Below, one piece after another: positions 1 through 64,000 of a DNA stretch of 64,000 nucleotides. The position numbers were made by a program, and so were the translations under genes. This DNA is from Rhizobiaceae bacterium (GTDB taxonomy: Bacteria > Pseudomonadota > Alphaproteobacteria > Rhizobiales > Rhizobiaceae). Location: the NCBI GenBank assembly GCA_027483885.1, contig JAIXTO010000154.1, positions 1-64,000 of the forward strand. The letters are read 5' to 3'. The first letter of the stretch is position 1. Each line of letters opens with the position of its first letter. The notes beneath the pieces are model-generated. The model was not told the origin of the DNA. It ran no database searches and worked only from the letters and a program-made list of their open reading frames with translations.

Positions 1-2
1 CC

Positions 3-950
3 ATGAGCGACGACACGCAAAAATCCCCCGATCGCCTCGATCACGCGCTTCTGGCCAAGCTGACCAATGGCCTTGGCGACCGCCAGACGGTTGAAAAGAT
101 CTGCGGCGATTTCGGGCAGCTCTATTCGGTTTTCCTGCCCGACGTCTTCCACAGCGAGACGGGTATTTCGATCGAAGTCTCCTATGTCGGTTTCCAGTCT
201 GGCCTGATGCCGGACCTCATTGCCGAGCTAGGCGATACCGTGTGCCTGACGGACGGATCCTTGCGCAACTGGTGCCCGAATTTCGTGCTCGCCTGCGGCA
301 ACAGCTTCATCATCGGCCTGATGGAACGCATGCTGGGCGCCGATCCCTCGATGGTCGAACAGCCGCCGGAGCGCCCGCTGTCGGATATCGAAATGGATCT
401 CGGCACCATGGTGTTCGAGCGAACGGCCAATGTGCTGCGCTCCGGCGTCAATGCGCCGGGAGGCTTCGAGGCCATGCTGGAACGCCCGCACAATGCTGGC
501 GACCGCCCGCCTGCCGATCTGGACATGCCGGTGGAATATGGCGCGACCATCCGCCTTGCGGTCGACATCGGCAAGGTCACCTCGGAAATCGCTCTCGTCG
601 TTCCTCAGCGCGCGCTTTTGAAGACCAAGGTGGAAGTGCCAAAGCCCAAGGGCCAGGTCTCGCGCAACCGCAAGGAATGGCATGACAAGATCACCGAGCA
701 GGTGCGCCGGTCCCCGGTGACGCTCGAAGCCCGCATCCGGCTGCAGAGCCTGACGCTGAAGACCATCTCCAAGCTGATGGTCGGCGATGTCATCGCCTTC
801 GAGGACAAGACCGACGTTCAGGCCCAGGTCAGCGCCAACGGCAAGGACATGTACAATTGCGAATTCGGCCGGTCCGGCGAGCGCTACACGGTGCGCGTGA
901 AGGACAACATCAGCACCGAGCAGGAGCTGCTGCGCCACCTCATGGGTTAA
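3..950 (+). CDS. fliM: Flagellar motor switch protein FliM
   Basis: The 315-residue product is FliM, the C-ring protein that receives phospho-CheY and sets motor speed or direction. The middle region (about residues 45-210) has the CheC-like fold, and a C-terminal SpoA-type surface presentation domain lies at about 230-305 ([20 protein letters not shown]). The usual enterobacterial N-terminal CheY-binding motif (LSQDEIDALL type) is absent; the start reads [20 protein letters not shown], as I would expect for rhizobial FliM. The start codon is 3 bases from the window edge, so the ribosome site is not visible. fliN follows 73 bases downstream on the same strand, then fliG and flhB. Confidence 0.95.
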
Positions 951-1023
951 ACAAGAGCACTGCTCATACCGCAATGCGAAGAATGGGCAGCTTCACGCAA
1001 GTTTCAACAGGAATAGTGTTTTC

Positions 1024-1611
1024 ATGGCTACGAAGAAAACCCCAGCACCCGATGACGATATTTTTCCCGCTGCCGGCAATGAAGCCGAGTTGGACCAGGC
1101 GATTGATGACCTGCGCGGCGTGCTGAAAGCCGACGGCGATGCGCCGACCAGCGATTTCGGCGCCGAATTCGGTGCCGAGTTCGGCGCAGACACGGCAGCG
1201 CCGGCCGCAGACTTCGGTGGTTCCGATTTCGGCGGCTCGGATCTCGGTTCGGACTTCGGCGGCGGCGATTTCGGCGGTGCTGATCTTTCAGGCGCAAGCT
1301 TCGGCGGCAGCGATTTCGGCTCCGGTGCTGCGATGTCTGAGCCCGGCAGCGGGCTCAATTCAAACCTCGACCTGATCATGGATATCCCGATCACGGTCGA
1401 AATCGTGCTCGGCACAAGCCGCATGCAAGTTTCAGGGCTTATGGGTCTTGAAGAGGGCGCCATCATAGCGCTCGACAAGCGGATCGGCGAGCCGGTCGAG
1501 ATTACGGTAAACGGACGGCGGATCGCCAAGGGTGAGATCACTGTCCTCGAAAATGACGATACGCGCTTCGGCGTGAAGCTGACGGAAGTCCTGAGCACAA
1601 AGAAAGCCTGA
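1024..1611 (+). CDS. fliN: Flagellar motor switch protein FliN
   Basis: The 195-residue product is FliN, the C-ring protein beneath FliM. The SpoA domain is at about residues 115-190 and begins [17 protein letters not shown], the family signature. Between residues 44 and 101 lies an unusual linker of repeated DFGG/EFGA units. It is rich in Phe, Gly, Asp and Ala and absent from the roughly 100-137-residue enteric FliN; rhizobial FliN proteins are generally longer. It sits between fliM and fliG, with 27 bases to the fliG start. The FliN identity is firm; the role of the repeat linker is unknown. Confidence 0.95.
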
Positions 1612-1638
1612 TCCTTAACGGGACAGTGAGGGAAGACC

Positions 1639-2688
1639 ATGATGGACTTTGACGATTTCGGAGGCGCAGTCTCCACGAAACCGTTATCCCAAGCTGAAAA
1701 AGCCGCTGCCGTCCTTCTTGCGATGGGCAAGGGGGTGGCTGGGAAGCTGTTGAAATATTTTACCCAAAGCGAGCTGCAGACGATCATCGCCTCGGCTCAG
1801 AGCCTGCGTGAAATCCCGCCGGACGAGCTGTTGCAACTCGTCAACGAGTTCGAGGACCTGTTCACCGAAGGTGCGGGCCTGATGGACAATGCGCGCGCCA
1901 TCGAAGGCATACTCGAAGAGGGACTGACGCCGGAAGAAGTCGATGGGCTGCTTGGCCGCCGCACCGCCTTCCAGGCGTTCGAGACCTCCATCTGGGACCG
2001 CCTGCAGGACGCCGATCCGGAATTCGTCGGAAAATTCCTCCAGCGCGAACATCCGCAGACGATTGCCTATATCCTGTCCATGCTGCCCTCGTCCTTCGGT
2101 GCCAAGCTGCTCATCCAGCTGCCGGACAGCCGCCGCGCCGACATCATGAACCGGACGGTCAACATGAAGGACGTCAGCCCCAAGGCTGCCCAGATCATCG
2201 AAAACCGCGTGATGGAACTCATCCAGATGATCGAGGCCGAGCGCAATTCCAACGGCTCCAACAAGGTGGCCGAGCTGATGAACGAGCTGGAAAAGCCCCA
2301 GGTCGATACGCTGCTCAGTTCGCTGGAGACAATCAGCAAGGAATCGGTCAACAAGGTTCGTCCGAAGATCTTCCTGTTCGAAGACCTTCTGGCCATGCCG
2401 CAGCGCAGCCGCGTGCTGCTGCTCAACGACATCGCTGCCGATATCCTCACCATGGCGCTGCGTGGCGCACCGGGCGAGATCAAGGAAAGCGTGCTGTCGG
2501 CGATCAGCCCGCGCCAGCGCCGCATGATCGAATCGGATCTTGGCGCCACCAACGTCGCGCTCAACCCGCGCGAAGTGGCCATTGCGCGCCGCGCCGTGGC
2601 CCAGGAAGCCATCCGTCTGGCCAATGCCGGCCAGATCCAGCTGAAGGAGCCGACGCCCGAGGGCGAAAAGGCAACCGAAGCCGCCTGA
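1639..2688 (+). CDS. fliG: Flagellar motor switch protein FliG
   Basis: The 349-residue product is FliG, which couples the FliM/FliN ring to FliF and contacts the MotA stator. The N-terminal domain has the typical AEKAAAVLLAMGKGVAGKLL helix. The middle domain carries the EHPQTIAYILSML signature (the EHPQ motif), and the C-terminal domain has the charged stator-facing helix around RSRVLLLNDIAADILTMALR. Length matches the family. A GAGGGAAG ribosome site lies just before the ATG, and a second ATG follows immediately. Confidence 0.96.
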   Translation: MMDFDDFGGAVSTKPLSQAEKAAAVLLAMGKGVAGKLLKYFTQSELQTIIASAQSLREIPPDELLQLVNEFEDLFTEGAGLMDNARAIEGILEEGLTPEEVDGLLGRRTAFQAFETSIWDRLQDADPEFVGKFLQREHPQTIAYILSMLPSSFGAKLLIQLPDSRRADIMNRTVNMKDVSPKAAQIIENRVMELIQMIEAERNSNGSNKVAELMNELEKPQVDTLLSSLETISKESVNKVRPKIFLFEDLLAMPQRSRVLLLNDIAADILTMALRGAPGEIKESVLSAISPRQRRMIESDLGATNVALNPREVAIARRAVAQEAIRLANAGQIQLKEPTPEGEKATEAA

Positions 2689-2799
2689 TCGCCAGGCACA
2701 GCAGAGACGCACGGCAACAGTGCCGTGCGACCGGAGCCATGATGGCCCCGCCCTTTGGAACCGACGACGGCTCTTGCCGTCTCACGCAAGGATGAAGCC

Positions 2800-3864
2800 T
2801 TGTCGGACGAAGATAAAGACAGCAAAACAGAAGACCCCACAGGCAAAAAACTGCGGGACGCCGCAGACAAAGGCAATGTGGCCCATTCGAAAGAGGCGAC
2901 GCTTTTTGCGTCGTCTTTGGCGTTTTACTGTTACCTCTTGTTTTACCTGCCCGGCGCCACGGCAGAGCTTGGCGAAACGCTGAAGGACCTCCTCGACAAG
3001 CCCGACCAGTGGCGTCTTGAAAACGCGACGGATGTCGTATCGCTGTCGGTCCATCTCGGCTGGGCCTCGGCTGCCTTTCTGGCCCCGGCCATGCTGATGT
3101 TCTGCCTCTTCGGCCTGTCCTCCTCGCTCATGCAGAACATGCCGTCTTTTGTTCTGGAGCGGGTGCGCCCGCAGGCGTCGCGCGTCTCGCTTTCCAAGGG
3201 CTTTGCCCGCATCTTCAGCGTGCCCGGCCTCGTGGAGTTCGGCAAATCCCTGTTCAAGGTCGCCGTGGTTGGCATCTGCATGTATCTGGCCATGCGCAGC
3301 GACTTCCTGCACTCCATCGACGCGATGTTTTCAGACCCGACGGTCATCCCGAGCATGCTCTACGCGTCCACCAAGAAGATGATGGTGATCATCCTTCTGG
3401 CGACCGCGACGCTTGCCATCATCGACTTCTTCTGGACCAAACATCACTGGTTCTCCCAGCTGAAGATGACCAAGCAGGAGGTGAAGGACGAGAACAAGCA
3501 GGCGCAGGGTGACCCGATCGTCAAGGCCCGCCAGCGCTCCCTGATGCGCAGCCGCGCCCGAAACCGCATGATGAGCAACGTGCCCCGCGCCACGCTCGTC
3601 ATCGCAAACCCCACCCATTACGCGGTAGCGCTGCGTTATGTGCGCGAGGAAAGCGACGCACCGATCGTCATTGCCAAGGGCACGGATCTCGTTGCCCTGA
3701 AGATTCGCGAGATTGCCGAGGAAGCCGGCATTCCTGTTTTTGAGGATCCGCCTCTGGCGCGCTCCATGTTTGCGCAAGTCTCGGTGGATAGTATCATCCC
3801 CGCCGCCTTCTACAAGGCAGTGGCAGAACTGATCCACCGGGTCTACGCCACCCGGTCGCCCTAG
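2800..3864 (+). CDS. flhB: Flagellar export switch protein FlhB
   Basis: FlhB is the export-gate protein of the flagellar type III secretion system that switches substrate from rod/hook to filament. The sequence shows the N-terminal [14 protein letters not shown] motif, four hydrophobic segments (about 30-220), and the cytoplasmic autocleavage motif NPTH in [15 protein letters not shown] placed the start at a TTG at 2800 (product starting [11 protein letters not shown], 354 residues) because the conserved FlhB N-terminus begins there and an AAGGA lies 7 bases upstream. A longer reading from a TTG at 2755 (369 residues) adds a tail without family similarity. It ends 20 bases before the next gene, so it is probably cotranscribed with fliG. 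Confidence 0.93.
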
Positions 3865-3884
3865 AAACGGATGCACGAGACACA

Positions 3885-4322
3885 ATGAAAAAATGCGACT
3901 ACTCGTTGGAAAGAGAAAAAATCCTTGCGCAGGCGATCAACCCGGTGGCGACCGAATTACGGCTGCTGGATGCGGGCGACCTCATTTCGCTGCTGCGGCT
4001 GGAGCGTTACGGCAGCATAGCCGACCTGGTCTCATCGGCGGCTGAGCTTTATTTCCACCCGGGCACCGTGAATTTCGGCTCGGGCGGCGAATATCGGCTG
4101 GAATGGGATGGGCCGCCGCAGATCATGCTGGATCTTGAAATCAAGCCGCGCGGCGTCTCGGTTTATGCGCGCCTGATGCTGAGCGACCAGACGGCCGGCA
4201 TCGAGATCGACCACATCACCTTCCAGGAACCCTCGCAGGACCCGCTGGAAAACACTGCCTTCCTGTCGCGCAGCCTGCACGAGGCCCGCTTTGCCAAGCC
4301 GCCTCTGGAAATGGCCGGCTGA
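3885..4322 (+). CDS. Conserved small protein of the rhizobial flagellar cluster
   Basis: This 145-residue protein begins MKKCDYSLEREKILAQ and has no signal peptide or membrane segment. I do not recognise a named domain; the second half looks beta-rich (GEYRLEWDGPPQIMLDLEIK). It starts 20 bases after flhB, on the same strand, and is the last gene before the strand switches to visR. The position suggests a motility or export accessory role, but that is inferred from context only. Codon use matches the neighbours, so I take it as a real gene. Confidence 0.75.
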   Translation: MKKCDYSLEREKILAQAINPVATELRLLDAGDLISLLRLERYGSIADLVSSAAELYFHPGTVNFGSGGEYRLEWDGPPQIMLDLEIKPRGVSVYARLMLSDQTAGIEIDHITFQEPSQDPLENTAFLSRSLHEARFAKPPLEMAG

Positions 4323-4355
4323 AGAAGAGCCGATGGCCTGCCCGACATCTTCTGA

Positions 4356-5108
4356 TCAGTGGATATAACCCAGGCGGATCGCTTTTGCGATCGCCTGGAT
4401 GCGGTTCACCGAATCGAGTTTGATGGTGGCCGATCCGAGATAGGCGTTGACCGTGTGGACCGAGAGACCGAGCTTTTCGGCAATTTCTTCGCTGATCTGG
4501 CCATCGCCGGCCAATTGCAGGCAAGAAATCTCGCGTTCACTCAGCGTTTCGGATGGCACGGACTTGCGCTCGTCGAGCGCAAGAAGATCCATCATGATCT
4601 GGCAGCTGCGCACATGCTGGTCGATGACAGCATCGCTCGACAGGTCGATCGACGTGCCGCAGAAGATCACATAACCATTGCCGACGGCGCCCAGGCGCAC
4701 AGGAAAGGCAATGCCGGCATAGAGTATGCCGCAGTCCTCCAGCCGGCGGATCAGCGGTGCCTGGTCCACGGCAGCATCGGCGGCGCCAGGCCCTCCGTCA
4801 GGCCCCGGCCAGCTCATCGGCAGCAGCGAAACATCGATGTGGTGAATGAGGATGTCGCCATAGGCGGCAATCAGGGCGGCGATGTTTTCGGTCGCCGCTG
4901 CCCCCCAATTGTCCAGTTCGCAGATCAGCTTGCGCTTGTTGGGCAGGCCTGTGCCGCTGACACGGAACACGGCAAAGCTTGAGGCCCGCATGCTTTTCTG
5001 CATGGCGACGAGTTTGGGAAAAATATCCGAACGGCTGCTGGCTCGCTGAACACGAAGGTATTGCATTCCCGCTTCCGGCTCTCCCCCCGTTGTCCGCGAG
5101 TAACCCAT
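4356..5108 (-). CDS. visR: LuxR-type motility regulator VisR
   Basis: The 250-residue product has an N-terminal sensor-like domain (about 20-170) and a C-terminal LuxR helix-turn-helix (about 185-245, LSEREISCLQLAGDGQISEE, then LSVHTVNAYLGSATIKLDSV). In Sinorhizobium and Agrobacterium VisN and VisR act together as the top activator of the flagellar cascade through Rem. Here it lies 10 bases downstream of visN in the same direction, the known visNR order. Its 3' end converges on the small plus-strand gene with only 33 bases between stop codons. I assign VisR from the second position and LuxR architecture. Confidence 0.9.
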   Translation of the reverse strand: MGYSRTTGGEPEAGMQYLRVQRASSRSDIFPKLVAMQKSMRASSFAVFRVSGTGLPNKRKLICELDNWGAAATENIAALIAAYGDILIHHIDVSLLPMSWPGPDGGPGAADAAVDQAPLIRRLEDCGILYAGIAFPVRLGAVGNGYVIFCGTSIDLSSDAVIDQHVRSCQIMMDLLALDERKSVPSETLSEREISCLQLAGDGQISEEIAEKLGLSVHTVNAYLGSATIKLDSVNRIQAIAKAIRLGYIH

Positions 5109-5118
5109 TCAGCCTTTC

Positions 5119-5856
5119 CTATACAAGATTGTTGCGCACGGCATAGGCGATGGCCTCCGACCGGGTCTTGGTTGCCGTCTTGCGCATGACGCTGGTGATG
5201 TAATTGTTGATCGTGTTGCGCGAGATGCCCAGAATGACCGCGATCTCGTCGCTGGTCTTGCCCTCTGCAATCCAGAACAGGCATTCCAGTTCGCGGTCGG
5301 TCAGTTCGAAATCGCGCTCCACCCTGACATCCCGGGTCTCGCCAAGGCTCATCGCATACCCGGCCAGGAGCCCGACTTCCCGCAACCGGTCCTGCGACAG
5401 GATGATGCCTTCGATGAACAGCAGCATGACCGAAAACCGCGTGCGCCCGGCACAGAAGGTCAACGAGCAATACTGGCGGCTGACCTCTTCCGGCAGGCTG
5501 AGATCATCGGGCAGCAACGAAAACTGCGGCGTCAGAAGCGCCAGACATTTTTCGATCTCCGTCGAGCGCGAATAGCCCTTGGCCAGATCCGCGCCGAGCC
5601 GGCGCACCAGATCGAAAGGCCAGTTGGAGGCAACGATGAAATCCAGCCCCTGGTCCTGGATCAGGTCGTAGCGGGCCAAAAGATAATGCGAGGAGCCGAC
5701 GTAATCGGAGAGGATGCGCATGGCCGACTGGATATTGCCCGACGCTCCAGCCAGGGACAGGCGACGAAGAACTTGCTCTCGCAACAACGCCTTGGGGGCA
5801 GCGGGCTCCAGAAAATGCCTCCCCTCCAGCGTTGGTTCTGCGTTTCGCAACTCCAT
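5119..5856 (-). CDS. visN: LuxR-type motility regulator VisN
   Basis: The 245-residue product has the same plan as its partner VisR: a sensor-like N-terminal half and a LuxR DNA-binding domain at about 180-240 (FELTDRELECLFWIAEGKTS, then ISRNTINNYITSVMRKTATK). No acyl-homoserine-lactone pocket signature is obvious, in line with rhizobial VisN being an orphan regulator. The gene is first of the visNR pair and has an upstream region of about 240 bases before the fliF terminator, including two inverted repeats (6037-6080). The ATG is preceded by GGGAGATGAAACGAA, a good ribosome site. Confidence 0.9.
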   Translation of the reverse strand: MELRNAEPTLEGRHFLEPAAPKALLREQVLRRLSLAGASGNIQSAMRILSDYVGSSHYLLARYDLIQDQGLDFIVASNWPFDLVRRLGADLAKGYSRSTEIEKCLALLTPQFSLLPDDLSLPEEVSRQYCSLTFCAGRTRFSVMLLFIEGIILSQDRLREVGLLAGYAMSLGETRDVRVERDFELTDRELECLFWIAEGKTSDEIAVILGISRNTINNYITSVMRKTATKTRSEAIAYAVRNNLV

Positions 5857-6036
5857 TTCGTTTCATCTCCCTTTCAGGGAAAACACTTCAAACGCCTGTC
5901 ATTGCCCTTGGATCGCGCCACGTCCGGAAAACAGGTTACAATCCCGTGACCCAATTGTCTTCAATGCGCTGCAGCGAATCATGGTCATTTTAGGAAGCTG
6001 CCACGGAATTGCCATAACCTCTTATAGTTTTCCTAA

Positions 6037-6080
6037 AAAGCTTTGTGCCCAAACCCGCACAAAGCTTTAGGTCAACCTAA
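6037..6080. promoter_or_regulatory. Paired inverted repeats upstream of visN
   Basis: Two palindromes lie side by side. AAAGCTTTGTGC at 6037-6048 is perfectly repeated in reverse at 6057-6068 across an 8-base loop. TTAGGT-CA-ACCTAA occupies 6067-6080. They sit about 180-225 bases upstream of visN, in the gap between visN and the fliF terminator. Regulatory operator is one reading, secondary terminator structure another. No T-run follows the first hairpin on either strand, so I favour a protein-binding or structural role, unproven. Confidence 0.4.
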
Positions 6081-6102
6081 GGTATAAGTGCATCATAAGC
6101 AA

Positions 6103-6123
6103 AAGGCCGGCAAAGCCGGCCTT
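6103..6123 (-). terminator. Rho-independent terminator after fliF
   Basis: A perfect 9-bp stem, AAGGCCGGC-aaa-GCCGGCCTT, lies 33 bases beyond the fliF stop. On the minus strand it is followed by a short T-run (CCTTTTGC). It would end the long chemotaxis-fliF transcript and insulate visN. Confidence 0.8.
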
Positions 6124-6155
6124 CGTTATCACGGTATCGTGATTGCAGGGAGCGC

Positions 6156-7835
6156 TTACGCTGCGCGGTCGACGGCCCATTTGCGCAGGATCTTGGCGGC
6201 GCGTTCTTCGCTGATCTCCACCATACGGGCAAGCCGCTTTTCCGGGCCTTCCTTGACGCGGCGGTTGAAGCCGCCGTTCGGATCATCGCCACCGCCGAAC
6301 ACATCGTCTGCGCTGTCGAAGCCGAAGTCGGAGCCGAAGCCGTCCATGAGAGAGGGGCTGGCGCCACCCGGCGAGAAGTCGGGCAGTTCGAGGCCGGCCG
6401 CTTCCGTTGCGGCTTCACCTGCGACCACCGTGCCGGTGACGCTGCGGATCACGGGGCGGACACCGAGCCAGACGACCACGAAGGCAACCGCGACGAAGGC
6501 GAGAGAATTGATGATGCCGCCCAGATTGCGCATCAGCATTTCCGACAGACCGGGACCGGTGACGGCCTCGTCGAGCAGCTGTGTCTCGAGGAAGTCCATC
6601 GCCGTTACGGTGACCACGTCGCCGCGCTCGACATTGACGCCGGCCGCCGTTGTGACAATCTTCTGCATCTCGGCCAGATAGGCATCGATCTTCTGCTGGT
6701 CCGCCGGTTCGCCGACCATCTTGGCAATGCGACCTTTGTTGACGACCACGGCGATCGACAGTTTTTCCACGACATAGCTGTTGCGGGTGGTGGCGGTGGT
6801 CTTCGAATTGATCTCGTAGTTGGTCTGCTCTTCCTTCTTGTCGGTCTCGTCGGACGATTCCGGGCCTGCATTGCCACCGCCCTGCGGAGCCGCCTGGGGA
6901 ACGTTCTGCTCGACGGTTGCGGCGCTGTCGGACTGGCGCTGCTGCGATTTCTGCGCCTCTTTCGTCACCTTCACCGAGCGCTCGACACGCGATTCCGGAT
7001 CAAACACGGTTTCCTGGATCTGCTGGCTGTCGGTGTTGAGCGACGCCGTCGCGCTGGAGCGGAAATTGTCCATGCCGAGGAAGGGAGCGAGCGCCTTGTC
7101 GATATTGCTTTCGATTTCCTGCTGTACGCTCTGCACGACATTCATCGAACGGTTGATCGCGTTGTTTCCATATTCGTCACCGGAGGCGAGCAACTGGCCG
7201 GTGGAATCAAGAATGGTGACGTCATCGACTTCGAGCGCCGGGACGGCAGCGGCCACGAGATGACGGATGGAAGCGGCGGCCTTGCGGCCGGTTTCGCTGG
7301 ACGCGCGGATCATCACCGACGCCGTCGGCTTTTGTCCGACGCGGCGGAAACTGCCGACATCAGGCATGACGATATGGACGCGGGCCGCTGCAATGCCGCT
7401 GATCTGCTGGATGGACCGGCCGATTTCGCCTTCCAGTGCCCGCACGCGGGTCACTTCCTGCATGAAGGAGGTGAGACCGAGCGAGCCGACATTGTCGAAA
7501 AGCTCGTAGCCGGCATTGGTGCTGTTGGGCAGACCGCGCTCTGCCAGCATCAGCCGTGCCTTGCTGGTCATGCCGGCCGCCACCTGGATGCTCTTTCCGT
7601 CGGCGCCTGCCTGGAAATCGATGCCGGCCTCGGCCAGCGCCGTGCTGACCTGGTTGAGGTCAGCCGTTTCCAGTCCGACATACAAGGCCTCATAGGAAGG
7701 CTTGTTGACGTAAAGCGCCGCGGCAATGACGATCGCCATCGACACCATGCCGACACCGGCCATGGTCAATAGCTTGGTCTGCCCGAGCGAACCGAGATTT
7801 TTAAGGATTTGTGGAAATTGAGCTAACAGATTCAT
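6156..7835 (-). CDS. fliF: Flagellar MS-ring protein FliF
   Basis: The 559-residue product is FliF, which forms the membrane-embedded MS ring on which the C-ring and export apparatus assemble. It has two membrane segments (about 24-43 and about 445-465) bracketing the periplasmic YscJ/FliF domains (SYEALYVGLETADLNQV; RVHIVMPDVGSFRR). A C-terminal cytoplasmic tail ends at about 559 with the FliG-binding stretch (KRLARMVEISEERAAKILRK). An Asn/Gln/Gly-rich insert separates the ring-building motifs around residues 300-345. The gene is 122 bases downstream of cheT and is the last gene before the hairpin terminator. Confidence 0.96.
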   Translation of the reverse strand: MNLLAQFPQILKNLGSLGQTKLLTMAGVGMVSMAIVIAAALYVNKPSYEALYVGLETADLNQVSTALAEAGIDFQAGADGKSIQVAAGMTSKARLMLAERGLPNSTNAGYELFDNVGSLGLTSFMQEVTRVRALEGEIGRSIQQISGIAAARVHIVMPDVGSFRRVGQKPTASVMIRASSETGRKAAASIRHLVAAAVPALEVDDVTILDSTGQLLASGDEYGNNAINRSMNVVQSVQQEIESNIDKALAPFLGMDNFRSSATASLNTDSQQIQETVFDPESRVERSVKVTKEAQKSQQRQSDSAATVEQNVPQAAPQGGGNAGPESSDETDKKEEQTNYEINSKTTATTRNSYVVEKLSIAVVVNKGRIAKMVGEPADQQKIDAYLAEMQKIVTTAAGVNVERGDVVTVTAMDFLETQLLDEAVTGPGLSEMLMRNLGGIINSLAFVAVAFVVVWLGVRPVIRSVTGTVVAGEAATEAAGLELPDFSPGGASPSLMDGFGSDFGFDSADDVFGGGDDPNGGFNRRVKEGPEKRLARMVEISEERAAKILRKWAVDRAA

Positions 7836-7957
7836 TCTGTTCCCGCACCGTCAAAAAGGAAAAAAGAGCCCTTTGCCCAACTGCAACCTAACGCGCGAAG
7901 CTTGTGCGAGCGTTTCGCGGGTGCGGGGTGACGGTGTTATTCCAACAGCTTGCGCCG

Positions 7958-8347
7958 TCAGAAGAAGTCGAAATCTCCGGCAGCCTTTGTGAGCGGCTGC
8001 GAATGGCCGTGGCGCATGCCCTTGGTCAGCGCCTTGTGCATGTCGGCAAGCTTGACGAGGCTGAGCGCCGTCGAAACATCCACTTCCCAGTCATCGGGAA
8101 TGGTGCTGGTAATGGTATCGATGAACTCGGCAAGCCCGCGCGTCTTCTGGACGGCAAGGTCTATGCCCTGCAGCACCTTCATGCTGTCGGGCGAATGCAG
8201 GATGGCCGCGCCACCCACTTCGAGAAGCTGCGGTTCGACGCGCTCAATGAGGTAGGCCACGTCGTAAAGCTCCGAAACGATCCGCATCAGGACCTCCGGC
8301 AGTTTCTCGTCAAGCGAAGCAGATGGCTGCGAATGGATATCGGTCAT
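7958..8347 (-). CDS. cheT: Chemotaxis operon small protein CheT
   Basis: This 129-residue helical protein occupies the position of rhizobial CheT (once called Orf9) after cheD. Residues 63-67 read DLAVQ, matching the DxxxQ phosphatase signature of CheZ, and the C-terminus ends GDFDFF, similar to the CheY-binding tail of CheZ. In Sinorhizobium CheT is thought to promote dephosphorylation of a CheY. The motif match is visible; CheY-phosphatase activity here is inference. The gene lies 11 bases after cheD. Confidence 0.82.
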   Translation of the reverse strand: MTDIHSQPSASLDEKLPEVLMRIVSELYDVAYLIERVEPQLLEVGGAAILHSPDSMKVLQGIDLAVQKTRGLAEFIDTITSTIPDDWEVDVSTALSLVKLADMHKALTKGMRHGHSQPLTKAAGDFDFF

Positions 8348-8358
8348 TGCTTCCTCGA

Positions 8359-8916
8359 TTAAAAGAACTCGATCGAACTCTCGACGGGCTTGGCGGGCTT
8401 GGCGGGACGCTGCTGTTCCATCGCCACCGTCTTTTGTGTTTCGGCACCGGTCAGGGGATAGGCACGCGCACGACCGCTGGCCGGCCAGTATTCCAGCTTG
8501 CGGCCGAACTCTCCCCCGGTGGAAGAGCCGACAACGGTAATGCCTTCGTCGCGCAGGAACTGCAGCGCAAAGGCCGCGTTCTGCTCGCCGACATTGGAGA
8601 AGCTGGCAATGGTCTTGGCGCCGCCGAAGATCTTGGCTTCCAGTCGCTCGCGCCGCCCGCCGCGTTTGAGGATGCCGTTGATCAGAAGCTCCATCAGATG
8701 CACGCCATAACGGGACATGTCACCGCCCGACATGCCGCCGGGGCCATTGCCGGGCAGGAGGAAGTGGTTCATTCCACCCACGCCTGCGACCGGATCCCGT
8801 AGGCACGCAGCCACGCAGGAGCCCAGGATCGTCGTAATGACGGCATTGGGTTCATCCGTTACCTTGTATTCGCCCTGGATGATGTTCATCCGTTTGGCTG
8901 CGGCCATGTCACTCAT
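8359..8916 (-). CDS. cheD: Chemoreceptor glutamine deamidase CheD
   Basis: The 185-residue product is CheD, which deamidates glutamines on chemoreceptors and modulates adaptation. The catalytic residues are in place: Cys34 in [14 protein letters not shown], and His51 in GGMNHFLLP. The start overlaps the cheY2 stop by 4 bases. A second, diverged CheD is encoded at 23908-24498. Confidence 0.95.
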
Positions 8917-9302
8917 TTAAGCGCTCCGAACACCGCCTCGATGGCAGCTTTCATCTTTTCGATTGTAAACGGCTTGGCCAAGACGTTGTTGGCGCCGAGC
9001 TGGGCGGCCTTCTGCACCAGCGCCCGGTCGCCCTGCGCGGTCAGAATGATGAAGGCCGCCTTCTTGGTCGTCGGGTTGGTACGCACCGCCTGCAGCAGGC
9101 CAAGCCCGTCCATCTTGGGCATGTTGAAGTCCGAGATCACCAGGTGATGCGGCTGCTCGGCCATGATCTTCATGCCCTGCTCGCCATCGCCTGCGGCGGT
9201 GATCTGCTTGAACCCGAGTTGTGTCAGGGCGTCGCTGAGCAGCAACCGGCTCGTCACCTGATCATCCACGATCAGAACTTTGATTTTTTCAGCGAGAGAC
9301 AT
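8913..9302 (-). CDS. cheY: Response regulator CheY2
   Basis: A 129-residue single-domain receiver. The acidic pair is D13/D14 (VLIVDDQ), the phosphoacceptor is D58 in [13 protein letters not shown], followed by the Thr switch (IILTAQ) and Lys (VLAKPF). In rhizobia the CheY between cheB and cheD is CheY2, the main motor-binding regulator, while CheY1 acts as a phosphate sink. That assignment is from gene order. It overlaps cheD by 4 bases and abuts the cheB stop. Confidence 0.93.
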
Positions 9303-10343
9303 TTATTCGGCACCTTCTTTTCGGGCAGCGGTTAATTTCAAGATTTCTTCTCCGATCGAGCCCAGCGGCATCTGCTGCTCGACCGCTCCTATGTCATGCG
9401 CAACCCTTGGCATGCCGTAGACGACACATGTTTTCTCGTTCTGCCCAATGGTGCGTGCGCCCGCACCACGCATCTTGAGCAGCCCGGAAGCACCGTCCCG
9501 GCCCATGCCGGTCAGGATAACGCCGACGGCATTGCGTCCGGCAAGCTCTGCCACCGAATCGAACAGAACATCCACCGAGGGTCGGTGGCCATTGACGGGA
9601 TCACGTTCAACAAGCCGGCAGCAGGGCGCGGAAGCGTTGGAGACCTGCAGGTGGCGCTCCCCGCCGGGCGCGAGATAGATCTTGCCGATCTCGAGCCTTG
9701 CGCCATCGGTTGCCTCATGCACCACGGGAGCGCAGATACGATTAAGCCGTTCTGCAAAACTTTTGGTAAACGCCGGCGGCATGTGTTGCGTAATGACCGT
9801 CGGCGGGCAATTCCTGGGGAATTTCTGCAACACCGCAATCAGCGCCTCGACGCCGCCCGTGGACGAGCCGATGGCAACGATCTTGCGGCCGACGCGGTAA
9901 TCCAGCGAAGGTGCCAGCATTGGCTGCGTGGACGGCGCGGAGCGACCACGCTTGGATCGTGCCGCAGCCTTGACCTTTTCCGCCAGATCCCCGAACGGGC
10001 GCGCATCGCCCGGCACCGGCTTGCTGACGCAATCGAAAGCGCCGATTTCGAGCGCTGCAAGCGTTGCATTGGCCCCCTGGTGCGTCATCGTCGATACCAT
10101 GATGACAGGCATCGGCCGCAGCCGCATGATCTTTTCCAGGAACTCCAGCCCGTTCATATTGGGCATCTCGATGTCGAGCGTCACCACGTCGGGGTTGAGC
10201 TGCTTGATGGCAGCCCGCGCCTCATGTGCATCGCCAGCCTGGCCGATGACATTGACCTCCGGATCGGAGTTGAGGACGGCCGTGATCAGCCCCCGCATGG
10301 TCGGCGAATCATCGACAACAAGAACGCGCGCCGGCATGCTCAT
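9303..10343 (-). CDS. cheB: Protein-glutamate methylesterase CheB
   Basis: The 346-residue product removes methyl groups from chemoreceptors. The receiver domain (1-125) has D57 as phosphoacceptor ([13 protein letters not shown]). The methylesterase domain (about 155-340) shows the Ser-His-Asp triad ([34 protein letters not shown]). The start at 10343 has a GGAGGA ribosome site 5 bases upstream and overlaps the cheR stop as ATGA. A much longer in-frame reading upstream lies inside cheR and is not used. Confidence 0.95.
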
Positions 10344-11248
10344 GTGCTCCTCCCGGCGTTCTTGCCTGTGTAGCGGTAGGTGGTAATCCCGATATTGTCG
10401 AAAAGGTTCTTGGCATCGCCCGTCACCCGTTCGGAATGGCCGATATAGAGATGGCCACCGACCGGCAGGAGCGAGGAGAAACGCGACCAGATTTTTGTCT
10501 GGGTCGGTTCGTCGAAATAGATGACGACGTTGCGACAGAAGATCACGTCGAAATTTCCCTTGAACGGCCACTGCGCCATGAGGTTCAGCTCATTGTAGGT
10601 GATGAGCTTCTTGACCTTGTCATCGATCTGAAACTTGCGACGCCCGTCGATCAGCACTTCCTTGAAATATTGCTTGCGCATGGCCGGCGACACGGTTTCC
10701 AGCGCGTTTTCGTCATAGGCACCGGCACGGGCCAGCGCCAGGATCTTCGGGTCGATGTCGGTTGCCAGGATACGGAAGTCATAGTCCACGGCATTCGGCA
10801 GAAGCGACATGACGGTGAGCGCGATCGAATAGGGCTCCTGGCCGTCCGAGGAGGCCGCAGACCAGATGCGCACGCGTCCGCCGCTCTTGGCGCGCGCGAT
10901 CAGCCCCGGCAGAACCTCGTCGCGCAGGTGTTCGAAATGGTGGTTTTCGCGAAAGAAGCGGGTAAAATTCGTCGTGAGGTGCGACAGCATTTCGCGGCGG
11001 GGTGCGGCCCCTTCCGGCGAAGAGACCAGCGCGCAATACTCCCGAAAGCCCCGAAGACCCAGATTGCGAATGTGCTTGGACAGACGCGAGTAGACGAGCG
11101 ACGCCTTCGTGTCGTTCAGGTAGATACCGGCGTCCGCATAGATCATAGCGGCAATTTCGGTCAGGTCTCGCCGGGTCAGCGGATATTCTCCGCTGGCCAG
11201 GACCTCGTCCGGCGATTGCTTGCTATCGAGAATGCCAAGGGCCTTCAT
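10340..11248 (-). CDS. cheR: Chemoreceptor methyltransferase CheR
   Basis: The 302-residue product methylates receptor glutamates with S-adenosylmethionine. The N-terminal helical domain is at about 25-85 and the catalytic domain at about 100-290, with [20 protein letters not shown] (the SAM-binding Cys/Glu region, here [12 protein letters not shown]) and [18 protein letters not shown]. It overlaps cheB downstream and cheW upstream by 4 bases each, so translation is probably coupled. Confidence 0.95.
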
Positions 11249-11712
11249 GCGACTTCGCTTTCGGTTTCAGGGAAAAGAGCGTCCAGTTCGATGAGGCAGA
11301 TCATCCGCTTGTCGATGGCCAGGATGCCTCTGGCATACTGTTTCTCAAGTTCGGATGAGACTTCCGGCACGGGCTGGATGTTCTCGTCGGTCACGGTCAG
11401 GATGTCGGACACGGCTTCAACAAGCAGCCCGACAACCCGGTTCTTGACCTGCGCCACGATGAAGACATGGCGCTGGGTCGGTTCTGCTTTGCGCATGCCA
11501 AGGCGTGCGGAAAGGTCGATGATGGGCAGAACGGCGCCGCGCAGGTTGATCACGCCCATCACGTAGGATGGGGAGTGGGGAAGTGCCGTGGCCTTGGTCC
11601 AGCCGCGAATTTCCCGCACCGACATGATGTTGACGCAAAACTCCTGATCGCCGATGCGGAAAGCGATCAGCTCCCGGCTTCCTTGCGCAAGATTTTTCAC
11701 GGCGTACGACAT
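11245..11712 (-). CDS. cheW: Chemotaxis coupling protein CheW
   Basis: A 155-residue single CheW domain protein that bridges receptors to CheA in the signalling array. Typical family strings are FRIGDQEFCVNIMSVREI and MGVINLRGAVLPIIDL. The start is 18 bases downstream of the cheA stop, and its end overlaps cheR by 4 bases. Confidence 0.95.
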   Translation of the reverse strand: MSYAVKNLAQGSRELIAFRIGDQEFCVNIMSVREIRGWTKATALPHSPSYVMGVINLRGAVLPIIDLSARLGMRKAEPTQRHVFIVAQVKNRVVGLLVEAVSDILTVTDENIQPVPEVSSELEKQYARGILAIDKRMICLIELDALFPETESEVA

Positions 11713-11730
11713 GCGTCAAAAACCCGTCCG

Positions 11731-14022
11731 TTAACCTGTTGCCGCCAAAGACATGTCGGACTTCATGCCACTGTCCTGGCGCAGCGACTGACCGCGCGAG
11801 GCCGCCACCACCGCATCCACATCCAGGATCAGCGCCACGCGACCATCACCAAGGATGGTGGCGGCAGCAATGCCTGGAACGTGGGTATAGTTGGCCTCGA
11901 GCGACTTGATGACGACCTGGCGCTGGCCCTGGATGGCATCCACCATCAAGGCGCGCTGGCCACCACCTTCCGATTCCACCAGAAGCGCCACCCCTTCGAC
12001 CGGATTGGCCTGCGTGCCGCGGAAGTTGAGAATGCGGCCGACATCAACGAGCGGGCAGAAGGAGTTGCGGATCGAGATGAGCCGCTGGTTGGCGCCGAAG
12101 GAATGGATGGCGGCGGCTTCCGGCTGCAGGGTCTCAACGATGGCGGTCAAAGGCACAACGAGCGTCTGGCCGGCAACCGTCACCACCATGCCGTCGAGAA
12201 CGGCAAGCGTCAGAGGCAGGCTCATGGTGAAGGTGGAGCCATGGCCCGGCCGCGAGGAGATCGAGATACGACCGCCGAGTGCCTGGATCGACCGCTTGAC
12301 CACGTCCATGCCGACGCCGCGGCCGGAAATGTCAGAAATCTTGTCGGCGGTGGAGAAGCCCGGCATGAAGATGAGGTTGTCGATTTCCTCGTCCGTCAGG
12401 TTGGAATCGGCCGCGATCAGATCGTTGTCGATGGCCTTCTGACGCACGCGCTCGCGGTTGATGCCAGCGCCGTCGTCGGCAAGCTCGATGACGATACGGC
12501 CCGACCGATGCTTTGCGGTGAGCTTGACGGTGCCTTCCGGGTTCTTGCCGGACGCCTCGCGCTTTTCGGGGCTTTCGATGCCGTGGTCGACGGCGTTACG
12601 GATCATGTGGGTCAGCGGCTCGGCCAGCTTGTCGATGACCGTCTTGTCCACTTCGGTGTTTTCACCTTCCGTGACGAGGCGGATCGACTTGCCGACCATG
12701 TCGGCCACTTCGCGAACGATACGCGACATGCGCTGGAAGACGGGCTTCACCGGCTGCGCGCGGATGGCCATGACCGAGTCCTGGATCTCGCGGGTGAGCT
12801 GCTGCAGCTCTTCCAGGCCCATGTTGATGGCGGACGTGCCGGTCGTGTCGTTTTCGATGACGCTCTGCGACAGCATGGCCTGGTTGATGACCAGTTCGCC
12901 GACGAGGTTGATCAGGCGGTCGACGCGGTCGAGATCGACGCGGATGGTCTGGCCGGCGCTGTTGGCAGCGTTTGCCGCATTGGCCGCGGCAGCAGCGGCC
13001 GCCGCAGACTGGCTTTCCTTCTTTTCGACGCGGGCGGCAGCGGCGGCAAGCTTCGTCACATTACTTGCAGTTTCAGCGGCGTGGACGGCATCGGCTGCGG
13101 CATGATCGTCGGCATTGTCCTGATCATCGTCGCCGGCATCATCGTCCAGCGCCGACAGGTCGAACGGCACCGGCACCATCGGCAGTTCTTCCGTCGCAAC
13201 CTGGGCCACCTTAACGTCGAGGTCGCAATCCCATTCGGCAAATTCGAACACCGAGCGGACATCCTGCTCGTTCTTGTCCGTCTTCACGGAAATGGTCCAG
13301 GAGAAATAGGCTTCTTCCGGGTCGAGCTTGTCAAACGCAGGCAGTGTCGAGACATCGCAGTTGATGCTCATTTCGCCGACGCGCGACAGATCGCGCAGCA
13401 GCAGGGCTGCTTCATTGCCCTTGGCGTAAAGCTCGCGGCGCGGCTTGAACTGCACCTCGAACGTGGTGGGTTCCATCAGCGTTTCTTCTTCGCCGCCGAA
13501 CCCGTCGAAGGTGAAGGGGATCGGCTGGAAGCCGCTGTCGTCCGTGGGTGCGGCAGCCGGTGCCGGGGCAGCCTTTGCGGCAGCGGGCTTTGGCGCGGCC
13601 GGCTTTGCCGGCTCTGCGGACGCCCCGCCAGAGGGCATCTCGCCACGGGCAAGCGCCTCCAGTTCCTTGACGAGGCCACGGCTTCTGCCCTCGTCGACAC
13701 CACCTCCGTCACGCGATGCCGTTACGAGGTCGGCGAGCACGTCGGCCGACTTCAGCATCACCTTCAGGACATCCTGGTTGGGCTCCAGCTTGTTGGAGCG
13801 CACGCAATCGAGCGTTGTCTCGAAGACGTGGGCGAACGAAACCAGGTCATCAAGTCCGAATGCGCCTGCGCCCCCCTTGATCGAGTGGACCGCACGGAAA
13901 ACGGCATTTACCGTTTCCGGGTCACGGTCGCCATCATTCAGCTTGAGAAGACCAGACTCCAGCTCAGCGAGTTGCTCTTCGCACTCCTGGAAGAAGATCT
14001 CTTTGATTTCGTTCATATCCAT
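11731..14022 (-). CDS. cheA: Chemotaxis histidine kinase CheA
   Basis: The 763-residue kinase phosphorylates CheY and CheB on receptor command. P1 (HPt) domain: H46 in FRAVHSIKGGAGAF. The P2 region (about 180-290) is flanked by Ala/Pro/Lys-rich (about 120-160) and Asp/Ala-rich (about 300-350) linkers. P3 dimer helix follows, then P4 kinase with boxes N (MIRNAVDHGIESPEKR), G1 (ELADDGAGINRERV) and G2 (SGRGVGMDVVKRSI), and a C-terminal CheW-like P5. The gene lies between cheY1 and cheW. The length is slightly above enteric CheA because of the linkers. Confidence 0.96.
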   Translation of the reverse strand: MDMNEIKEIFFQECEEQLAELESGLLKLNDGDRDPETVNAVFRAVHSIKGGAGAFGLDDLVSFAHVFETTLDCVRSNKLEPNQDVLKVMLKSADVLADLVTASRDGGGVDEGRSRGLVKELEALARGEMPSGGASAEPAKPAAPKPAAAKAAPAPAAAPTDDSGFQPIPFTFDGFGGEEETLMEPTTFEVQFKPRRELYAKGNEAALLLRDLSRVGEMSINCDVSTLPAFDKLDPEEAYFSWTISVKTDKNEQDVRSVFEFAEWDCDLDVKVAQVATEELPMVPVPFDLSALDDDAGDDDQDNADDHAAADAVHAAETASNVTKLAAAAARVEKKESQSAAAAAAAANAANAANSAGQTIRVDLDRVDRLINLVGELVINQAMLSQSVIENDTTGTSAINMGLEELQQLTREIQDSVMAIRAQPVKPVFQRMSRIVREVADMVGKSIRLVTEGENTEVDKTVIDKLAEPLTHMIRNAVDHGIESPEKREASGKNPEGTVKLTAKHRSGRIVIELADDGAGINRERVRQKAIDNDLIAADSNLTDEEIDNLIFMPGFSTADKISDISGRGVGMDVVKRSIQALGGRISISSRPGHGSTFTMSLPLTLAVLDGMVVTVAGQTLVVPLTAIVETLQPEAAAIHSFGANQRLISIRNSFCPLVDVGRILNFRGTQANPVEGVALLVESEGGGQRALMVDAIQGQRQVVIKSLEANYTHVPGIAAATILGDGRVALILDVDAVVAASRGQSLRQDSGMKSDMSLAATG

Positions 14023-14042
14023 CGCAGGAATTCCCGGTTGGT

Positions 14043-14408
14043 TCAGGCGGTTACACGCTCGATCGCATCAATCAGCTTGACCGGATCGAAGGGCTTGACG
14101 ATCCAGCCGGTTGCACCGGCCTGGCGGGCGCGGTTCTTCTTTTCGGCGTCACTTTCGGTGGTCAGGACGAGGATCGGAACAGCGCGGTAACGCTCGTTGC
14201 GGCGCACACCTTCGATAAAGCCGAAGCCATCGAGACGCGGCATGTTGATATCGGTGACGATGACATCGGGGTTGCAATCCTCGAGAACTTCGAGGCCTTC
14301 AACACCGTCCTCTGCCTGGATCGTTTCGAAGCCGGCATTGTTCAAGGTCACCAGAAGCATGTTCCGGATCGTCCTTGAATCGTCCACTGTAAGTACTTTC
14401 TTCTTCAC
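14043..14408 (-). CDS. cheY: Response regulator CheY1
   Basis: A 121-residue receiver: acidic pair D9/D10 (LTVDDSRTIRNML), phosphoacceptor D53 (VIVTDINMPRLDG), Thr switch (LVLTTES) and Lys (GWIVKPFDP). The start is a GTG at 14408 overlapping the stop of the preceding STAS gene as GTGA. This matches the conserved CheY N-terminus KKKVLTVDD, whereas the upstream in-frame extension lies inside the STAS gene. By rhizobial operon order it is CheY1, regarded as a phosphate sink. Confidence 0.93.
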   Translation of the reverse strand: MKKKVLTVDDSRTIRNMLLVTLNNAGFETIQAEDGVEGLEVLEDCNPDVIVTDINMPRLDGFGFIEGVRRNERYRAVPILVLTTESDAEKKNRARQAGATGWIVKPFDPVKLIDAIERVTA

Positions 14409-14704
14409 TGCCTGATCTCCTTCGCGAGCAGATTTTCTATATTGATGCCGATGAGCTGCATGGTTTTGCGGAACGCATCGGATACTTTTTCGAAGACGAA
14501 CGTCTTCTTGTCTTCCTCCCACGCGGCTGCGGCAGCCATCAGAACCTGCACGCACTGCACGCCCAGCCGCTCGACGCCCGATGCATCAATCTGAACGTCG
14601 CTGCCGCGCATGTTGGTCAGTTGACCGTGCAGAACCGATGCCTCGTTGAGGTCCAGCACTGAAACCAGCTTCAGACTGCCCTTCACTGCCTTCTTTCCTG
14701 CCAT
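14405..14704 (-). CDS. STAS-domain chemotaxis protein (CheS-like)
   Basis: A 99-residue STAS protein, with DLNEASVLHGQLTNMRGSDVQ and an Asp-Ala-Ser switch-like site (IDASGVERLGVQCV). In Sinorhizobium the protein in this place (CheS) helps CheA dephosphorylate CheY1, the sink. I place the start at 14704 (MAGKKAV), with GAGG upstream; an ATG at 14719 would add five residues. It is cotranscribed with cheY1 (4-base overlap). Confidence 0.85.
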   Translation of the reverse strand: MAGKKAVKGSLKLVSVLDLNEASVLHGQLTNMRGSDVQIDASGVERLGVQCVQVLMAAAAAWEEDKKTFVFEKVSDAFRKTMQLIGINIENLLAKEIRQ

Positions 14705-14769
14705 TCCTTTGTTCCTCATCGTTGTCAGTCACACTCGCGTGGCCTCTGCCATCGCTTGGTATTCAAGGT

Positions 14770-14787
14770 CCGACCGGAGCCGGTCGG
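14770..14787. promoter_or_regulatory. GC hairpin between receptor gene and STAS gene
   Basis: A perfect 8-bp stem with a 2-base loop (CCGACCGG-ag-CCGGTCGG) sits immediately after the receptor stop codon. No T-run follows on the minus strand. It may limit readthrough or protect an mRNA end inside the operon, which would favour receptor over che gene expression. That is inference. Confidence 0.4.
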
Positions 14788-14790
14788 TCG

Positions 14791-16422
14791 TTACCGGCCA
14801 AAGCCGGCCATCTGCGCCGGCAGAAAAAGGGCGGCGGAATGCATCATGTCGTCATCCCTGCCTTCCTCTCTGCCGTCGGTTTCGTTGCCCGCGTCCTGCG
14901 GTCTTTCCGACCAGACCCTTTGGCCGGTTCTGCTTTCGCGCTCGATGCGGAATTCCCGCACCGTGCGGCCAAGCTCCAGAATGACTGTCTGCAGGGCGTC
15001 GGCGCCCTCGCCGGTCCGGGCTGCAAGCTCAGCACCTGCCGCCACCCGGCCATCGAGCGCCAGGATTTCTCCGGCCACCCGCTGAAGGCCATCGGCCTGT
15101 TCGCCGGTTGCCCGCGCAATGCCGGCAATCGCCGCATTGATATCGGTGACCTGATGGACGATGCCGCCGATGGCATCCTGCGTGCGGGAAACCATCTTCA
15201 CGCCGGCATCGACCTGCGATTTCGTGCCCGTCACCAGCTGCTTGATTTCGCGCGCCGCGTCCGCCGAACGCTGGGCAAGTGCGCGCACTTCCTGCGCAAC
15301 GACGGCAAATCCGCGCCCCGAATCCCCGGCGCGCGCCGCCTCGATGCCGGCATTCAGCGCCAGAAGATTGGTCTGGAAGGCGATCTCGTCGATGACGCCG
15401 ATGATCTGGCCAATCTTTTCGGCGGACTGCTCGATATCGGACATGGCGGAAATCGCCCGGCCAACGACTGCGCCGCTTTCTTCTGCCGAACGGCGCGTTT
15501 CCGCCACGGCTTTTTCGGCTGCGGCCGTCTCGCCGGCGCTCAACCGCACCTGTTCGGCAAGACCTGCCACGTCGCGTGCAGCCGTGCCCAGATCCTCGCA
15601 AGTCTGGCGGGCGGCCGAGGCTGCCTGCTGGCCTTGCTCGGCAACCGATGCGGCAAGCGTTTCAGCCGTCCGAAGCTTTTCCGAAATGTGTGCGAAAGAG
15701 GCCGAGATGGCCTCCATGGCCTGGTCGAGCAGCGCTGATAGTTCGCCGTAGACGTCCGGCCGCTCCGCTGCCACCCGCACCGTCAGGTCACGGTCTGCAA
15801 GGTGTGTGGCAAAGGGTCCGAACAGATTGTTGGCTTCCGCCTGATCCTTTTCGCGCTGCGCAACAAGCGCCCGCTGATGCTTGAGGCGCAGTTCGTTGAT
15901 GCGCAGCGACACGGCGATCTCGACATCGACCATGACAAGACGGATCACAGCCTTGATGGCCTCGGAAGCATCGCGTTCTCGCTTGCGGCCTGCCGGCAGC
16001 AGCGATTTCGAGGTCAGCTCTCCAATGAGACAGCCGACGAGATTTTCCAGCATCACCGCGTGACCGGCGATGTGCCAGCGCGGATCAAGGCCCATACGGC
16101 CCTCCGCATCGGACAGGACCTTCACCCGTTCGGCGTAGAGCGCGTCAAACCGTGCATCCGTCAGCACACTCCAGTGCGAGGATTGCAGATCGTGCAGGCG
16201 ACCCAGCTGCTGGTCGTTTTCAAAATGGCGCATGGCCTCCGGCGAGGATTGCAGGCGGTGGAAGAAGTCGCGCAATCCGTCCTTCAGGCAGGTTTCCAGC
16301 GTCGGACGAAACCGGCGCAGCAGGTCACAGGCATCTGCATCGAGGCCGGCGAATGAAAGCCGCTCGCGCAGGCCGCCGGCCTGTGCTTTTCGTGCTTGAT
16401 CCGATGGCGTTTCGTGAGCCAA
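14791..16422 (-). CDS. Soluble globin-coupled methyl-accepting chemotaxis receptor
   Basis: The 543-residue receptor has an N-terminal protoglobin domain (about 15-175) with a candidate proximal heme histidine at H83 (LQSSHWSVL). A coiled-coil linker follows, then an MCP signalling domain whose hairpin tip reads [20 protein letters not shown]. There is no membrane segment, so it is cytoplasmic, like HemAT or rhizobial IcpA. No NWE*F-type CheR-docking tail is seen at the C-terminus. Start: TTG at 16422, with GGGGA six bases upstream; ATG at 16515 or a start at 16626 are alternatives, but those extensions show no domain similarity. It heads the che operon. Confidence 0.92.
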
Positions 16423-16943
16423 GGCCCGTCCCCAAATGCGACCAGCCCCCTGAGTGGGACCGGCGTTAAACCCCTCGATCACGGCCGCAGGGGTTTCCCC
16501 TTGTCGGTCGCGCATGCCATTTCCGGTCGCGTGGACAGCGTATCCGGGTAAACGCCCGTTCGCCGTGCCAGAGGCCGTCTGAACCCGCCCGGTTGACGAT
16601 GACCGCAACGGCGCAAACCGGCGCAAGGACGCGCAACGGCTGCGGGAGCGGACAGGTCAAAGCCATGCGGCTTCCTGAAATTTTGTGGAGAGATACCGGG
16701 TTAAAACCGGTACGGCGTGGCGGCATCATGCCTGGAAGGGATCTACCGAAGTCATCCCATTGCGCCGTGTAGGACCATTTGTATGGTTAATTCCTTGCGC
16801 GAAAGTTAATGTCGGCCAACAAGCGTGAGGAATTCCTCATCTACGTGTTTTATTCGTCAACAGATGTCAAGCCGCAAGCCACGGGCAAGTCTAGCGGTAG
16901 ACAATCGGTGTCACCTTGAACATGAAGTCTTATGAGGCGAGCA
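16423..16943. other. Regulatory gap upstream of the chemotaxis operon
   Basis: About 500 bases between the receptor start and a small plus-strand reading frame. The leftmost part may encode extra receptor N-terminus if an upstream start is used. From about 16740 the base composition drops to near 50% GC, as expected for a promoter zone. No clear sigma-70, sigma-54 or flagellar promoter could be assigned by eye. Confidence 0.4.
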
Positions 16944-17057
16944 ATGATTGTTCTACACTTGGGGGCCGCGTTGATTGCAGGCCTGATTTTCTTGAGCATG
17001 CTGATGACGGCCACAAGCGACCCTCACCGGTCAGCGACAGCCCTGCGCGTTCTCTGA
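16944..17057 (+). CDS. Possible 37-residue single-pass membrane peptide
   Basis: The frame encodes MIVLHLGAALIAGLIFLSML followed by a short polar tail, a textbook single hydrophobic helix. The ATG at 16944 has GAGG six bases upstream; an ATG at 16932 would add four residues. It lies divergent to the che operon in a gap otherwise without genes. No homologue is known to me. It could be a small membrane protein or a chance frame, and longer frames on both strands over this region look random. Confidence 0.35.
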   Translation: MIVLHLGAALIAGLIFLSMLMTATSDPHRSATALRVL

Positions 17058-17465
17058 CAGCCGACAGGTCGACGACAGCCCGTTCGTCCAGGCTTGGCTC
17101 CAAAACGCCGAATACGCCATCTCCGTGCCAGATCGGAGCATTGCCTGTGGGAGGATCGCAGGTCACCGGAAGGGCACGAACGGCCAACGCGTGGCAAACC
17201 GATGCTGCATCGGGCATTTCGACATTTCGGGTGTCCACATCTTCCTGTCGACAGGCTTATCATTCTGTTTTCGCCGCCGCGTTCCGAAAGGAAAAAAGCG
17301 AGGAAACTACCGCCAGACAGAGATTTGCCACATCTTACCTGCACAGGAAGCTGGCAAAGGCCCTATTTTTGTCCAAGTCGGAGCGAGAGGACTAGCGCGC
17401 CGTCGCATTGACGAATAACCGTCATGCACAACGGCTAGAAGCCTAGCCACCGCATCAGGTGCCCG
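17058..17465. other. Intergenic region before mprF
   Basis: Roughly 400 bases with no supported gene. Frames on either strand lack domain similarity and have Ser/Arg-rich random composition. It probably holds the mprF-acvB promoter; in Agrobacterium this operon responds to low pH, but I cannot point to a binding site. Confidence 0.4.
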
Positions 17466-20069
17466 ATGACAAGTCCACATTCCCAGACCATTCAGACGGA
17501 CAAGCCCCGTCACCCGATCATCATGCTGATCGCCCGTTTCCGGCTCTACCTCACCTCCGCAGCGATGCTGGCGGTCTGTTTCATGATGGCTGTCGCCGTC
17601 TACCGGCTGACCAATGAAGTGCGCTACGACGAAGTCGTGGCAGCCCTTCAGGATACCAGCTGGCAGGCGATCGGGCTTGCCATGGTCTTTACGGCGCTGA
17701 GCTTTGCTGCGCTGATCTACTACGATCTCAATGCACTCGACTATATCGGGCGCAAGCTGCCGGTGCTGCCGGTCGCGGTCACCGCCTTCAGCGCCTATGC
17801 CATCGGCAACACCGCAGGTTTTGGCGCGCTCAGCGGCGGCGCCATCCGCTTTCGCGCCTATACGCGCCTTGGCCTGTCGCCGGAAGACGTGGCCCGCGTC
17901 ATCGCCTTCGTCACGTTCGCCTTCGGGCTTGGCCTTCTCGCCGTCAGCGCCATTGCAGCACTTGTCACCGCGCCCCGGCTTGCCGACATCACCGGCATCG
18001 ATCCGCTTTATCTGCGAACCGGCGCCGTGGTGGTGCTCGTTGTGCTGGCAGCTCTCCTGTTTGCCGGGCGCAATGGCCGCAAGATCGAAGTCATGCGCAT
18101 TCGCCTGCGCCTGCCCGACACGCTGACCTCCTCGCGCCAGTTCCTCATCACCGCCTTTGATCTGGCCGTTTCGGCATCGGCGCTTTACGTGCTTCTGCCG
18201 GAAACGCATATCGGCTGGCCATCCTTCTTCGCGGTTTATGCGACAGCCGTCGGCCTTGGTGTCCTCAGCCACGTGCCGGCAGGCCTTGGCGTGTTCGAAG
18301 CCGTCATTCTCGGCGCGCTCGGCGGCACGGTCAGCCTCGACCAGCTGCTCGGCAGCATCGTGCTTTATCGCATGGTCTACCACGTGCTGCCGCTCACCAT
18401 CGCCATCATCAGCATCGTCGTGTCGGAAGCGCGGGCGCTGGCCAAACATCCGCTGGCAGGCGATATCGGCAACGTGGCCGTGCGCATCTCGCCACCGCTT
18501 CTGTCGGCCTTTGCCCTGATGCTTGGCGCCATGCTGATCTTTTCCAGTGTGACGCCCACGCCGGAAGGCGATCTTGATATCGTCTCGAGCTTCCTGCCGC
18601 TTTCGGTCGTGGAAAGCGCGCACTTCTTCTCGAGCCTTCTCGGCCTGGCGCTGGTTATCTCCTCGCGTGGCCTTGCCCAGCGGCTGGACGGTGCCTGGTG
18701 GGTGGCGCTCGTTTCGGCAAGCCTTGCCTTTGCCTTTGCCTTCATGCGGGCGCTCGCCCTTGGCGAAGCGACCTTCCTCGGCATCTTCGTCGTGGCCCTT
18801 CTTCTGAACGCCGGCCGCTTTCGCCGCCCGGCCTCGCTGTTCGGCCAGGTGCTGAGCCTTCCCTGGGTGATGGCGATGCTGGTAATCCTTGCCGGTGCCA
18901 CCACCATTCTTCTCTTCGTCTACCGCGATGTGGAATACAGCCGCCAGCTCTGGTGGCAGTTCGAATTTTCCGGCGAGGCACCGCGCGGCCTGCGCGCGCT
19001 TCTCGGCGTCAGCATCCTCTCCTTTGCCATTGCCGCCTTCAGCCTGCTGCGCCCGGCCTTCCACCACCCCGATCCGCTAACACCGGAGGAGCTGGAAAAG
19101 GCCGTGGGCATTCTGGAAGGCCAGGACAATGCCGATGCCAATCTGGTGCGCATGGGCGACAAGCGGGTGATGTTTTCCGATAGCGGCCGCAGTTTCCTGA
19201 TGTACGGCATTCAGGGCCGCTCGTGGATTTCGCTGGCCGACCCCGTGGGCGACCCGGAGGAACGCGCCGAGATGATCTGGCGCTTCGTCGAACGGGCGCG
19301 CGGTGCCGGCGGCCGCGCAGTGCTTTATCAGGTTTCGCCCGATCTCCTGTCATTCTGCGCCGATGCCGGGCTTCGCGCCTTCAAGCTTGGCGAGATGGCA
19401 CTGGTGGATCTGGCAAATTTCGACCTCAAGGGCGGCAAGCTTGCCGGCCTTCGCCAGGCGCTGAACAAGGGCCGGCGCGACGGCATGGAGTTTTCCGTGC
19501 TGGAGACGCATGAGGTGCCCGCCGCCATGGCAGAACTGAAGGCGGTGTCCGATGGCTGGCTTGCCCACCACGAAACGCGCGAAAAAGGCTTTTCGCTCGG
19601 CGCCTTCGAGGAAAACTATGTCGCCTCTCTGCCGGTGGCCGTGCTGCGCAAGGACGGACATATCGTGGCCTTTGCAACGGTGTTCGTGACCGCAAACCGC
19701 AGTGAAGGCAGCGTCGATATCATGCGCTTTTCACCGGATGCCCCAAGAGGCGCGATGGACTTTCTCTTCGTCAGCCTGATGGAGCACCTGAAAAATGCCG
19801 GATATACCAGCTTCAATCTTGGCATGGCGCCGCTTTCGGGCATGTCGAAGCGGGAAATGGCGCCGGTCTGGGATCGCATCGGAGGCACCTTGTACGAACA
19901 CGGCGAACGATTTTACAATTTCAAAGGCCTGCGCGCCTTCAAATCCAAGTTCCACCCGCAATGGCAATCCCGCTACATGGCGGTGGCCGGCGGAACGGGT
20001 GTCGTGCTGGCCTTGATGGATGTGACGCTTCTGATCAGCGGCGGCATGCGCGGGGTGGTTGGCAAATGA
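17466..20069 (+). CDS. mprF: Phosphatidylglycerol aminoacyltransferase/flippase MprF (LpiA)
   Basis: The 867-residue integral membrane protein transfers lysine from Lys-tRNA to phosphatidylglycerol and flips the product. About 14 hydrophobic segments fill residues 20-530, including the flippase domain (FGALSGGAIRFRAYTRLGLS; SHVPAGLGVFEAVILGALGG). The soluble C-terminal DUF2156/GNAT-fold synthetase spans about 545-860 (FNLGMAPLSGMSKRE; RFYNFKGLRAFKSKFHPQW). In Agrobacterium and Rhizobium this gene is lpiA and is followed by acvB, as here with a 4-base ATGA overlap. The product alters surface charge, acid tolerance and peptide resistance. Confidence 0.95.
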   Translation: MTSPHSQTIQTDKPRHPIIMLIARFRLYLTSAAMLAVCFMMAVAVYRLTNEVRYDEVVAALQDTSWQAIGLAMVFTALSFAALIYYDLNALDYIGRKLPVLPVAVTAFSAYAIGNTAGFGALSGGAIRFRAYTRLGLSPEDVARVIAFVTFAFGLGLLAVSAIAALVTAPRLADITGIDPLYLRTGAVVVLVVLAALLFAGRNGRKIEVMRIRLRLPDTLTSSRQFLITAFDLAVSASALYVLLPETHIGWPSFFAVYATAVGLGVLSHVPAGLGVFEAVILGALGGTVSLDQLLGSIVLYRMVYHVLPLTIAIISIVVSEARALAKHPLAGDIGNVAVRISPPLLSAFALMLGAMLIFSSVTPTPEGDLDIVSSFLPLSVVESAHFFSSLLGLALVISSRGLAQRLDGAWWVALVSASLAFAFAFMRALALGEATFLGIFVVALLLNAGRFRRPASLFGQVLSLPWVMAMLVILAGATTILLFVYRDVEYSRQLWWQFEFSGEAPRGLRALLGVSILSFAIAAFSLLRPAFHHPDPLTPEELEKAVGILEGQDNADANLVRMGDKRVMFSDSGRSFLMYGIQGRSWISLADPVGDPEERAEMIWRFVERARGAGGRAVLYQVSPDLLSFCADAGLRAFKLGEMALVDLANFDLKGGKLAGLRQALNKGRRDGMEFSVLETHEVPAAMAELKAVSDGWLAHHETREKGFSLGAFEENYVASLPVAVLRKDGHIVAFATVFVTANRSEGSVDIMRFSPDAPRGAMDFLFVSLMEHLKNAGYTSFNLGMAPLSGMSKREMAPVWDRIGGTLYEHGERFYNFKGLRAFKSKFHPQWQSRYMAVAGGTGVVLALMDVTLLISGGMRGVVGK

Positions 20070-21445
20070 GACATCTTCTTTTTCCCCTGTCGCTTGCGGC
20101 CATGCTTGCGGCAAGCCTGCCGGTCGGCGCCCAGGCACAGGGTGCCGCCACCGACACGCCAAGCTTCGATACTGGCATGATCCCATCGCCGCACATCATC
20201 AAGCCTGAGGGCGATGTGAAGGCCAATATCTTCCTGCTTTCCGATGCCGATGGCTGGAACGCCTCGGAGGAAACGCAGGCGAAGGCGCTCGCCGCCAAGG
20301 GCGCACTGGTGGTCGGCATTGACCTGCCATCCTATCTTGCGTCGCTTGGCAAGGATGAAGACGACTGCATCTACATGATTTCCGACGTGGAATCGCTTGC
20401 CCAGCAGGTGCAGCGCTCGTTTGGAAAGGGCGGCTACCGTTCGCCGATCATTGCCGGCATCGGTGCCGGCGGTGCTGTCGTTCTGGGCATGGTGGCCCAA
20501 AGTCCGCCCGCCACCATCGGCCAGGCGATTGCCGTGGACCCCGAGGCCGGCATTGCGCTACCGAAAGTGCTCTGCACGCCCGCCGACAAGCGCACCGAAG
20601 GCGATCGCACCATCTATGGCCTGACCGATGGCGCACTGCCCTCCCCCGTCAGCATCTATCTCTCCAAGGCGGCAGACGCTGCCGGTCGCGCCCATGCCAA
20701 GGAATTGCAGGACGCCCATGACGACATCGACCTTGAAGGCACTGACGATGCGGCTGCCGACGCGCTGATGCAGGCGCTGTCTGACAGCATCGATGCGGCA
20801 AGCACCGACGACGAGCCGCTCGGCCTGCCGCTGACCATTCTCGACGCCAAGCCGAAACTCGACACGATGGCGATCATCTATTCCGGCGATGGCGGCTGGC
20901 GCGATATCGACAGCGATGTCGGGGCCGTGCTGCAGGAGGATGGCGTTCCCGTGGTCGGCGTCGATGCGCTGCGTTATTTCTGGGCGGAAAAGACGCCGGA
21001 ACAGACGGGCGCTGATCTCAGCCGCATCATCCGCGCCTATCGCAAGCAATGGAATGTCAGCCATGTGCTGCTGATCGGTTATTCCTTCGGCGCCGATATC
21101 TTGCCCGCCACCTTCAACAAACTGCCGGAAAACGACCGCGCCAAGGTGACCCAGATGAGCCTGCTGGCGCTGTCGCATGCGGCCAATTTCGAAATTTCCG
21201 TCTCCGGCTGGCTGGGCGGACAAGGCACCGGTGCCGGTGGCGATCCGACAAAACAGCTCGAGACCATCGACCCGAAGATTGTCCAGTGCATCTACGGCAC
21301 CGACGATGAAGACGATGCCTGCAAGAGCCTTGTCCCGCGCGGCGTCGAAACACTCGGCATCGACGGCGGGCATCATTTTGACGAGGACTACGAAAAGCTG
21401 GCCAAGTACATTCTGGATGCCCTGAAGAAGCGGCTCGGCAAATAA
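20066..21445 (+). CDS. acvB: Periplasmic lysyl-phosphatidylglycerol hydrolase AcvB
   Basis: The 459-residue protein starts with a signal peptide (MRHLLFPLSLAAMLAASLPV, Ala-X-Ala cleavage near 24) and ends in a VirJ-type alpha/beta-hydrolase domain. The nucleophile motif GYSFGAD lies at about residues 338-344. AcvB of A. tumefaciens hydrolyses lysyl-phosphatidylglycerol and is needed for virulence through lipid balance. The ATG at 20066 overlaps the mprF stop, so synthesis and hydrolysis are coexpressed. An upstream in-frame start lies inside mprF and is rejected because the signal peptide begins at 20066. Confidence 0.94.
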   Translation: MRHLLFPLSLAAMLAASLPVGAQAQGAATDTPSFDTGMIPSPHIIKPEGDVKANIFLLSDADGWNASEETQAKALAAKGALVVGIDLPSYLASLGKDEDDCIYMISDVESLAQQVQRSFGKGGYRSPIIAGIGAGGAVVLGMVAQSPPATIGQAIAVDPEAGIALPKVLCTPADKRTEGDRTIYGLTDGALPSPVSIYLSKAADAAGRAHAKELQDAHDDIDLEGTDDAAADALMQALSDSIDAASTDDEPLGLPLTILDAKPKLDTMAIIYSGDGGWRDIDSDVGAVLQEDGVPVVGVDALRYFWAEKTPEQTGADLSRIIRAYRKQWNVSHVLLIGYSFGADILPATFNKLPENDRAKVTQMSLLALSHAANFEISVSGWLGGQGTGAGGDPTKQLETIDPKIVQCIYGTDDEDDACKSLVPRGVETLGIDGGHHFDEDYEKLAKYILDALKKRLGK

Positions 21446-21574
21446 GCCGCGTCTCGCTTCCTTGAAACCCATGCCCATGGCGATCTTGCCGGGGTAGGCA
21501 ATCATTGGCCCAACAGCGCTCTGCCGGGCTGAAAAGCGCGGGAGATGGCGTGGCGCGGCAATTTCCGCTTGCCA

Positions 21575-21690
21575 TCCCGTTCAAAATATCCTGTAGCCAA
21601 TCACGTGGACGTGACCGTTCGGGAGCCGGCAGAAGACGGCCCTGGCGCGAGCGCTGGACAGCGCCATCAGGCAAAGGGGATAGGTTCATC
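21575..21690 (+). promoter_or_regulatory. Structured leader of the TerC-family gene (possible Mn riboswitch)
   Basis: The roughly 115 bases before the TerC-family start contain GTTCGGGAGCCGGC, a GCCGGC...GACGGC pair, and a GGCGC...GCGCC hairpin ending 20 bases before the start. TerC/YkoY genes are often governed by yybP-ykoY manganese riboswitches, and GTTCGGGAG loosely recalls the conserved GGGGAG loop. The match is incomplete, so this is a candidate only. Confidence 0.25.
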
Positions 21691-22323
21691 ATGGAAATAC
21701 TGACTGCTGCGGGCCTTGCCGCACTTTTTCAGGTCATTGCAATCGATCTGGTGCTGGCCGGTGACAATGCCATCGTCATCGGGCTTGCAGCGGCTGGCCT
21801 TCCCGTACACCAGCGCCAGAAGGCCATTCTCGTCGGCATCATCGCCGCCACCGTGCTGCGCATCGGCTTTGCCACGATCACCGCCTATCTGCTCGGCATT
21901 GTCGGCCTGCAATTGCTGGGCGGCCTGCTGCTCGGCTGGGTCTGCTGGAAGATGTGGACCGAACTGCGCGCCGCCGATCACGATGCGCAGAACGCCATGA
22001 GCGATGCCGACGCGGAAATGACGAAGGTGGACAAGACCTTCCTGCAGGCCGCCATACAGATCGTCATCGCCGACGTCTCGATGTCGCTGGACAACGTGCT
22101 GGCGGTTGCCGGCGCGGCACAGGACCACACGACGGTGCTGATCATCGGCCTCGTTATCTCGATTGCGCTGATGGGCTTGGCCGCAAACCTCGTCGCCCGC
22201 CTGCTGCACCGTTTCCGCTGGATCGCCTATCTCGGCCTCGCCGTCATCGTCTACGTCACCTTCAACATGGTCTATCACGGCCTGGTTGAAGTGCTTCCCT
22301 ACGTGCAGCAGTGGCTCGCCTGA
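21691..22323 (+). CDS. TerC-family integral membrane protein (YjbE type)
   Basis: A 210-residue protein with about six membrane helices. Paired Asp motifs, AIDLVLAGDNAIVIGLA (about 13-29) and VIADVSMSLDNVLAVAG (about 127-143), are the TerC/YjbE signature and likely bind a metal. Members are implicated in manganese efflux or metalation of exported enzymes. The ATG at 21691 is chosen because it begins the first membrane helix (MEILTAAGLAALFQVIAIDL) with AAGGGGA upstream; a start 62 codons earlier lacks family similarity. Confidence 0.9.
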   Translation: MEILTAAGLAALFQVIAIDLVLAGDNAIVIGLAAAGLPVHQRQKAILVGIIAATVLRIGFATITAYLLGIVGLQLLGGLLLGWVCWKMWTELRAADHDAQNAMSDADAEMTKVDKTFLQAAIQIVIADVSMSLDNVLAVAGAAQDHTTVLIIGLVISIALMGLAANLVARLLHRFRWIAYLGLAVIVYVTFNMVYHGLVEVLPYVQQWLA

Positions 22324-22341
22324 GCCGCTTTATCCAGAGAC

Positions 22342-22368
22342 CCACGCTCTTTTCCTTAAAGGGCGTGG
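22342..22368 (+). terminator. Hairpin after the TerC-family gene
   Basis: An 11-bp stem with one G-T wobble (CCACGCTCTTT / AAAGGGCGTGG) lies 18 bases after the stop. There is no clear T-run behind it, so termination may be weak. Confidence 0.5.
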
Positions 22369-22444
22369 CATCCGTTCTTGCGCCACAGGGTAGCAAGCCG
22401 TCACGGCATCATGATGCCGACAGGCAGGCCGGGATGGATACGGC

Positions 22445-23653
22445 ATGACCCAGAAAAGCGTCGCGATCATCGGCGGCGGCCCGGCGGGGCTGATGGCGGC
22501 AGAAGTTCTCGCCGCCCGAGGCCATTCCGTCACCGTCTATGATGCGATGCCGAGTTTTGGGCGCAAGTTTCTGCTGGCCGGCAAATCCGGCCTCAACATC
22601 ACCCATTCAGAAGAGTTTTCAAGCTTTGCCACCCGCTTCGGGGCCGCCAATGCCCGGCTGGCGCGATCTCTTGAAGCCTTCACGCCCGATGACGTCAGAG
22701 CCTGGGCGGCGGAACTGGGCACCGAAACCTTCGTCGGCTCCTCCGGCCGCGTTTTTCCAACCGTCATGAAGGCCTCGCCGCTCTTGCGCGCCTGGCTGAA
22801 GCGCCTTGCCGAGGCGGGCGTGGCGCTTCGCCCTCGCCACCGCCTCTTGCGTTTCGAAGGCAGGCAGCCGGTTTTCTCGACGCCTGAGGGAGAATTTTTG
22901 GGCGCCGCCGACGCCGTGCTTCTGGCGCTTGGTGGCGCAAGCTGGCCGCGTCTCGGTTCGGATGCCGGCTGGGTCGGGCTGCTGCGCGAAAAAGGCGTCG
23001 AGATCGCCGACTTCCGCCCCGCCAACTGCGGTTTCGACGTGGCCTGGAGCGAGATCTTTTCCAGCCGCTTTGCCGGAGAGCCGGTCAAATCCGTCACCAT
23101 GTCCTCGGATGCCGGCACGCTGCAGGGCGAATTTGTGGTGAGCCGGACGGGCGTCGAGGGCAGCCTCGTCTACGCCCATGCCAGTGCGCTGCGCGACCGT
23201 CTGGACCAGACGGGCGCTGCCTGCCTGACGCTGGACCTGACGCCCGGTCGCAGCCTTGAAAAACTGACCGCAGCCCTTGCCCGCCAGCCCGCCGGCACGA
23301 GCCTCTCCAACCGCCTGCGCAAGGCAGCCGGGCTTGAAGGCGTGAAAGCCGCCCTGCTGCGCGAATGCGCCAACACAAAAGATCTCGGCGATCCGCAGGC
23401 CTGCGCCCGAATCATAAAAGCCCTGCCCGTCCCCCTCCTGCGCCCCCGCCCGATTGAGGAAGCCATTTCCTCCGCCGGCGGTATCACCTTCGAGGCGCTC
23501 GACGACACCTTCATGCTGTCAGCGCTCCCCGGCATCTTTGCCGCCGGAGAAATGCTCGACTGGGAAGCCCCCACCGGCGGTTACCTGCTGACAGCCTGCA
23601 TGGCGACAGGCCGAACGGCAGCCGATGGCATCGATGCCTGGCTGAGGGGGTAA
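22445..23653 (+). CDS. HI0933-family flavoprotein (NAD(P)/FAD-dependent oxidoreductase)
   Basis: The 402-residue product opens with an FAD-binding Rossmann fingerprint (SVAIIGGGPAGLMAAEVLAA). It carries the family's GRKFLLAGKSGLNITHSE stretch at about 38-55 and a C-terminal FAD-contact region (LPGIFAAGEMLDWEAPTGGY). This matches the HI0933-like/TIGR03862 flavoproteins, whose physiological substrate is not established. It stands alone between the TerC-family gene and an AT-richer gap. Confidence 0.88.
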   Translation: MTQKSVAIIGGGPAGLMAAEVLAARGHSVTVYDAMPSFGRKFLLAGKSGLNITHSEEFSSFATRFGAANARLARSLEAFTPDDVRAWAAELGTETFVGSSGRVFPTVMKASPLLRAWLKRLAEAGVALRPRHRLLRFEGRQPVFSTPEGEFLGAADAVLLALGGASWPRLGSDAGWVGLLREKGVEIADFRPANCGFDVAWSEIFSSRFAGEPVKSVTMSSDAGTLQGEFVVSRTGVEGSLVYAHASALRDRLDQTGAACLTLDLTPGRSLEKLTAALARQPAGTSLSNRLRKAAGLEGVKAALLRECANTKDLGDPQACARIIKALPVPLLRPRPIEEAISSAGGITFEALDDTFMLSALPGIFAAGEMLDWEAPTGGYLLTACMATGRTAADGIDAWLRG

Positions 23654-23907
23654 CGGGACGAGATCGATTTGCAGGAAACATCGGCAGCTGGCTTCAGGCC
23701 GGAGACATGACCGCACCCGACCGCAAAGCTAAAACACCGACCAAAATTACATCGCCAAACGGGCTCCATCCAGACAGGACAATACCAACCTGTCCCATTG
23801 TGCGGAACAAGGTGGTAACCAGATTTTTGAATAATGTTTTTCTACAACTTTTATAATGGATTAGATTTGCCTCTCCGTATTACAGTTGAACGTAATATAT
23901 TCCTGTT
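23654..23907. other. AT-richer gap before the orphan cheD
   Basis: About 250 bases without a gene. From 23815 to 23905 the sequence is clearly AT-rich (for example ATAATGTTTTTCTACAACTT), unlike the high-GC surroundings. It probably holds a promoter for the orphan cheD and may mark the edge of acquired DNA. Confidence 0.45.
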
Positions 23908-24498
23908 GTGATCGGTACTTTCAAATTGCGTGAAAATTCTGGACTGAATGTCGATATGAATAGTCACGCGAATTACCTCGGTGTTCTCAGGCGTGTTTCG
24001 ATCTCCCAAGGCGAATATCTGGTGCTAGACGACCCCAATGCGGTGATCACCACCGTGCTCGGCTCTTGTGTTGCGGCCTGCATTCGCGATCCTAAACTGG
24101 GCATTGGCGGGATGAACCATTTTGTTCTGCCGGAACCCAATACGCAAAGTGGCGCGCCGGTAGGCGGTGATCGGGCGCGCTATGGGCTTCATCTCATGAA
24201 GGCGTTGATTGATGCTTTGCTTGAGAGAGGTGCGCATCCTCGTCGATTGGAAGCCAAAGTTTTTGGCGGTGCCAGTCCGTGTAATTCCTATTACAACGTC
24301 GGTGAGCGAAACTCTAACTTTGCGATGGCTTTCCTTGCTGAGAGGGGAATTCCAGTCTCTGAAGCACGCTTTGGCGGGCGTTCTGGCTGTAAGCTTGACT
24401 TTCACCCCGTGTCAGGACAGGCGAAATATACGCCCTTGAATTCTGCAAAAGCAGAAAGCCCAAAGATCATCGAACTTAAAAGAGTTGTGCCATTTTAA
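23908..24498 (+). CDS. cheD: Second, orphan CheD-type receptor deamidase
   Basis: A 196-residue CheD paralogue. Catalytic residues are retained: Cys54 ([14 protein letters not shown]) and His71 (GGMNHFVLP). It shares long strings with the operon CheD at 8359-8916 but lacks that protein's C-terminal Pro/Ala-rich tail and has more AT-rich codons. No other che gene is adjacent. The start is a GTG at 23908 or an ATG at 23956 (MNSHANYLG, 180 residues); neither has a strong ribosome site. Confidence 0.9.
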   Translation: MIGTFKLRENSGLNVDMNSHANYLGVLRRVSISQGEYLVLDDPNAVITTVLGSCVAACIRDPKLGIGGMNHFVLPEPNTQSGAPVGGDRARYGLHLMKALIDALLERGAHPRRLEAKVFGGASPCNSYYNVGERNSNFAMAFLAERGIPVSEARFGGRSGCKLDFHPVSGQAKYTPLNSAKAESPKIIELKRVVPF

Positions 24499-24540
24499 GG
24501 GTGCGTTCTTAAGACCCTCGCCCAATCAGGATCGTGTCCC

Positions 24541-24627
24541 GCTGGCATCGTAACGTTAAAGGGCTGCGGCCAAAGCTGGCGCGCGCCGCTTCCTCTCACG
24601 CAGGCCCTTTAACGTTACGATGCCAGC
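24541..24627. repeat. Perfect 24-bp inverted repeat around a 39-bp GC-rich core
   Basis: Arms at 24541-24564 and 24604-24627 are exact reverse complements (begin GCTGGCATCGTAACG). The core is GC-rich with GCGCGC. It lies between the convergent ends of the orphan cheD and the FabMG-type gene. It could act as a large bidirectional terminator, but the arm perfection and lack of flanking T-runs suggest a small repeat element. Confidence 0.75.
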
Positions 24628-24650
24628 TTCCAAGCGAAGCGGGGAAGCCC

Positions 24651-26030
24651 TCACGCCATCTCTGGGGCTGAGAATTCCATTCCTTGCGCAATAGGCTGCG
24701 CGGGAGATTTCGCGTGCGGGTGGGAAGCGTTCAGTCGCCGAGCCACGATATCGTGGTTGAGCCACAGGACGGGACCGGACGGTTCTGAAGATTCGCCAAA
24801 AATAAGTTGCCCCGTTGCCTTCACAACGAGACCGCTCAGGAGGTCGCTGATCATCACCTTGCTATTGCGATGCATCTGCGTGATCTCGTTGGACGTGCCG
24901 ATGGTCAAATCGGCCTGTGCCTGGCTGTTTGCCATGGGCCATGCCGAAAAGTCATAGAACGGACGCATGACCTCGCTGGCCTGCATGTCTGTGATCTTCT
25001 GGAACACATCCTCCATGGTTAAGCCGTCTGACAGAAGCTGCTGGCAGGCCTGCCACTGTTCGTCTGCCCATGGGCCACCATTTTCTTTCTTCAACGCAAG
25101 CAGCAGCGGTATCAGGGGCAGCTCGATACCCGTGAACACATCAGAGGAATTGGTCCGGATTTCGGGACAGTTATAGACAGTTGCCTTGATCCCTGTCGCC
25201 CAGGCTTCCTCAGCAATGCCTTCGAGCCGCATCTTCGCATAACCCTGGGTGTAGTTGGTGTAGGTCTGCCAACGATAGCGACCGTCAATGAGGACCGCCG
25301 ATCCATGGTAGCCATAGGCCGTGTATCGCACTTGTCCGCCCGAAGCTTCCACGCGCTCGCGGATCGCCGCGCTGAAATCAATGAGATGGCGAAAGGTATT
25401 TGCGGAGACGTCGTCAAAATTCTGCAGGATGAGTTTGCCCAAGTCACTGTCGATCAAGGTCTGCGACGACATGTGGCGGGGTCCGGTCCCCTTGTAGATT
25501 CGATTGGCGACGACCAGGAATACCTTCGCCTTCGGGATACCCCCGGCCATTGTATGGGCGAAGAAGACATTTCGGCCAGCGGCGATCATTCCGTCAAGAA
25601 CGGTCATGACTTTTGAAAGCGTGTCCGTAAAACGCGCCGTGGCGATGTCGCGGCATTGCTCGACATAGTCCCAGTCGAGCTTGTCGTGTTCCCAGCTCTC
25701 GAGCGTCATCTTTGCCAGGAGGTCGGTGGGAGTTGGGCCGCCTTCGGGCGCATCGAGATCGAAACCCGCCATAAGAGGTATGTTGATGATCCTGCCGCCC
25801 AGCTGGGCCTCCGCCGAAGACAGTTCCTCGGCGTCGAGCGGACGTAGCACGTTGTTCTCGCCGCGCCGCCCGACGGTGATCCCCACAATCTCCATTCCTG
25901 CCCGCCTGGCTTCCTCGAGCAAGCCGGTGGCGTATCCGCGGCCGAACAATTCGCCGAAGAGTACGAACATATCGCCTTTACGGAACACTGCGTTTTCGGA
26001 GAGATGATTCAGTGCAACCGGATTTTCCAT
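24651..26030 (-). CDS. Probable FabMG-family enoyl-ACP reductase-like protein
   Basis: The 459-residue product has an N-terminal Rossmann-like region (DMFVLFGELFGRGYATGLLE, then MEIVGITVGRRGE) and a middle region with VFFAHTMAGGIPKAKVFLVV and YTAYGYHGSAVLIDG. I recall this pattern from proteins named 'enoyl ACP reductase FabMG family', first found in a metagenomic screen for reductases tolerant of triclosan. The recollection is not backed by a search here. The gene stands alone, with no fatty-acid genes nearby; the ATG has only a weak AGAG ribosome site. Confidence 0.6.
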   Translation of the reverse strand: MENPVALNHLSENAVFRKGDMFVLFGELFGRGYATGLLEEARRAGMEIVGITVGRRGENNVLRPLDAEELSSAEAQLGGRIINIPLMAGFDLDAPEGGPTPTDLLAKMTLESWEHDKLDWDYVEQCRDIATARFTDTLSKVMTVLDGMIAAGRNVFFAHTMAGGIPKAKVFLVVANRIYKGTGPRHMSSQTLIDSDLGKLILQNFDDVSANTFRHLIDFSAAIRERVEASGGQVRYTAYGYHGSAVLIDGRYRWQTYTNYTQGYAKMRLEGIAEEAWATGIKATVYNCPEIRTNSSDVFTGIELPLIPLLLALKKENGGPWADEQWQACQQLLSDGLTMEDVFQKITDMQASEVMRPFYDFSAWPMANSQAQADLTIGTSNEITQMHRNSKVMISDLLSGLVVKATGQLIFGESSEPSGPVLWLNHDIVARRLNASHPHAKSPAQPIAQGMEFSAPEMA

Positions 26031-26650
26031 GCTGACAGCTCTTTGATTCGTGTGTCGTCGAGCAGTGGCCCATACGAGCTTTCAAAGAGACATGACCGCA
26101 CTGGCACAGAATGGGAACTCATTTTCCGTGACCATTCATTTTAAAGTGTGATGAAGGTCTCTGCTGTTCCTCCAATGCAGCGAAATCCCGAGGCAGTGGA
26201 GATAGTCGCGCCGATACCGAAACCAGGTCGCCGGAAACGCTCGTCCCGCGGATGCTTGCAAGGTTATTGGCGCTGTCTGAGGCTCAATGGTGGCGCGTTC
26301 TATCATTGTAGAAGCCACTTATTCGGCCGCCTTCCGGGCGTGACTGCTCGGACAGCAGACCGACAGTTTCCAGGAACGAACGCGGGTGGCAAGAACGACC
26401 CGCTTGAAAGCGCAAAGCGGAAACGATTTCTGCAACAGGGCGGGCATAAGCTTTTGCCCCGTCCGTTCGAGCACGGCCTTTTCCGTTTGGACACCCATAT
26501 GACACCAGCATGACGCAACCCCGCATCACCGTCTCGGATGTGCGCCTCACACGTGTGGCTCACAAGGCCACAGCACCCCACCCTCACCCTCGTGAGCCGC
26601 ATGACGCCTGGTTGCCATGATCACGATCGCGAAGAGACCCGGACACGTCA
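26031..26650. other. Gene-free region between FabMG-type and dehydrogenase genes
   Basis: About 620 bases with no supported gene. Short frames exist on both strands but none shows a domain or consistent codon use. It contains a perfect 10-bp palindrome CACACGTGTG near 26550. It probably holds the promoter of the minus-strand FabMG-type gene and decayed sequence. Confidence 0.45.
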
Positions 26651-27676
26651 TCATGACACGGTCACGGGCTTAGACCTCAGCATGCTGGCCGTTGCAGGAT
26701 CAGCGCGCCGGCAGAGGCGTGGCGGCAGGCCCTTCATGATGAGTTCGGCATCGGCGACGGCCATCGAGCCCAAGGCATAGAAGGCATCCCGCGTGCCACC
26801 CGTCCTGTGCGCCGAGAGCAGAATGCCGGAGGCGTTGCGGATGGGATCATCGGCAGCGACAGGTTCGTCCGGAAACACATCCGTTGCCACCTTGATGTGG
26901 CCGGATCCAGCAGCTTCGATCATCGCCGGGAAGTCGACGACGGCGGCGCGGCTCATCAGCAGGAAGGCCGCCCCCGGCTTCATCATGGCGAATTCGTTTT
27001 TACCGATGAACCCCTGGTTCTCGCTGGTGACACTTGCAAAGACGAAGACCACCTGGCTTTCACGCAAGAGGCCCTCCAGCGTCGAGGGCTGGCAATCCAG
27101 GCGCTCGACGATCTCATCGGGAAGCCAGGGATCGAACACGCGGACCTTGTTCTTGAACGGGCGAATGAGTTCGCGAAACTCACGGCCAAGGTCACCGAAG
27201 CCGATGATCCCGACCGGGGCCCCGGCAAAACGGAAGGTGTTTGCATTGCCTTCGAGGCCATACCGCTCGACGCCCTGGCGAAAGTCGCGATCCGCCGCAG
27301 TGATCCCCCGGGCAAGGTCCAGCGCCATGGCCAGAGACGCCTCCGCCACCGGGGAAGCGAAGGCCGATGCTGGCGTGATCACCCATATCCCGCGCTCGAC
27401 GCAGGCCTGATAGTCGATGTTGGGCAGGAAATTCGATTCGACGTTAATGATGGCTTTTAGTCTCGGCGCCCTGTCCAGACGCACCCTCGGCATGTTAGTC
27501 TGGCCGAAAATGAGCACAGTCTCGGGAAGATACCGCTCGACCTCGTCTGCGGGCATGGGACGATCTTCCGACACGATCACCTCCCCCAGCGCCTCGAGCC
27601 GCGCCCTCACCGCCGGTTCCATGATCAGATCGAGTGTCCTGGGCAGTGGATCGACCAGAATGATGTTGCGGCTCAT
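26651..27676 (-). CDS. D-2-hydroxyacid dehydrogenase, NAD(P)-binding
   Basis: The 341-residue product belongs to the D-isomer 2-hydroxyacid dehydrogenase family. It shows a Rossmann glycine motif (VGIIGFGDLGREF), the catalytic Arg context (LLMSRAAVVDFPAM, a variant of the usual NxxRGxxVD), the Glu region (VATDVFPDEPV) and the catalytic His (LLSAHRTGGT). The substrate cannot be told from sequence. An ideal ribosome site, GGAGGAAAC, precedes the ATG. No operon partner is visible. Confidence 0.88.
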   Translation of the reverse strand: MSRNIILVDPLPRTLDLIMEPAVRARLEALGEVIVSEDRPMPADEVERYLPETVLIFGQTNMPRVRLDRAPRLKAIINVESNFLPNIDYQACVERGIWVITPASAFASPVAEASLAMALDLARGITAADRDFRQGVERYGLEGNANTFRFAGAPVGIIGFGDLGREFRELIRPFKNKVRVFDPWLPDEIVERLDCQPSTLEGLLRESQVVFVFASVTSENQGFIGKNEFAMMKPGAAFLLMSRAAVVDFPAMIEAAGSGHIKVATDVFPDEPVAADDPIRNASGILLSAHRTGGTRDAFYALGSMAVADAELIMKGLPPRLCRRADPATASMLRSKPVTVS

Positions 27677-27823
27677 TGTTTCCTCCCTGGAGAATCGCAG
27701 ATTGGCAGAAGCTTAGCGCGAAAAGCGTATCGCCGGGGAGGCTTCCGCTTCCTTCGCCGGCCACGTTCATACAAAGCACTCGACCGATCGCCGGGACTGA
27801 AGGCGGCTTGCCGTCCGAAACTT

Positions 27824-28200
27824 CTAGGCCGCCGCCACTTTCGGGGTCTCGACCAGGCTAACGCCATACGAACTCGCCTCATCCTTAGGGAACGCCACCG
27901 CAGTGACCAGAAGACCGCCCATTTTAAGGGTCAGAAAGGCCCGATGATAGGTCTCGCCGCCGGCCGTGTCGAAGACCACATCCATGTCATGCGCTACGCC
28001 CTCGAAACGCTACTGTTTGTAATCGATGAAGTCGTCTGCGCCGAGGCTGCGGACATAGGCTTCGTTAGGGGCGGAGCCCATGGCGGTAACATGCGCGCCC
28101 ATAGCCTTTGCGAGTTGCTTGGCAAGGGAGCCTGGGCACCCGCCAACATAACTGAACCGACCGTTCACGCTGCGGGTCACACCGTTGATGCAATGCCTCC
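27824..28200 (-). pseudogene. Quinone oxidoreductase (MDR family) remnant
   Basis: The minus strand encodes the C-terminal cofactor-binding part of an NADP-dependent zinc-less alcohol dehydrogenase. SLAKQLAKAMGAHVTAMGSA and LGADDFIDYKQ are followed by an in-frame TAG (28010-28012), then RFEGVAHDMDVVFDTAGGET and MGGLLVTAVAFPKDEASSYG. The frame continues across the stop, so it is a simple nonsense pseudogene at this point. The catalytic N-terminal domain is missing or scrambled upstream. Confidence 0.72.
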
Positions 28201-28650
28201 TTGACGCGGCATTCTCGGCAAATATCGGACCGGGCAATGCTGAACTTGTAGCCACGCTGATGCTCCACGAACTGACCGAAACGGCTCATGCGCCGACCTT
28301 CTTGCCACTGCCTGTAAGTCCCATCGGGCGGCGTATTGCCGATCTTGCGTTCGAGGACCGCCAGAACCGACTGAGCATCTACGACCTGGCGACGCGCGCC
28401 GCGACCTCAGTCCGTACAGTAAGCCAAATTTTCCCCACAGAAACTGGACTGACGGTGAAGGCCTGGCGACAACGCGCACGTATCGTGCAGGCGATGGACG
28501 GGCGGGCAAGAGGGAACCCAATTGCCAGCGTTGCTGTAGAGTTCGATTTTGCCAGTACGGCTTCGTTCTCATGCGCGTTCCGCCAGGTCATGGCCATGAA
28601 ACCGACAATGTTTCGAGAGGTGCCAAGCATTTTCCTGGCACGACCACGGG
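28185..28650 (+). pseudogene. AraC-family regulator, C-terminal fragment
   Basis: Codons here encode an AraC-type DNA-binding domain: RLSIYDLATRAATSVRTVSQ, FPTETGLTVKAWRQRARIVQ, VAVEFDFASTASFSCAFRQV, MKPTMFREVP. The N-terminal cupin-like sensor is almost absent; only a short bridge (LMLHELTETAHAPTFLPLPV) precedes the helix-turn-helix. The frame stays open to about 29357, but that part is antisense to the formaldehyde dehydrogenase gene. It is probably non-functional and may once have controlled the adjoining oxidoreductase. Confidence 0.7.
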
Positions 28651-28778
28651 AAGATCTAAAGCACGACTATGATGATGATCGCCCGATCGTTAGGGATGAT
28701 AGCGCAGCCGAACCGGCTGCCCTTGCCCAGCCTCGTGGGGCGGAGCAAGGACAGCGAGCCGAATGCTGCGAGAGCAGA

Positions 28779-29969
28779 TCAGGCGACCTTCGTCAGGTCT
28801 CCATGAGGGTCCAGCACGTATTTGACCGCTGCCCCCTGGTCGAAGCTTTCATAGCCCTCAGCGGCGTCATCAAGCGAAATGATCTTTGCGTTGACGATGT
28901 CGGCGATCGGCAGCCGGTCGTGAAGGATGGCTTGCATGAGCTGACGATTGTATTTCAGCACGGGCGTCTGGCCGGTGTGGAAGGACTGGGCCTTCGCCCA
29001 ACCGAGACCCAGTCGAAGAGACAGACTGCCAATTTTGGCGGCGTCATCCACCGCACCGGGATCTTCCGTGACATAGAGGCCCGGAATGCCGATCGAGCCC
29101 GCCGCACGGGTGATCTCCATCATCTGGTTCAGAACAATGGCCGGCTGCTCGCCACCCGAATGTCCGCGAGCTTCGAAACCGACGGCATCGATGGCGCTAT
29201 CGACCTCATCGGTCCCGATGACCTCAGCGATCATGTCGCCCAGCCGGTCGCTCTTCGACAGATCGATCGGCTCGAAGCCGACCTTGGCGGCATGGGCAAG
29301 GCGATCCTTGTTGAAATCACCGATCATCACGACTGCCGCACCAAGAATGCGGGCTGACGCGGCGGCTGCGAGACCGACCGGACCGGCGCCTGCGACATAG
29401 ACCGTCGATCCGACACCGACCCCCGCCCTCACCGCCCCGTGAAAACCCGTCGGCAGGATATCGGACAACATCGTCAGATCGCGGATCTTCGAGAGGGCCC
29501 TGTCGCGATCCGGAAATTTCAACAGATTGAAATCCGCATAGGGAACAGTGACGTAACGGGCTTGCCCGCCGATCCAGCCGCCCATGTCGACATAGCCATA
29601 GGCCCCGCCCGCGCGTGATGGATTGACGGTTAGGCAGACGCCGGTATCCTGCGACTTGCAGCAGCGGCAGCGGCCACACGCGACGTTGAAGGGCACGGAG
29701 ACGATGTCGCCAATGTCCAGCATTTCGACGTCGATGCCTTTTTCGATGACCTCACCGGTAATTTCATGGCCCAGCACGAGACCTGGCAAGGCAGTTGTGC
29801 GACCACGCACCATATGCTGGTCGGACCCGCAGATATTGGTGGAAATAACCTTCAGGATCACGCCATGCTCGATCCGACGACCGTTGGGTGCCTCAAGCTT
29901 GGGGTCGTCGATGTCTCTCACCTCGACCTTGCCGGGCCGCAAATACACTACACCTCTGTTCCTGCTCAT
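28779..29969 (-). CDS. fdhA: Glutathione-independent formaldehyde dehydrogenase
   Basis: The 396-residue zinc-dependent MDR enzyme oxidises formaldehyde to formate with NAD. Catalytic zinc ligands include C47 (NICGSDQHMVRGRT) and H68 (VLGHEITGEV). The structural zinc cluster is ACGRCRCCKSQDTGVC at about 96-111, and the NAD fold has YVAGAGPVGLAAAASARILG. It resembles the Pseudomonas putida enzyme in length and motifs. Start ATG 29969 follows AGGAGG by 8 bases; an upstream in-frame extension is excluded on this basis. It stands alone beside decayed genes. Confidence 0.9.
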   Translation of the reverse strand: MSRNRGVVYLRPGKVEVRDIDDPKLEAPNGRRIEHGVILKVISTNICGSDQHMVRGRTTALPGLVLGHEITGEVIEKGIDVEMLDIGDIVSVPFNVACGRCRCCKSQDTGVCLTVNPSRAGGAYGYVDMGGWIGGQARYVTVPYADFNLLKFPDRDRALSKIRDLTMLSDILPTGFHGAVRAGVGVGSTVYVAGAGPVGLAAAASARILGAAVVMIGDFNKDRLAHAAKVGFEPIDLSKSDRLGDMIAEVIGTDEVDSAIDAVGFEARGHSGGEQPAIVLNQMMEITRAAGSIGIPGLYVTEDPGAVDDAAKIGSLSLRLGLGWAKAQSFHTGQTPVLKYNRQLMQAILHDRLPIADIVNAKIISLDDAAEGYESFDQGAAVKYVLDPHGDLTKVA

Positions 29970-30449
29970 TCCCATTCCTCCTCTGGGTTTAGTTGAGAAG
30001 CTGCAGCTGCTCGCCTGGCGGTTCTCTGAACGCGGCAGTTCTGCCGTGTTCAAAATCTTTTCCTCCTCGAAAAGATCATGCCGGGCAGACAATGCATCTT
30101 AGCCCCATCAGCAGAACATCAACATCGCTGTTCGACTGCCGCGACAACGACATGCAGAGACGAAATGGCGACGAGTGGTGATTTGCGAAGGGACCGAACC
30201 GATGCATCGGCTGTCGCGACCACCTCTTCCCATCAACTTTGTGGTCGAAACTCGCGGTTCGGGTTCATCCATGCCAGCGCACCTCAGCGTGACAGCGTCC
30301 CGGGACCTTCCGGCTGCCGCCATCGCACGCTCCGAACGATGTCGAGGCCACGCGTAGGATGACCCCGCAGGGCTACCAGGGATTGTCCTGGCACTGGACG
30401 CTCGACGGCATCGCTGATCCAACGCATGGCAAGAACCGACAGTGTCGGT

Positions 30450-30821
30450 TTAAACCTCTACAGTCTCACGGACATCGTCCAAGAGAAAATGCACAATCAC
30501 ATAACGCGTCGTATAAGGTCGACCGCTATCGGAGATGCTCTCGACGCTGCCACCGTCTGAGGGATGCCAATTCTGATAGTGGGGGTTGTTGGTAACAAGC
30601 GTGATGGCTTTGCCCGAAAACCGTCCATCAAGCCGATAGCGAGCCTCGGCAAGAGGCCAGATTTTCTCGAAATCCTGCTGGCTGATGCGAGCTTTCAAAG
30701 CCTTCCTGGATATCGCCTTGCCGGTTGACACATTCTCGTCAACCATCGGTGGAATCTGAAGGTGAACCTCTTCTGCCTCATCCAACAGAAATGCATATTC
30801 GTCTGGCCACATGCGTCTCAC
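30450..30821 (-). CDS. Hypothetical 123-residue protein
   Basis: A soluble protein beginning MRRMWPDEYAFLLDEAEEVH with a positively charged middle (ISRKALKARISQQDFEKIWP) and a beta-rich C-terminus (TTRYVIVHFLLDDVRETVEV). GGGAGGAG lies 14 bases before the ATG, a little far. Composition is protein-like, with balanced hydrophobic spacing, but I recognise no family. It sits at the edge of the mobile-element zone. Confidence 0.5.
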   Translation of the reverse strand: MRRMWPDEYAFLLDEAEEVHLQIPPMVDENVSTGKAISRKALKARISQQDFEKIWPLAEARYRLDGRFSGKAITLVTNNPHYQNWHPSDGGSVESISDSGRPYTTRYVIVHFLLDDVRETVEV

Positions 30822-30988
30822 GTATCGCTCCTCCCAAAGCTATCCGTCCTTCAACGCAGCAATTGTAGCGCTTCTGCTGTAAGAGGCAATGCAGATACGA
30901 AACGAGCCATCAAACGCTCCGCAGTTCTCCAAACCATCAACGAACCGGGCTGACATTTCGAGAAAACTGGATCAATAGCCTCGTGACA

Positions 30989-31006
30989 CGGGCTGTCTCA
31001 TAGCGA
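30989..31006 (+). repeat. 18-bp direct repeat, copy 1 (IS-end like)
   Basis: CGGGCTGTCTCATAGCGA here matches 32108-32125 with one mismatch in the same orientation. GGGCTGTCYCAT resembles the termini of several IS families. The two copies bracket the IS66 and IS3 fragments. Confidence 0.5.
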
Positions 31007-31340
31007 GAGTTTGGCGGGCTGGCAACTTTCACTCCACCACCAGCAGTGTGGCCGAGGCGTGCCCCGAATGCGCGCTGTCACTTCATCCGACCACGTCTGT
31101 GAACAAACCATAGACATATCGATCCCTTGGATTGCAAGGGCTTCAACGATATCAAGGGGATGGAATGGTGCTGCTAGAGAGATTTGAAATCTGTTATGGA
31201 TAAATAAAATCAATATGTTATCGCAACAATTGTAACATTGTGGCGTCTCAAAGAATGTACTAGTTTTTAGCGGTTCTAACGCCTCTTATGGGCGTTCTGC
31301 GCTATTTTCCAGTCACGATTTTGATAACGCTCAATCGCCC
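31007..31340. other. Debris between repeat copy 1 and the IS66 remnant
   Basis: About 330 bases of mixed composition. A 71-residue minus-strand frame (30998-31213) has no recognisable domain. AT-rich sequence at 31195-31320 precedes the truncated IS66 tnpB. Nothing here is supported as a gene. Confidence 0.4.
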
Positions 31341-31409
31341 TTAAGCGTTGGAGTTATCCGTCACTCCGCAGGCCAGATAGACCCGTACATTCCCGGAAGG
31401 CCCGATCAT
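31341..31409 (-). pseudogene. tnpB: IS66 tnpB, first 22 codons only
   Basis: The frame starts MIGPSGNVRVYLACGVTD, the canonical beginning of IS66 TnpB, overlaps the tnpA stop by ATGA, then runs into foreign sequence and stops. The IS66 element is therefore cut at about 31363, and tnpB's remainder and tnpC are lost. Confidence 0.8.
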
Positions 31410-31794
31410 GCCGCCTCCACGCAAGCAACGAGCGATGACAAAACCTCAAGATCAATGTCCGCTGCCACTCGCAACAATCGGCCATTTCGCAGAGTGATTT
31501 CGATGTCTTTGGATCGGGAACGAGCAACACTCTTCTTCGAGCCGTCACCCATGCTGCCCGAACCTCCGACAACAGACACCGGGACGAATGATATGCCCTC
31601 AATCGGCACCAGCCCGGGCAGGGAGAGCTTCTTTCGCCAGGCGTATGCTGCTGCGGAATAATGTCATGCCGCCGCGCCACGTCCGAAACGCTGCCATCCC
31701 CGCTGAACGCTTCTTGCAATATCGAAAGCTTCTGTTCTGTCGACCACCGACGCTGTCGATCGGCACCCGTCAGGATCTCAACCTTGGCGATCAT
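31406..31794 (-). pseudogene. tnpA: IS66 tnpA, frameshifted
   Basis: The N-terminal helix-turn-helix region (RRWSTEQKLSILQEAFSGDG, VSDVARRHDIIPQQ) is in one frame. The rest (AYAWRKKLSLPGLVPIEGIS, then ending SSLVACVEAA) is in another, so one base was gained or lost near 31643. The IS66 end GTGAGCGTCCGGTGAGCCG lies at 31861-31879. Confidence 0.82.
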
Positions 31795-31798
31795 ATCC

Positions 31799-31833
31799 TG
31801 TTACGTCAAAAATCAATCATCTGTGACGTAACA
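31799..31833. repeat. 10-bp inverted repeat upstream of IS66 tnpA
   Basis: TGTTACGTCA at 31799-31808 and TGACGTAACA at 31824-31833 are exact reverse complements, 5 bases from the tnpA start. It may be an operator or translation-blocking hairpin for the transposition gene. Confidence 0.45.
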
Positions 31834-31881
31834 TGCTCCAAATCTGCACCCGAACAAAAACGGCTCACCGGACGCTCACAG

Positions 31882-32105
31882 TTAAGCTAATCCCACCTTG
31901 GTTTCAAAGTCATTGGGGCTGAGATAGCCCAGTGTCGAGTGGCGACGCTTCGGATGGTAGAAGTGCTCGATGTAATCGAACACATCCCCTCTTGCGTCGT
32001 TCCTCGTGCGATAGACCCTCCGTGCTGTTCTCTCCGTTTTCAGTGATGAGAAGAAGCTCTCCATTGCGGCGTTGTCCCAGACATTTCCAGAGCGGCGCAC
32101 GGTGG
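31882..32105 (-). pseudogene. IS3-family transposase, C-terminal 72 residues
   Basis: Only the end of the integrase core survives: NVWDNAAMESFFSSLKTERT with the catalytic Glu, then HFYHPKRRHSTLGYLSPNDF. The 5' side is broken at about 32105, where the 18-bp repeat copy 2 begins. The 3' stop is 3 bases from the IS66 end, so IS66 probably inserted just behind this gene. Confidence 0.85.
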
Positions 32106-32107
32106 CG

Positions 32108-32125
32108 CGGGCTGTCCCATAGCGA
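32108..32125 (+). repeat. 18-bp direct repeat, copy 2
   Basis: CGGGCTGTCCCATAGCGA, one mismatch from the copy at 30989-31006. It lies exactly at the broken edge of the IS3 fragment, as expected if it were the terminus of a third, now lost element. Confidence 0.5.
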
Positions 32126-32189
32126 TGAAAGGGCAGATGGCTATTTTTTCTTCTTTGTGAACGTTTGACCGCCTGTGCCGCCGATGTTG

Positions 32190-33338
32190 CTAATCGCGGA
32201 CAATCTGCAAAAGGGGCTCGAAGCTATATAGAGCAGGGCGGCGTCCAGCCGCAGGCTCAAGCGTCCGGATAAGACCGCGATCAGATAGAATGCGCGTGAA
32301 GCGATGCGCCGAGGTTTCCGGTATGCCGGATTTTTTGGTGAAGACGTTGTTCCTGAACACCGGACGCGAGAAGAGGAAGTCCAGCGCCGCTGTGCTCCAT
32401 TGCGAGGTCAGCATCTGAGGAAACTCTCTTTTTAGTTCTTCGTAAAGGTCACGGATTCGTTCGGCAGTTGCCAGGTTCTTCTGTGCCTGCGCTTCCAGTG
32501 CTTCCAAAAAGAAGACGATCCACTCTGTCCAGGCGCCTGATTTTGATACCTCGCGCATTCGGTCAATATATTCGTCCCGGCGATCCTCAAAGTAGCTACT
32601 GATGTAAAAATGGGGCGCGGAGATCGCTCCATATTTCCACAGCATCAGCGTGATCAGCATACGGCCTATTCGGCCATTACCATCCTTGAAGGGATGCAAA
32701 GCTTCGAATTCAAGATGAGCGACAGCAGTCTTCATCAAGATCTGCCAATCGTCGGATGCGATGAAATTGAACAGTCGATCCATTCCGTCCTGAAGCTGTT
32801 CGGGCCGCATCGGAATGAAGTGAACCTTTCGGCGCATACGGTCTGCCAGATAATTCTGTTCGGTCTTGAATTCGCCTGGGGACAGGTGTGCACCACGGCC
32901 GAAGCCTAGGAGGACCTTGTGTGCGCTCTTGATCAAGAAACTCGACAGAGGCGCTCCCTGCTCAATGCTGCGTTGCGCCGCTGTTAATGCGCGGCTGTAT
33001 AGAAAGACCTCAATGGCTTCGTTGCGATAGTGGCCATCTGCCTCATTGCCGCTTCCTTCCTGATCGGCCTCGTATCTGAGCACCTCATCCAGCGTGCTGA
33101 CCGTGCCCTCCATTCGGGACGACACGACAGCTTCCTGATTTCTCAGAGGCGCCAACAAAATTTCGCTATTGTGCATCCCCTTAAGCATCTGATCGTAGCG
33201 TGCAATAGCAGCCGATGCAGACGCTATCGGCATGATTAAACGGCTTGCGTCGAGATGCTGAGGCGGGAACTGGCCATAGTGATAGTCCACTGCTTCGGAC
33301 AGATCCAAACCGGGACGTGGGATCATGTTGACTTCCAT
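32190..33338 (-). CDS. Fic-domain AMPylase-type protein
   Basis: The 382-residue product has the complete Fic core HPFKDGNGRIGR (215-226). This predicts transfer of AMP or another nucleotide moiety onto a target protein. The N-terminal Fic_N region carries the inhibitory-helix motif S73-x3-E77-G78 (SSRMEG), so it is a self-inhibited class II Fic protein. The C-terminal part (about 300-380) looks like a winged helix (KKSGIPETSAHRFTRILSDR). Start 33338 or the second ATG at 33326, which has GGAAG ahead of it. No antitoxin gene is adjacent. Confidence 0.9.
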   Translation of the reverse strand: MEVNMIPRPGLDLSEAVDYHYGQFPPQHLDASRLIMPIASASAAIARYDQMLKGMHNSEILLAPLRNQEAVVSSRMEGTVSTLDEVLRYEADQEGSGNEADGHYRNEAIEVFLYSRALTAAQRSIEQGAPLSSFLIKSAHKVLLGFGRGAHLSPGEFKTEQNYLADRMRRKVHFIPMRPEQLQDGMDRLFNFIASDDWQILMKTAVAHLEFEALHPFKDGNGRIGRMLITLMLWKYGAISAPHFYISSYFEDRRDEYIDRMREVSKSGAWTEWIVFFLEALEAQAQKNLATAERIRDLYEELKREFPQMLTSQWSTAALDFLFSRPVFRNNVFTKKSGIPETSAHRFTRILSDRGLIRTLEPAAGRRPALYSFEPLLQIVRD

Positions 33339-33640
33339 ATTGCGAGTTTATGGGACACAAGTGCTTTTGTGCTCCTCATGCGGCAGTCAATGCCGTTTGT
33401 CCACCAGAAAATAAGATTTATGGCGCTCAACGTATTTTGATTGGCGTCGTTGATGGTCAAACCAATTTGGCTTCCGCAAAGGATGGATTTTGAAAGTCAA
33501 TGGATTTTGACTTCCAGCCAAGACATACAAACAGATTTCCCTTCCAAAAGAAGCCAATTTTGAAACTCAAATGACGCAACGAAGCAGACGCTGGAGCCAA
33601 ATAGGTCAAAGCCCGAACCAAAGTGCCGCATTAGGCTGCT
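33339..33640. other. AT-rich gap upstream of fic
   Basis: About 300 bases with repeated ATTTTGAAA(G/C)TCAA-type strings (33487, 33552) and a small palindrome, AAGTCAA-TGGATT-TTGACTT, at 33494-33513. No gene is seen. It probably contains the fic promoter. Confidence 0.45.
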
Positions 33641-33820
33641 TTGATTCGACATATAAATCATCACGCCGTTACGGAAGCCTTTGGCGAATTCCTGGCCGAC
33701 AGTGCCCCGACCTTACAGCAGATCGGATTGGTCGACATGGTGATCGAGCACCCGACTGAAAAAGACACCATAGATCCAAGCCCGCTCTACGAGAGCCCCT
33801 TCATCAACAAAGCCCCCCGC
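33641..33820 (+). pseudogene. Type I restriction HsdR, C-terminal tail remnant
   Basis: AFGEFLADSAPTLQQIGLVD and DPSPLYESPFINKAPRG match the last 50 or so residues of EcoEI-type HsdR, normally 'EF...QI.F...V...LT..G.....LYE.PF....P.G'. Nothing upstream encodes the helicase or nuclease. It is a scar of a former type I restriction locus. Confidence 0.6.
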
Positions 33821-34048
33821 GGGACCGCAACAGGTCTTCGACTTCGAAAAAACGAAGTGGCTGAGCGAGAGCGCGGTGGGTTGATGGGGAGCAGCTCATC
33901 ATTGGCTCAGGGGCGCTCACCGGCTTGCTGCGAGCTGCTCTTAGATCTCGAGGAGCGGAAATCAGACGGCGCGCGCCTGTGACTCTCTCTGGCGCTTTTG
34001 TGTCGTCGCGCGTACATACGACGGCATTTGATCTGGATGTGTTTTGAG

Positions 34049-34537
34049 ATGCCGAAGAAGCAGAAGCGCGACAATGCATATTACGAAGAGCGTCTGAAAA
34101 GCGATTTCCCAAAGATCTATGCGGACCTGAAAGCCGGAAAGCACAAGACAATTGCCGAGGCTGCGATCGCTGCGGGCTTAAAGAAGTCGAGAACACGTCT
34201 ACAGGAGCTGAAGAACGCGTTCAACAAGGCGAACAAGTCCGAGCAGGCCGATTTTCTTGACTGGCTCACTGCTCAGGGGCATTTGACAGGACGGGGTTCA
34301 GCGGCAGGCACTTCTTCTTCCACGATCGCCATGGATCGAAGACTGCTCCCGGTAGCAAGGGCGCGGATCGAGGAAGTCATGACGAAGCGTGGGTTGAGTA
34401 AGGGCGACGTCTTGGCCGAAATGGGCTTTTTAAAACTGAATCCGTCGCTAGGCCGAGCCCTTCACAGGGGAGACAGGCTACAACCCGATGTGATCACCGC
34501 CCTGGAGAAGTGGCTGGCTGCGAACGCTTCAGTCTGA
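34049..34537 (+). CDS. Hypothetical 162-residue basic protein
   Basis: The product starts MPKKQKRDNAYYEERLKSDF. Its first half is helical and Lys-rich with an HTH-like segment (KTIAEAAIAAGLKKSRTRLQ). The second half, about 105-160 (RIEEVMTKRGLSKGDVLAEM), looks like another helical DNA-binding module. A start at 33998 would add 17 residues without support. No ribosome site is evident. Possible mobile-element regulator; function unknown. Confidence 0.6.
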   Translation: MPKKQKRDNAYYEERLKSDFPKIYADLKAGKHKTIAEAAIAAGLKKSRTRLQELKNAFNKANKSEQADFLDWLTAQGHLTGRGSAAGTSSSTIAMDRRLLPVARARIEEVMTKRGLSKGDVLAEMGFLKLNPSLGRALHRGDRLQPDVITALEKWLAANASV

Positions 34538-34555
34538 GCGCCCGCAGCCCCTAGG

Positions 34556-35055
34556 TCAGTTACCTGTCTTCGCCCGGACGAGGTCCCGGAGCGTGTTCAA
34601 GCTGTTGTCATAGATGCTTCTGAGCGTCGGCAGACGATCAGCATCACCGGGGGCGCACTCCGTCCCAGCAAGGTTGACTTCGTTTTTGTAGCTGCGGATC
34701 AGAAGCGCCGACACTTCGGTCATCCGAATGCCCGGCACCGGTGCGACTGCTTCAAAAATTCGTGCTCCAACATCGGGTCCAGATCGACCTGGCAGCTTTC
34801 CGACACGACGCGAATGCTGGCGACCGTGAGTGCCAGGACACCGACGCTAGTCTCGATGTCGCTATCCGCTAGTGCTGGCTTTGACTGAGCGGTCATCAAA
34901 ACCGGCAACAGTGCCGCGACAGCGATAAATCCGGGTCGCTTTCTGGACGGGTGTGATGGCTGGGAAGGACGGTTGTTTTTCAAGGGAATGGCTCCAACTG
35001 AACGGTGCCCGCGCGGATGTTGCGCGGGCTCCTGTTGATGTTGGATGGGGCACAA
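34556..35055 (-). pseudogene. Secreted small protein split by a frameshift
   Basis: The upstream frame holds a signal peptide (GFIAVAALLPVLMTAQSKPA, cleavage after ALA) and the start of a mature domain (DSDIETSVGVLALTVASIRV). It runs off at EHEFLKQSHRCRAFG. A one-base shift at about 34750, in a run of T/A (GAATTTTTGAAG), continues sensibly as AVAPVPGIRMTEVSALLIRS and ends RDLVRAKTGN at 34556. The pair reads as one exported protein of about 130-165 residues. It is either a real frameshift or a sequence error; the family is not recognised. Confidence 0.55.
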
Positions 35056-35276
35056 TCCGGCGCAATGGCGGGATTGTCACACTTGATGGTTGACCGGCGC
35101 AGTTAGCTTCCGAGTGATTACCCAGAGGACACCGGAAGCTTGTCAGGCGTGCCATGAGAGCCTACCAGCATCATCCGGAGGAACGCTCCGACCGGAGCGT
35201 TCCATGTATGTCGATCATTTTGTGAGGTTCTTTCGTTTCGAACCGGGATAGAAAGAGAGCCGGAGGACCTCCAAGG

Positions 35277-35341
35277 TGTCACGGGTTCCCTATATCTATA
35301 TAACTTTCTAAGAATATATATAATCTAGGGAACGCGTGACA
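35277..35341. repeat. 16-bp inverted repeat with AT-rich core
   Basis: TGTCACGGGTTCCCTA (35277-35292) and TAGGGAACGCGTGACA (35326-35341) are reverse complements except for one base. The 33-base core is almost all A/T. It lies 15 bases beyond the stop of the Cys-rich protein gene. Terminator, replication or transfer site and recombination site are all possible. Confidence 0.6.
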
Positions 35342-35356
35342 GATGAGCTGTTCCGG

Positions 35357-36367
35357 TTAAACGGACAGCTCCTGAGCTGCCTCGGCACGCAAGCGCGCCC
35401 GCCTCCTGGCCTGCCTCTCGTTTTGTGAGGCCTTGCGCGTTTCATCCTGCGCGTGCTTCACCGGTGACACGCTTCCATCCTTGTTGATCAGTTCAGCCGC
35501 TACGGCCCTCCCAACATTGCTGCACCGGTCAGAGACGGGGCACTTGGCGCAGAGCTCAGATGAGGCATTCCGAGCTCCCGGAATCCCAAAGCATGTCGGC
35601 GTGAAACTGAGTGGCTTCAGCTCGACCTTCGGCACAGAGGGGAGTATGCCCAGCTCCTCATCCCGCTCGATATCGGAACGCACACTCGCTCTCTGCCCTT
35701 CGGGAACCAAGTCAATGCCGGCTTCTAATGGCAAGAAACGTTCGCGAACACAGACCGCTCCTACCTTCGTGGCCCAGTTCCCCGGCCCGTTGAGGACGTG
35801 ATCGGCAATGTGTGCCCTGAACTCATCCTGCATCGGCAATGCCTGGTAATGCTCGATCCGGTATTGAGGAGCTTCGTCCAGCTTTGCCAGGGTTGCGGGC
35901 AGACGCGTTTCCAAAAACTTTTCAAGCTCGGCAGCCCATACGGGTCCTGCATTGTCGCTGGGAAACAGCTGGAGCGGTGCCGGGGACACGCGCCGCTTCC
36001 GCCGGCCAGCGAAATCGAAGCCGAACTCGATCAGAAGCTCATAAGGAAGGCCGAGCTCATCGGCACTCTGGCGGGCCATCCAAAGCTGAGTAAGTGTCCC
36101 ACTGGCTTGACTGAAGATCCTGAGAGGCAGACCCTTGCAGGTCTCGGCCGCTTCCCTGTCACGATGATACCGGTTGTAGTTCCTAAAGCCCTCGCGGTAG
36201 AGATTGGCGAAATGTTGCGTCGCCTGCCATGGGGTAGCGAAGCGGTATGCAAACCACTTCTTCGATACCAGATAGCGCTCCGCAGCGAGCAGATGAGGGG
36301 GAATGAAGCGGCAAGCGCTGATCGTATCTTCGCGCCATTGCTTTGGATCAGTTGGAAACAAACTCAT
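35357..36367 (-). CDS. Cysteine-cluster protein of unknown function
   Basis: A 336-residue soluble protein. Its C-terminal part holds CFGIPGARNASSELCAKCPV then SDRC, a four-cysteine C-x15-C-x2-C-x5-C arrangement that could bind zinc or an iron-sulphur cluster. A very basic tail follows (ERQARRRARLRAEAA). The N-terminal two thirds have many aromatic and basic residues (WFAYRFATPWQATQHFANLY). The start at 36367 has AAGGAG six bases upstream; an extra ten codons are unlikely. I do not recognise the family; DNA handling by a mobile element would fit. Confidence 0.7.
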   Translation of the reverse strand: MSLFPTDPKQWREDTISACRFIPPHLLAAERYLVSKKWFAYRFATPWQATQHFANLYREGFRNYNRYHRDREAAETCKGLPLRIFSQASGTLTQLWMARQSADELGLPYELLIEFGFDFAGRRKRRVSPAPLQLFPSDNAGPVWAAELEKFLETRLPATLAKLDEAPQYRIEHYQALPMQDEFRAHIADHVLNGPGNWATKVGAVCVRERFLPLEAGIDLVPEGQRASVRSDIERDEELGILPSVPKVELKPLSFTPTCFGIPGARNASSELCAKCPVSDRCSNVGRAVAAELINKDGSVSPVKHAQDETRKASQNERQARRRARLRAEAAQELSV

Positions 36368-37089
36368 TACATCTCCTTCGGACAAATCGTCCGTCAACGG
36401 TTTGGGAAATGTGGGGCTGTGGCTCCACGTTGTATTTTATAGCGAGAAGTTAGAGAGATGCGCACAAATGATGAGCGCGTTTATTTTCAATGGGTTGGAG
36501 AGAAACGGTCCGCTGTTTGACTCCAGGATTCGCGCTGGCGAGCGCGGCGGCAAAATACGACGTGGACTGCGGCCAAACATGAGATCGCGCCTGTGAGCTT
36601 CCCTGGCCGTTTTGCGGCATGGGTGGATAGGAGCCGGGACGTTGGTGGATACTGGCTGCATCCCCATGATTAGGCTTGGCTTTTCCTAGGACTTCGCTTC
36701 CGAGATCCGGATGTCCGAGGAGCAAGTTGTGACCCAGCGCCGAGGATGATGAGGTGGACGGAGGCGGCGAGCTGAACATCCCCAACGCAAATAGACGCGT
36801 TTGCCGATCGTCCTTGACCGATGGAGCAAGATGGTAATGCCAAGGTAGATCCATCTACCAATGCATGGGATGCGCTGTCTGTCCCATTCTAGCGCTTCTG
36901 TACTCATGTGACGCCTGAGGTGCCGGACAGCTCAACGGAATATGTTTTCGGAGCTGGTAGGCAAGGCCTTCCGTTACCCCGGCGCAGTCAGACCGGGTTA
37001 CTTCACTCGGCCAATACGTCTATGTCTCGGAAGGAATGGAGGCGCCAGGATGCCCTAACTAGGAATTAGCACCGACGTCCGGCTTTCAA
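36368..37089. other. Gene-free region
   Basis: About 720 bases without a supported gene. Short frames on the minus strand (for example 36450-36854) have no domain and overlap each other. Near 36590 a short string (GCGCCTGTGA, then TTTTG) echoes 33972-33995, perhaps shared debris. Confidence 0.4.
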
Positions 37090-37265
37090 ATGTTGACATC
37101 TCGCCGGAAAACGCAAAAAGGGCGAAAAACGTCAACATAGCGTCACGGGAGTGCAACATTTGCCCCGAAATCCGGGCTTTTGGACCGTTTCAGGCGCACT
37201 CGATGTTGACGGATTTGACCGGATAAATGGGTCTGAAGAGGCGTATGTTGACAAGAATGTTGACA
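37090..37265. repeat. Five copies of ATGTTGAC(A/G) next to the integrase
   Basis: Plus-strand copies at 37090-37098, 37203-37211, 37245-37253 and 37257-37265; a minus-strand copy at 37130-37138. The first two form an inverted pair. The cluster lies 52 bases beyond the 3' end of the integrase fragment. Arm-type integrase-binding sites or operators are the likely readings. Confidence 0.7.
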
Positions 37266-37317
37266 CTTCAGGCCATGATGTAAACATCCTGCACCCGATT
37301 TCAGACGATAGATTGAT

Positions 37318-37881
37318 CTACCCAAGGCGCGCCACGAGATCGTCCGCGCTGAGATGCGTGTAACGCTTCAGCATCCGGAGCTCTTTGTGTCCGGAGATAC
37401 TGCTCACCTCGATGATGTTTAGACCACGCTCGAAAAGACGGCTGACGCCTTCGTGGCGCAGGTCGTGAAAGCGCAGCGACTTGATGCCTGTTCGGATCAG
37501 CAACCGACGCCATGCCTGCTCCAACGCACCCGGCGTCATTGGGAAAACTGTAGATTGATCTACCGACGCTCGCGCCTTCCAATCCATCAGCGCGTCAAAC
37601 GCACGCTGAGACAAAGGCACCTCGCGACCAGACCCGTTCTTGGTAAGGGCAAGCGTGATCACCAGGCGATTGTGCGAAATGTCGGACCATTTCATCCCGA
37701 CGATCTCCCCTCGCCGCATCCCTGTCTCAATGGCCAGGATCAGCAAATTCTTGAAGTATGGCGTCTGGCCACCGTCGCAGCCATCGAGAAGCCGTTGCTC
37801 TTCGTCGCCGGTCAGTCTCCGGCTGCGCTCATTGCGGATCACCGGACGGCGAACGAGCTTCACGACGTTCTTTGCGAGCGG
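37318..37881 (-). pseudogene. Tyrosine recombinase (integrase), N-terminus lost
   Basis: The catalytic domain is intact: Arg in ETGMRRGEIVGMKW, HDLRHEG, GHKELRMLKRYTHL with the nucleophilic Tyr. The N-terminal SAM-like/arm-binding half is missing. Codons change to IS sequence at about 37881, and the natural frame begins PLAKNVVKLVRRP. The remnant cannot encode a normal integrase and points to a decayed integrative element. Confidence 0.88.
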
Positions 37882-38826
37882 TGACCTTGCCCCCAAGTTT
37901 TATCCAGTTTTGAGTTCGCTCCAGCGGTTTTGGGTTGTTGTATTGTGGGCGGTAGCGGCGGGTTGCGGTGCGGAGCCATTCCTGCTGCGCAGCACCGCAT
38001 CCCGTCGCGGGTTGATGGTCTGAGCGAACTCGGCCGGTGTCAGCCAGCCGAGGCCAGAGTGTGGTCGATGATCGTTGTAGTCATTGCGCCAGCTTGAGAG
38101 CGCTGATCGGGCATGGGTCAGTGACGAGAAGAGCGTCTCGTTCAGGAGCTCATCCCGCAGTCGGCCATTGAAGCTTTCGATGAAGGCGTTCTGGATCGGC
38201 TTACCCGGCGCGATGTAGTGCCATTCCACATTGACCTGGTCCGTCCATTGCAGGATCGCGTTGCTGGTGAACTCGCTCCCGTTGTCACTGACGATCATTC
38301 TGGGCTTGCCACGCTTCTGGATGATCCGATCCAGCTCACGGGCAACCCGAAGGCCCGAGAGTGATGTATCGGCGACGAGGCCCAGGCATTCTCTGGTGCA
38401 ATCATCGACGATCGTCAGCACCCGGAACCTGCGGCCATCGGTGAGTTGATCCGACACGAAGTCCAGCGACCAGCGATCATTGGCCGTCATCGGAACCAGC
38501 ATCGGTGCTCGCGTGCCGATCGCTCGCTTGCGGCCGCCGCGCTTGCGCACCGTCAGCTTTTCTTCCCGATAGAGCCAGAAGAGCTTCTTGTGGTTCACAC
38601 GGTGTCCCTCGCGTTTGAGCAGCACGTGGATGCGTCGGCAACCGAAGCGGCGGCGTTCATGCGCCAGCGCCTTCATCCGCTCGCGAAGACGATCATCGTC
38701 GTTGCGCCTGGTTTCGCAACGGATTGTCATGCGGCAAAAGCCCATGGCTTTACACGCCCGCCGTTCGCTCATCTCGTGGTGACCCATCAAATGCGCGACA
38801 GCTTTCCGCCTGGCTGCATACCCTTG
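37882..38826 (-). mobile_element. IS3-family element, truncated on its 5' side
   Basis: One terminus is visible, TGACCTTGCCCCCAAGTTTT at 37882. On the other side the orfB upstream codons ([11 protein letters not shown]) stop resembling an IS3 orfA at about 38826, and no matching inverted terminus is seen before the helicase gene. The element therefore appears to have lost orfA and one end. Confidence 0.7.
37900..38790 (-). CDS. IS3-family transposase OrfB
   Basis: A 296-residue rve-type integrase core: DDE residues in [23 protein letters not shown] and [18 protein letters not shown]. The N-terminal HTH_21 region is [20 protein letters not shown]. The start lies in [18 protein letters not shown]. 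Normally it is made by frameshifting from orfA, which is missing here, so transposition is doubtful. Confidence 0.88.
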
Positions 38827-39128
38827 ACCTCGTCCGGCAAATGTCGGTGAGCCTCACGTCCAGGCTTCCTGGTTGTGAGAAACACCAGTGTAGTCTCCAT
38901 GGAAAAACTCCTGTTCTTCATCAATGGAAAACCGATCACAGATTAGACGGCAGCGAGCAATGTGGAAGTGGAATAGCTGTTACCCCCTACCCGTTCCGAC
39001 CGAAGCGTCATCTCATGCCCTCCTGATGTGGCACTCTGCTGCCCGTCAAATGCAAACGCCGTTCGGTTCTATTCCTCGTCTTCCCCCATTACTCCCGATA
39101 ACTGCGTTTGCAGAGCAATCGAAAACAC
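38827..39128. other. Gap between IS3 fragment and defence island
   Basis: About 300 bases with no gene and no hairpin terminator that I can see. It is the left boundary of the minus-strand defence block. Confidence 0.4.
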
Positions 39129-41222
39129 TCAGCGTCTGAGGTCTTCGAGGAACTCGGAACCGGGAGAAACACCCGAGACGAATAGATGGTCGCGGGCACG
39201 TGTGGCGGCGACATAGAGCAGTTGTCGCTCAGTCGCGACCACTTCATCGAGTTCGAATTCGTCTGCAACGTCAGCAATGCGAGCATCCAATGGCAGAACA
39301 CCCTCATCACAGGCGATGAGAATGACAGCACGAAACTCCAGGCCTTTGGCGAGATGCATGGTACCAATCAGGACCGATTCGCTTGAGGAGGCAGCATGGA
39401 GAGCCGAGACCGTGGCAACACCCGCGGCCTCTGCTACCTTGGCTGCGCGCGCCATCTCTTCGTTGGAACGACAGAAGATGCCAATTTCCGAGGGAGCGAC
39501 ACCTGCGTCGATGAGACCTTTCAGGAAGACCGCGGCAGAAATGATTTCCTCTTCCTGCGTCGGTGCAATGACAACAACGGGCTCCACTCCGTCGAAGACC
39601 GAAACAGTGCCCTTGCGCTGATCTTCCTCGCCATCAACGTCGCGAACATTCTCCGGCAGCAGACTGTCGGCCATTCGGCGTATCTGATGTGACGTTCGAT
39701 AGTTGACCTTCAACGTGAAGGAACGCCCCCGCACGTCGATCCCGAGCCCTTTCCAGGAAAAGGGTTGCTGGAAGATGCGTTGGCCAATGTCACCTGCGAA
39801 GAACATCGCATCGGCACGATCCGGCACGATTGCCTTCAGAAATCGCAGTTCTGCAACGCCCAGGTCCTGTGCTTCATCCACCACCACGTGGCTGTACGGC
39901 TTGTCGTCGCGATTATCGAAGTGCAGCATCACTGCGGTGAAGAGATCGGCGCTCGTCATCAAAGCTTTGGCACGAACCTGACGGCGAACTTCGGCAAAGA
40001 TGGACCAGAGCTCCTCGCGCTGCTTGGCACCCAGCCGGTTCTTGCGTCCCATCCGCGGAACCAGAGCGTAGGCCTCCGCACTGTCGATCTGCCAGGCGTC
40101 GATCACGTGTTCCCATTCCGACAGCAGGAAACGGATCGGGTAACGCCCGGTGCCGGCAGTCGCGGCTGTGTCACTCAGGATGCCCCGCAGTATATCACGA
40201 TTGACCAGATAGGCCTTCCGTCCTGTCATCAATGCATACAGTTCTCCCGCAGCCTGTTCGAACGAGGAGACAACGACGCGTTCCGACAGCCGCGGGTCGT
40301 CCGCCACAAGGACGTGGAGCTTTCGCTTGAGGGCCATAGCCAACGGTTCAGAGAACGTGGTGAGCAAAACGCGAGCGGCGGGGTCGGCGCGCAGTATCCG
40401 GACAACCCGATGCAGTGCCACGATGGTCTTGCCGGTGCCCGCCGATCCGACCACACGGACAGGGCCGGCAAAATCACGCTCGACCAAGGCCCGCTGCGAG
40501 GGATGCAGGAATACCGCCCATTTCTCGAAGGGTTGGTCGAGTGCCGCCGCAAGTTCCTCGTGCCCTTCCAAAATACGGAACCGGCGCTGTGCGTCCGGGT
40601 GGGTAACCGGCGTCGCATCAACCGCCTTGGGTCTGTTGAGAACCCCAGTCGCCGCGTACTCAAGAAGCGCTTCGGCAGCTTCCTGCGGCAGATGGTTCGC
40701 CAGCGTGAAAAAGCGATCTTCACTTGCCTGGAGTACGTCGTTCACCCAGTCGGAGGGTACGCCGATGGACAGGGCCTCGTCCGAGGACAACTTTGCGAAC
40801 AACGGTGCGCCTGCGGTCGGCAGCGGCGGCATGACCACGAAAGGAGGAGCGGGCTGTACCGGTGGCAGTGCGCGGAGGGTGATTTCCTCTACCCGCTCCC
40901 GAACCTCCACGATCTGCAAAGCCCCCGTGCGCGGGTGCACCTCGATGCGCCGCCGCTCCGCCCAGGCATAGGCATCGTCGTGATGATCCACATAGGCAAG
41001 CATCACGCTGTCGCCGGTCTTGTGGATGATGATCCGGAGATCGCGGTTGACCCGCACTGACCAGAAGTTGGGGTCCTTGGATGCTTCGATCCGATGCATC
41101 TTCAGACCGGGCCTGTCCGGATCGGTCTGAAGATCGAACGCCGTCAGCTTCGCCTGCTTCTGTTCGTCATTGGTGAGCTTGGCGAGGGAGGCAGTGAAGC
41201 TGTCGGCGAGGATGGTGGTCAT
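39129..41222 (-). CDS. RelE-fold/UvrD-type SF1 helicase fusion
   Basis: The first 95 residues look like a RelE/ParE toxin fold (FWSVRVNRDLRIIIHKTGDS; MLAYVDHHDDAYAWAERR). Residues about 235-697 form a UvrD-like helicase: Walker A GSAGTGKT (259-266), motif II VVVDEAQDLG, motif VI region RQLLYVAATRARDHLFVSG. No nuclease domain is seen. Such RelE-helicase fusions occur near defence genes; whether the RelE part cleaves mRNA is unknown. The start is 4 bases behind the small winged-helix gene. It is the last gene of the defence block. Confidence 0.85.
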   Translation of the reverse strand: MTTILADSFTASLAKLTNDEQKQAKLTAFDLQTDPDRPGLKMHRIEASKDPNFWSVRVNRDLRIIIHKTGDSVMLAYVDHHDDAYAWAERRRIEVHPRTGALQIVEVRERVEEITLRALPPVQPAPPFVVMPPLPTAGAPLFAKLSSDEALSIGVPSDWVNDVLQASEDRFFTLANHLPQEAAEALLEYAATGVLNRPKAVDATPVTHPDAQRRFRILEGHEELAAALDQPFEKWAVFLHPSQRALVERDFAGPVRVVGSAGTGKTIVALHRVVRILRADPAARVLLTTFSEPLAMALKRKLHVLVADDPRLSERVVVSSFEQAAGELYALMTGRKAYLVNRDILRGILSDTAATAGTGRYPIRFLLSEWEHVIDAWQIDSAEAYALVPRMGRKNRLGAKQREELWSIFAEVRRQVRAKALMTSADLFTAVMLHFDNRDDKPYSHVVVDEAQDLGVAELRFLKAIVPDRADAMFFAGDIGQRIFQQPFSWKGLGIDVRGRSFTLKVNYRTSHQIRRMADSLLPENVRDVDGEEDQRKGTVSVFDGVEPVVVIAPTQEEEIISAAVFLKGLIDAGVAPSEIGIFCRSNEEMARAAKVAEAAGVATVSALHAASSSESVLIGTMHLAKGLEFRAVILIACDEGVLPLDARIADVADEFELDEVVATERQLLYVAATRARDHLFVSGVSPGSEFLEDLRR

Positions 41223-41226
41223 AGCA

Positions 41227-41613
41227 TCAACTCAAATAATATCGCCCGAATTCGTCGCGACGCAGCCGGCCAAGGGACGCTGCACGGCTCAGCGTGGCCG
41301 GCACCGACGAGACTTTCATGCCTGGAACGAGCTTCTCGATTGCGTCCTTCACCTCCCCGGAGGTCAAGCCACCGCCAGCCTCGGTGATGGCACGAACGCA
41401 GAGTTCCTGAATCTGTCCCCGGCCGGCGCGCTGGGGTTCGTCGTCCAGTCCCAAAAAGACTTCGAGCTGCTCCTTGCGTTTTTCCAGAGCTTCAATTTCC
41501 GCTGTAATTCTTTCCAGCTCTTCCAGGGCCTCTTCCCGCATGGCCTCTTCTTCCCCAGCGAGCCGCTGCTTTTCTTCAGCAATTCTACGAAGCCGCTCTT
41601 CGAGTGAACTCAT
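41227..41613 (-). CDS. Small coiled-coil/winged-helix protein
   Basis: A 128-residue protein. Residues 3-50 form a strongly charged coiled coil (EERLRRIAEEKQRLAGEEEA). Residues about 68-128 look like a winged helix (LTSGEVKDAIEKLVPGMKVS; ATLSRAASLGRLRRDEFGRY). GGGGAAAG precedes ATG 41613. It lies between a DUF262 gene (21-base gap) and the RelE-helicase gene (4-base gap), so the three are probably one unit. It could be a regulator or an adaptor. Confidence 0.8.
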   Translation of the reverse strand: MSSLEERLRRIAEEKQRLAGEEEAMREEALEELERITAEIEALEKRKEQLEVFLGLDDEPQRAGRGQIQELCVRAITEAGGGLTSGEVKDAIEKLVPGMKVSSVPATLSRAASLGRLRRDEFGRYYLS

Positions 41614-41634
41614 CACACTTTCCCCAGTCGCTTG

Positions 41635-43419
41635 TTAGTAATTCGGTTGCTGCCTGTCGCCATGAACTGACGCCAGCTTATCGACGATCATTTTCTCACG
41701 TTCCGCCACGAATTTGGGCAACATCATGATTGACCAGAGATGCTCGTCCTGCGGTATCAGGTGTTTCTCCAAGAAGGACTTATCTCGGCTCCTGATCCAG
41801 TCTTCGAACGAAGCGTTGCTCTTGTCTAGATTTTCCGCACTGGCGAGAAGTTGCAGATTGCCGATGCGATTGGTGCACGCCATCAATTCCTCGATCTTGG
41901 ACATCGGAACGTTGTTCTTCATCAGATATTTGCGGTCGAGGCGACCTTGCGGAAAGATATGGTCCACGTGGAAGGTCATGCTTCCCCAGCCCTTGTTCTC
42001 GTAAAGAAGCGAGAGCAGCAGGAAGATTTGCCGATTGCCGTATTGAAGCTCCATCACCCCGGCAAGGGCCTCGCCGGTCAGGTTTGAGGGGCGCTTGATC
42101 TGTCGGGTCAGTGCAGCATTCAAAGCTTCCAACGGGAAATCTTTGGTGAGTTGCAGCGAAGAGGCGATCGCGTTCTTCGCCGCGCCGATAGTGCTGTCTG
42201 AGGTCCCACCAAAGACCCTGTTCAGCAAAGCCGCGATCAGCCACCGACGAATGCGCTCGGCGTTCGAGACGAAGGATGGTGTCGTCGCGCTCAGAAGGTC
42301 AAACTCGGTCTTGTGTAGATAGTAGGCGATCGGCAGAAGTGCGTTCAAACTGGTCAGTGTGTCGCGATCGATACCGAAGCTGTTGGCAAGCTGGAAGGTG
42401 CGTTTCAGCGACTGCTGTATCTTGCTCCAGTTGCCTCGCATAATCTCCAAATTGCGATTGGTGAAATTCTTCACCTGATAAACGTGGTCGAGGTCCGACA
42501 AAACCAGGCATGCCTTCATCACGAAGTCCTTGGTCACGTCGTTCTTTCGGTCCAGTCGACCGTTTAGTGTATCGACGAAATTGTAGATTTCTTCGCGTGC
42601 GGAAATGTCGGTCCACTTCGATGAGATCATGGAGAGCATCAGATCGGACTTACTGAGCTTTGTTCCTCCATCGTTGGCCCTGACGAAGATGCCAAGCACG
42701 CGGTCATAGTCCTGGTTGGTTTCAGTGTAGTAGCTGATGATCTTGTCGACCCAGATTACCTGATAGAGCCGCTGGAGATTGCGCCGGGCGGTTTCCACCA
42801 CAGACCAATTTCGCGTTGCAGGCAGACGTTCGAGGGTTTTATCGACAAAAGCCGCGAACTGCTCCGGTTCCGGATAGCTGAGAATGTCCCCTACCTTGAT
42901 CCAGAGGTTGGCTGCTCCTGATTGCGGAGGGGTTTCGAAGAGCTCGAAGCCATAGGAGTGCTCGATGTCGTCTTCGGTATCCTCGGATTTCGGGATCAGC
43001 GCAGGGTCGACCAGAAGATCGATATAGAGCTTCTTACGCTGCCAGGCGTCGGGATTGTCCCAGCGTTTGCCTTTGGCTTTCACTGTGAACGAGCCGCGTA
43101 GACCGATGAGCATGGAAGTCAGACGCTGCTGTCCATCAAGCACCAGCGTCAGTTTGCGTCCCGACGTATCGGCGATCTCGTTATGCACTTCGCCAAAGCG
43201 AAAATTCTCTGCAAATTTGTAGATTTGCCAATTCAGCTCGTTTTCCGGCGCGACGTCCCAAAGCAGAAAGGAACTAATCGGGTACCCTTTCATCAACGAG
43301 TCGAACAATGCGACCATTTGCTCCGGCCCCCAGACAAATGGCCTCTGGATCGCAGGTAGGAAATACTCACGATTGATTTTGTCTATCGTAATAGCAATCG
43401 TCGTAGCACTATATCCCAT
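41635..43419 (-). CDS. DUF262-HNH (GmrSD-type) protein, copy 1
   Basis: The 594-residue product has a ParB-like DUF262 N-terminus with QRPFVW (25-30) and DGQQR (95-99). Its C-terminal DUF1524/HNH nuclease has VDHIFPQ (485-491) followed by NRIGNLQLLASAENLDKSN. This architecture is that of type IV GmrSD enzymes, which use NTP to cut modified DNA, and of several phage-defence proteins. It shares only motifs with the copy at 48057-49970, so the two are not recent duplicates. It follows the methyltransferase gene after a 133-base gap. Confidence 0.88.
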   Translation of the reverse strand: MGYSATTIAITIDKINREYFLPAIQRPFVWGPEQMVALFDSLMKGYPISSFLLWDVAPENELNWQIYKFAENFRFGEVHNEIADTSGRKLTLVLDGQQRLTSMLIGLRGSFTVKAKGKRWDNPDAWQRKKLYIDLLVDPALIPKSEDTEDDIEHSYGFELFETPPQSGAANLWIKVGDILSYPEPEQFAAFVDKTLERLPATRNWSVVETARRNLQRLYQVIWVDKIISYYTETNQDYDRVLGIFVRANDGGTKLSKSDLMLSMISSKWTDISAREEIYNFVDTLNGRLDRKNDVTKDFVMKACLVLSDLDHVYQVKNFTNRNLEIMRGNWSKIQQSLKRTFQLANSFGIDRDTLTSLNALLPIAYYLHKTEFDLLSATTPSFVSNAERIRRWLIAALLNRVFGGTSDSTIGAAKNAIASSLQLTKDFPLEALNAALTRQIKRPSNLTGEALAGVMELQYGNRQIFLLLSLLYENKGWGSMTFHVDHIFPQGRLDRKYLMKNNVPMSKIEELMACTNRIGNLQLLASAENLDKSNASFEDWIRSRDKSFLEKHLIPQDEHLWSIMMLPKFVAEREKMIVDKLASVHGDRQQPNY

Positions 43420-43552
43420 CGTAGATGCAACCTATCTCATTTTTAAATTAGCCGGTCGTTACGCACACAAATCCCGCTGCCGCCACCTCCACCGTCGCCG
43501 ACACACCAGCCGCATGTGCAGTCAGGATAGTGATTATGCCCCGGCATACCCC

Positions 43553-46500
43553 TTACACCCCAAACACCTTCAACACCTCGTCCCCGAAGTGATTGATCAC
43601 CTTCACCGCGATCCGCCCCGTGCTCGGTCGCGCAAACGGCCGTGAGGTGTCTGAATAGAGCGTCTCCCAGGCATCCGGGTCGATCTCGGCCTTCAGCGCC
43701 GTCTTCAGCGATTTGTAGGGGTCGTTCGCGCCGAGGAAATAGGCGTGGCGGACGAAGAAGCTTTCTTCGTCGTAATCGGTGTCGATGAACCAGGCGGCGA
43801 TGCCCTTGACGTCGTCAGAACGGATTTCGCCGGTGGAGGGGTCGAAGACGTCGACGCCGTGGACCTTGACCTTGATCTCGCCGCCGGGCGCGTCGAGGAT
43901 TTCCACGTCCGGTTCGCCGAAGACGACGAAGAGGTTGCCCTTGCCGGTGTTCTTCAGGTCCTCGGCCATGTGCAGGTCGGGGTTCATGCGGGCTTTGAGG
44001 ATGGCAAGCGGGCCGAGGCGGTTGAGGTCGGTCGCCTGGGCGTCGAAATTGAAGGCGCAGGCGATCAGCACGTCGAAACGGGCGTCCGATGCCTCGCGGG
44101 CGGCAGCGGTGATCTGGCTTCGGGTCAGCGTGCCGAATTCCGGGCCGATCAGGATCGCCGCACGTTTTTCCACCGCGCCGCCATCGGCATACCGACCCTC
44201 GGCGGCAATGTAATTGCCGGGCCAGGGGGTGATGGCGCTGAAATGGATGGTGTCGCGCTTTTCGAGTTGATGAACGCCGGCGGTGCGCAGGTGCGAAAGC
44301 ACCATTTCGCCGAAATCCGCTTCCGGCATGTTGGATGGCGTCGAGGCGCGTGTGGTGATTGCGCCGGATGCCGCAAGCTCTGCGCCCAGCGTATCCTCGC
44401 GGGCGGCGATAACACGGTGCGGCGACAGGCTTTCGACGGTGAAGGGGCCGGCGACGCGCACCTTCGTCTTGTCCTCATAGGGTCGGTCATAAAGCAGCTC
44501 GACATCGGCCGCGCGGGCAATCGAGGCGTCGATTTCCTTCTGGCGCGCAATGCGGCCCTCCCACCAAGCGGTGTGTAACTTCACGGCCTCGGCATCCTCC
44601 CACGCGTCGAGCGGTTCCTGTGGCAGGGTGTCGAGGGTCAGGAAGCGGCCGAGCGACAGGTTGATGCCATCGAGCGCCTTCTGGCGGGCGGCGTGCGATT
44701 GGCCCGCATCGCGCGCCGTGGGCAGCGCCTCGGCGGCGGCTTTTGGCCAGGGCGCACCAGCCGGGCGGGGTATTTCCCACTCTTCCCATGTTGTCTTGCG
44801 TCGCTCGTTCAGGGCCTGCCGCAGCGGTTCCAGCATCGCCTGCCACTTCTCCCAGATCACGTCGATTTCGGCATTGTTGGCAATACTTTTCAGCGTGATA
44901 TGCGGTGCGCGGTCATATACAAAGCCTTGGCGGATATCACCTGTGACGGCGGCGTCAGCGAGGATTTTGCCCGAGACATCCTGCTCCTTAGCGCGGCCCT
45001 CTCGACTGTCGGCCAGCATATAATAGGGATAGCGTGCGCTCATCAGTCGAGTGCGAGCCAGCGCCAGCGCCACGCGTGACGTGTCGATGGTAATCCAGCG
45101 GCGGCCCCATTGCTCTGCGACAAAGGCTGTGGTGCCGGAGCCACAGGTCGGATCGAGGACGAGGTCGCCTGGATCAGTCGCCATTAGCATGCAACGTTGG
45201 ACAATACTTGTGCTGGTCTGGACAACGTAGACAATTCCGGCTGCGCCAGCGACGTCCGTCCAAATGTTCGATACGGGAAATGCGGCGAAGTCGTCGATGA
45301 AACGAACGTAAGCTATTGTATCCTTTCGCTTTTCAATGCGCGCTGCACGCGAGAGTGTAGCAAGCCCTTTAAGCGAAGTTTTCCAGTTCGAACTCTCGCC
45401 TGAATGATAACGTTTGCCCTGAAACATCCATGCAGCGGTTGTATTCGTTCGCACTCCACTCGAGATAAGACTTGTTAGCTGATAAGGACGAGCATCGGTC
45501 GCAATCTGCTTAACTCCTCCTTTTTCCTCCTTGGTCATCGTTCGAGATGAAGTGTCTTCGAACCTCAAACGGTCGTATCGAGCGCCACTGCCTTCACCGA
45601 CTCCAACCTCTTTCCTAAAGTAAAGCTGACGATACTTCGTCATCGGCCGTCTTTTTCCAAACCAAATCACATAGTCTGCGACATTGGGGATGAACGAGGT
45701 CTCCTGCCCCCCAGTCTTGCGAAGGCTTATTAGTGAAATGAAATTCTCCTCTCCAAACACCTCATCCATGACCGCCCGGACGCGATGAACATTCTCGTCG
45801 CCGATCTGAACGAAGATCGAGCCGCTTTCGGTCAACAATTCCCGTGCCACCGTCAAGCGGTCGCGCAGATAGGTGAGATAGGAGTGGATGCCGTCCTTCC
45901 AGGTGTCGCGAAAGGCCTTCACCTGTTCCGGCTCTCGCGAAACGTCTTCCTTCTTGCCGTCCTTCACATCCCGGCTCATGGTCGAGACCTGCCAGTTCGA
46001 ATTGAACTTGATGCCATAGGGCGGGTCGAAATAGATGCACTGCACCTTGCCGCGCATCTCCTCGCGCTCGGCAAGGCTTGCCATTACCTGCAGGCTGTCG
46101 CCGAGAATCATACGATTCTGCCAGTGTTTGGTATGCTGGTAGAATTCGGCACGCGCCTCCGGATCGGCAATGCCGTTGAAATCGGCAAACAGATCAGGCG
46201 CATCGGTGTTTTGCTGGCGGGTGCTGGTGGTGCGGCGCTTCAGGTCGTCGATGATTGCCTTGGGGTGCACCTTTTCCTGAATGTAGAGCGGCGGCGCGTT
46301 GACCACGAGATCGGACCAATCCTGCCGGTCCTTGCCGCGCCAGACAAGCTGGGCATCGCCGATCTCGATCTCGCCGGTTTCGGCAAGCTTGCGCATCTGC
46401 GCCGGCGTGATCTTGATCTTTGCACCGTTCCAGATGATCTGCGGATCGCGGTCCATGTCCCTGTCGCGCACCGCGCCGTCTGCCAGCGGACGATCCCGCG

Positions 46501-46645
46501 GCACCCGCATCTCGCGCGCGGCCTCGCCCAGCATTTCCTCCTGCTGCTCGTAAAGCGACGCCATCTCGGCCGTCGGATTGTTCAGCCGCACCGCCTTGTC
46601 ATGGGTGAGGGTGGACACGTCTTTTTCGCGCGGGGTCTTGGCCAT
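43553..46645 (-). CDS. Type III-like adenine DNA methyltransferase (Mod)
   Basis: A 1030-residue protein with the beta-class motif order: DPPY at 207-210 (CIYFDPPYGIKF), target-recognition region (about 290-480), then the SAM motif DPTCGSGTTAFVAEQW from 498. This predicts N6-adenine (or N4-cytosine) methylation. The roughly 470-residue C-terminal extension is larger than in typical Mod proteins. GC content drops from about 63-65% to about 50% across 45,190-45,780, the recognition region. It starts one base after the previous gene's stop and belongs with the Res-like protein at 49970. Confidence 0.9.
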   Translation of the reverse strand: MAKTPREKDVSTLTHDKAVRLNNPTAEMASLYEQQEEMLGEAAREMRVPRDRPLADGAVRDRDMDRDPQIIWNGAKIKITPAQMRKLAETGEIEIGDAQLVWRGKDRQDWSDLVVNAPPLYIQEKVHPKAIIDDLKRRTTSTRQQNTDAPDLFADFNGIADPEARAEFYQHTKHWQNRMILGDSLQVMASLAEREEMRGKVQCIYFDPPYGIKFNSNWQVSTMSRDVKDGKKEDVSREPEQVKAFRDTWKDGIHSYLTYLRDRLTVARELLTESGSIFVQIGDENVHRVRAVMDEVFGEENFISLISLRKTGGQETSFIPNVADYVIWFGKRRPMTKYRQLYFRKEVGVGEGSGARYDRLRFEDTSSRTMTKEEKGGVKQIATDARPYQLTSLISSGVRTNTTAAWMFQGKRYHSGESSNWKTSLKGLATLSRAARIEKRKDTIAYVRFIDDFAAFPVSNIWTDVAGAAGIVYVVQTSTSIVQRCMLMATDPGDLVLDPTCGSGTTAFVAEQWGRRWITIDTSRVALALARTRLMSARYPYYMLADSREGRAKEQDVSGKILADAAVTGDIRQGFVYDRAPHITLKSIANNAEIDVIWEKWQAMLEPLRQALNERRKTTWEEWEIPRPAGAPWPKAAAEALPTARDAGQSHAARQKALDGINLSLGRFLTLDTLPQEPLDAWEDAEAVKLHTAWWEGRIARQKEIDASIARAADVELLYDRPYEDKTKVRVAGPFTVESLSPHRVIAAREDTLGAELAASGAITTRASTPSNMPEADFGEMVLSHLRTAGVHQLEKRDTIHFSAITPWPGNYIAAEGRYADGGAVEKRAAILIGPEFGTLTRSQITAAAREASDARFDVLIACAFNFDAQATDLNRLGPLAILKARMNPDLHMAEDLKNTGKGNLFVVFGEPDVEILDAPGGEIKVKVHGVDVFDPSTGEIRSDDVKGIAAWFIDTDYDEESFFVRHAYFLGANDPYKSLKTALKAEIDPDAWETLYSDTSRPFARPSTGRIAVKVINHFGDEVLKVFGV

Positions 46646-46646
46646 G

Positions 46647-47252
46647 TCAGGATGCCTGCTGGTTTCTCATTGTGGTAAGGAGCGCCTCAAAGCGATCAAT
46701 GATGCTGTGGATGTAATCGAGTGCTTCGCGAAGGGGGCGTAATGCCTCATCGAAGTTCTCCTCTTCGGCTCCTTTTGCCAGGACATCCTTATCAACCCGG
46801 ACCGGCAGAAACAGGCTCGGCTCATCATCAAAAACGAAACGGGTATCGTTGAAGCCAATGGCACGGCTCTGGATGAACTTCTTCCACGGTGTCTTTGGGA
46901 ATTCATTTTGGAGAAACCGAAACCCCATCCCGCCTCGACCTTCCGCGCATAGCTTGGTCAGCCGGAAATAATCGTTGCCATCGCGCCATTGGCCGGTATC
47001 GCCGGAACGATATTCTAGACCGAACCAGGCATTCCATTTATCCCCTGTCACCCAGTGTTGTGGCGCGACTGCAGCATCGTCGTTATCTTGCCAATTCGCA
47101 GTGCTGTGCCAGCCCTTTGGCGTCGCCCAGTCTTCGATGAGCGCATCAATTTTTCCCGCGATGCGATTCTGAAGCAGTTCAAACCGCCGTGCGCCTTCAT
47201 CTAGGTCTGCGATATTAAGGATAAGAAGCTTATGTAGTTCATTGGAAAACAT
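46647..47252 (-). CDS. Small protein between nuclease and methyltransferase (DUF4268-like?)
   Basis: A 201-residue protein beginning MFSNELHKLLILNIADLDEG. The middle (WNAWFGLEYRSGDTGQWRDG) is aromatic and beta-like, and the C-terminus is a helix (YIHSIIDRFEALLTTMRNQQ). I do not recognise it with confidence. The ATG at 47252 has GAGG just upstream and lies 7 bases after the nuclease stop; a longer frame upstream lies inside that gene. It may be a partner or inhibitor of the adjacent nuclease. Confidence 0.75.
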   Translation of the reverse strand: MFSNELHKLLILNIADLDEGARRFELLQNRIAGKIDALIEDWATPKGWHSTANWQDNDDAAVAPQHWVTGDKWNAWFGLEYRSGDTGQWRDGNDYFRLTKLCAEGRGGMGFRFLQNEFPKTPWKKFIQSRAIGFNDTRFVFDDEPSLFLPVRVDKDVLAKGAEEENFDEALRPLREALDYIHSIIDRFEALLTTMRNQQAS

Positions 47253-47259
47253 GGGGACC

Positions 47260-48060
47260 TCAGTGCAATCTTTTAACGTGTGCTGCGAACTGCCGGACGA
47301 CCGCTCCTGACACCGTCGCTTCCTGCGACACCGGAACTGCCTTCCATATGGCATCGGCAACGTCAGTCCAGAGCAGATGGATGACCTCAGCAGGTGCATC
47401 ATCGGGAAGATTTCTGCTGAGGTATAGCAGGCAAACGACTGGCTTCTTCTGGATGCTGGCTCGTGTATGCGCGAGCTTCAGATAGTTTTGCAGCTGATTG
47501 TCACCTTGCCGGGCGTTGATCTTTACCTCGATAAAAATGACGGCGTTCTGCGCATCAATCACAAGGTCCACTCGGTTGTTCGTGTCGCCGAAAGATGAAT
47601 GCTCGACGGCAAGTTGATAGTGGCGACCTAACTGCACGTGGTGCAAACCCTTTGCCGGGTGTTTCCGGGCCAGAATGTCCAATAAGGCTTCGAGAATCTT
47701 GGAGCCAAAGCCGTGGCTTCCGCGACCATCGAGCAGCCAGCCCAGCACGGCTGCGGTCGGGACTTCCTTTTGTTTGAGGCCCGCAATGGTCCAAACGTTC
47801 AAGAGCGTGCCATCGTGTCGCGATGCCGTCAGACCGCTTCGGAGATCGGCAAGAAACGATGAAAAGCGGACCGTGTCGAGTGTACGCTCAGGCACACGGT
47901 GCGCCGGAATACTTTCCCGCCTGAAGTCGGCAATAGCATCAAACAATGCGCTGAGACGCATCGCTCGCGCTTGCGCCATCTTCTCCTGTGGATGCAACGC
48001 GATTTGCAGCTGATCCAGAAAGCGGGCGATCCGATCAAGGCTTTGCTGCTGCACCGTCAT
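47260..48060 (-). CDS. PD-(D/E)XK nuclease-family protein
   Basis: A 266-residue protein with a nuclease core at about 155-215: NNRVDLVIDAQNAVIFIEVK gives the Asp and the E-x-K pair, followed by INARQGDNQLQNYLKLAHTR. The N-terminus (about 1-90) is helical. It starts as ATGA over the stop of the DUF262 gene, so the two are translationally coupled. It is embedded in the restriction module and could add DNA cutting. Confidence 0.85.
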   Translation of the reverse strand: MTVQQQSLDRIARFLDQLQIALHPQEKMAQARAMRLSALFDAIADFRRESIPAHRVPERTLDTVRFSSFLADLRSGLTASRHDGTLLNVWTIAGLKQKEVPTAAVLGWLLDGRGSHGFGSKILEALLDILARKHPAKGLHHVQLGRHYQLAVEHSSFGDTNNRVDLVIDAQNAVIFIEVKINARQGDNQLQNYLKLAHTRASIQKKPVVCLLYLSRNLPDDAPAEVIHLLWTDVADAIWKAVPVSQEATVSGAVVRQFAAHVKRLH

Positions 48061-49970
48061 TGTGCTGCCACCGTGAACTCGGCCTCTTCCTCGTCCTCAT
48101 CCAACTCGTCGGAATAGTCGCCGGTGCTCGCAATGGCTACAGGCGACTGCTTGCCCATCGCATGCTCAATCAGGCTCAAGAGAGCTTTCTGGCGCGCATC
48201 CATGAAGGCGACAAAATCGTCAGCACGAAGAAGGGCCGGCTCGATCAGATGCGACGTCAGACACCCGTCGAGCTTGGCAGGATCGATGGCAGAGGCGTCG
48301 GCGCTGCCCGTTTCCAATTTTGAAAGGTAGGCCGAGGGTGCCACACCACCGATGATGCGGTTCGTTCGGTAGGACAGAGGCGTCTTGTTGATGATGGAAT
48401 CATAGATGTCCGATTTGATCCCTCGGTCCTCGCACCATTTCTTCGGGAAGATGTGGTGGATATCGACACTCTCGCCGAAGAAGACTGTGTGGTCGAATTC
48501 CTGGCCGGAGCGAAAGTCTTTGGCTTTCTCCTTCATCAGCAGGGCATTCACACCCTTGTAGGCAGCTGAAAGACGCATGCGCATCGTTTTCAGGCGTTCA
48601 GGCCGGAATGAGGCTTCGGACACTGTCGCGGGCACTTTGCCGCCGGCCAGCCAGACAGGCACTTCCAGAAAATCACGCGAGATGCGGCTCTCGACCGCCG
48701 AACCATAAAGCTCGCCCAAGACGCCGCACCAGTACCACTTTGTCAGCTTGTCACGGTTCGCCTCGAGTTCCCATGCGTCGCCGATGTCAGCAAGGATGGC
48801 AGCGAGGGGGATGATCTGCGTCTGGTAGGGCAGATCGAACAACCGGTAGACCCGTTGGGTGAAGAGAAACTTTGCAGCCTTCAGGAATCCCTGCTCTGCC
48901 AAATCCTGGTACTGATTGTAGGCCGTCAGAGGCAGATTGAGGAGCGCCTCTCGCTTTCCAGTGACTTGAGGAAGGTCTTTGCCTTCCTTGCCCAAGGCTT
49001 CAGCTGCCCGCCTGAGGTCACGGGTGTAGAACAGCGAGACGACATGGAGGAAATCGGTATTGGCGACGTGGGCCAGTATGCCCTTTTCGGCGTCGGCCAG
49101 CTTCTGTGCATTAACAAAGCGGCCATGCCGTCCCTTGTTGTCGCGCCCGTCGCCATACCAGTCTTTGCGCAGCTCGTGGCCATCAGCGGCATATATGGCG
49201 GTGACAAGTTCGAAGGCGTCTAGCGGCTTGCCTCCGGTGTTGACCTTCTCGAAGACCGTGCAGACGGCTTCCTTCGTGGTGGTCTTGTCGAGCGCGATGA
49301 CGGGCACCTGGTAACCGGTGAAGTTGGCGAGGACCTCGTTGTAGAACTGCTGAACGACAGGCCAGAGTTCCTGCATACGCCCGTTGGCATTCGCCCAGGT
49401 GACGAATTCCATCTGCCAGGCCATCCCATCGAAGACGCGGGATAGAGGGAATACCAGATTTTCGAACTCTTTTTCAGTCGTGGAAAAGTCGCTATCGATC
49501 TGACGATTGAAGTCTGACCGTATAATCTTGTCCGCCGGCACCGAGAGGATTGCATCCTCTCGATCCGAAGAGGCATCCAGCGATTTCCTGATGTCGATGA
49601 AAAACCAGCGCTCGACCGGCTGCTTCTTTGGTGTGATGGTTTTCACCACCTGACCGCGAAGAGTGACCTGGTAAAGCGATGTCATGCGTTGCTGGCCATC
49701 CAGCAGCAGCTCTGCGGGCGAGACTTTGTTTGCGGTTTCCGGAGCACCCTCGATCGTCCGCGGCTTGAAGTTGACGCCGCCCCCAGTCTCCAACGTCATG
49801 AGCGCACCGACCGGGAAGGCGCGGGAAATGGACGCGATCAAGCTCTTGATACGATCTTCGTCCCAGACCCAGCTTCTCTGAAAATCAGGCAACTGCAATT
49901 TGCCGTCGTTGCAGCTCTTGAGGAGGTCGTGGAGCGAAACAGGATTGGTTCGGAATGTTGAGCCCGCCAT
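48057..49970 (-). CDS. DUF262-HNH (GmrSD-type) protein, copy 2
   Basis: The 637-residue product has QRSWVW (31-36) and DGQQR (91-95) in the DUF262 domain, and a C-terminal HNH site VDIHHIFPKKW (about residue 500) followed by RTNRIIGG. It belongs to the DUF262/DUF1524 family. Its start overlaps the Res-like gene stop (TAATG) and its end overlaps the PD-(D/E)XK gene, so it is part of the restriction module rather than a separate locus. An acidic tail (DELDEDEEEAEF) ends the protein. Confidence 0.9.
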   Translation of the reverse strand: MAGSTFRTNPVSLHDLLKSCNDGKLQLPDFQRSWVWDEDRIKSLIASISRAFPVGALMTLETGGGVNFKPRTIEGAPETANKVSPAELLLDGQQRMTSLYQVTLRGQVVKTITPKKQPVERWFFIDIRKSLDASSDREDAILSVPADKIIRSDFNRQIDSDFSTTEKEFENLVFPLSRVFDGMAWQMEFVTWANANGRMQELWPVVQQFYNEVLANFTGYQVPVIALDKTTTKEAVCTVFEKVNTGGKPLDAFELVTAIYAADGHELRKDWYGDGRDNKGRHGRFVNAQKLADAEKGILAHVANTDFLHVVSLFYTRDLRRAAEALGKEGKDLPQVTGKREALLNLPLTAYNQYQDLAEQGFLKAAKFLFTQRVYRLFDLPYQTQIIPLAAILADIGDAWELEANRDKLTKWYWCGVLGELYGSAVESRISRDFLEVPVWLAGGKVPATVSEASFRPERLKTMRMRLSAAYKGVNALLMKEKAKDFRSGQEFDHTVFFGESVDIHHIFPKKWCEDRGIKSDIYDSIINKTPLSYRTNRIIGGVAPSAYLSKLETGSADASAIDPAKLDGCLTSHLIEPALLRADDFVAFMDARQKALLSLIEHAMGKQSPVAIASTGDYSDELDEDEEEAEFTVAAQ

Positions 49971-52900
49971 TACGCCACTTCCATTGCCAGCGTCAGAAAT
50001 GACGCAATCAGTTTCTCGTATTCTTCTTCCATCGCGAAAGCGTCACGAAGTTCCTTGAACGCCCAGCGGCCGTAGGTCTTCAGGTTGTTGACCCCTGGCA
50101 CCCACATGGTTTCCATGGTCTGCGCCTTGATCTGCGCGTCCAGCCCGCGAAAGCCCTTGACCTCGACGATCAGGTTCAGCGGATCATCCGGCCCGTGGCC
50201 GTCATCCAACTGAATGATGAAGTCCGGCAAGTAGCGGCGCGGCACGCTACCGATGCGGTACGGCACTTCGAAGCCCAGCGCCTGGTTCTTGACGTAGGAG
50301 ATGGTTGAGGAATGTGCTTCCACCACGCGGGCAAACTCGGCCTCCCAATCGCTGTCGCAGACCACGTAGTTCACCTGGGACAGCGACGTGCGCCAGAGGT
50401 TCTGCTTGGTGGTGATGAAGGAGACAAAATCTGTGTAGCCATGCGGGTTATACGGATCGAGCATGGCCTTCACGACGCCGGTGCCGTCTTCGCCGGCGCT
50501 GCGCACGATCGCCTGGTAAATTTGCTCGCAGGCTTTTTCCGCCAGCTCTGCATAGGTCAGCATGCCGGCCTTGGTGCCGCCGGTCAGCTTCAGGCACTGG
50601 TTGACCCAGCGTCGGGTAATCGGTTGAAGCTGGTTATAGAGGTAGTAAGGAACGTCCTGATCGGTCTCACGGAAGTAAAGCTCGATCAGCTTTTTGGTCA
50701 GATGAATGGCGACGGTGTTCGGCCGCATGTCGTTTAGGGCGTCCGGCGAAATCTCGTGGCCCTCTCCGACCAGACCTTCCAGCCTGACCCGGCACGGACC
50801 GACCAGTTCGGGCGTCAACGTCAGAGTGGAATCCTCGCTGAATATGGCGGAGAAGTTGTCGGACGGCAGTTCTGTGCGGTAACCGGCGACGCGCGGGAAG
50901 CGGATGGAAAGATTGGCGCGCTCCTTTAGCGCATGGACGCGCGTGGTCGGCTTCGGTGGCGTGCGGACAACCTCCTGCGGCTCCGTCGCAAAATCGAAGG
51001 GGATGCCGAGGATGTCGGCATATTCGGTATTGAACAGACCCCTGTCGTTCAGCTCGTAGGATTGCCGCCGCAGGCCGCGGCCAATCACCTGCTCACAGAG
51101 AAGCTGCGTGCCGAAGGCCCGGACGCCGAGAATGTGGGTGACCGTGTTGGCATCCCAACCTTCCGTCAGCATCGACACAGAGACAACGCAGCGGATTTGC
51201 TCGCCGAGCCGTCCCTTTTGGCCGACGGTGTTCATCACTTCGCGCAGCAGTTCGGACTCCGAAATATTGGCAGCCTCTGCCGCACCATCGCGCTCGGCTT
51301 TCTCACGCTTGAACTGCTCGATCTCGATCTTGGCCATCTCGCGGAAAGCCGGGTCGAGTGCTTCGCCAGATTCCAGCTGTTGGCTGTCGATCAGCAGCGT
51401 GTTCATTCGCGGCAGCCGATTACCGTACTGGTCGAAATTGCTGAACAGCTTCAGATGGCCATGATGCTTGGTGACAAGCTCGTCCTGCTCGGTGCGTTCC
51501 CAGCCCGATACCCATTCATAGACGAGCTTCGAGCTGGCAGTGTTGTTGCACACGACGATGAAGACCGGCGGCACGCCAATGCCTACCTGCTGCCAAGCCT
51601 CATATTCCTTCTGGTAATGGGAATAGAGCGAGTAAAGTGCTGTCTGCAATGGTGCCGGCATCTTGAAGGGGTCAAGCTCGCCGGACTTTCCTGCCCCCTT
51701 CTTCGGCATATCCTTGCCGATGTGATCCCACAGGTTGCGGTAGACCGGCATGGCAGAGTTGACCGAGTTATCGGAGACCGGAACGCGTGGCAGCTTCACG
51801 ATGCCGCATTCAATGGCATCGACCAGGGAGAAGTCGGATACGACCCATGGAAACAGCGTGCCTTCCTCGTAGCCGGAGCCGCGCAGGAAGAATGGCGTTG
51901 CCGAGAGATCGTAGACCGAGCGCAGGCCGACCTTGCGCTTCAAGGCTTCGATGCCGGAAATCCAGAGGCGCGCTGCCTCATTGTTTTCCTTCGCCTCCTC
52001 CTTCTCCTGGCCTTTTAACTCGTCTTCTTCGTTTGTGTTTGGCCTTTCACGATAGCAATGGTGAGCCTCGTCGTTAATGACGACGATATTCTTGAGCTGA
52101 AGCAGATCGCCACAGGCGCGCTGGAGCATCGCCCCTTCGGTTTCCAGCTCTTCGATCTCTTCATTCTTCCAACCCTTCATTAGGCGAAGGCCGACAGCAT
52201 TCAGCTCGTGCGCCTTGCGGCGCTGGAAGACATGATAGTTGACGATTTCAATCTTCGACTTGTTCAGGTCCTGCATCATGTCCTGCGGCACAAGCTCGCG
52301 GGTACGGTAATAGCTGTTGGCGTCTGATGGCTTCAGGACGCGCAGGCGGTCCTTGATCGTGATACCGGGTGCGACGATGAGAAAGCCACGGGAGAACAGG
52401 CTTGAATTTGGCTGGCGCGCCGAATTGATGGATTGCCAGGCGATTAGCATGGCCATGACTGTAGTCTTGCCAGCACCCGTGGCAAGTTTCAGCGCGGTGC
52501 GAAACAGGTCGGGGTTGGCATCCTGATTTGCCTCTTCCAGATGGCGGAAAATATGCGCGTACTGCTTTCGGTTGCGCGCGACCTCCGCAAGCCAGATCGC
52601 TGTCTCTACTGCCTCGACCTGACAATAGAACGGCCGTGCCCCCGAAAATGCGTCGCTGCGCCAGTACTGAAGCAACCGCTGAGTTGTCGGCGTAACACCC
52701 CAGTCGTTAGGGTTGGGCAGGCTGCGCCATGCTGCGATATGCGTGCGGATTTCATTAATGATGGGCGTCGGATTGTAGCGGCTACCACCTTCGCCAGCCT
52801 GGTCGAGGTCGAGAGATGCCTGCTTCTTACCGTCAGCCTTGGTCCTGCGGCTTTTCGGTACCGGCGCGATGTATTTTGAGCGTCGCCGTCCCTCAATGGG

Positions 52901-53002
52901 AGGGTGATCGAGAGGTTCACCATTTTCCGACAAGGCGTGGTGGCGCGTCGGAACCTCATAGGGCGAATTGAGGATCGGCTCAGCGTAGAAAGGTTTCGTC
53001 AT
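49970..53002 (-). CDS. Res-like DEAD/DEAH helicase-nuclease (BPTD_3080-type)
   Basis: A 1010-residue SF2 translocase: Walker A ATGAGKT (174-180), DEAH at 311-314 (VVINDEAHHCYRER), motif VI QVIGRGLRRQSYE. A C-terminal PD-(D/E)XK nuclease has PDFIIQL and LIVEVKGFRG. It resembles type III Res subunits and, from memory, the 'BPTD_3080 family restriction endonuclease' group. It pairs with the Mod-like methyltransferase but is separated from it by three genes. A 176-base gap precedes it, the likely promoter site for the module. Confidence 0.9.
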   Translation of the reverse strand: MTKPFYAEPILNSPYEVPTRHHALSENGEPLDHPPIEGRRRSKYIAPVPKSRRTKADGKKQASLDLDQAGEGGSRYNPTPIINEIRTHIAAWRSLPNPNDWGVTPTTQRLLQYWRSDAFSGARPFYCQVEAVETAIWLAEVARNRKQYAHIFRHLEEANQDANPDLFRTALKLATGAGKTTVMAMLIAWQSINSARQPNSSLFSRGFLIVAPGITIKDRLRVLKPSDANSYYRTRELVPQDMMQDLNKSKIEIVNYHVFQRRKAHELNAVGLRLMKGWKNEEIEELETEGAMLQRACGDLLQLKNIVVINDEAHHCYRERPNTNEEDELKGQEKEEAKENNEAARLWISGIEALKRKVGLRSVYDLSATPFFLRGSGYEEGTLFPWVVSDFSLVDAIECGIVKLPRVPVSDNSVNSAMPVYRNLWDHIGKDMPKKGAGKSGELDPFKMPAPLQTALYSLYSHYQKEYEAWQQVGIGVPPVFIVVCNNTASSKLVYEWVSGWERTEQDELVTKHHGHLKLFSNFDQYGNRLPRMNTLLIDSQQLESGEALDPAFREMAKIEIEQFKREKAERDGAAEAANISESELLREVMNTVGQKGRLGEQIRCVVSVSMLTEGWDANTVTHILGVRAFGTQLLCEQVIGRGLRRQSYELNDRGLFNTEYADILGIPFDFATEPQEVVRTPPKPTTRVHALKERANLSIRFPRVAGYRTELPSDNFSAIFSEDSTLTLTPELVGPCRVRLEGLVGEGHEISPDALNDMRPNTVAIHLTKKLIELYFRETDQDVPYYLYNQLQPITRRWVNQCLKLTGGTKAGMLTYAELAEKACEQIYQAIVRSAGEDGTGVVKAMLDPYNPHGYTDFVSFITTKQNLWRTSLSQVNYVVCDSDWEAEFARVVEAHSSTISYVKNQALGFEVPYRIGSVPRRYLPDFIIQLDDGHGPDDPLNLIVEVKGFRGLDAQIKAQTMETMWVPGVNNLKTYGRWAFKELRDAFAMEEEYEKLIASFLTLAMEVA

Positions 53003-53178
53003 CTGCAGTCGCCCCCAGGAATCAGCGTCCGCATTGAATAGTGCTGGGAAGCAGATTGCAACTCAGGATCAATGGTTTGAGTCAGAGAGAACGAAGTTCA
53101 AGTGGCTGACCACGACATGGTTGTAGAGGAGTAGTGCCGCACGGCCTAAATCGATGGGGAAATAATTTCCGCATCGTG

Positions 53179-55632
53179 TCAGCTTGCTGTGTCATCTCCG
53201 TCTGCGTCCAGGCTTTCGATGTTGATGAGAATATGGCTGTCTCCACCGGAGCCGGACAGCATTTCCATCAGATTGTCGATGATGCCTAGTTTGGCACGTA
53301 TCTGTCTGCTTCCAGTGGCACGACGCTCTAGGAACGGTTTTAAGCTCGCTAACTGCTTATGAATCGCGTCTGCCTCTCGAGAGGTCCCGAGAAGAAGCGC
53401 ATACGGATGTTGCTGACGGCACCGCAGGATACCGCCGACGATCTGAAGCGCGTAGTTCAGAACAGTCCCGAATTTTTGGCTCTCTCGCAGTTCGATGAGA
53501 AGCGCGACAACAAATTTCGTTGTTTTTACAACGCGCTCTTCCGTCAGCACGGCAGGTGTTGCAATCGGACGGCTGAGGAGCGCCGCGACAGCTGCAGGTA
53601 CATTGCCTTTCGAAGGATGATGACGGAGGAGAAGGTCAATCGCTCGCTCGAGCCGCCTTTCCTCCTTAATAATCCGACCCAGACCATGAAGGATTACGGT
53701 CGAAGCTGACCTGTTTTCAAGGAACACATGCTCTCTTGCATCTAGGTGCGCATGCGCTGCTTTCAGTATCTCGTCCTGCAGACCAAGCGGGCAGCGCCCA
53801 AAAGCCCAAGTGGCGGCCAGAAGGAGACTGTTATCTGGCAACGGGCGGCGGCTGGAGACTGCTGATAGGCAGGTAGACGTGACGAGAGCCAACGCACGAT
53901 CCAGCGCTTCGATCAACTCGGCATCAATCTCCTCGGGCGGCTCGCCATCGAAGTCGAGTAGACGAGCCGGTGTAAATCCGGCTCCATTACCGCCGACATC
54001 GATGGGGACCTGTCTCGATAGAAACTCACGTAGTTTTGCCGAGTCCCTTAACTCAAATTTTGAAATGAATGGCCCGAAGGCAGGAATACGATCAGTGCCG
54101 AGCCAGCGGTCAACATGGGCAAAACCGGTTACCCGCTCCGGAACAATAGGCTTCGGCTTGAGCTCCGCTGCAATCTCTTCGAAGGATCGTGGATCATGCT
54201 CCAGCGTCGACCAATCGAGAAAGACAGGACGGGATCGCAGTACGTCCCAATCGTTCGAGGTGACGAAAACCGCCGCTCGCCCCTGCGCCGGCATTTGCCG
54301 TAAGCGGACCTCGACGGCCTGGGTGCGAGTGGGTGGAAACACATCTGCCGTGGTCCATTTCCGGAATTCCGTACCCTTTCGAAGGTAGAAGGTGACATTG
54401 CGGGCACCCGAAGGCCAGCCAAGACCCGTGATCGGTGCGGAAACATATTCCCGGTTTGCGGCAACCACGGCATTGGCCGGCACGAGGTCGATCAGCACGA
54501 CCTCTCCACCTTCGAGGGCGACGAGCGAAACCTGCTCCAGACGGTCGAGATAATGAGGTATGCCGCGCTCGATGCGGCGACCGGCAAGCAAGGCACCTGT
54601 TGCAGCAGCCTCCCGCGGCATCAGGAGGACCGGGGTACCTCCCGCTGCCGTTGCCACCGCCTTGCGTATGGGCTCTCGCAGTCCGGCTCCGACAGGAGTG
54701 GTCAGCAGAACGATAGCAGCATCTGCAAGTTCGATGGGCGGAAGCCCTAATTGGACATCGTCAATATCAGATTGTGGCGGCGCTAATGACACCCACAATC
54801 CGTTGTCAAGACGGATGATTTCCTCTTCCGCCGGTGGCGCATCCGCCAGCAGACGTTCCCATGCCATGCGGCTCGGTCCCTGCCTATCGAATTCAGCCAA
54901 AGGGTTGGCCGCATGTACGGCGGCTTCTGCCTGTGTGAAAAGGGCTTGTAGGCCGAAGTCATCGGGATCGGTTCGAACAACATTGCCCGTCTCTGCCCGT
55001 TCCGGCGCGAAAAGACCGGGATGATCTTCCAAGGCACGTAACGTCAAAACTTGGAGCGCATAACCATTGTCTGAATGGTCAATGCAGGCGATCCGCATGC
55101 CATCATGGGGGGGCGGAATGAGGTTCTGTTCAAGAGCGGCTAGCAATGTGGCGACGGGATGCCAGAGGAGGCGAATTGATACGCCGCGTCTGCGCAGGGC
55201 ATTCAACAGGAACTCCTGCCGTGTCTCGTCCAGTTCTGCCCGATCAGGAACAATCGTTACGATCTCGTCGGCTTGCATCGTAAGCGCCAAAGCGGTCGCC
55301 TGCCATTGCGCGGCGCACTCCTTGCTGTCGTGTGAAGCGAGCAGGGCCTCCAGCAGGGAACGGACGGAGATGCGGCGCTTCGGCGCTCCGATCTTACCCC
55401 AGCCATTTCCACGGCCGATGGGGGAATGCGCGGCCTGCGGGCCGCCAATGAAGTTTAGGGCAACATCTTGTGCATCGGGATCGTGGAGGGCAACGACAAC
55501 GGTGCCGGTGCCGCCATCGATGACAATGTGCGCCGGACGGCAGATTGCGGCCTCGTCATCCGAATCCTGTTTCGCATCATGCACGGTAAAATCGTGCCAG
55601 CCATTGATATCCAGTCCGACAATCCGCCGCAT
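53179..55632 (-). CDS. Degenerate Hsp70/actin-fold protein
   Basis: An 817-residue protein with three strings that follow the Hsp70 nucleotide-domain order. They are EIVTIVPDRAELDETRQEFL...WHPVATLLAAL (123-167), like the Hsp70 'VPAxFxDxQR...NEPTAAALA' region; RIACIDHSDNGYALQVL (180-196), where DLGGGTFD is expected; and GTPVLLMPREAAATGALLAG (332-351), like the second phosphate and adenosine region. The glycine-rich phosphate loops are eroded, so ATP hydrolysis is doubtful. The C-terminal 400 residues match nothing I know. The start overlaps the upstream stop (TGATG). Confidence 0.75.
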   Translation of the reverse strand: MRRIVGLDINGWHDFTVHDAKQDSDDEAAICRPAHIVIDGGTGTVVVALHDPDAQDVALNFIGGPQAAHSPIGRGNGWGKIGAPKRRISVRSLLEALLASHDSKECAAQWQATALALTMQADEIVTIVPDRAELDETRQEFLLNALRRRGVSIRLLWHPVATLLAALEQNLIPPPHDGMRIACIDHSDNGYALQVLTLRALEDHPGLFAPERAETGNVVRTDPDDFGLQALFTQAEAAVHAANPLAEFDRQGPSRMAWERLLADAPPAEEEIIRLDNGLWVSLAPPQSDIDDVQLGLPPIELADAAIVLLTTPVGAGLREPIRKAVATAAGGTPVLLMPREAAATGALLAGRRIERGIPHYLDRLEQVSLVALEGGEVVLIDLVPANAVVAANREYVSAPITGLGWPSGARNVTFYLRKGTEFRKWTTADVFPPTRTQAVEVRLRQMPAQGRAAVFVTSNDWDVLRSRPVFLDWSTLEHDPRSFEEIAAELKPKPIVPERVTGFAHVDRWLGTDRIPAFGPFISKFELRDSAKLREFLSRQVPIDVGGNGAGFTPARLLDFDGEPPEEIDAELIEALDRALALVTSTCLSAVSSRRPLPDNSLLLAATWAFGRCPLGLQDEILKAAHAHLDAREHVFLENRSASTVILHGLGRIIKEERRLERAIDLLLRHHPSKGNVPAAVAALLSRPIATPAVLTEERVVKTTKFVVALLIELRESQKFGTVLNYALQIVGGILRCRQQHPYALLLGTSREADAIHKQLASLKPFLERRATGSRQIRAKLGIIDNLMEMLSGSGGDSHILINIESLDADGDDTAS

Positions 55633-57218
55633 CAGTCGACTCTCCCGTCCGAGAGGAGATGCAGCAGAGCAACACTCAGGTTTTTCAAACCATCCCGCAA
55701 GCCGCCGCCCGTTGGACCAAGCGAGAGTGCGGCGCTTTGATGCGAGGTCAACAGAGTGCTTTGGTCGCTCTCCGTGGGCGCAATCACCAGCATTCCGCCA
55801 ATGGAGGATATGCTCCTTTGCTGGGTGCGCGGTGTTTCCTTCAGGAGAGCCGCCAGTTCAAACATTTGCGGTTCCGTCCTGCTGCCTTGGCAGTTCCAGA
55901 GCGGCCAAATGAGGATCGACCTCAGAAAGCTTCGTGCATCACCCAGCTTGCCCACGCGAATGCAGAGTGGCGTACACCAAGGTTCGAACCCGTGCTGTTT
56001 GTGGTCGTAAACGACCTCCACGATCAGCTGTTGCTTTGCAAGATGGATGACGCCGAGTGGATTGATGCTTTCAACCCAGCACCCTCTAACCTGCTCTGGA
56101 CGAAAAATCACAGGTGAGGTTGCCACCACGCGCGCACCCTCGATGTTTTGCAGCGCAACAATGACCCCGAGTGCGCAGAACTCGTCCCATGAGCGGGTTT
56201 GCCAGCGCCACAGCTCATCAACAATGCGTTTGCGGTTCAGCAGTTCGTGCCATGCGTGCCAGATCGCGGAATAATCAGGATTGTTCAGAAGCACGAAATT
56301 GGGTGTTACATCCGCCCGTGCTTCAACGACACCTCTCGCAGCAAGGTCTATTGCCAACTGCCGGCAGCGCTTTCCGTAGGCTCGCACCAGAAGTTCGCGA
56401 CTGCGTGGCGGGCGCTTGCTTGATTGTGCGGGCAGATAATCTGACGCGACGCGCCGTGCCAACCGCGCATAGGCCAGAAGCACCCTGTTCTCGAGCGTAT
56501 TGAAGTTTTCCTCGCGGGCGACGGCCATGATCCGCTGTCGGTCTCCCGCCTGCTGGGCAATCGTGTCACCCGGCTGGCGAATGAGCCAGGTCATGGACCG
56601 GCGGTCCAGTTCCTGCACGCGCGACAAGGGCATCTGCTTGTGTACACGGCGTAGAATTCGGCGAGGCGTCTTATCCAAACGCTCTAGGACATTCGGGAGC
56701 GCGCGGGCCTGCTTGACGATCTCGTCCATCTTGGGACGTTCATCCGTTTCTGCGCTGAGCCAGATGTCTGATAGTTGCGTCCACATCGTCGCAGGGTCGG
56801 CGATGACGTCTTCGACATCGCGCAGCCGGGTCCAGACACGCTTGATCCGCGCCATCAGAACATCGCCATCGCCTGGCTGAGTGCTGACGTCGGGGTCTGC
56901 TTCGGATGCCGGTGCATCCGGAATCGCTTTCAGCATGACCTGGATAGGACCGGAGGGGCCGTTAATCACAAGACCTTTGACCTGCTTCAACGGAATTGGC
57001 GGCAACCAGGCCTGTCGCTTCCCATCGACATTGGCCAAAAACTCGCACGTCCCGATTTTGCCATCGATACGCGGGCCGCCAGGAGCATCGGTGACGATGA
57101 TCGGAGCGCAGTCCTCCAAAACCTCGACCACAGAAGGCGCGTCGACAATGTCGCGATAGGACGACCTTGATCGATCAGATAAGGCCCAGGGACGAAACCA
57201 AAGATCGAGAAAGGTCAT
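55632..57218 (-). CDS. DUF2357-type (McrC-related) protein
   Basis: A 528-residue protein whose central region (EENFNTLENRVLLAYARLAR at about 231-250, then helices to about 300) resembles DUF2357 domains that accompany McrB-like AAA+ proteins. A clear PD-(D/E)XK nuclease such as that of McrC is not visible; the C-terminal strand LIVEVVYDHKQHGFEP is only a weak trace. It lies directly after the McrB-like gene (4-base gap), as mcrC lies after mcrB. It may transmit the AAA+ state to other effectors. Confidence 0.7.
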   Translation of the reverse strand: MTFLDLWFRPWALSDRSRSSYRDIVDAPSVVEVLEDCAPIIVTDAPGGPRIDGKIGTCEFLANVDGKRQAWLPPIPLKQVKGLVINGPSGPIQVMLKAIPDAPASEADPDVSTQPGDGDVLMARIKRVWTRLRDVEDVIADPATMWTQLSDIWLSAETDERPKMDEIVKQARALPNVLERLDKTPRRILRRVHKQMPLSRVQELDRRSMTWLIRQPGDTIAQQAGDRQRIMAVAREENFNTLENRVLLAYARLARRVASDYLPAQSSKRPPRSRELLVRAYGKRCRQLAIDLAARGVVEARADVTPNFVLLNNPDYSAIWHAWHELLNRKRIVDELWRWQTRSWDEFCALGVIVALQNIEGARVVATSPVIFRPEQVRGCWVESINPLGVIHLAKQQLIVEVVYDHKQHGFEPWCTPLCIRVGKLGDARSFLRSILIWPLWNCQGSRTEPQMFELAALLKETPRTQQRSISSIGGMLVIAPTESDQSTLLTSHQSAALSLGPTGGGLRDGLKNLSVALLHLLSDGRVD

Positions 57219-57222
57219 ACGC

Positions 57223-59328
57223 TCAATGGCCCGTGCTTCTGGTCAGGCCGCGCCAGTTGAACATACCGCCACCCTGACTCTGACGTTCGATGATTTCTTG
57301 CAATCGCTGGGCAAGCGCGCTGTCGTTCAGCTCTTCCCGAAGAAGCAGTTTCAGATCATCGAATATCTTGCTGTGTTCATCGATACTCAAACCGCGAAGC
57401 TTGGGCATGATGCGTAGCTCGATCTGATCCGCCAGGGGCCTTCTAACATCGGCCGGATGCCCGTTTTCCTGCGGATAGTTTGCGGCATAGGCGCTCATCG
57501 CAGCGTTGAGCCGATGTCCGAAAGGACGCCCGCAATTGTTCATGATCTCCGCCAGCCTCCGGATGGTCTGGCGAACCTTGTCTGCGTCGGCTGAGCCGAG
57601 TTGCGCAGGTTGCTTGATCCAAGTGCGCCATGTTTCGAAGGAAAGGCGACGATCTGCCGGCCGCCCGTTTTCGGCCGCCTTGACCGGCGGGAAGTCTTCC
57701 GGGGCGGCAAACTGCATGATGTTGCCACGGTCGAGCACCTTGTCGGAAAGCGACTGCGTGCTCTCATCGTCGTTCATCGTGCCGACAAACAGCATGTTGT
57801 GGGAAGGATAAAGGCGAACGGGACCTTCTTTCTCACGACCTCGGATATCGATCGGAATCATGGCGTCGCGGCGTGCCTCTTCCGTCAGGGTTTTCTGATG
57901 CATCGGCCGTGCCTCAAGGCGGCTCAGGAACTCCGAGAAATAATACTCGACGCGAGCGAGGTTCATTTCATCAAGCAGGACGATCATCATGTCGTCGTGG
58001 TGCGATTTGCCTTCCTCGGCATCCGACACGAGCTTAGACGTGTTGTATGGATCGAGATGGACCAGCGCTCGGGCCAGATCGGTGGCTCGGAAGCGCTTTT
58101 CGATGTAGTTGTAAAAGCCCAGAAGGTCCTGCGGGCTGTCCCAGCGGGGTTCGACAGCAAAGGGCAGGAAGCGGATGCCCATTGCTTCGGCGTAACGCCG
58201 CGGCAGCAGGCTTTTGCCCGTTCCGGAGACGCCGGCGAGGACGGTCAACTGGGCGAAGTCGTTGATCTTGAGCGAGGTGTGGAAGGCTTTGACCACCCGG
58301 TCTGGATAGCTCAGGTTCAGTTTCTCGAGATGCGTACGAACATCCTGAAGGGCCGCCTCCTCTCCAGTCGGGCGGTAGGCCGCCCGTGATACCGTCAGCA
58401 CACTGGGCGGAGCGCGCAGGTCTTCAAGTACACGCTCGTCAAAGACGGCATCCTTTGCTGGTCCATCGACTGTCTCTGAACGCAACCGCTCAATATCTTC
58501 CTCGATAGCGGTTTTGCGGCCTTCCAGCGAACGGACATTGTCATCGAGGTGCTTGAATTCCTGCAATCTGGCTTCAAGAGGTGCTGTCTCCTTGAGGATG
58601 CGGCTATGGTTTGCCTCTGCATCGCGCAAGTCACTATCCAGTTTGGCCAGCCGGTCTTTCAGCTTCTCTACATCGCTCTGGAGCGTAGCCTTCAACGCCG
58701 TCAGTTCCGTTACCTCCGCACGCGCACCAAGCAGAAGGCCTCGTTCAGCGCGCAACTGATCGACGTCGCGCAGTATGGTATCCTGTTCGGCCTTGAGTTC
58801 CGCGATCTTAGCTTCGAGGCCGGCGGGAATGACCTCTATCTTCGCTTTGCGGTCGTTGATTTCTCTCTCAAGCTCGGCCAGTTCCGCCTGCTTTTTCGAC
58901 AGACTGCCGGAAAGGCCTTCCCACTCGGTCCGGACTTGCTCCAGGGCTTCTTGACAAAGGGCAAGCTCGGCCGCGGCATCTGCGGCAAGCCGCTTCACCT
59001 CGTCGATCTGAACCCGTGCGTCGGCCAGGCCGTCCATTTCCAGCAGGAGCGATTCCCGGCGTTGCTCCAGCGCGCCGATTTCGGCGGCAATAGTTTCACG
59101 CGCGCCAATCTTGCGATTGATCTCCTCAAGAGCGATTTCCTTCTCGGCCAGTTCGCTCCTTCGCCGGTTGATGCGGTCTTCGAGGTCCATCCACGTCGAA
59201 ACGAAGGGCATGTTCCGGCGCTGTCTCTCGAAAAGCGATATGGAGACAACGCCCATGACGGTAGCGAGAATGGCCGCGAGAAAGATCAGGAGCAGCACGT
59301 AGGGGCTGGAAGCAAGTACCTCTAACAT
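57223..59328 (-). CDS. Membrane-anchored coiled-coil McrB-type AAA+ protein
   Basis: A 701-residue protein: one membrane helix at about 11-33, a coiled coil about 50-290 long, then an AAA+ domain with Walker A GVSGTGKS (367-374), Walker B VLLDEMNLARVEYYFSEFLS (451-470) and a sensor-like GTMNDDESTQSLSDKVLDRG. MNLAR and TMNDDxS strings are McrB/AAA_5 hallmarks, and the family uses GTP or ATP. The membrane anchor and long coiled coil are not found in classical McrB. Start: ATG 59328, or TTG 59331. Confidence 0.85.
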   Translation of the reverse strand: MLEVLASSPYVLLLIFLAAILATVMGVVSISLFERQRRNMPFVSTWMDLEDRINRRRSELAEKEIALEEINRKIGARETIAAEIGALEQRRESLLLEMDGLADARVQIDEVKRLAADAAAELALCQEALEQVRTEWEGLSGSLSKKQAELAELEREINDRKAKIEVIPAGLEAKIAELKAEQDTILRDVDQLRAERGLLLGARAEVTELTALKATLQSDVEKLKDRLAKLDSDLRDAEANHSRILKETAPLEARLQEFKHLDDNVRSLEGRKTAIEEDIERLRSETVDGPAKDAVFDERVLEDLRAPPSVLTVSRAAYRPTGEEAALQDVRTHLEKLNLSYPDRVVKAFHTSLKINDFAQLTVLAGVSGTGKSLLPRRYAEAMGIRFLPFAVEPRWDSPQDLLGFYNYIEKRFRATDLARALVHLDPYNTSKLVSDAEEGKSHHDDMMIVLLDEMNLARVEYYFSEFLSRLEARPMHQKTLTEEARRDAMIPIDIRGREKEGPVRLYPSHNMLFVGTMNDDESTQSLSDKVLDRGNIMQFAAPEDFPPVKAAENGRPADRRLSFETWRTWIKQPAQLGSADADKVRQTIRRLAEIMNNCGRPFGHRLNAAMSAYAANYPQENGHPADVRRPLADQIELRIMPKLRGLSIDEHSKIFDDLKLLLREELNDSALAQRLQEIIERQSQGGGMFNWRGLTRSTGH

Positions 59329-59331
59329 CAA

Positions 59332-60711
59332 TTATCGTCCTTGCTTGTTGCTGGCAGCAGGCGTGGTCTCGATTGGCGCTGTGTTAGGTGGCGGTGCGGC
59401 GGCGAGGCTCTGCCGCAAGGCAGCTAGGGCGGCTTCTAGTTCCGATCGCGCCTTCGTTTGTTGCGCAATGGTCTGGTCGAGGGCGGTCACCTGCAATTCC
59501 TTCTCCGAAAGCGTCGCCTTGCGGGCGGTGAGTGTGGTGACTTCGCTCTGGAGACTGTCGCGCTGAGCGGTGAGGTTGCCGATGCTGGTCATTAGTTCCT
59601 TCTGCCGGCCCGTTGCCGCGTCCACCTCACCCGAAGTCCTGGCCATGTCGTTCTTCAGAGCAGTGAGACGATCGATCTCGCCTCGTGCAGTCTGCAACTG
59701 CTGCCGTGCGGTCAACAGTTGGCTTTGCACATCAGCCAACTGCTGCCTGCCGGCCTCAAGTGATGCACTCAGCGGCGCGACTTGTGGTCCCAGCCTTTGC
59801 AGATCGGCATTGAGCGTTTGTTGCTGGGCTATCGTCTTTGCCAGATCGTTGGCCGCCGCGACATGTCGTTCGCGCGCTGCCGTCGTATCGTCCTCATCAC
59901 GTTTGCGCTTGGCAGATGTTTCATCCGCCGCCTCGCGCGCGGCATCCCTCGCACTTTCGGCGATCTGGCGATCACCCTGCGCCTTGGCGACGTCGTTCAA
60001 TGCCTGCCGCAGATCGTTGCCAGTTTTCGTCAAGTCGGACTGGGCCTTCGCAAGCTGGGCATCTACGTCCTTCTTGGCGGCCAGTGCCCGATCCTGTTGG
60101 CTCTTTATCTCAGCCAATGCAGGCCCGCTCCTCGTCTTTGCGGTTGCGAGTTCCTGCTCGGCCGTCGCCTTGTCCTGTCGTGTTTTTGCCGTGTCGGAAA
60201 GAAGTCGGTCGCGATCCATCGTGACGTCAGATATCTGCGCCCTGAGGTCTTTGAGCTCCCCGTCAGCCTTTTCGCGGGCGGCGCTCGCCGTTTGCAATTC
60301 GCTCTTTGCGTTCGCCGCCTCCTGCATCACCTTTCGAAGCTCTTCGCGCGCTTTTTCAAGCGTCTGCAATTCGGCTTCCTTGCCGGCGAGCTGACGGCTC
60401 AGGTCGACGAGCATGGCGTTGCTTCTTCCCAGGTCCTCCTGCGTCTTTGCAAAATCGCTCTGAAGGTTGCGGTGAGCCGCGATGCGCGCGTCAAGATCGG
60501 CGCGTTCCGCACGGGTCTGGTTCTCAGCCGCTGAGACGTTCATTTCGCGTTCGCTGAACACCTTGTGGCGTTCCATAAACACGACGATTGCCGCAAGGTT
60601 GAACAGGATTGTGACCATCGCGAAAAGAACCGCGATCGCCCACAACGAGGAACGACCCGACTTGCGTTCAGAAGGATCAACGGCGTCCGAGGTCGGAGTC
60701 GATGAGGTCAA
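59332..60711 (-). CDS. Membrane-anchored long coiled-coil protein
   Basis: A 459-residue protein: short cytoplasmic start, one membrane helix (about 24-46, LWAIAVLFAMVTILFNLAAI), then almost continuous coiled coil (about 55-440) of Ala/Gln/Lys/Asp heptads, ending in a Pro-rich tail. No enzymatic motif. It overlaps the 3' end of the helicase gene by 35 bases and abuts the McrB-like gene, which has the same anchor-plus-coil design; they may pair at the membrane. Confidence 0.85.
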   Translation of the reverse strand: MTSSTPTSDAVDPSERKSGRSSLWAIAVLFAMVTILFNLAAIVVFMERHKVFSEREMNVSAAENQTRAERADLDARIAAHRNLQSDFAKTQEDLGRSNAMLVDLSRQLAGKEAELQTLEKAREELRKVMQEAANAKSELQTASAAREKADGELKDLRAQISDVTMDRDRLLSDTAKTRQDKATAEQELATAKTRSGPALAEIKSQQDRALAAKKDVDAQLAKAQSDLTKTGNDLRQALNDVAKAQGDRQIAESARDAAREAADETSAKRKRDEDDTTAARERHVAAANDLAKTIAQQQTLNADLQRLGPQVAPLSASLEAGRQQLADVQSQLLTARQQLQTARGEIDRLTALKNDMARTSGEVDAATGRQKELMTSIGNLTAQRDSLQSEVTTLTARKATLSEKELQVTALDQTIAQQTKARSELEAALAALRQSLAAAPPPNTAPIETTPAASNKQGR

Positions 60712-63700
60712 GGCACATCTCCATATTGCGGTCTATTTCGGACACCCAGAAGCGGCGGACTTTCCAGCCGCGGGTTTTCATTTCTCGGTCGCGCAGAACA
60801 TCCGATACCTTGCGGTTGCCATCTGCATCGACATGCCAGGCGCGACCATCCACTTCGACATCAAGTTTTACGCCGCTGTGAAAAAGTGCCATGTCGAGGA
60901 AACGGTGCCCGACAGGATATTGGATTTCGGGCTTCAAGCCCCTGCGTACCAAGGCGTTGTAAAGGCGTTCTTCCCAGACGCTGTCGAAGCCTTCGCGACG
61001 GCGCTGGCCTGGACGCGTTGTATGATGCGCCAACCGCCGTAAATGGCTGATCGTTGATTTCCGGGCTGCAGATAGATCGCCGATGATCACACAAACGGCT
61101 TTGGCGCGGCTGACCGCCACGTTGAACCGGCGTGCTTCCCGTGCCAGAAAGTTGGTGACCCCAAAGGGAGCGCCTTCTGTGTAGACTGTTGAGAAGAAGA
61201 TGACGTCGGCCTCGCCACCTTGAAATTTGTCGATAGTGGCGATCTTCAGCCGCACCCGCTTCTGAAGCTCTTCAGGGAGCAGACCGTCAACCGCCCTCCG
61301 TATTCTGGCGACCTGACCTACAAAAGGCGATAGTGCGCCAATGGTGCCTTCGAACGTGCGGTCAGACGCCAGAAGCGCAATGCGCCTGGCGACTTCTTCT
61401 GCTTCAGCTTCATTAAGGTTCTGGTCTTCTACGCGGGTGGTTTGGCCCTTGATATCCACCCATTCGATGCCGGCCTTGTACCCCGGCGTCTTCGGCAATC
61501 CGTCTTCATCGCGTCTACCGGCCAGACGACCACCATAAAACTCTTCATTCAAATAGTCGATGATACCCGGTGCCGAGCGGAACTGGTCCGCCAGAAAATG
61601 ATGCGCTTTGGCAGGCCGCCAGTCCGCAAAGTCGAACAGAGAGTTCTTGCTTTGTGCAATGCGCGCACGCCCTGCTCGCGGTAGGCCGGCGGCATCCATC
61701 AACGCATTCTCCTGGTGGAGAGAAAGCTGCGGCACGAAGGAAAGCTGCATAGGATCGCCAACCACGGCTGCGCGTTTGGCTCGGAAGAAGAGTGGTAGTG
61801 CCGAGGCGATGTCGCATTGGCTTGCTTCGTCGATGATCAGAAGGTCAAACAGGCCGGCGACCAGCGGGATGCGGGAGGGCACTGATAGAGTGCTTACTGC
61901 CCAGACCGGACGATGCCGCAACAGGAGGCGAGCCTCCTCTGCTGCGAGTCTACGCGCTTTTGTTATGCCGGAGAATTCGAGTTCCTTAATGCCTTCGACC
62001 AGCGCGTTTCGCTCGCTTACATCAAGGCTAGTTATACGTGCGAATAGCGGGCGCACTTCTTCCGCGAGTTTGCCAAGATAATCGCCATCTACCGCGGGAA
62101 TGGACTCCGCATCCGGCATAGACGGCAGGCGTTCCAGAAGGCCCCGCAATTGCGCCAGCCGACGTTCCAGTTCCTCCGGCTTGGCTTTGCCTGGATCGAA
62201 AGCCTCAGCATTGCCCGATTTGCTCCTTCGAAACAGCCAGGCAAGTATGGCGGCTAACCACCGAAAGGAGCGCCTGGCATCATTTCCCTCGCCAATCGTG
62301 TTGGAGGAGATACCCAGGCGCACAAACCGATCCAGCAGGTCGGCTATTTCCAGCTCGCTCCTTGTCCTCTTTTGGCGGATGGCTTTGGCTTCGGTCAGGG
62401 CGCGTGCCATCTTGAAGACAGGCATGTCCGTAGCGCGCCGAAGCTCGGTGACGGGCTCAGACGCGGCCAGCGACTTTAGCTCTGCAAGAAAATTGGTGTC
62501 ACGTTCCCCCTCGGCATCCCGACCACGGATGACAACAGGATTATCCCCGCAGATATCCGCCAAGCGACGCTCCACCTCGTCCAACGCCTGATGGTTCTTG
62601 GACGCGAAAAGCACCGTCTGCCCCGCGGCCACCGCAGATGCGATCACAGAAACGATGACGTCGCTTTTGCCGGTTCCAGGCGGTCCTTGCACGACAGTGA
62701 ATGGCTTTGTCAGAATATCGCAGGCGACTGCGAACTGTCTGTCTGTAAGATCGCGGAGCTGCAGGAGAGGGGCACCGGCCCCAACGGTATCGGTCAGGCG
62801 ATCATCTGCGAACAGCGCCTCTATAGCGGTTCCGTGTGCGTCATCAACTGGCATGTCGGCCATCGCGGCAAGGTCATTGGCTGTTCCCTGCGTGTAGGTT
62901 CTATCTGAAGGCAGGAAGAGGGCCGCACAGTTGCGAATCCCTTCCTTGTCGGCCGTGATGATATCGTCGAGCTTCCCGGCCGCCAGACTGCCTGCACCGA
63001 GTGTTGCAGCGACGTTCCGGAGACGCCGTGTCACCGCGCTAAGGTCGCGGTCTTCGCCTTCTGGGAAGAGCCGGTCTATCAGATCGTCGGCCTTCCATCG
63101 CTTGCGCGCCGTCACCTTCTTTAGCCACTCCGGATTGATAACTGGGTCGACTGTGCGAACAATGATCTTGAGGTGATCATGCGTCACCTCCCATTCCGCC
63201 GGAAGCAGAAGTGCCGGCAGAATCTCCATGCCACCCGTCGAGTCCAGCAGCGTCAGGGGATAGCCGATGGCGCAGGTTCGCTCCGGCCTTTTGACCAGTG
63301 CCTCGCGAAACGCTTCCGGCAAATCCTCCAGTGGCACGCGGACAAGGGCATTGCTCCACCAGTCTCCCGTAGTCGACAGCATTTGCCACGATGTGCCATG
63401 GTTTGATGCCAGCTGCAGAATCTTGCCGCGCGGATCGGAACGCTGCGTTGCCGCGTAATAGGCCATGAGTTCACGCCAGATGCCAGACAGTGCTAACGCG
63501 CCGGGAGCGGACGCTTCGGCCAACGAACTGACAACATCGACCTCCATACGCGAGTATTGGCCGCGAACAGCACGCAAGAGTGGAGCCTCGCTGATTGACT
63601 GTTCCGATGTACCGAAGCCGCCGTTGATGCCTTTCGAATTAGACACATCATTGAATCGGGATAGAAGCCAACGATTTCCGGGGGTAATGCGAATTTCCCC

Positions 63701-63907
63701 ATTGCCGGATAATTCGTTGAGTGCCTGGAGAATGTCGGCAGCCGACGCCCTCAGTCCGGTAGATTTTAGCCGCCATAGCAGTTGCTCTTGCGACGCACCC
63801 GCCGGATACATCTCAAGTAGACGGCGAACGCTAGAAGCATACATCTCAATGAACCGATTTCTCTTATCCGAAAATCCCGCCTCGACCGCGCGGCGAGCGC
63901 TGAGCAC
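60677..63907 (-). CDS. SF1 helicase with C-terminal Vsr-like nuclease (COG1112 type)
   Basis: A 1076-residue protein. Residues about 20-85 look like a winged helix. The helicase has Walker A GPPGTGKS (408-415), Walker B LLIIDEASQCDIASALPLFF, and motifs V/VI TIDKFQGGEADVIFFSTVYT and RRFNVAVSRAKAVCVI. The last 120 residues form a Vsr/DUF559 nuclease: VWEERLYNALVRRG, HRFLDMAL, DVEVDGRAWH. This is the first gene of the five-gene block and has a GTG start at 63907; ATG at 63841 is an alternative. Confidence 0.88.
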   Translation of the reverse strand: MLSARRAVEAGFSDKRNRFIEMYASSVRRLLEMYPAGASQEQLLWRLKSTGLRASAADILQALNELSGNGEIRITPGNRWLLSRFNDVSNSKGINGGFGTSEQSISEAPLLRAVRGQYSRMEVDVVSSLAEASAPGALALSGIWRELMAYYAATQRSDPRGKILQLASNHGTSWQMLSTTGDWWSNALVRVPLEDLPEAFREALVKRPERTCAIGYPLTLLDSTGGMEILPALLLPAEWEVTHDHLKIIVRTVDPVINPEWLKKVTARKRWKADDLIDRLFPEGEDRDLSAVTRRLRNVAATLGAGSLAAGKLDDIITADKEGIRNCAALFLPSDRTYTQGTANDLAAMADMPVDDAHGTAIEALFADDRLTDTVGAGAPLLQLRDLTDRQFAVACDILTKPFTVVQGPPGTGKSDVIVSVIASAVAAGQTVLFASKNHQALDEVERRLADICGDNPVVIRGRDAEGERDTNFLAELKSLAASEPVTELRRATDMPVFKMARALTEAKAIRQKRTRSELEIADLLDRFVRLGISSNTIGEGNDARRSFRWLAAILAWLFRRSKSGNAEAFDPGKAKPEELERRLAQLRGLLERLPSMPDAESIPAVDGDYLGKLAEEVRPLFARITSLDVSERNALVEGIKELEFSGITKARRLAAEEARLLLRHRPVWAVSTLSVPSRIPLVAGLFDLLIIDEASQCDIASALPLFFRAKRAAVVGDPMQLSFVPQLSLHQENALMDAAGLPRAGRARIAQSKNSLFDFADWRPAKAHHFLADQFRSAPGIIDYLNEEFYGGRLAGRRDEDGLPKTPGYKAGIEWVDIKGQTTRVEDQNLNEAEAEEVARRIALLASDRTFEGTIGALSPFVGQVARIRRAVDGLLPEELQKRVRLKIATIDKFQGGEADVIFFSTVYTEGAPFGVTNFLAREARRFNVAVSRAKAVCVIIGDLSAARKSTISHLRRLAHHTTRPGQRRREGFDSVWEERLYNALVRRGLKPEIQYPVGHRFLDMALFHSGVKLDVEVDGRAWHVDADGNRKVSDVLRDREMKTRGWKVRRFWVSEIDRNMEMCLDLIDSDLGRR

Positions 63908-64000
63908 GATGGAAACAAGGATGAATCAAAGCTTTAAATTGCTTTTCTAAAATCTATTGAACCAATGCGTGAAGAGCAAGTTGAGACGCACTTTATTCAA
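63908..64000. promoter_or_regulatory. AT-rich region upstream of the helicase-Vsr gene
   Basis: Ninety-three bases, clearly AT-rich, before the first gene of the minus-strand block. It is the likely promoter, but no convincing -35/-10 pair could be placed, and the island may continue beyond the window edge. Confidence 0.35.

Follow-up and report, generated by a model that had tools for sequence, protein, structure and literature searches.

The window, by which we mean the whole stretch of 64,000 nucleotides analysed, carries on its minus strand a row of genes that runs from a Res-like gene through a Mod-like methyltransferase gene to a gene for a UvrD-type helicase (Table 1). The initial annotation had described the five genes from Res to Mod. 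All five are present on that strand and their description was correct but incomplete, as the row extends on the same strand to position 39129 and includes a second DUF262 protein, a 129-aa protein and the UvrD-type helicase. Coupling of the five genes by overlaps throughout, as had been claimed, holds for two of the four junctions (1 and 4 bases); the other two are small gaps of 7 and 1 bases. Res, Mod and UvrD are referred to below as the frame, and the genes lying in the two intervals between them, slots 1 and 2, as cargo. The numbers of promoter-like sites (4 compared to 4.7 expected from shuffles) and terminator-like sites (17 compared to 14.5) are near the shuffle level and lend no support to the presumed co-transcription of the row. 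The operon is bordered by a short ORF of the integrase family, a transposase ORF and a further set of defence-like genes.

Table 1. Genes, slots and variable Mod segments of the operon in the window
Feature	Coordinates	Strand	Description
Res	49970-53002	minus	1010 aa, BPTD_3080 family
DUF262-HNH-like protein, slot-1 cargo	48057-49970	minus	637 aa
PD-(D/E)XK nuclease (predicted), slot-1 cargo	47260-48060	minus	266 aa
201-aa protein, slot-1 cargo	46647-47252	minus	no family match
Mod	43553-46645	minus	1030 aa
Second DUF262 protein, slot-2 cargo	41635-43419	minus	HEC-05
129-aa protein, slot-2 cargo	41227-41616	minus	ORF only, no family
UvrD-type helicase, third frame gene	39129-41222	minus	697 aa
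Slot 1, between Res and Mod	46646-49969	minus	contents variable across loci
Slot 2, between Mod and UvrD	41223-43552	minus	contents variable across loci
Mod hypervariable block 1	45236-45718	minus	about aa 310-470, motifs IV to I
Mod hypervariable block 2	44576-44818	minus	about aa 610-690

Res matched the NCBIfam model NF046055 at 1271 bits (cut-off 800) over positions 2-969 of 970, which places it among the predicted restriction endonucleases of the BPTD_3080 family, a name with no mention in the open literature searched. Pfam ResIII was also matched, and in PADLOC only two REase_III models, at about 29 bits. The protein carries a Walker A motif (GAGKTT), DEAHH, GRGLRR and a C-terminal PDFII...EVKG. 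In the Res alignment DEAHH is present in 65 of 65 rows and PDF in at least 62, and the last motif is E-x-K in each of its six most frequent variants, which together account for 44 of the 65 rows. Res thus has the predicted organisation of a type III restriction subunit, an SF2 motor with a C-terminal PD-(D/E)XK domain.

Mod matched Pfam N6_N4_Mtase (9.2e-29), PADLOC MTase_III (1212 bits) and the Mod subunit of EcoP15I (6.7e-13). Its motifs DPPYGIKF (from about aa 207) and DPTCGSGTT (from about aa 498) are separated by a variable region, the DPPY-first order pointing to a beta-class amino-methyltransferase of type III; among the commonest forms listed, DPPY occurs in at least 50 and DPTCGS in at least 45 of 55 rows. 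Compared with six relatives in 40-aa windows, mean identity is 95-100% at aa 161-280, falls to 18-41% at aa 321-480 and is 76-85% at aa 481-600, and this first hypervariable block sits, by its location between the motifs, at the position of target recognition. Identity is 48% at aa 601-640 and 7% at 641-680, the second block, then 73% at 681-720 and 90-99% up to the C-terminus. Recognition blocks unlike that of the window are present in its close relatives in R. cremeum and Shinella. A model of the C-terminal region (pTM 0.39) gave no Foldseek match at E up to 0.001; its best restriction-enzyme rows, MspJI (0.006) and BamHI (0.05), stood amid unrelated proteins.

In slot 1, the DUF262 protein matched Pfam GmrSD_N (2.9e-29), and DGQQR, DxHHxFP and two Asn residues are invariant across 15 sequences. 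Pfam GmrSD_C was not matched, so that the HNH assignment rests on the motif; with DUF262, DGQQR and an HNH-type motif the protein is a putative nuclease of the GmrSD/BrxU type. Relatives of it occupy slot 1 in 14 of 66 other loci. The protein encoded next to it matched Pfam PDDEXK_4 (5.3e-18) and, weakly, PADLOC PDC-S26 (61 bits), and its residues R163, D165, E178, K180 and Q189 are invariant in 7 sequences. The 201-aa protein matched nothing in the family search. The longest ORF at its place has 251 aa, yet the four other members of its cluster have 196-205 aa. It adjoins the PD-(D/E)XK protein in all five loci of that cluster, the window included, and the pair is also found free-standing (4 pairs on plasmid records). 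Foldseek searches of PDB and BFVD with its AlphaFold2 model (pLDDT 83) gave no match at E up to 0.001. With VIA-align, where Z below 8 may reflect merely a common arrangement, it scored Z 6.2-5.3 to secretion-chaperone folds (ExsC, CesT, SycN-YscB, Spa15), 4.8 to DR_1245 and 4.5 to Rv3902c. That it might be the detached C-terminal half of a fused PDDEXK_4 protein was unsupported when its profile was compared with one such protein (L191, 436 aa; HMMER E 0.045, hhalign probability 0.3 per cent).

The second DUF262 protein, in slot 2, carries both Pfam GmrSD_N and GmrSD_C and matched PADLOC HEC-05 at 643.8 bits over residues 1-586 and model positions 20-593 of 600, making it a candidate HEC-05 protein over its full length. 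Its 129-aa neighbour had no family match in profile searches. The helicase matched Pfam UvrD; its N-terminus is weakly RelE/HigB-like (PF05015, 1.4e-4, below the cut-off of that model). It also resembles GajB models (102 bits), but a Gabija assignment was rejected, no GajA being among the PADLOC matches listed for the other nine proteins (for Mod, the best 25 of 41).

The conservation of this arrangement was assessed on 81 Res loci. They comprised 17 loci found through peptides of the window Res, and hence biased to close kin, 6 plasmid regions picked from 55 records and 58 loci from draws of 385 (class), 397 (order) and 398 (phylum) genomes; excluded were several matches whose contigs are very short, an additional copy in genome G065 and the duplicate contig G457. 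Res was followed by Mod on one strand in 66 of the 81 loci, the order was Mod then Res in 10, and in 5 no Mod match was present in the sequence examined. Among the 397 genomes of the order, 21 carried Res and Mod, 4 Res only and 3 Mod only. The initial annotation was correct in proposing a type III-like Res/Mod pair with genes in between.

UvrD is likewise linked to the pair: of the 64 Res-Mod loci that could be tested, 54 have it as the following gene in the same orientation. Across the class sample of 385 genomes, a UvrD match with E up to 1e-60 was present in 12 of the 22 genomes that have a Res over the cut-off, and in 6 of the 363 that do not (Fisher p 5.5e-13). It was absent from 10 of the 64 testable loci, including one (L031) whose Res is 93% identical to that of the window, and it was not found in the sequence examined for the 8 loci of the divergent Mod-then-Res group; UvrD is therefore frequent and not obligatory.

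The contents of the slots, taken as same-strand ORFs of at least 90 aa from a greedy ORF finder, were compared in 65 loci and the window. This set is without L110, L111 and L043, the last with a Mod broken into two parts that flank an ORF, and without one ORF of L133 that overlaps Mod. The five-gene order of the window, for which a neighbourhood survey had been suggested, recurred in only 1 of the 65 other loci (L047). Slot 1 was empty (<150 bp) in 11 of 65 loci, with a median of 971 bp and a maximum of 4206 bp; among the 53 loci that have UvrD downstream, slot 2 measured under 150 bp in 9 and at most 5614 bp. The 153 slot proteins formed 74 clusters, 48 of them single, with 33 clusters in slot 1, 42 in slot 2 and 1 in both. 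Many clusters are nucleases or known defence candidates, and many of those sampled are without a family name. A family scan of 137 slot proteins with a minimum length of 125 aa (a set that still included 5 from L043 and L133, otherwise left out) gave, as raw counts among the 25 commonest families listed, GmrSD_N 16, REase-ARP 6, PDDEXK_13 6, HNH_2 6, PDDEXK_4 4, NYN 3, FRG 2 and PIN 2.

Cargo turnover is fast even between close loci. When Res was at least 90% identical, the slot-1 set was the same in 1 of 14 locus pairs, and the slot-2 set was the same in 1 of the 11 pairs in which slot 2 was available for both loci. At least one slot-1 cluster was shared by 11 of the 14 pairs (in 6 of them DUF262, in 4 the REase-ARP cluster), so that some cassettes persist; the close-pair counts were unchanged with or without L043 and the L133 ORF. 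On a Res tree of 65 rows, without L043 and L147 (short Res ORFs), a minimum of 9 changes was needed for the slot-1 DUF262 (15 rows) and 5 for the PD-(D/E)XK pair (5 rows), both raw counts. In the window, DNA similarity to the closest locus stops about 37 bp before the res stop and restarts at the mod start. The frequent cassettes are faithful to one slot: DUF262 was in slot 1 in 15 of 17 cases and cluster 4 in slot 2 in 6 of 6, in a wider set of 159 proteins (5 from the window) and 78 clusters.

Relatives of the cargo are also found outside the frame. Both the DUF262-HNH gene and the PD-(D/E)XK pair occur on plasmids without Res/Mod, and Res, Mod and UvrD had no match in the 5 DUF262 and 4 PD-(D/E)XK-pair plasmid regions examined. 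Outside the frame does not mean alone, since other methylase or restriction-type genes lie within 9 kb in 3 of the 5 DUF262 regions. A tree of embedded and outside DUF262 proteins (19 rows) required 3 changes, a number as low in 104-114 of 500 shuffles, and decides nothing.

Combined, these results suggest that the locus is a type III-like restriction frame, Res-Mod-UvrD, carrying exchangeable and separately evolved defence cassettes, a reading to which we give a probability of about 0.6. Mod would mark the host DNA, with the variable recognition block determining the site, unmarked DNA would be cut by Res using its ATP motor, and the UvrD helicase would probably help to process or commit the DNA. 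The slots after res and after mod would hold cassettes swapped as whole genes, probably through homologous recombination in the flanking conserved core genes. Those of the window, a GmrSD-like DUF262-HNH protein, the PD-(D/E)XK protein with its partner, the second DUF262 and the small protein, would be co-expressed with the frame and supply additional, independent lines of defence, such as one against phages that evade Res because their DNA is modified.

The initial annotation had placed at least three predicted nuclease domains under one methyl mark. Read as one integrated machine, this would mean that Res, DUF262-HNH, PD-(D/E)XK, its partner and Mod form a single complex obeying the Mod mark, and the contiguity of the genes, which share a strand and overlap slightly or leave small gaps, their intact nuclease motifs and the identical order at L047 would fit such a complex. 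The cargo is nevertheless not a fixed set: the order is seen at that one locus of 65, the first slot can be empty, and relatives of the extra genes reside on plasmids without window-type Res and Mod. On the locus survey and the plasmid-borne cargo, an obligate five-gene machine is rejected and the integrated claim is unsupported, and we consider a common complex very improbable. The cassettes may alternatively stand guard, as PrrC in the type I operon EcoprrI (PMC12707154): kept inactive by Res-Mod or sensing it, they would fire once an anti-restriction protein of a phage disables it, and possibly kill the cell. Embedding inside a restriction operon is the layout of PrrC and, according to PMC12255303, of DarTG2, which sits between hsdS and hsdR of a type I system, and the weak likeness of the modelled 201-aa partner to small secretion-chaperone folds (best Z 6.2) would suit a guard, although a Z of 6 may reflect no more than a common arrangement. 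As cassettes related to these are found where the frame is missing, guarding by it is not needed, and we regard this alternative as possible but unlikely.

The slots could also be harmless landing places in a defence island, with no functional link past neighbourhood. The integrase-family and transposase ORFs and the defence-like gene set nearby, the fast turnover of the cargo, and three loci (L103, L104, L144) in which slot 1 has at least 300 bp without a same-strand ORF of 90 aa are consistent with such passive accretion. Against it, inserts recur at the same two positions and the frequent cassettes keep to one slot; strand agreement cannot be used as an argument here because opposite-strand ORFs were excluded before clustering. 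Accretion of this kind appears improbable to us. A more ambitious form of the cassette reading would make Res-Mod-UvrD an undescribed three-component restriction class, a fast-evolving immune chassis in which recombination would act on target specificity (the two Mod blocks) independently of the effectors (the two slots), with the function of the cargo coupled to the frame, being licensed by it or released when a phage blocks it; we advance it as speculation that is rather unlikely to hold in full.

If the reading of a frame with exchangeable cassettes is true, the gaps between the core genes of this widespread operon amount to a list of candidate defence genes (74 clusters in 65 loci and the window). 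Closely similar frames that differ in cargo and recognition blocks would then provide a natural experiment on whether an embedded cassette acts by itself, supplements the operon around it or serves as its guard.

Classical type III systems (EcoP15I, EcoPI) share with the window a beta-class Mod that has DPPY and, between its motifs, a recognition region, the Res with SF2 motor and C-terminal PD-(D/E)XK, and the neighbouring position of the mod and res genes. The window differs in the long C-terminal region of its Mod, in a Res that had no similar sequence among PDB chains (E up to 1), and in its extra genes and UvrD helicase. A three-gene m4C type III system, as described by Murray et al. 2021 (PMC8259958), also combines type III Mod and Res with a conserved third, helicase-like gene, but in that system this gene is located 5' of mod and carries SF2 helicase motifs. 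This label was rejected, as the gene 5' of the window mod encodes the 201-aa protein and the helicase is UvrD-type (SF1), 3' of mod and accompanied by cargo slots.

Embedding of defence genes in another operon is known for Hma, BREX and type I systems. The type I operons cited above also enclose a distinct set of defence genes; their frame is type I and the examples have one insertion position versus two slots in the window. In BREX (PMC12839542), a GmrSD-type HNH protein and other nucleases are likewise placed within core loci as extra effectors, but that frame has PglZ, and no BREX core model was among the PADLOC matches listed for the window proteins scanned. The literature searched, with subscription papers and the Payne 2024 preprint outside its scope, contained no description of this frame with two slots. 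The Hma-embedded candidates (HEC) were obtained by 'guilt-by-embedding' (Payne et al. 2024, as cited in PMC12988326 and PMC12255303), with defence genes embedded in a helicase/methylase operon, and the second DUF262 protein of the window matches one of them. The methylase of Hma is of m5C type (PMC8565338), in contrast to the N6/N4-type Mod assigned here by Pfam. The label Hma (HmaA, HmaB, HmaC) was rejected for the window, as Res matched only REase_III models, and Hma models were absent among the PADLOC matches listed for Mod (best 25 of 41) and UvrD (best 25 of 35). Three slot proteins at other loci do match HmaA, so that Hma-type parts can be cargo themselves.

The five genes claimed by the initial annotation all exist on the minus strand and had been placed correctly. 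Coupling by overlap held at half of the four junctions (1 and 4 bases), and at the remaining two the genes are 7 and 1 bases apart. NCBIfam places Res (1010 aa) in the BPTD_3080 family of restriction endonucleases, with a score of 1271 bits where the cut-off is 800. The 1030-aa Mod belongs to the beta class of amino-methyltransferases, with an N6_N4_Mtase match, a PADLOC MTase_III match of 1212 bits and EcoP15I Mod among its PDB matches (6.7e-13). The interval between Res and Mod encodes a DUF262 (GmrSD_N) protein, a nuclease of the PDDEXK_4 family and a protein of 201 aa that has no family; motifs are intact and largely conserved in Res, Mod, the DUF262-HNH protein and the PD-(D/E)XK protein. 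Past Mod, the same strand carries a second DUF262 protein (PADLOC HEC-05 over its length, 644 bits), then a protein of 129 aa and finally a 697-aa UvrD-type helicase, whose residues 34-81 are weakly HigB/RelE toxin-like (PF05015, E 1.4e-4, below the cut-off). Res, Mod and UvrD are called the frame, the Res-Mod and Mod-UvrD intervals slots 1 and 2, and the genes inside them cassettes.

Features with coordinates in the window and in two surveyed loci (upstream-set genes carry the span of the whole set)
Feature	Positions	Strand	Description
Res to Mod	43553-53002	-	five genes
Mod block 2	44576-44818	-	variable block, about aa 610-690
UvrD	39129-41222	-	UvrD-type helicase
Recombinase and transposase ORFs	37318-38790	-	just past UvrD: 192-aa tyrosine recombinase; IS3-like (rve) transposase
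Fic protein	32190-33338		
Upstream set, gene	53179-63907	-	817-aa protein, no Pfam or PDB match
Upstream set, gene	53179-63907	-	DUF2357 protein, below cut-off
Upstream set, gene	53179-63907	-	coiled-coil AAA_5 protein, PADLOC PDC-M26A 127 bits
Upstream set, gene	53179-63907	-	coiled-coil-like protein
Upstream set, gene	53179-63907	-	UPF1-like helicase with MTES_1575/DUF559 nuclease
Split Mod	L043:12803-15918		Mod in two pieces
Region after Res	L050:6035-9860		Methylibium plasmid

A survey brought together 81 loci with a window-type Res (17 from a peptide search, 6 plasmid regions from 55 records and 58 from class, order and phylum draws). Res is followed by Mod on the same strand in 66 of them, Mod precedes Res in 10, and the available sequence of 5 has no Mod match. 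UvrD is missing after Mod in 12 of the 66 Res-then-Mod loci; as the sequence of two of these stops no more than 160 bases from the Mod match, UvrD is present in 54 of 64 testable loci. In two Mod-then-Res loci UvrD lies on the opposite strand; the other eight form a divergent group (Res 31-33% identical) without UvrD in the available sequence. In the order draw (n=397; Res at E up to 1e-200, Mod at E up to 1e-100), 21 genomes had both genes, 4 Res alone and 3 Mod alone (Fisher p 5.8e-28). In two of the Res-only genomes (L135, L139) the region does hold a Mod, though a more distant one; a third has its Res on a 5.6-kb contig and the fourth a Res fragment without Mod; among the Mod-only genomes, one has a broken Res next to Mod, one a Res below threshold, and G488 has Mod, four other ORFs and UvrD with no Res. 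From these cases, Res and Mod rarely partner otherwise, which is the point on which the initial annotation could have failed. In the class draw (n=385), UvrD (E up to 1e-60) was present in 12 of the 22 genomes whose Res passed the cut-off and in 6 of the other 363 (Fisher p 5.5e-13). Five of these six were read: one has Mod-UvrD and no Res within 19.9 kb (G190), one the final 21 residues of Mod ahead of UvrD with Res fragments on a different contig (G288), two have UvrD at a contig end (G070, G336) and one a distant match of 30% (G183). On the Methylibium plasmid (L050), no Mod match follows Res and the ORFs there look, by eye only, Tn3-type transposase-like.

With L043 dropped (its Mod is in two pieces), 11 of the 65 remaining loci have a slot 1 shorter than 150 bp, and 9 of 53 a slot 2 below that length; the maxima are 4.2 and 5.6 kb. 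The slots hold 153 ORFs of 90 aa or more on the same strand (5 from the window), which fell into 74 clusters, 48 of them single-member; 33 clusters occur in slot 1, 42 in slot 2 and 1 is common to both. No such ORF was present in four slots of at least 300 bp, three of them slot 1 and one slot 2. The DUF262 type of the window occupies slot 1 of 14 other loci, and the PD-(D/E)XK and 201-aa proteins occur in 4 others, together every time. The five-gene order does not hold as a fixed set, being found complete in one other locus, a MAG labelled Arenimonas (L047). Among 137 slot proteins (5 of them later excluded from the cluster counts), the commonest Pfam families by raw count were GmrSD_N (16), REase-ARP (6), PDDEXK_13 (6), HNH_2 (6) and PDDEXK_4 (4), followed by AAA_16 (3), NYN (3), FRG (2) and PIN (2); PADLOC matches include HEC-05, PDC-M55C, PDC-S26, PDC-S11, PDC-S31 and, in three proteins, HmaA.

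Several cassettes recur or stand out. Slot 2 of L101 and L119 holds cluster 22 proteins of about 955 aa, which together with one other are likely the HmaA-matching proteins. Slot 1 of L034 and L045 pairs a cluster 2 nuclease (REase-ARP/PDDEXK_13 in L036) with a small cluster 8 protein (Bflower_3 in L045), and both clusters are also in L033. A two-gene cassette without known family, made of cluster 9 (about 140 aa) and cluster 10 (about 230 aa), occupies slot 2 of L032, L044, L132 and L150; the two genes are never found apart or in slot 1. L031, the closest relative of the window Res, carries in slot 1 an FRG-domain protein (PADLOC PDC-S15, 244 bits) and a small protein weakly resembling a pPIWI-associating nuclease, below cut-off. 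In L043, a 347-aa ORF of the HNH-containing cluster 1 separates Mod pieces 86% and 78% identical to the window Mod, placing a cassette-type gene within Mod itself.

Cargo turns over between close relatives. Res is at least 90% identical in 14 pairs of loci; one of these pairs had the same slot 1 clusters and 11 overlapped by at least one cluster (6 through DUF262, 4 through the REase-ARP cluster and 1 through another); for the 11 such pairs in which both have slot 2, one was identical and three shared a cluster. On a Res tree of 65 rows, the DUF262 gene (15 rows) requires at least 9 changes and the PD-(D/E)XK pair (5 rows) 5 changes. DNA similarity between the window and the closest locus, R. 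lemnae (Res 93%), is lost about 37 bp short of the res stop and returns at the mod start codon, breakpoints expected from replacement of the interval via recombination in its flanks, the route that we infer. Cargo is also found outside the frame. DUF262 relatives occurred in 17 plasmid records, one being an embedded copy (Shinella, L048); in five other plasmid neighbourhoods none of the three frame genes was matched at E up to 1e-3, and other genes of methylase or restriction type lay no further than 9 kb away in three of the five. Frame-free pairs of the PD-(D/E)XK nuclease and its partner were found in Azotobacter, Novosphingobium, Sphingomonas paucimobilis and Proteus mirabilis records (6.6-18.6 kb examined). 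Judged by this distribution, the cassettes are units in their own right.

Mod itself varies in two blocks. In 40-aa windows against six close relatives, identity falls to 18-41% at aa 321-480 (block 1) and to 48% and 7% at aa 601-680 (block 2; 7% at aa 641-680), and is 95-100% at 161-280, 76-85% at 481-600 and 90-99% from 721 to the end. In type III Mods, the recognition domain of beta-class enzymes lies at the position of block 1. The ModA recognition domain is described as highly variable in PMC3311624. Because divergence in block 1 is large, all seven Mods may have different targets. Block 2 falls outside the usual recognition region and we know of no role for it. For the 201-aa partner, a fairly confident AlphaFold2 model (pLDDT 83, built from five sequences) gave no significant Foldseek match, and weak VIA-align matches (Z 6.2 down) group on small secretion-chaperone folds; that it is a chaperone or inhibitor of the adjoining nuclease is a guess from the model.

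Embedded defence genes are established for Hma and type I operons (PMC12988326, PMC12255303, PMC12707154) and for BREX (PMC12839542). In the published three-gene type III system the SF2-type ATPase lies 5' of mod (PMC8259958), whereas UvrD here lies downstream. No description of a type III-like frame that combines two slots for exchange with a UvrD helicase downstream was found in a search that left the 'guilt-by-embedding' preprint outside. The sequence shows the anatomy of Res, Mod, UvrD and cassettes; in the most likely mode of action, Mod would protect host DNA and Res would patrol, cutting unprotected DNA; UvrD, where present, could serve in processing or displacement, and the cassettes would add further lines of attack, sharing expression with the frame. 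Phages that go unseen by Res because their cytosines are modified may fall to the GmrSD-like cassettes, an attack for which GmrSD and BrxU are precedents (PMC12707154).

A second defence-like gene set lies directly upstream on the same strand. In R. leguminosarum (L052), four of its five genes have matches, with a hypothetical gene in fifth place; these counterparts are on the opposite strand from the Res of that locus, with a Shedu gene between. ARAGORN found no tRNA genes in the window. The recombinase and transposase ORFs and the Fic protein are marks of a mobile island.
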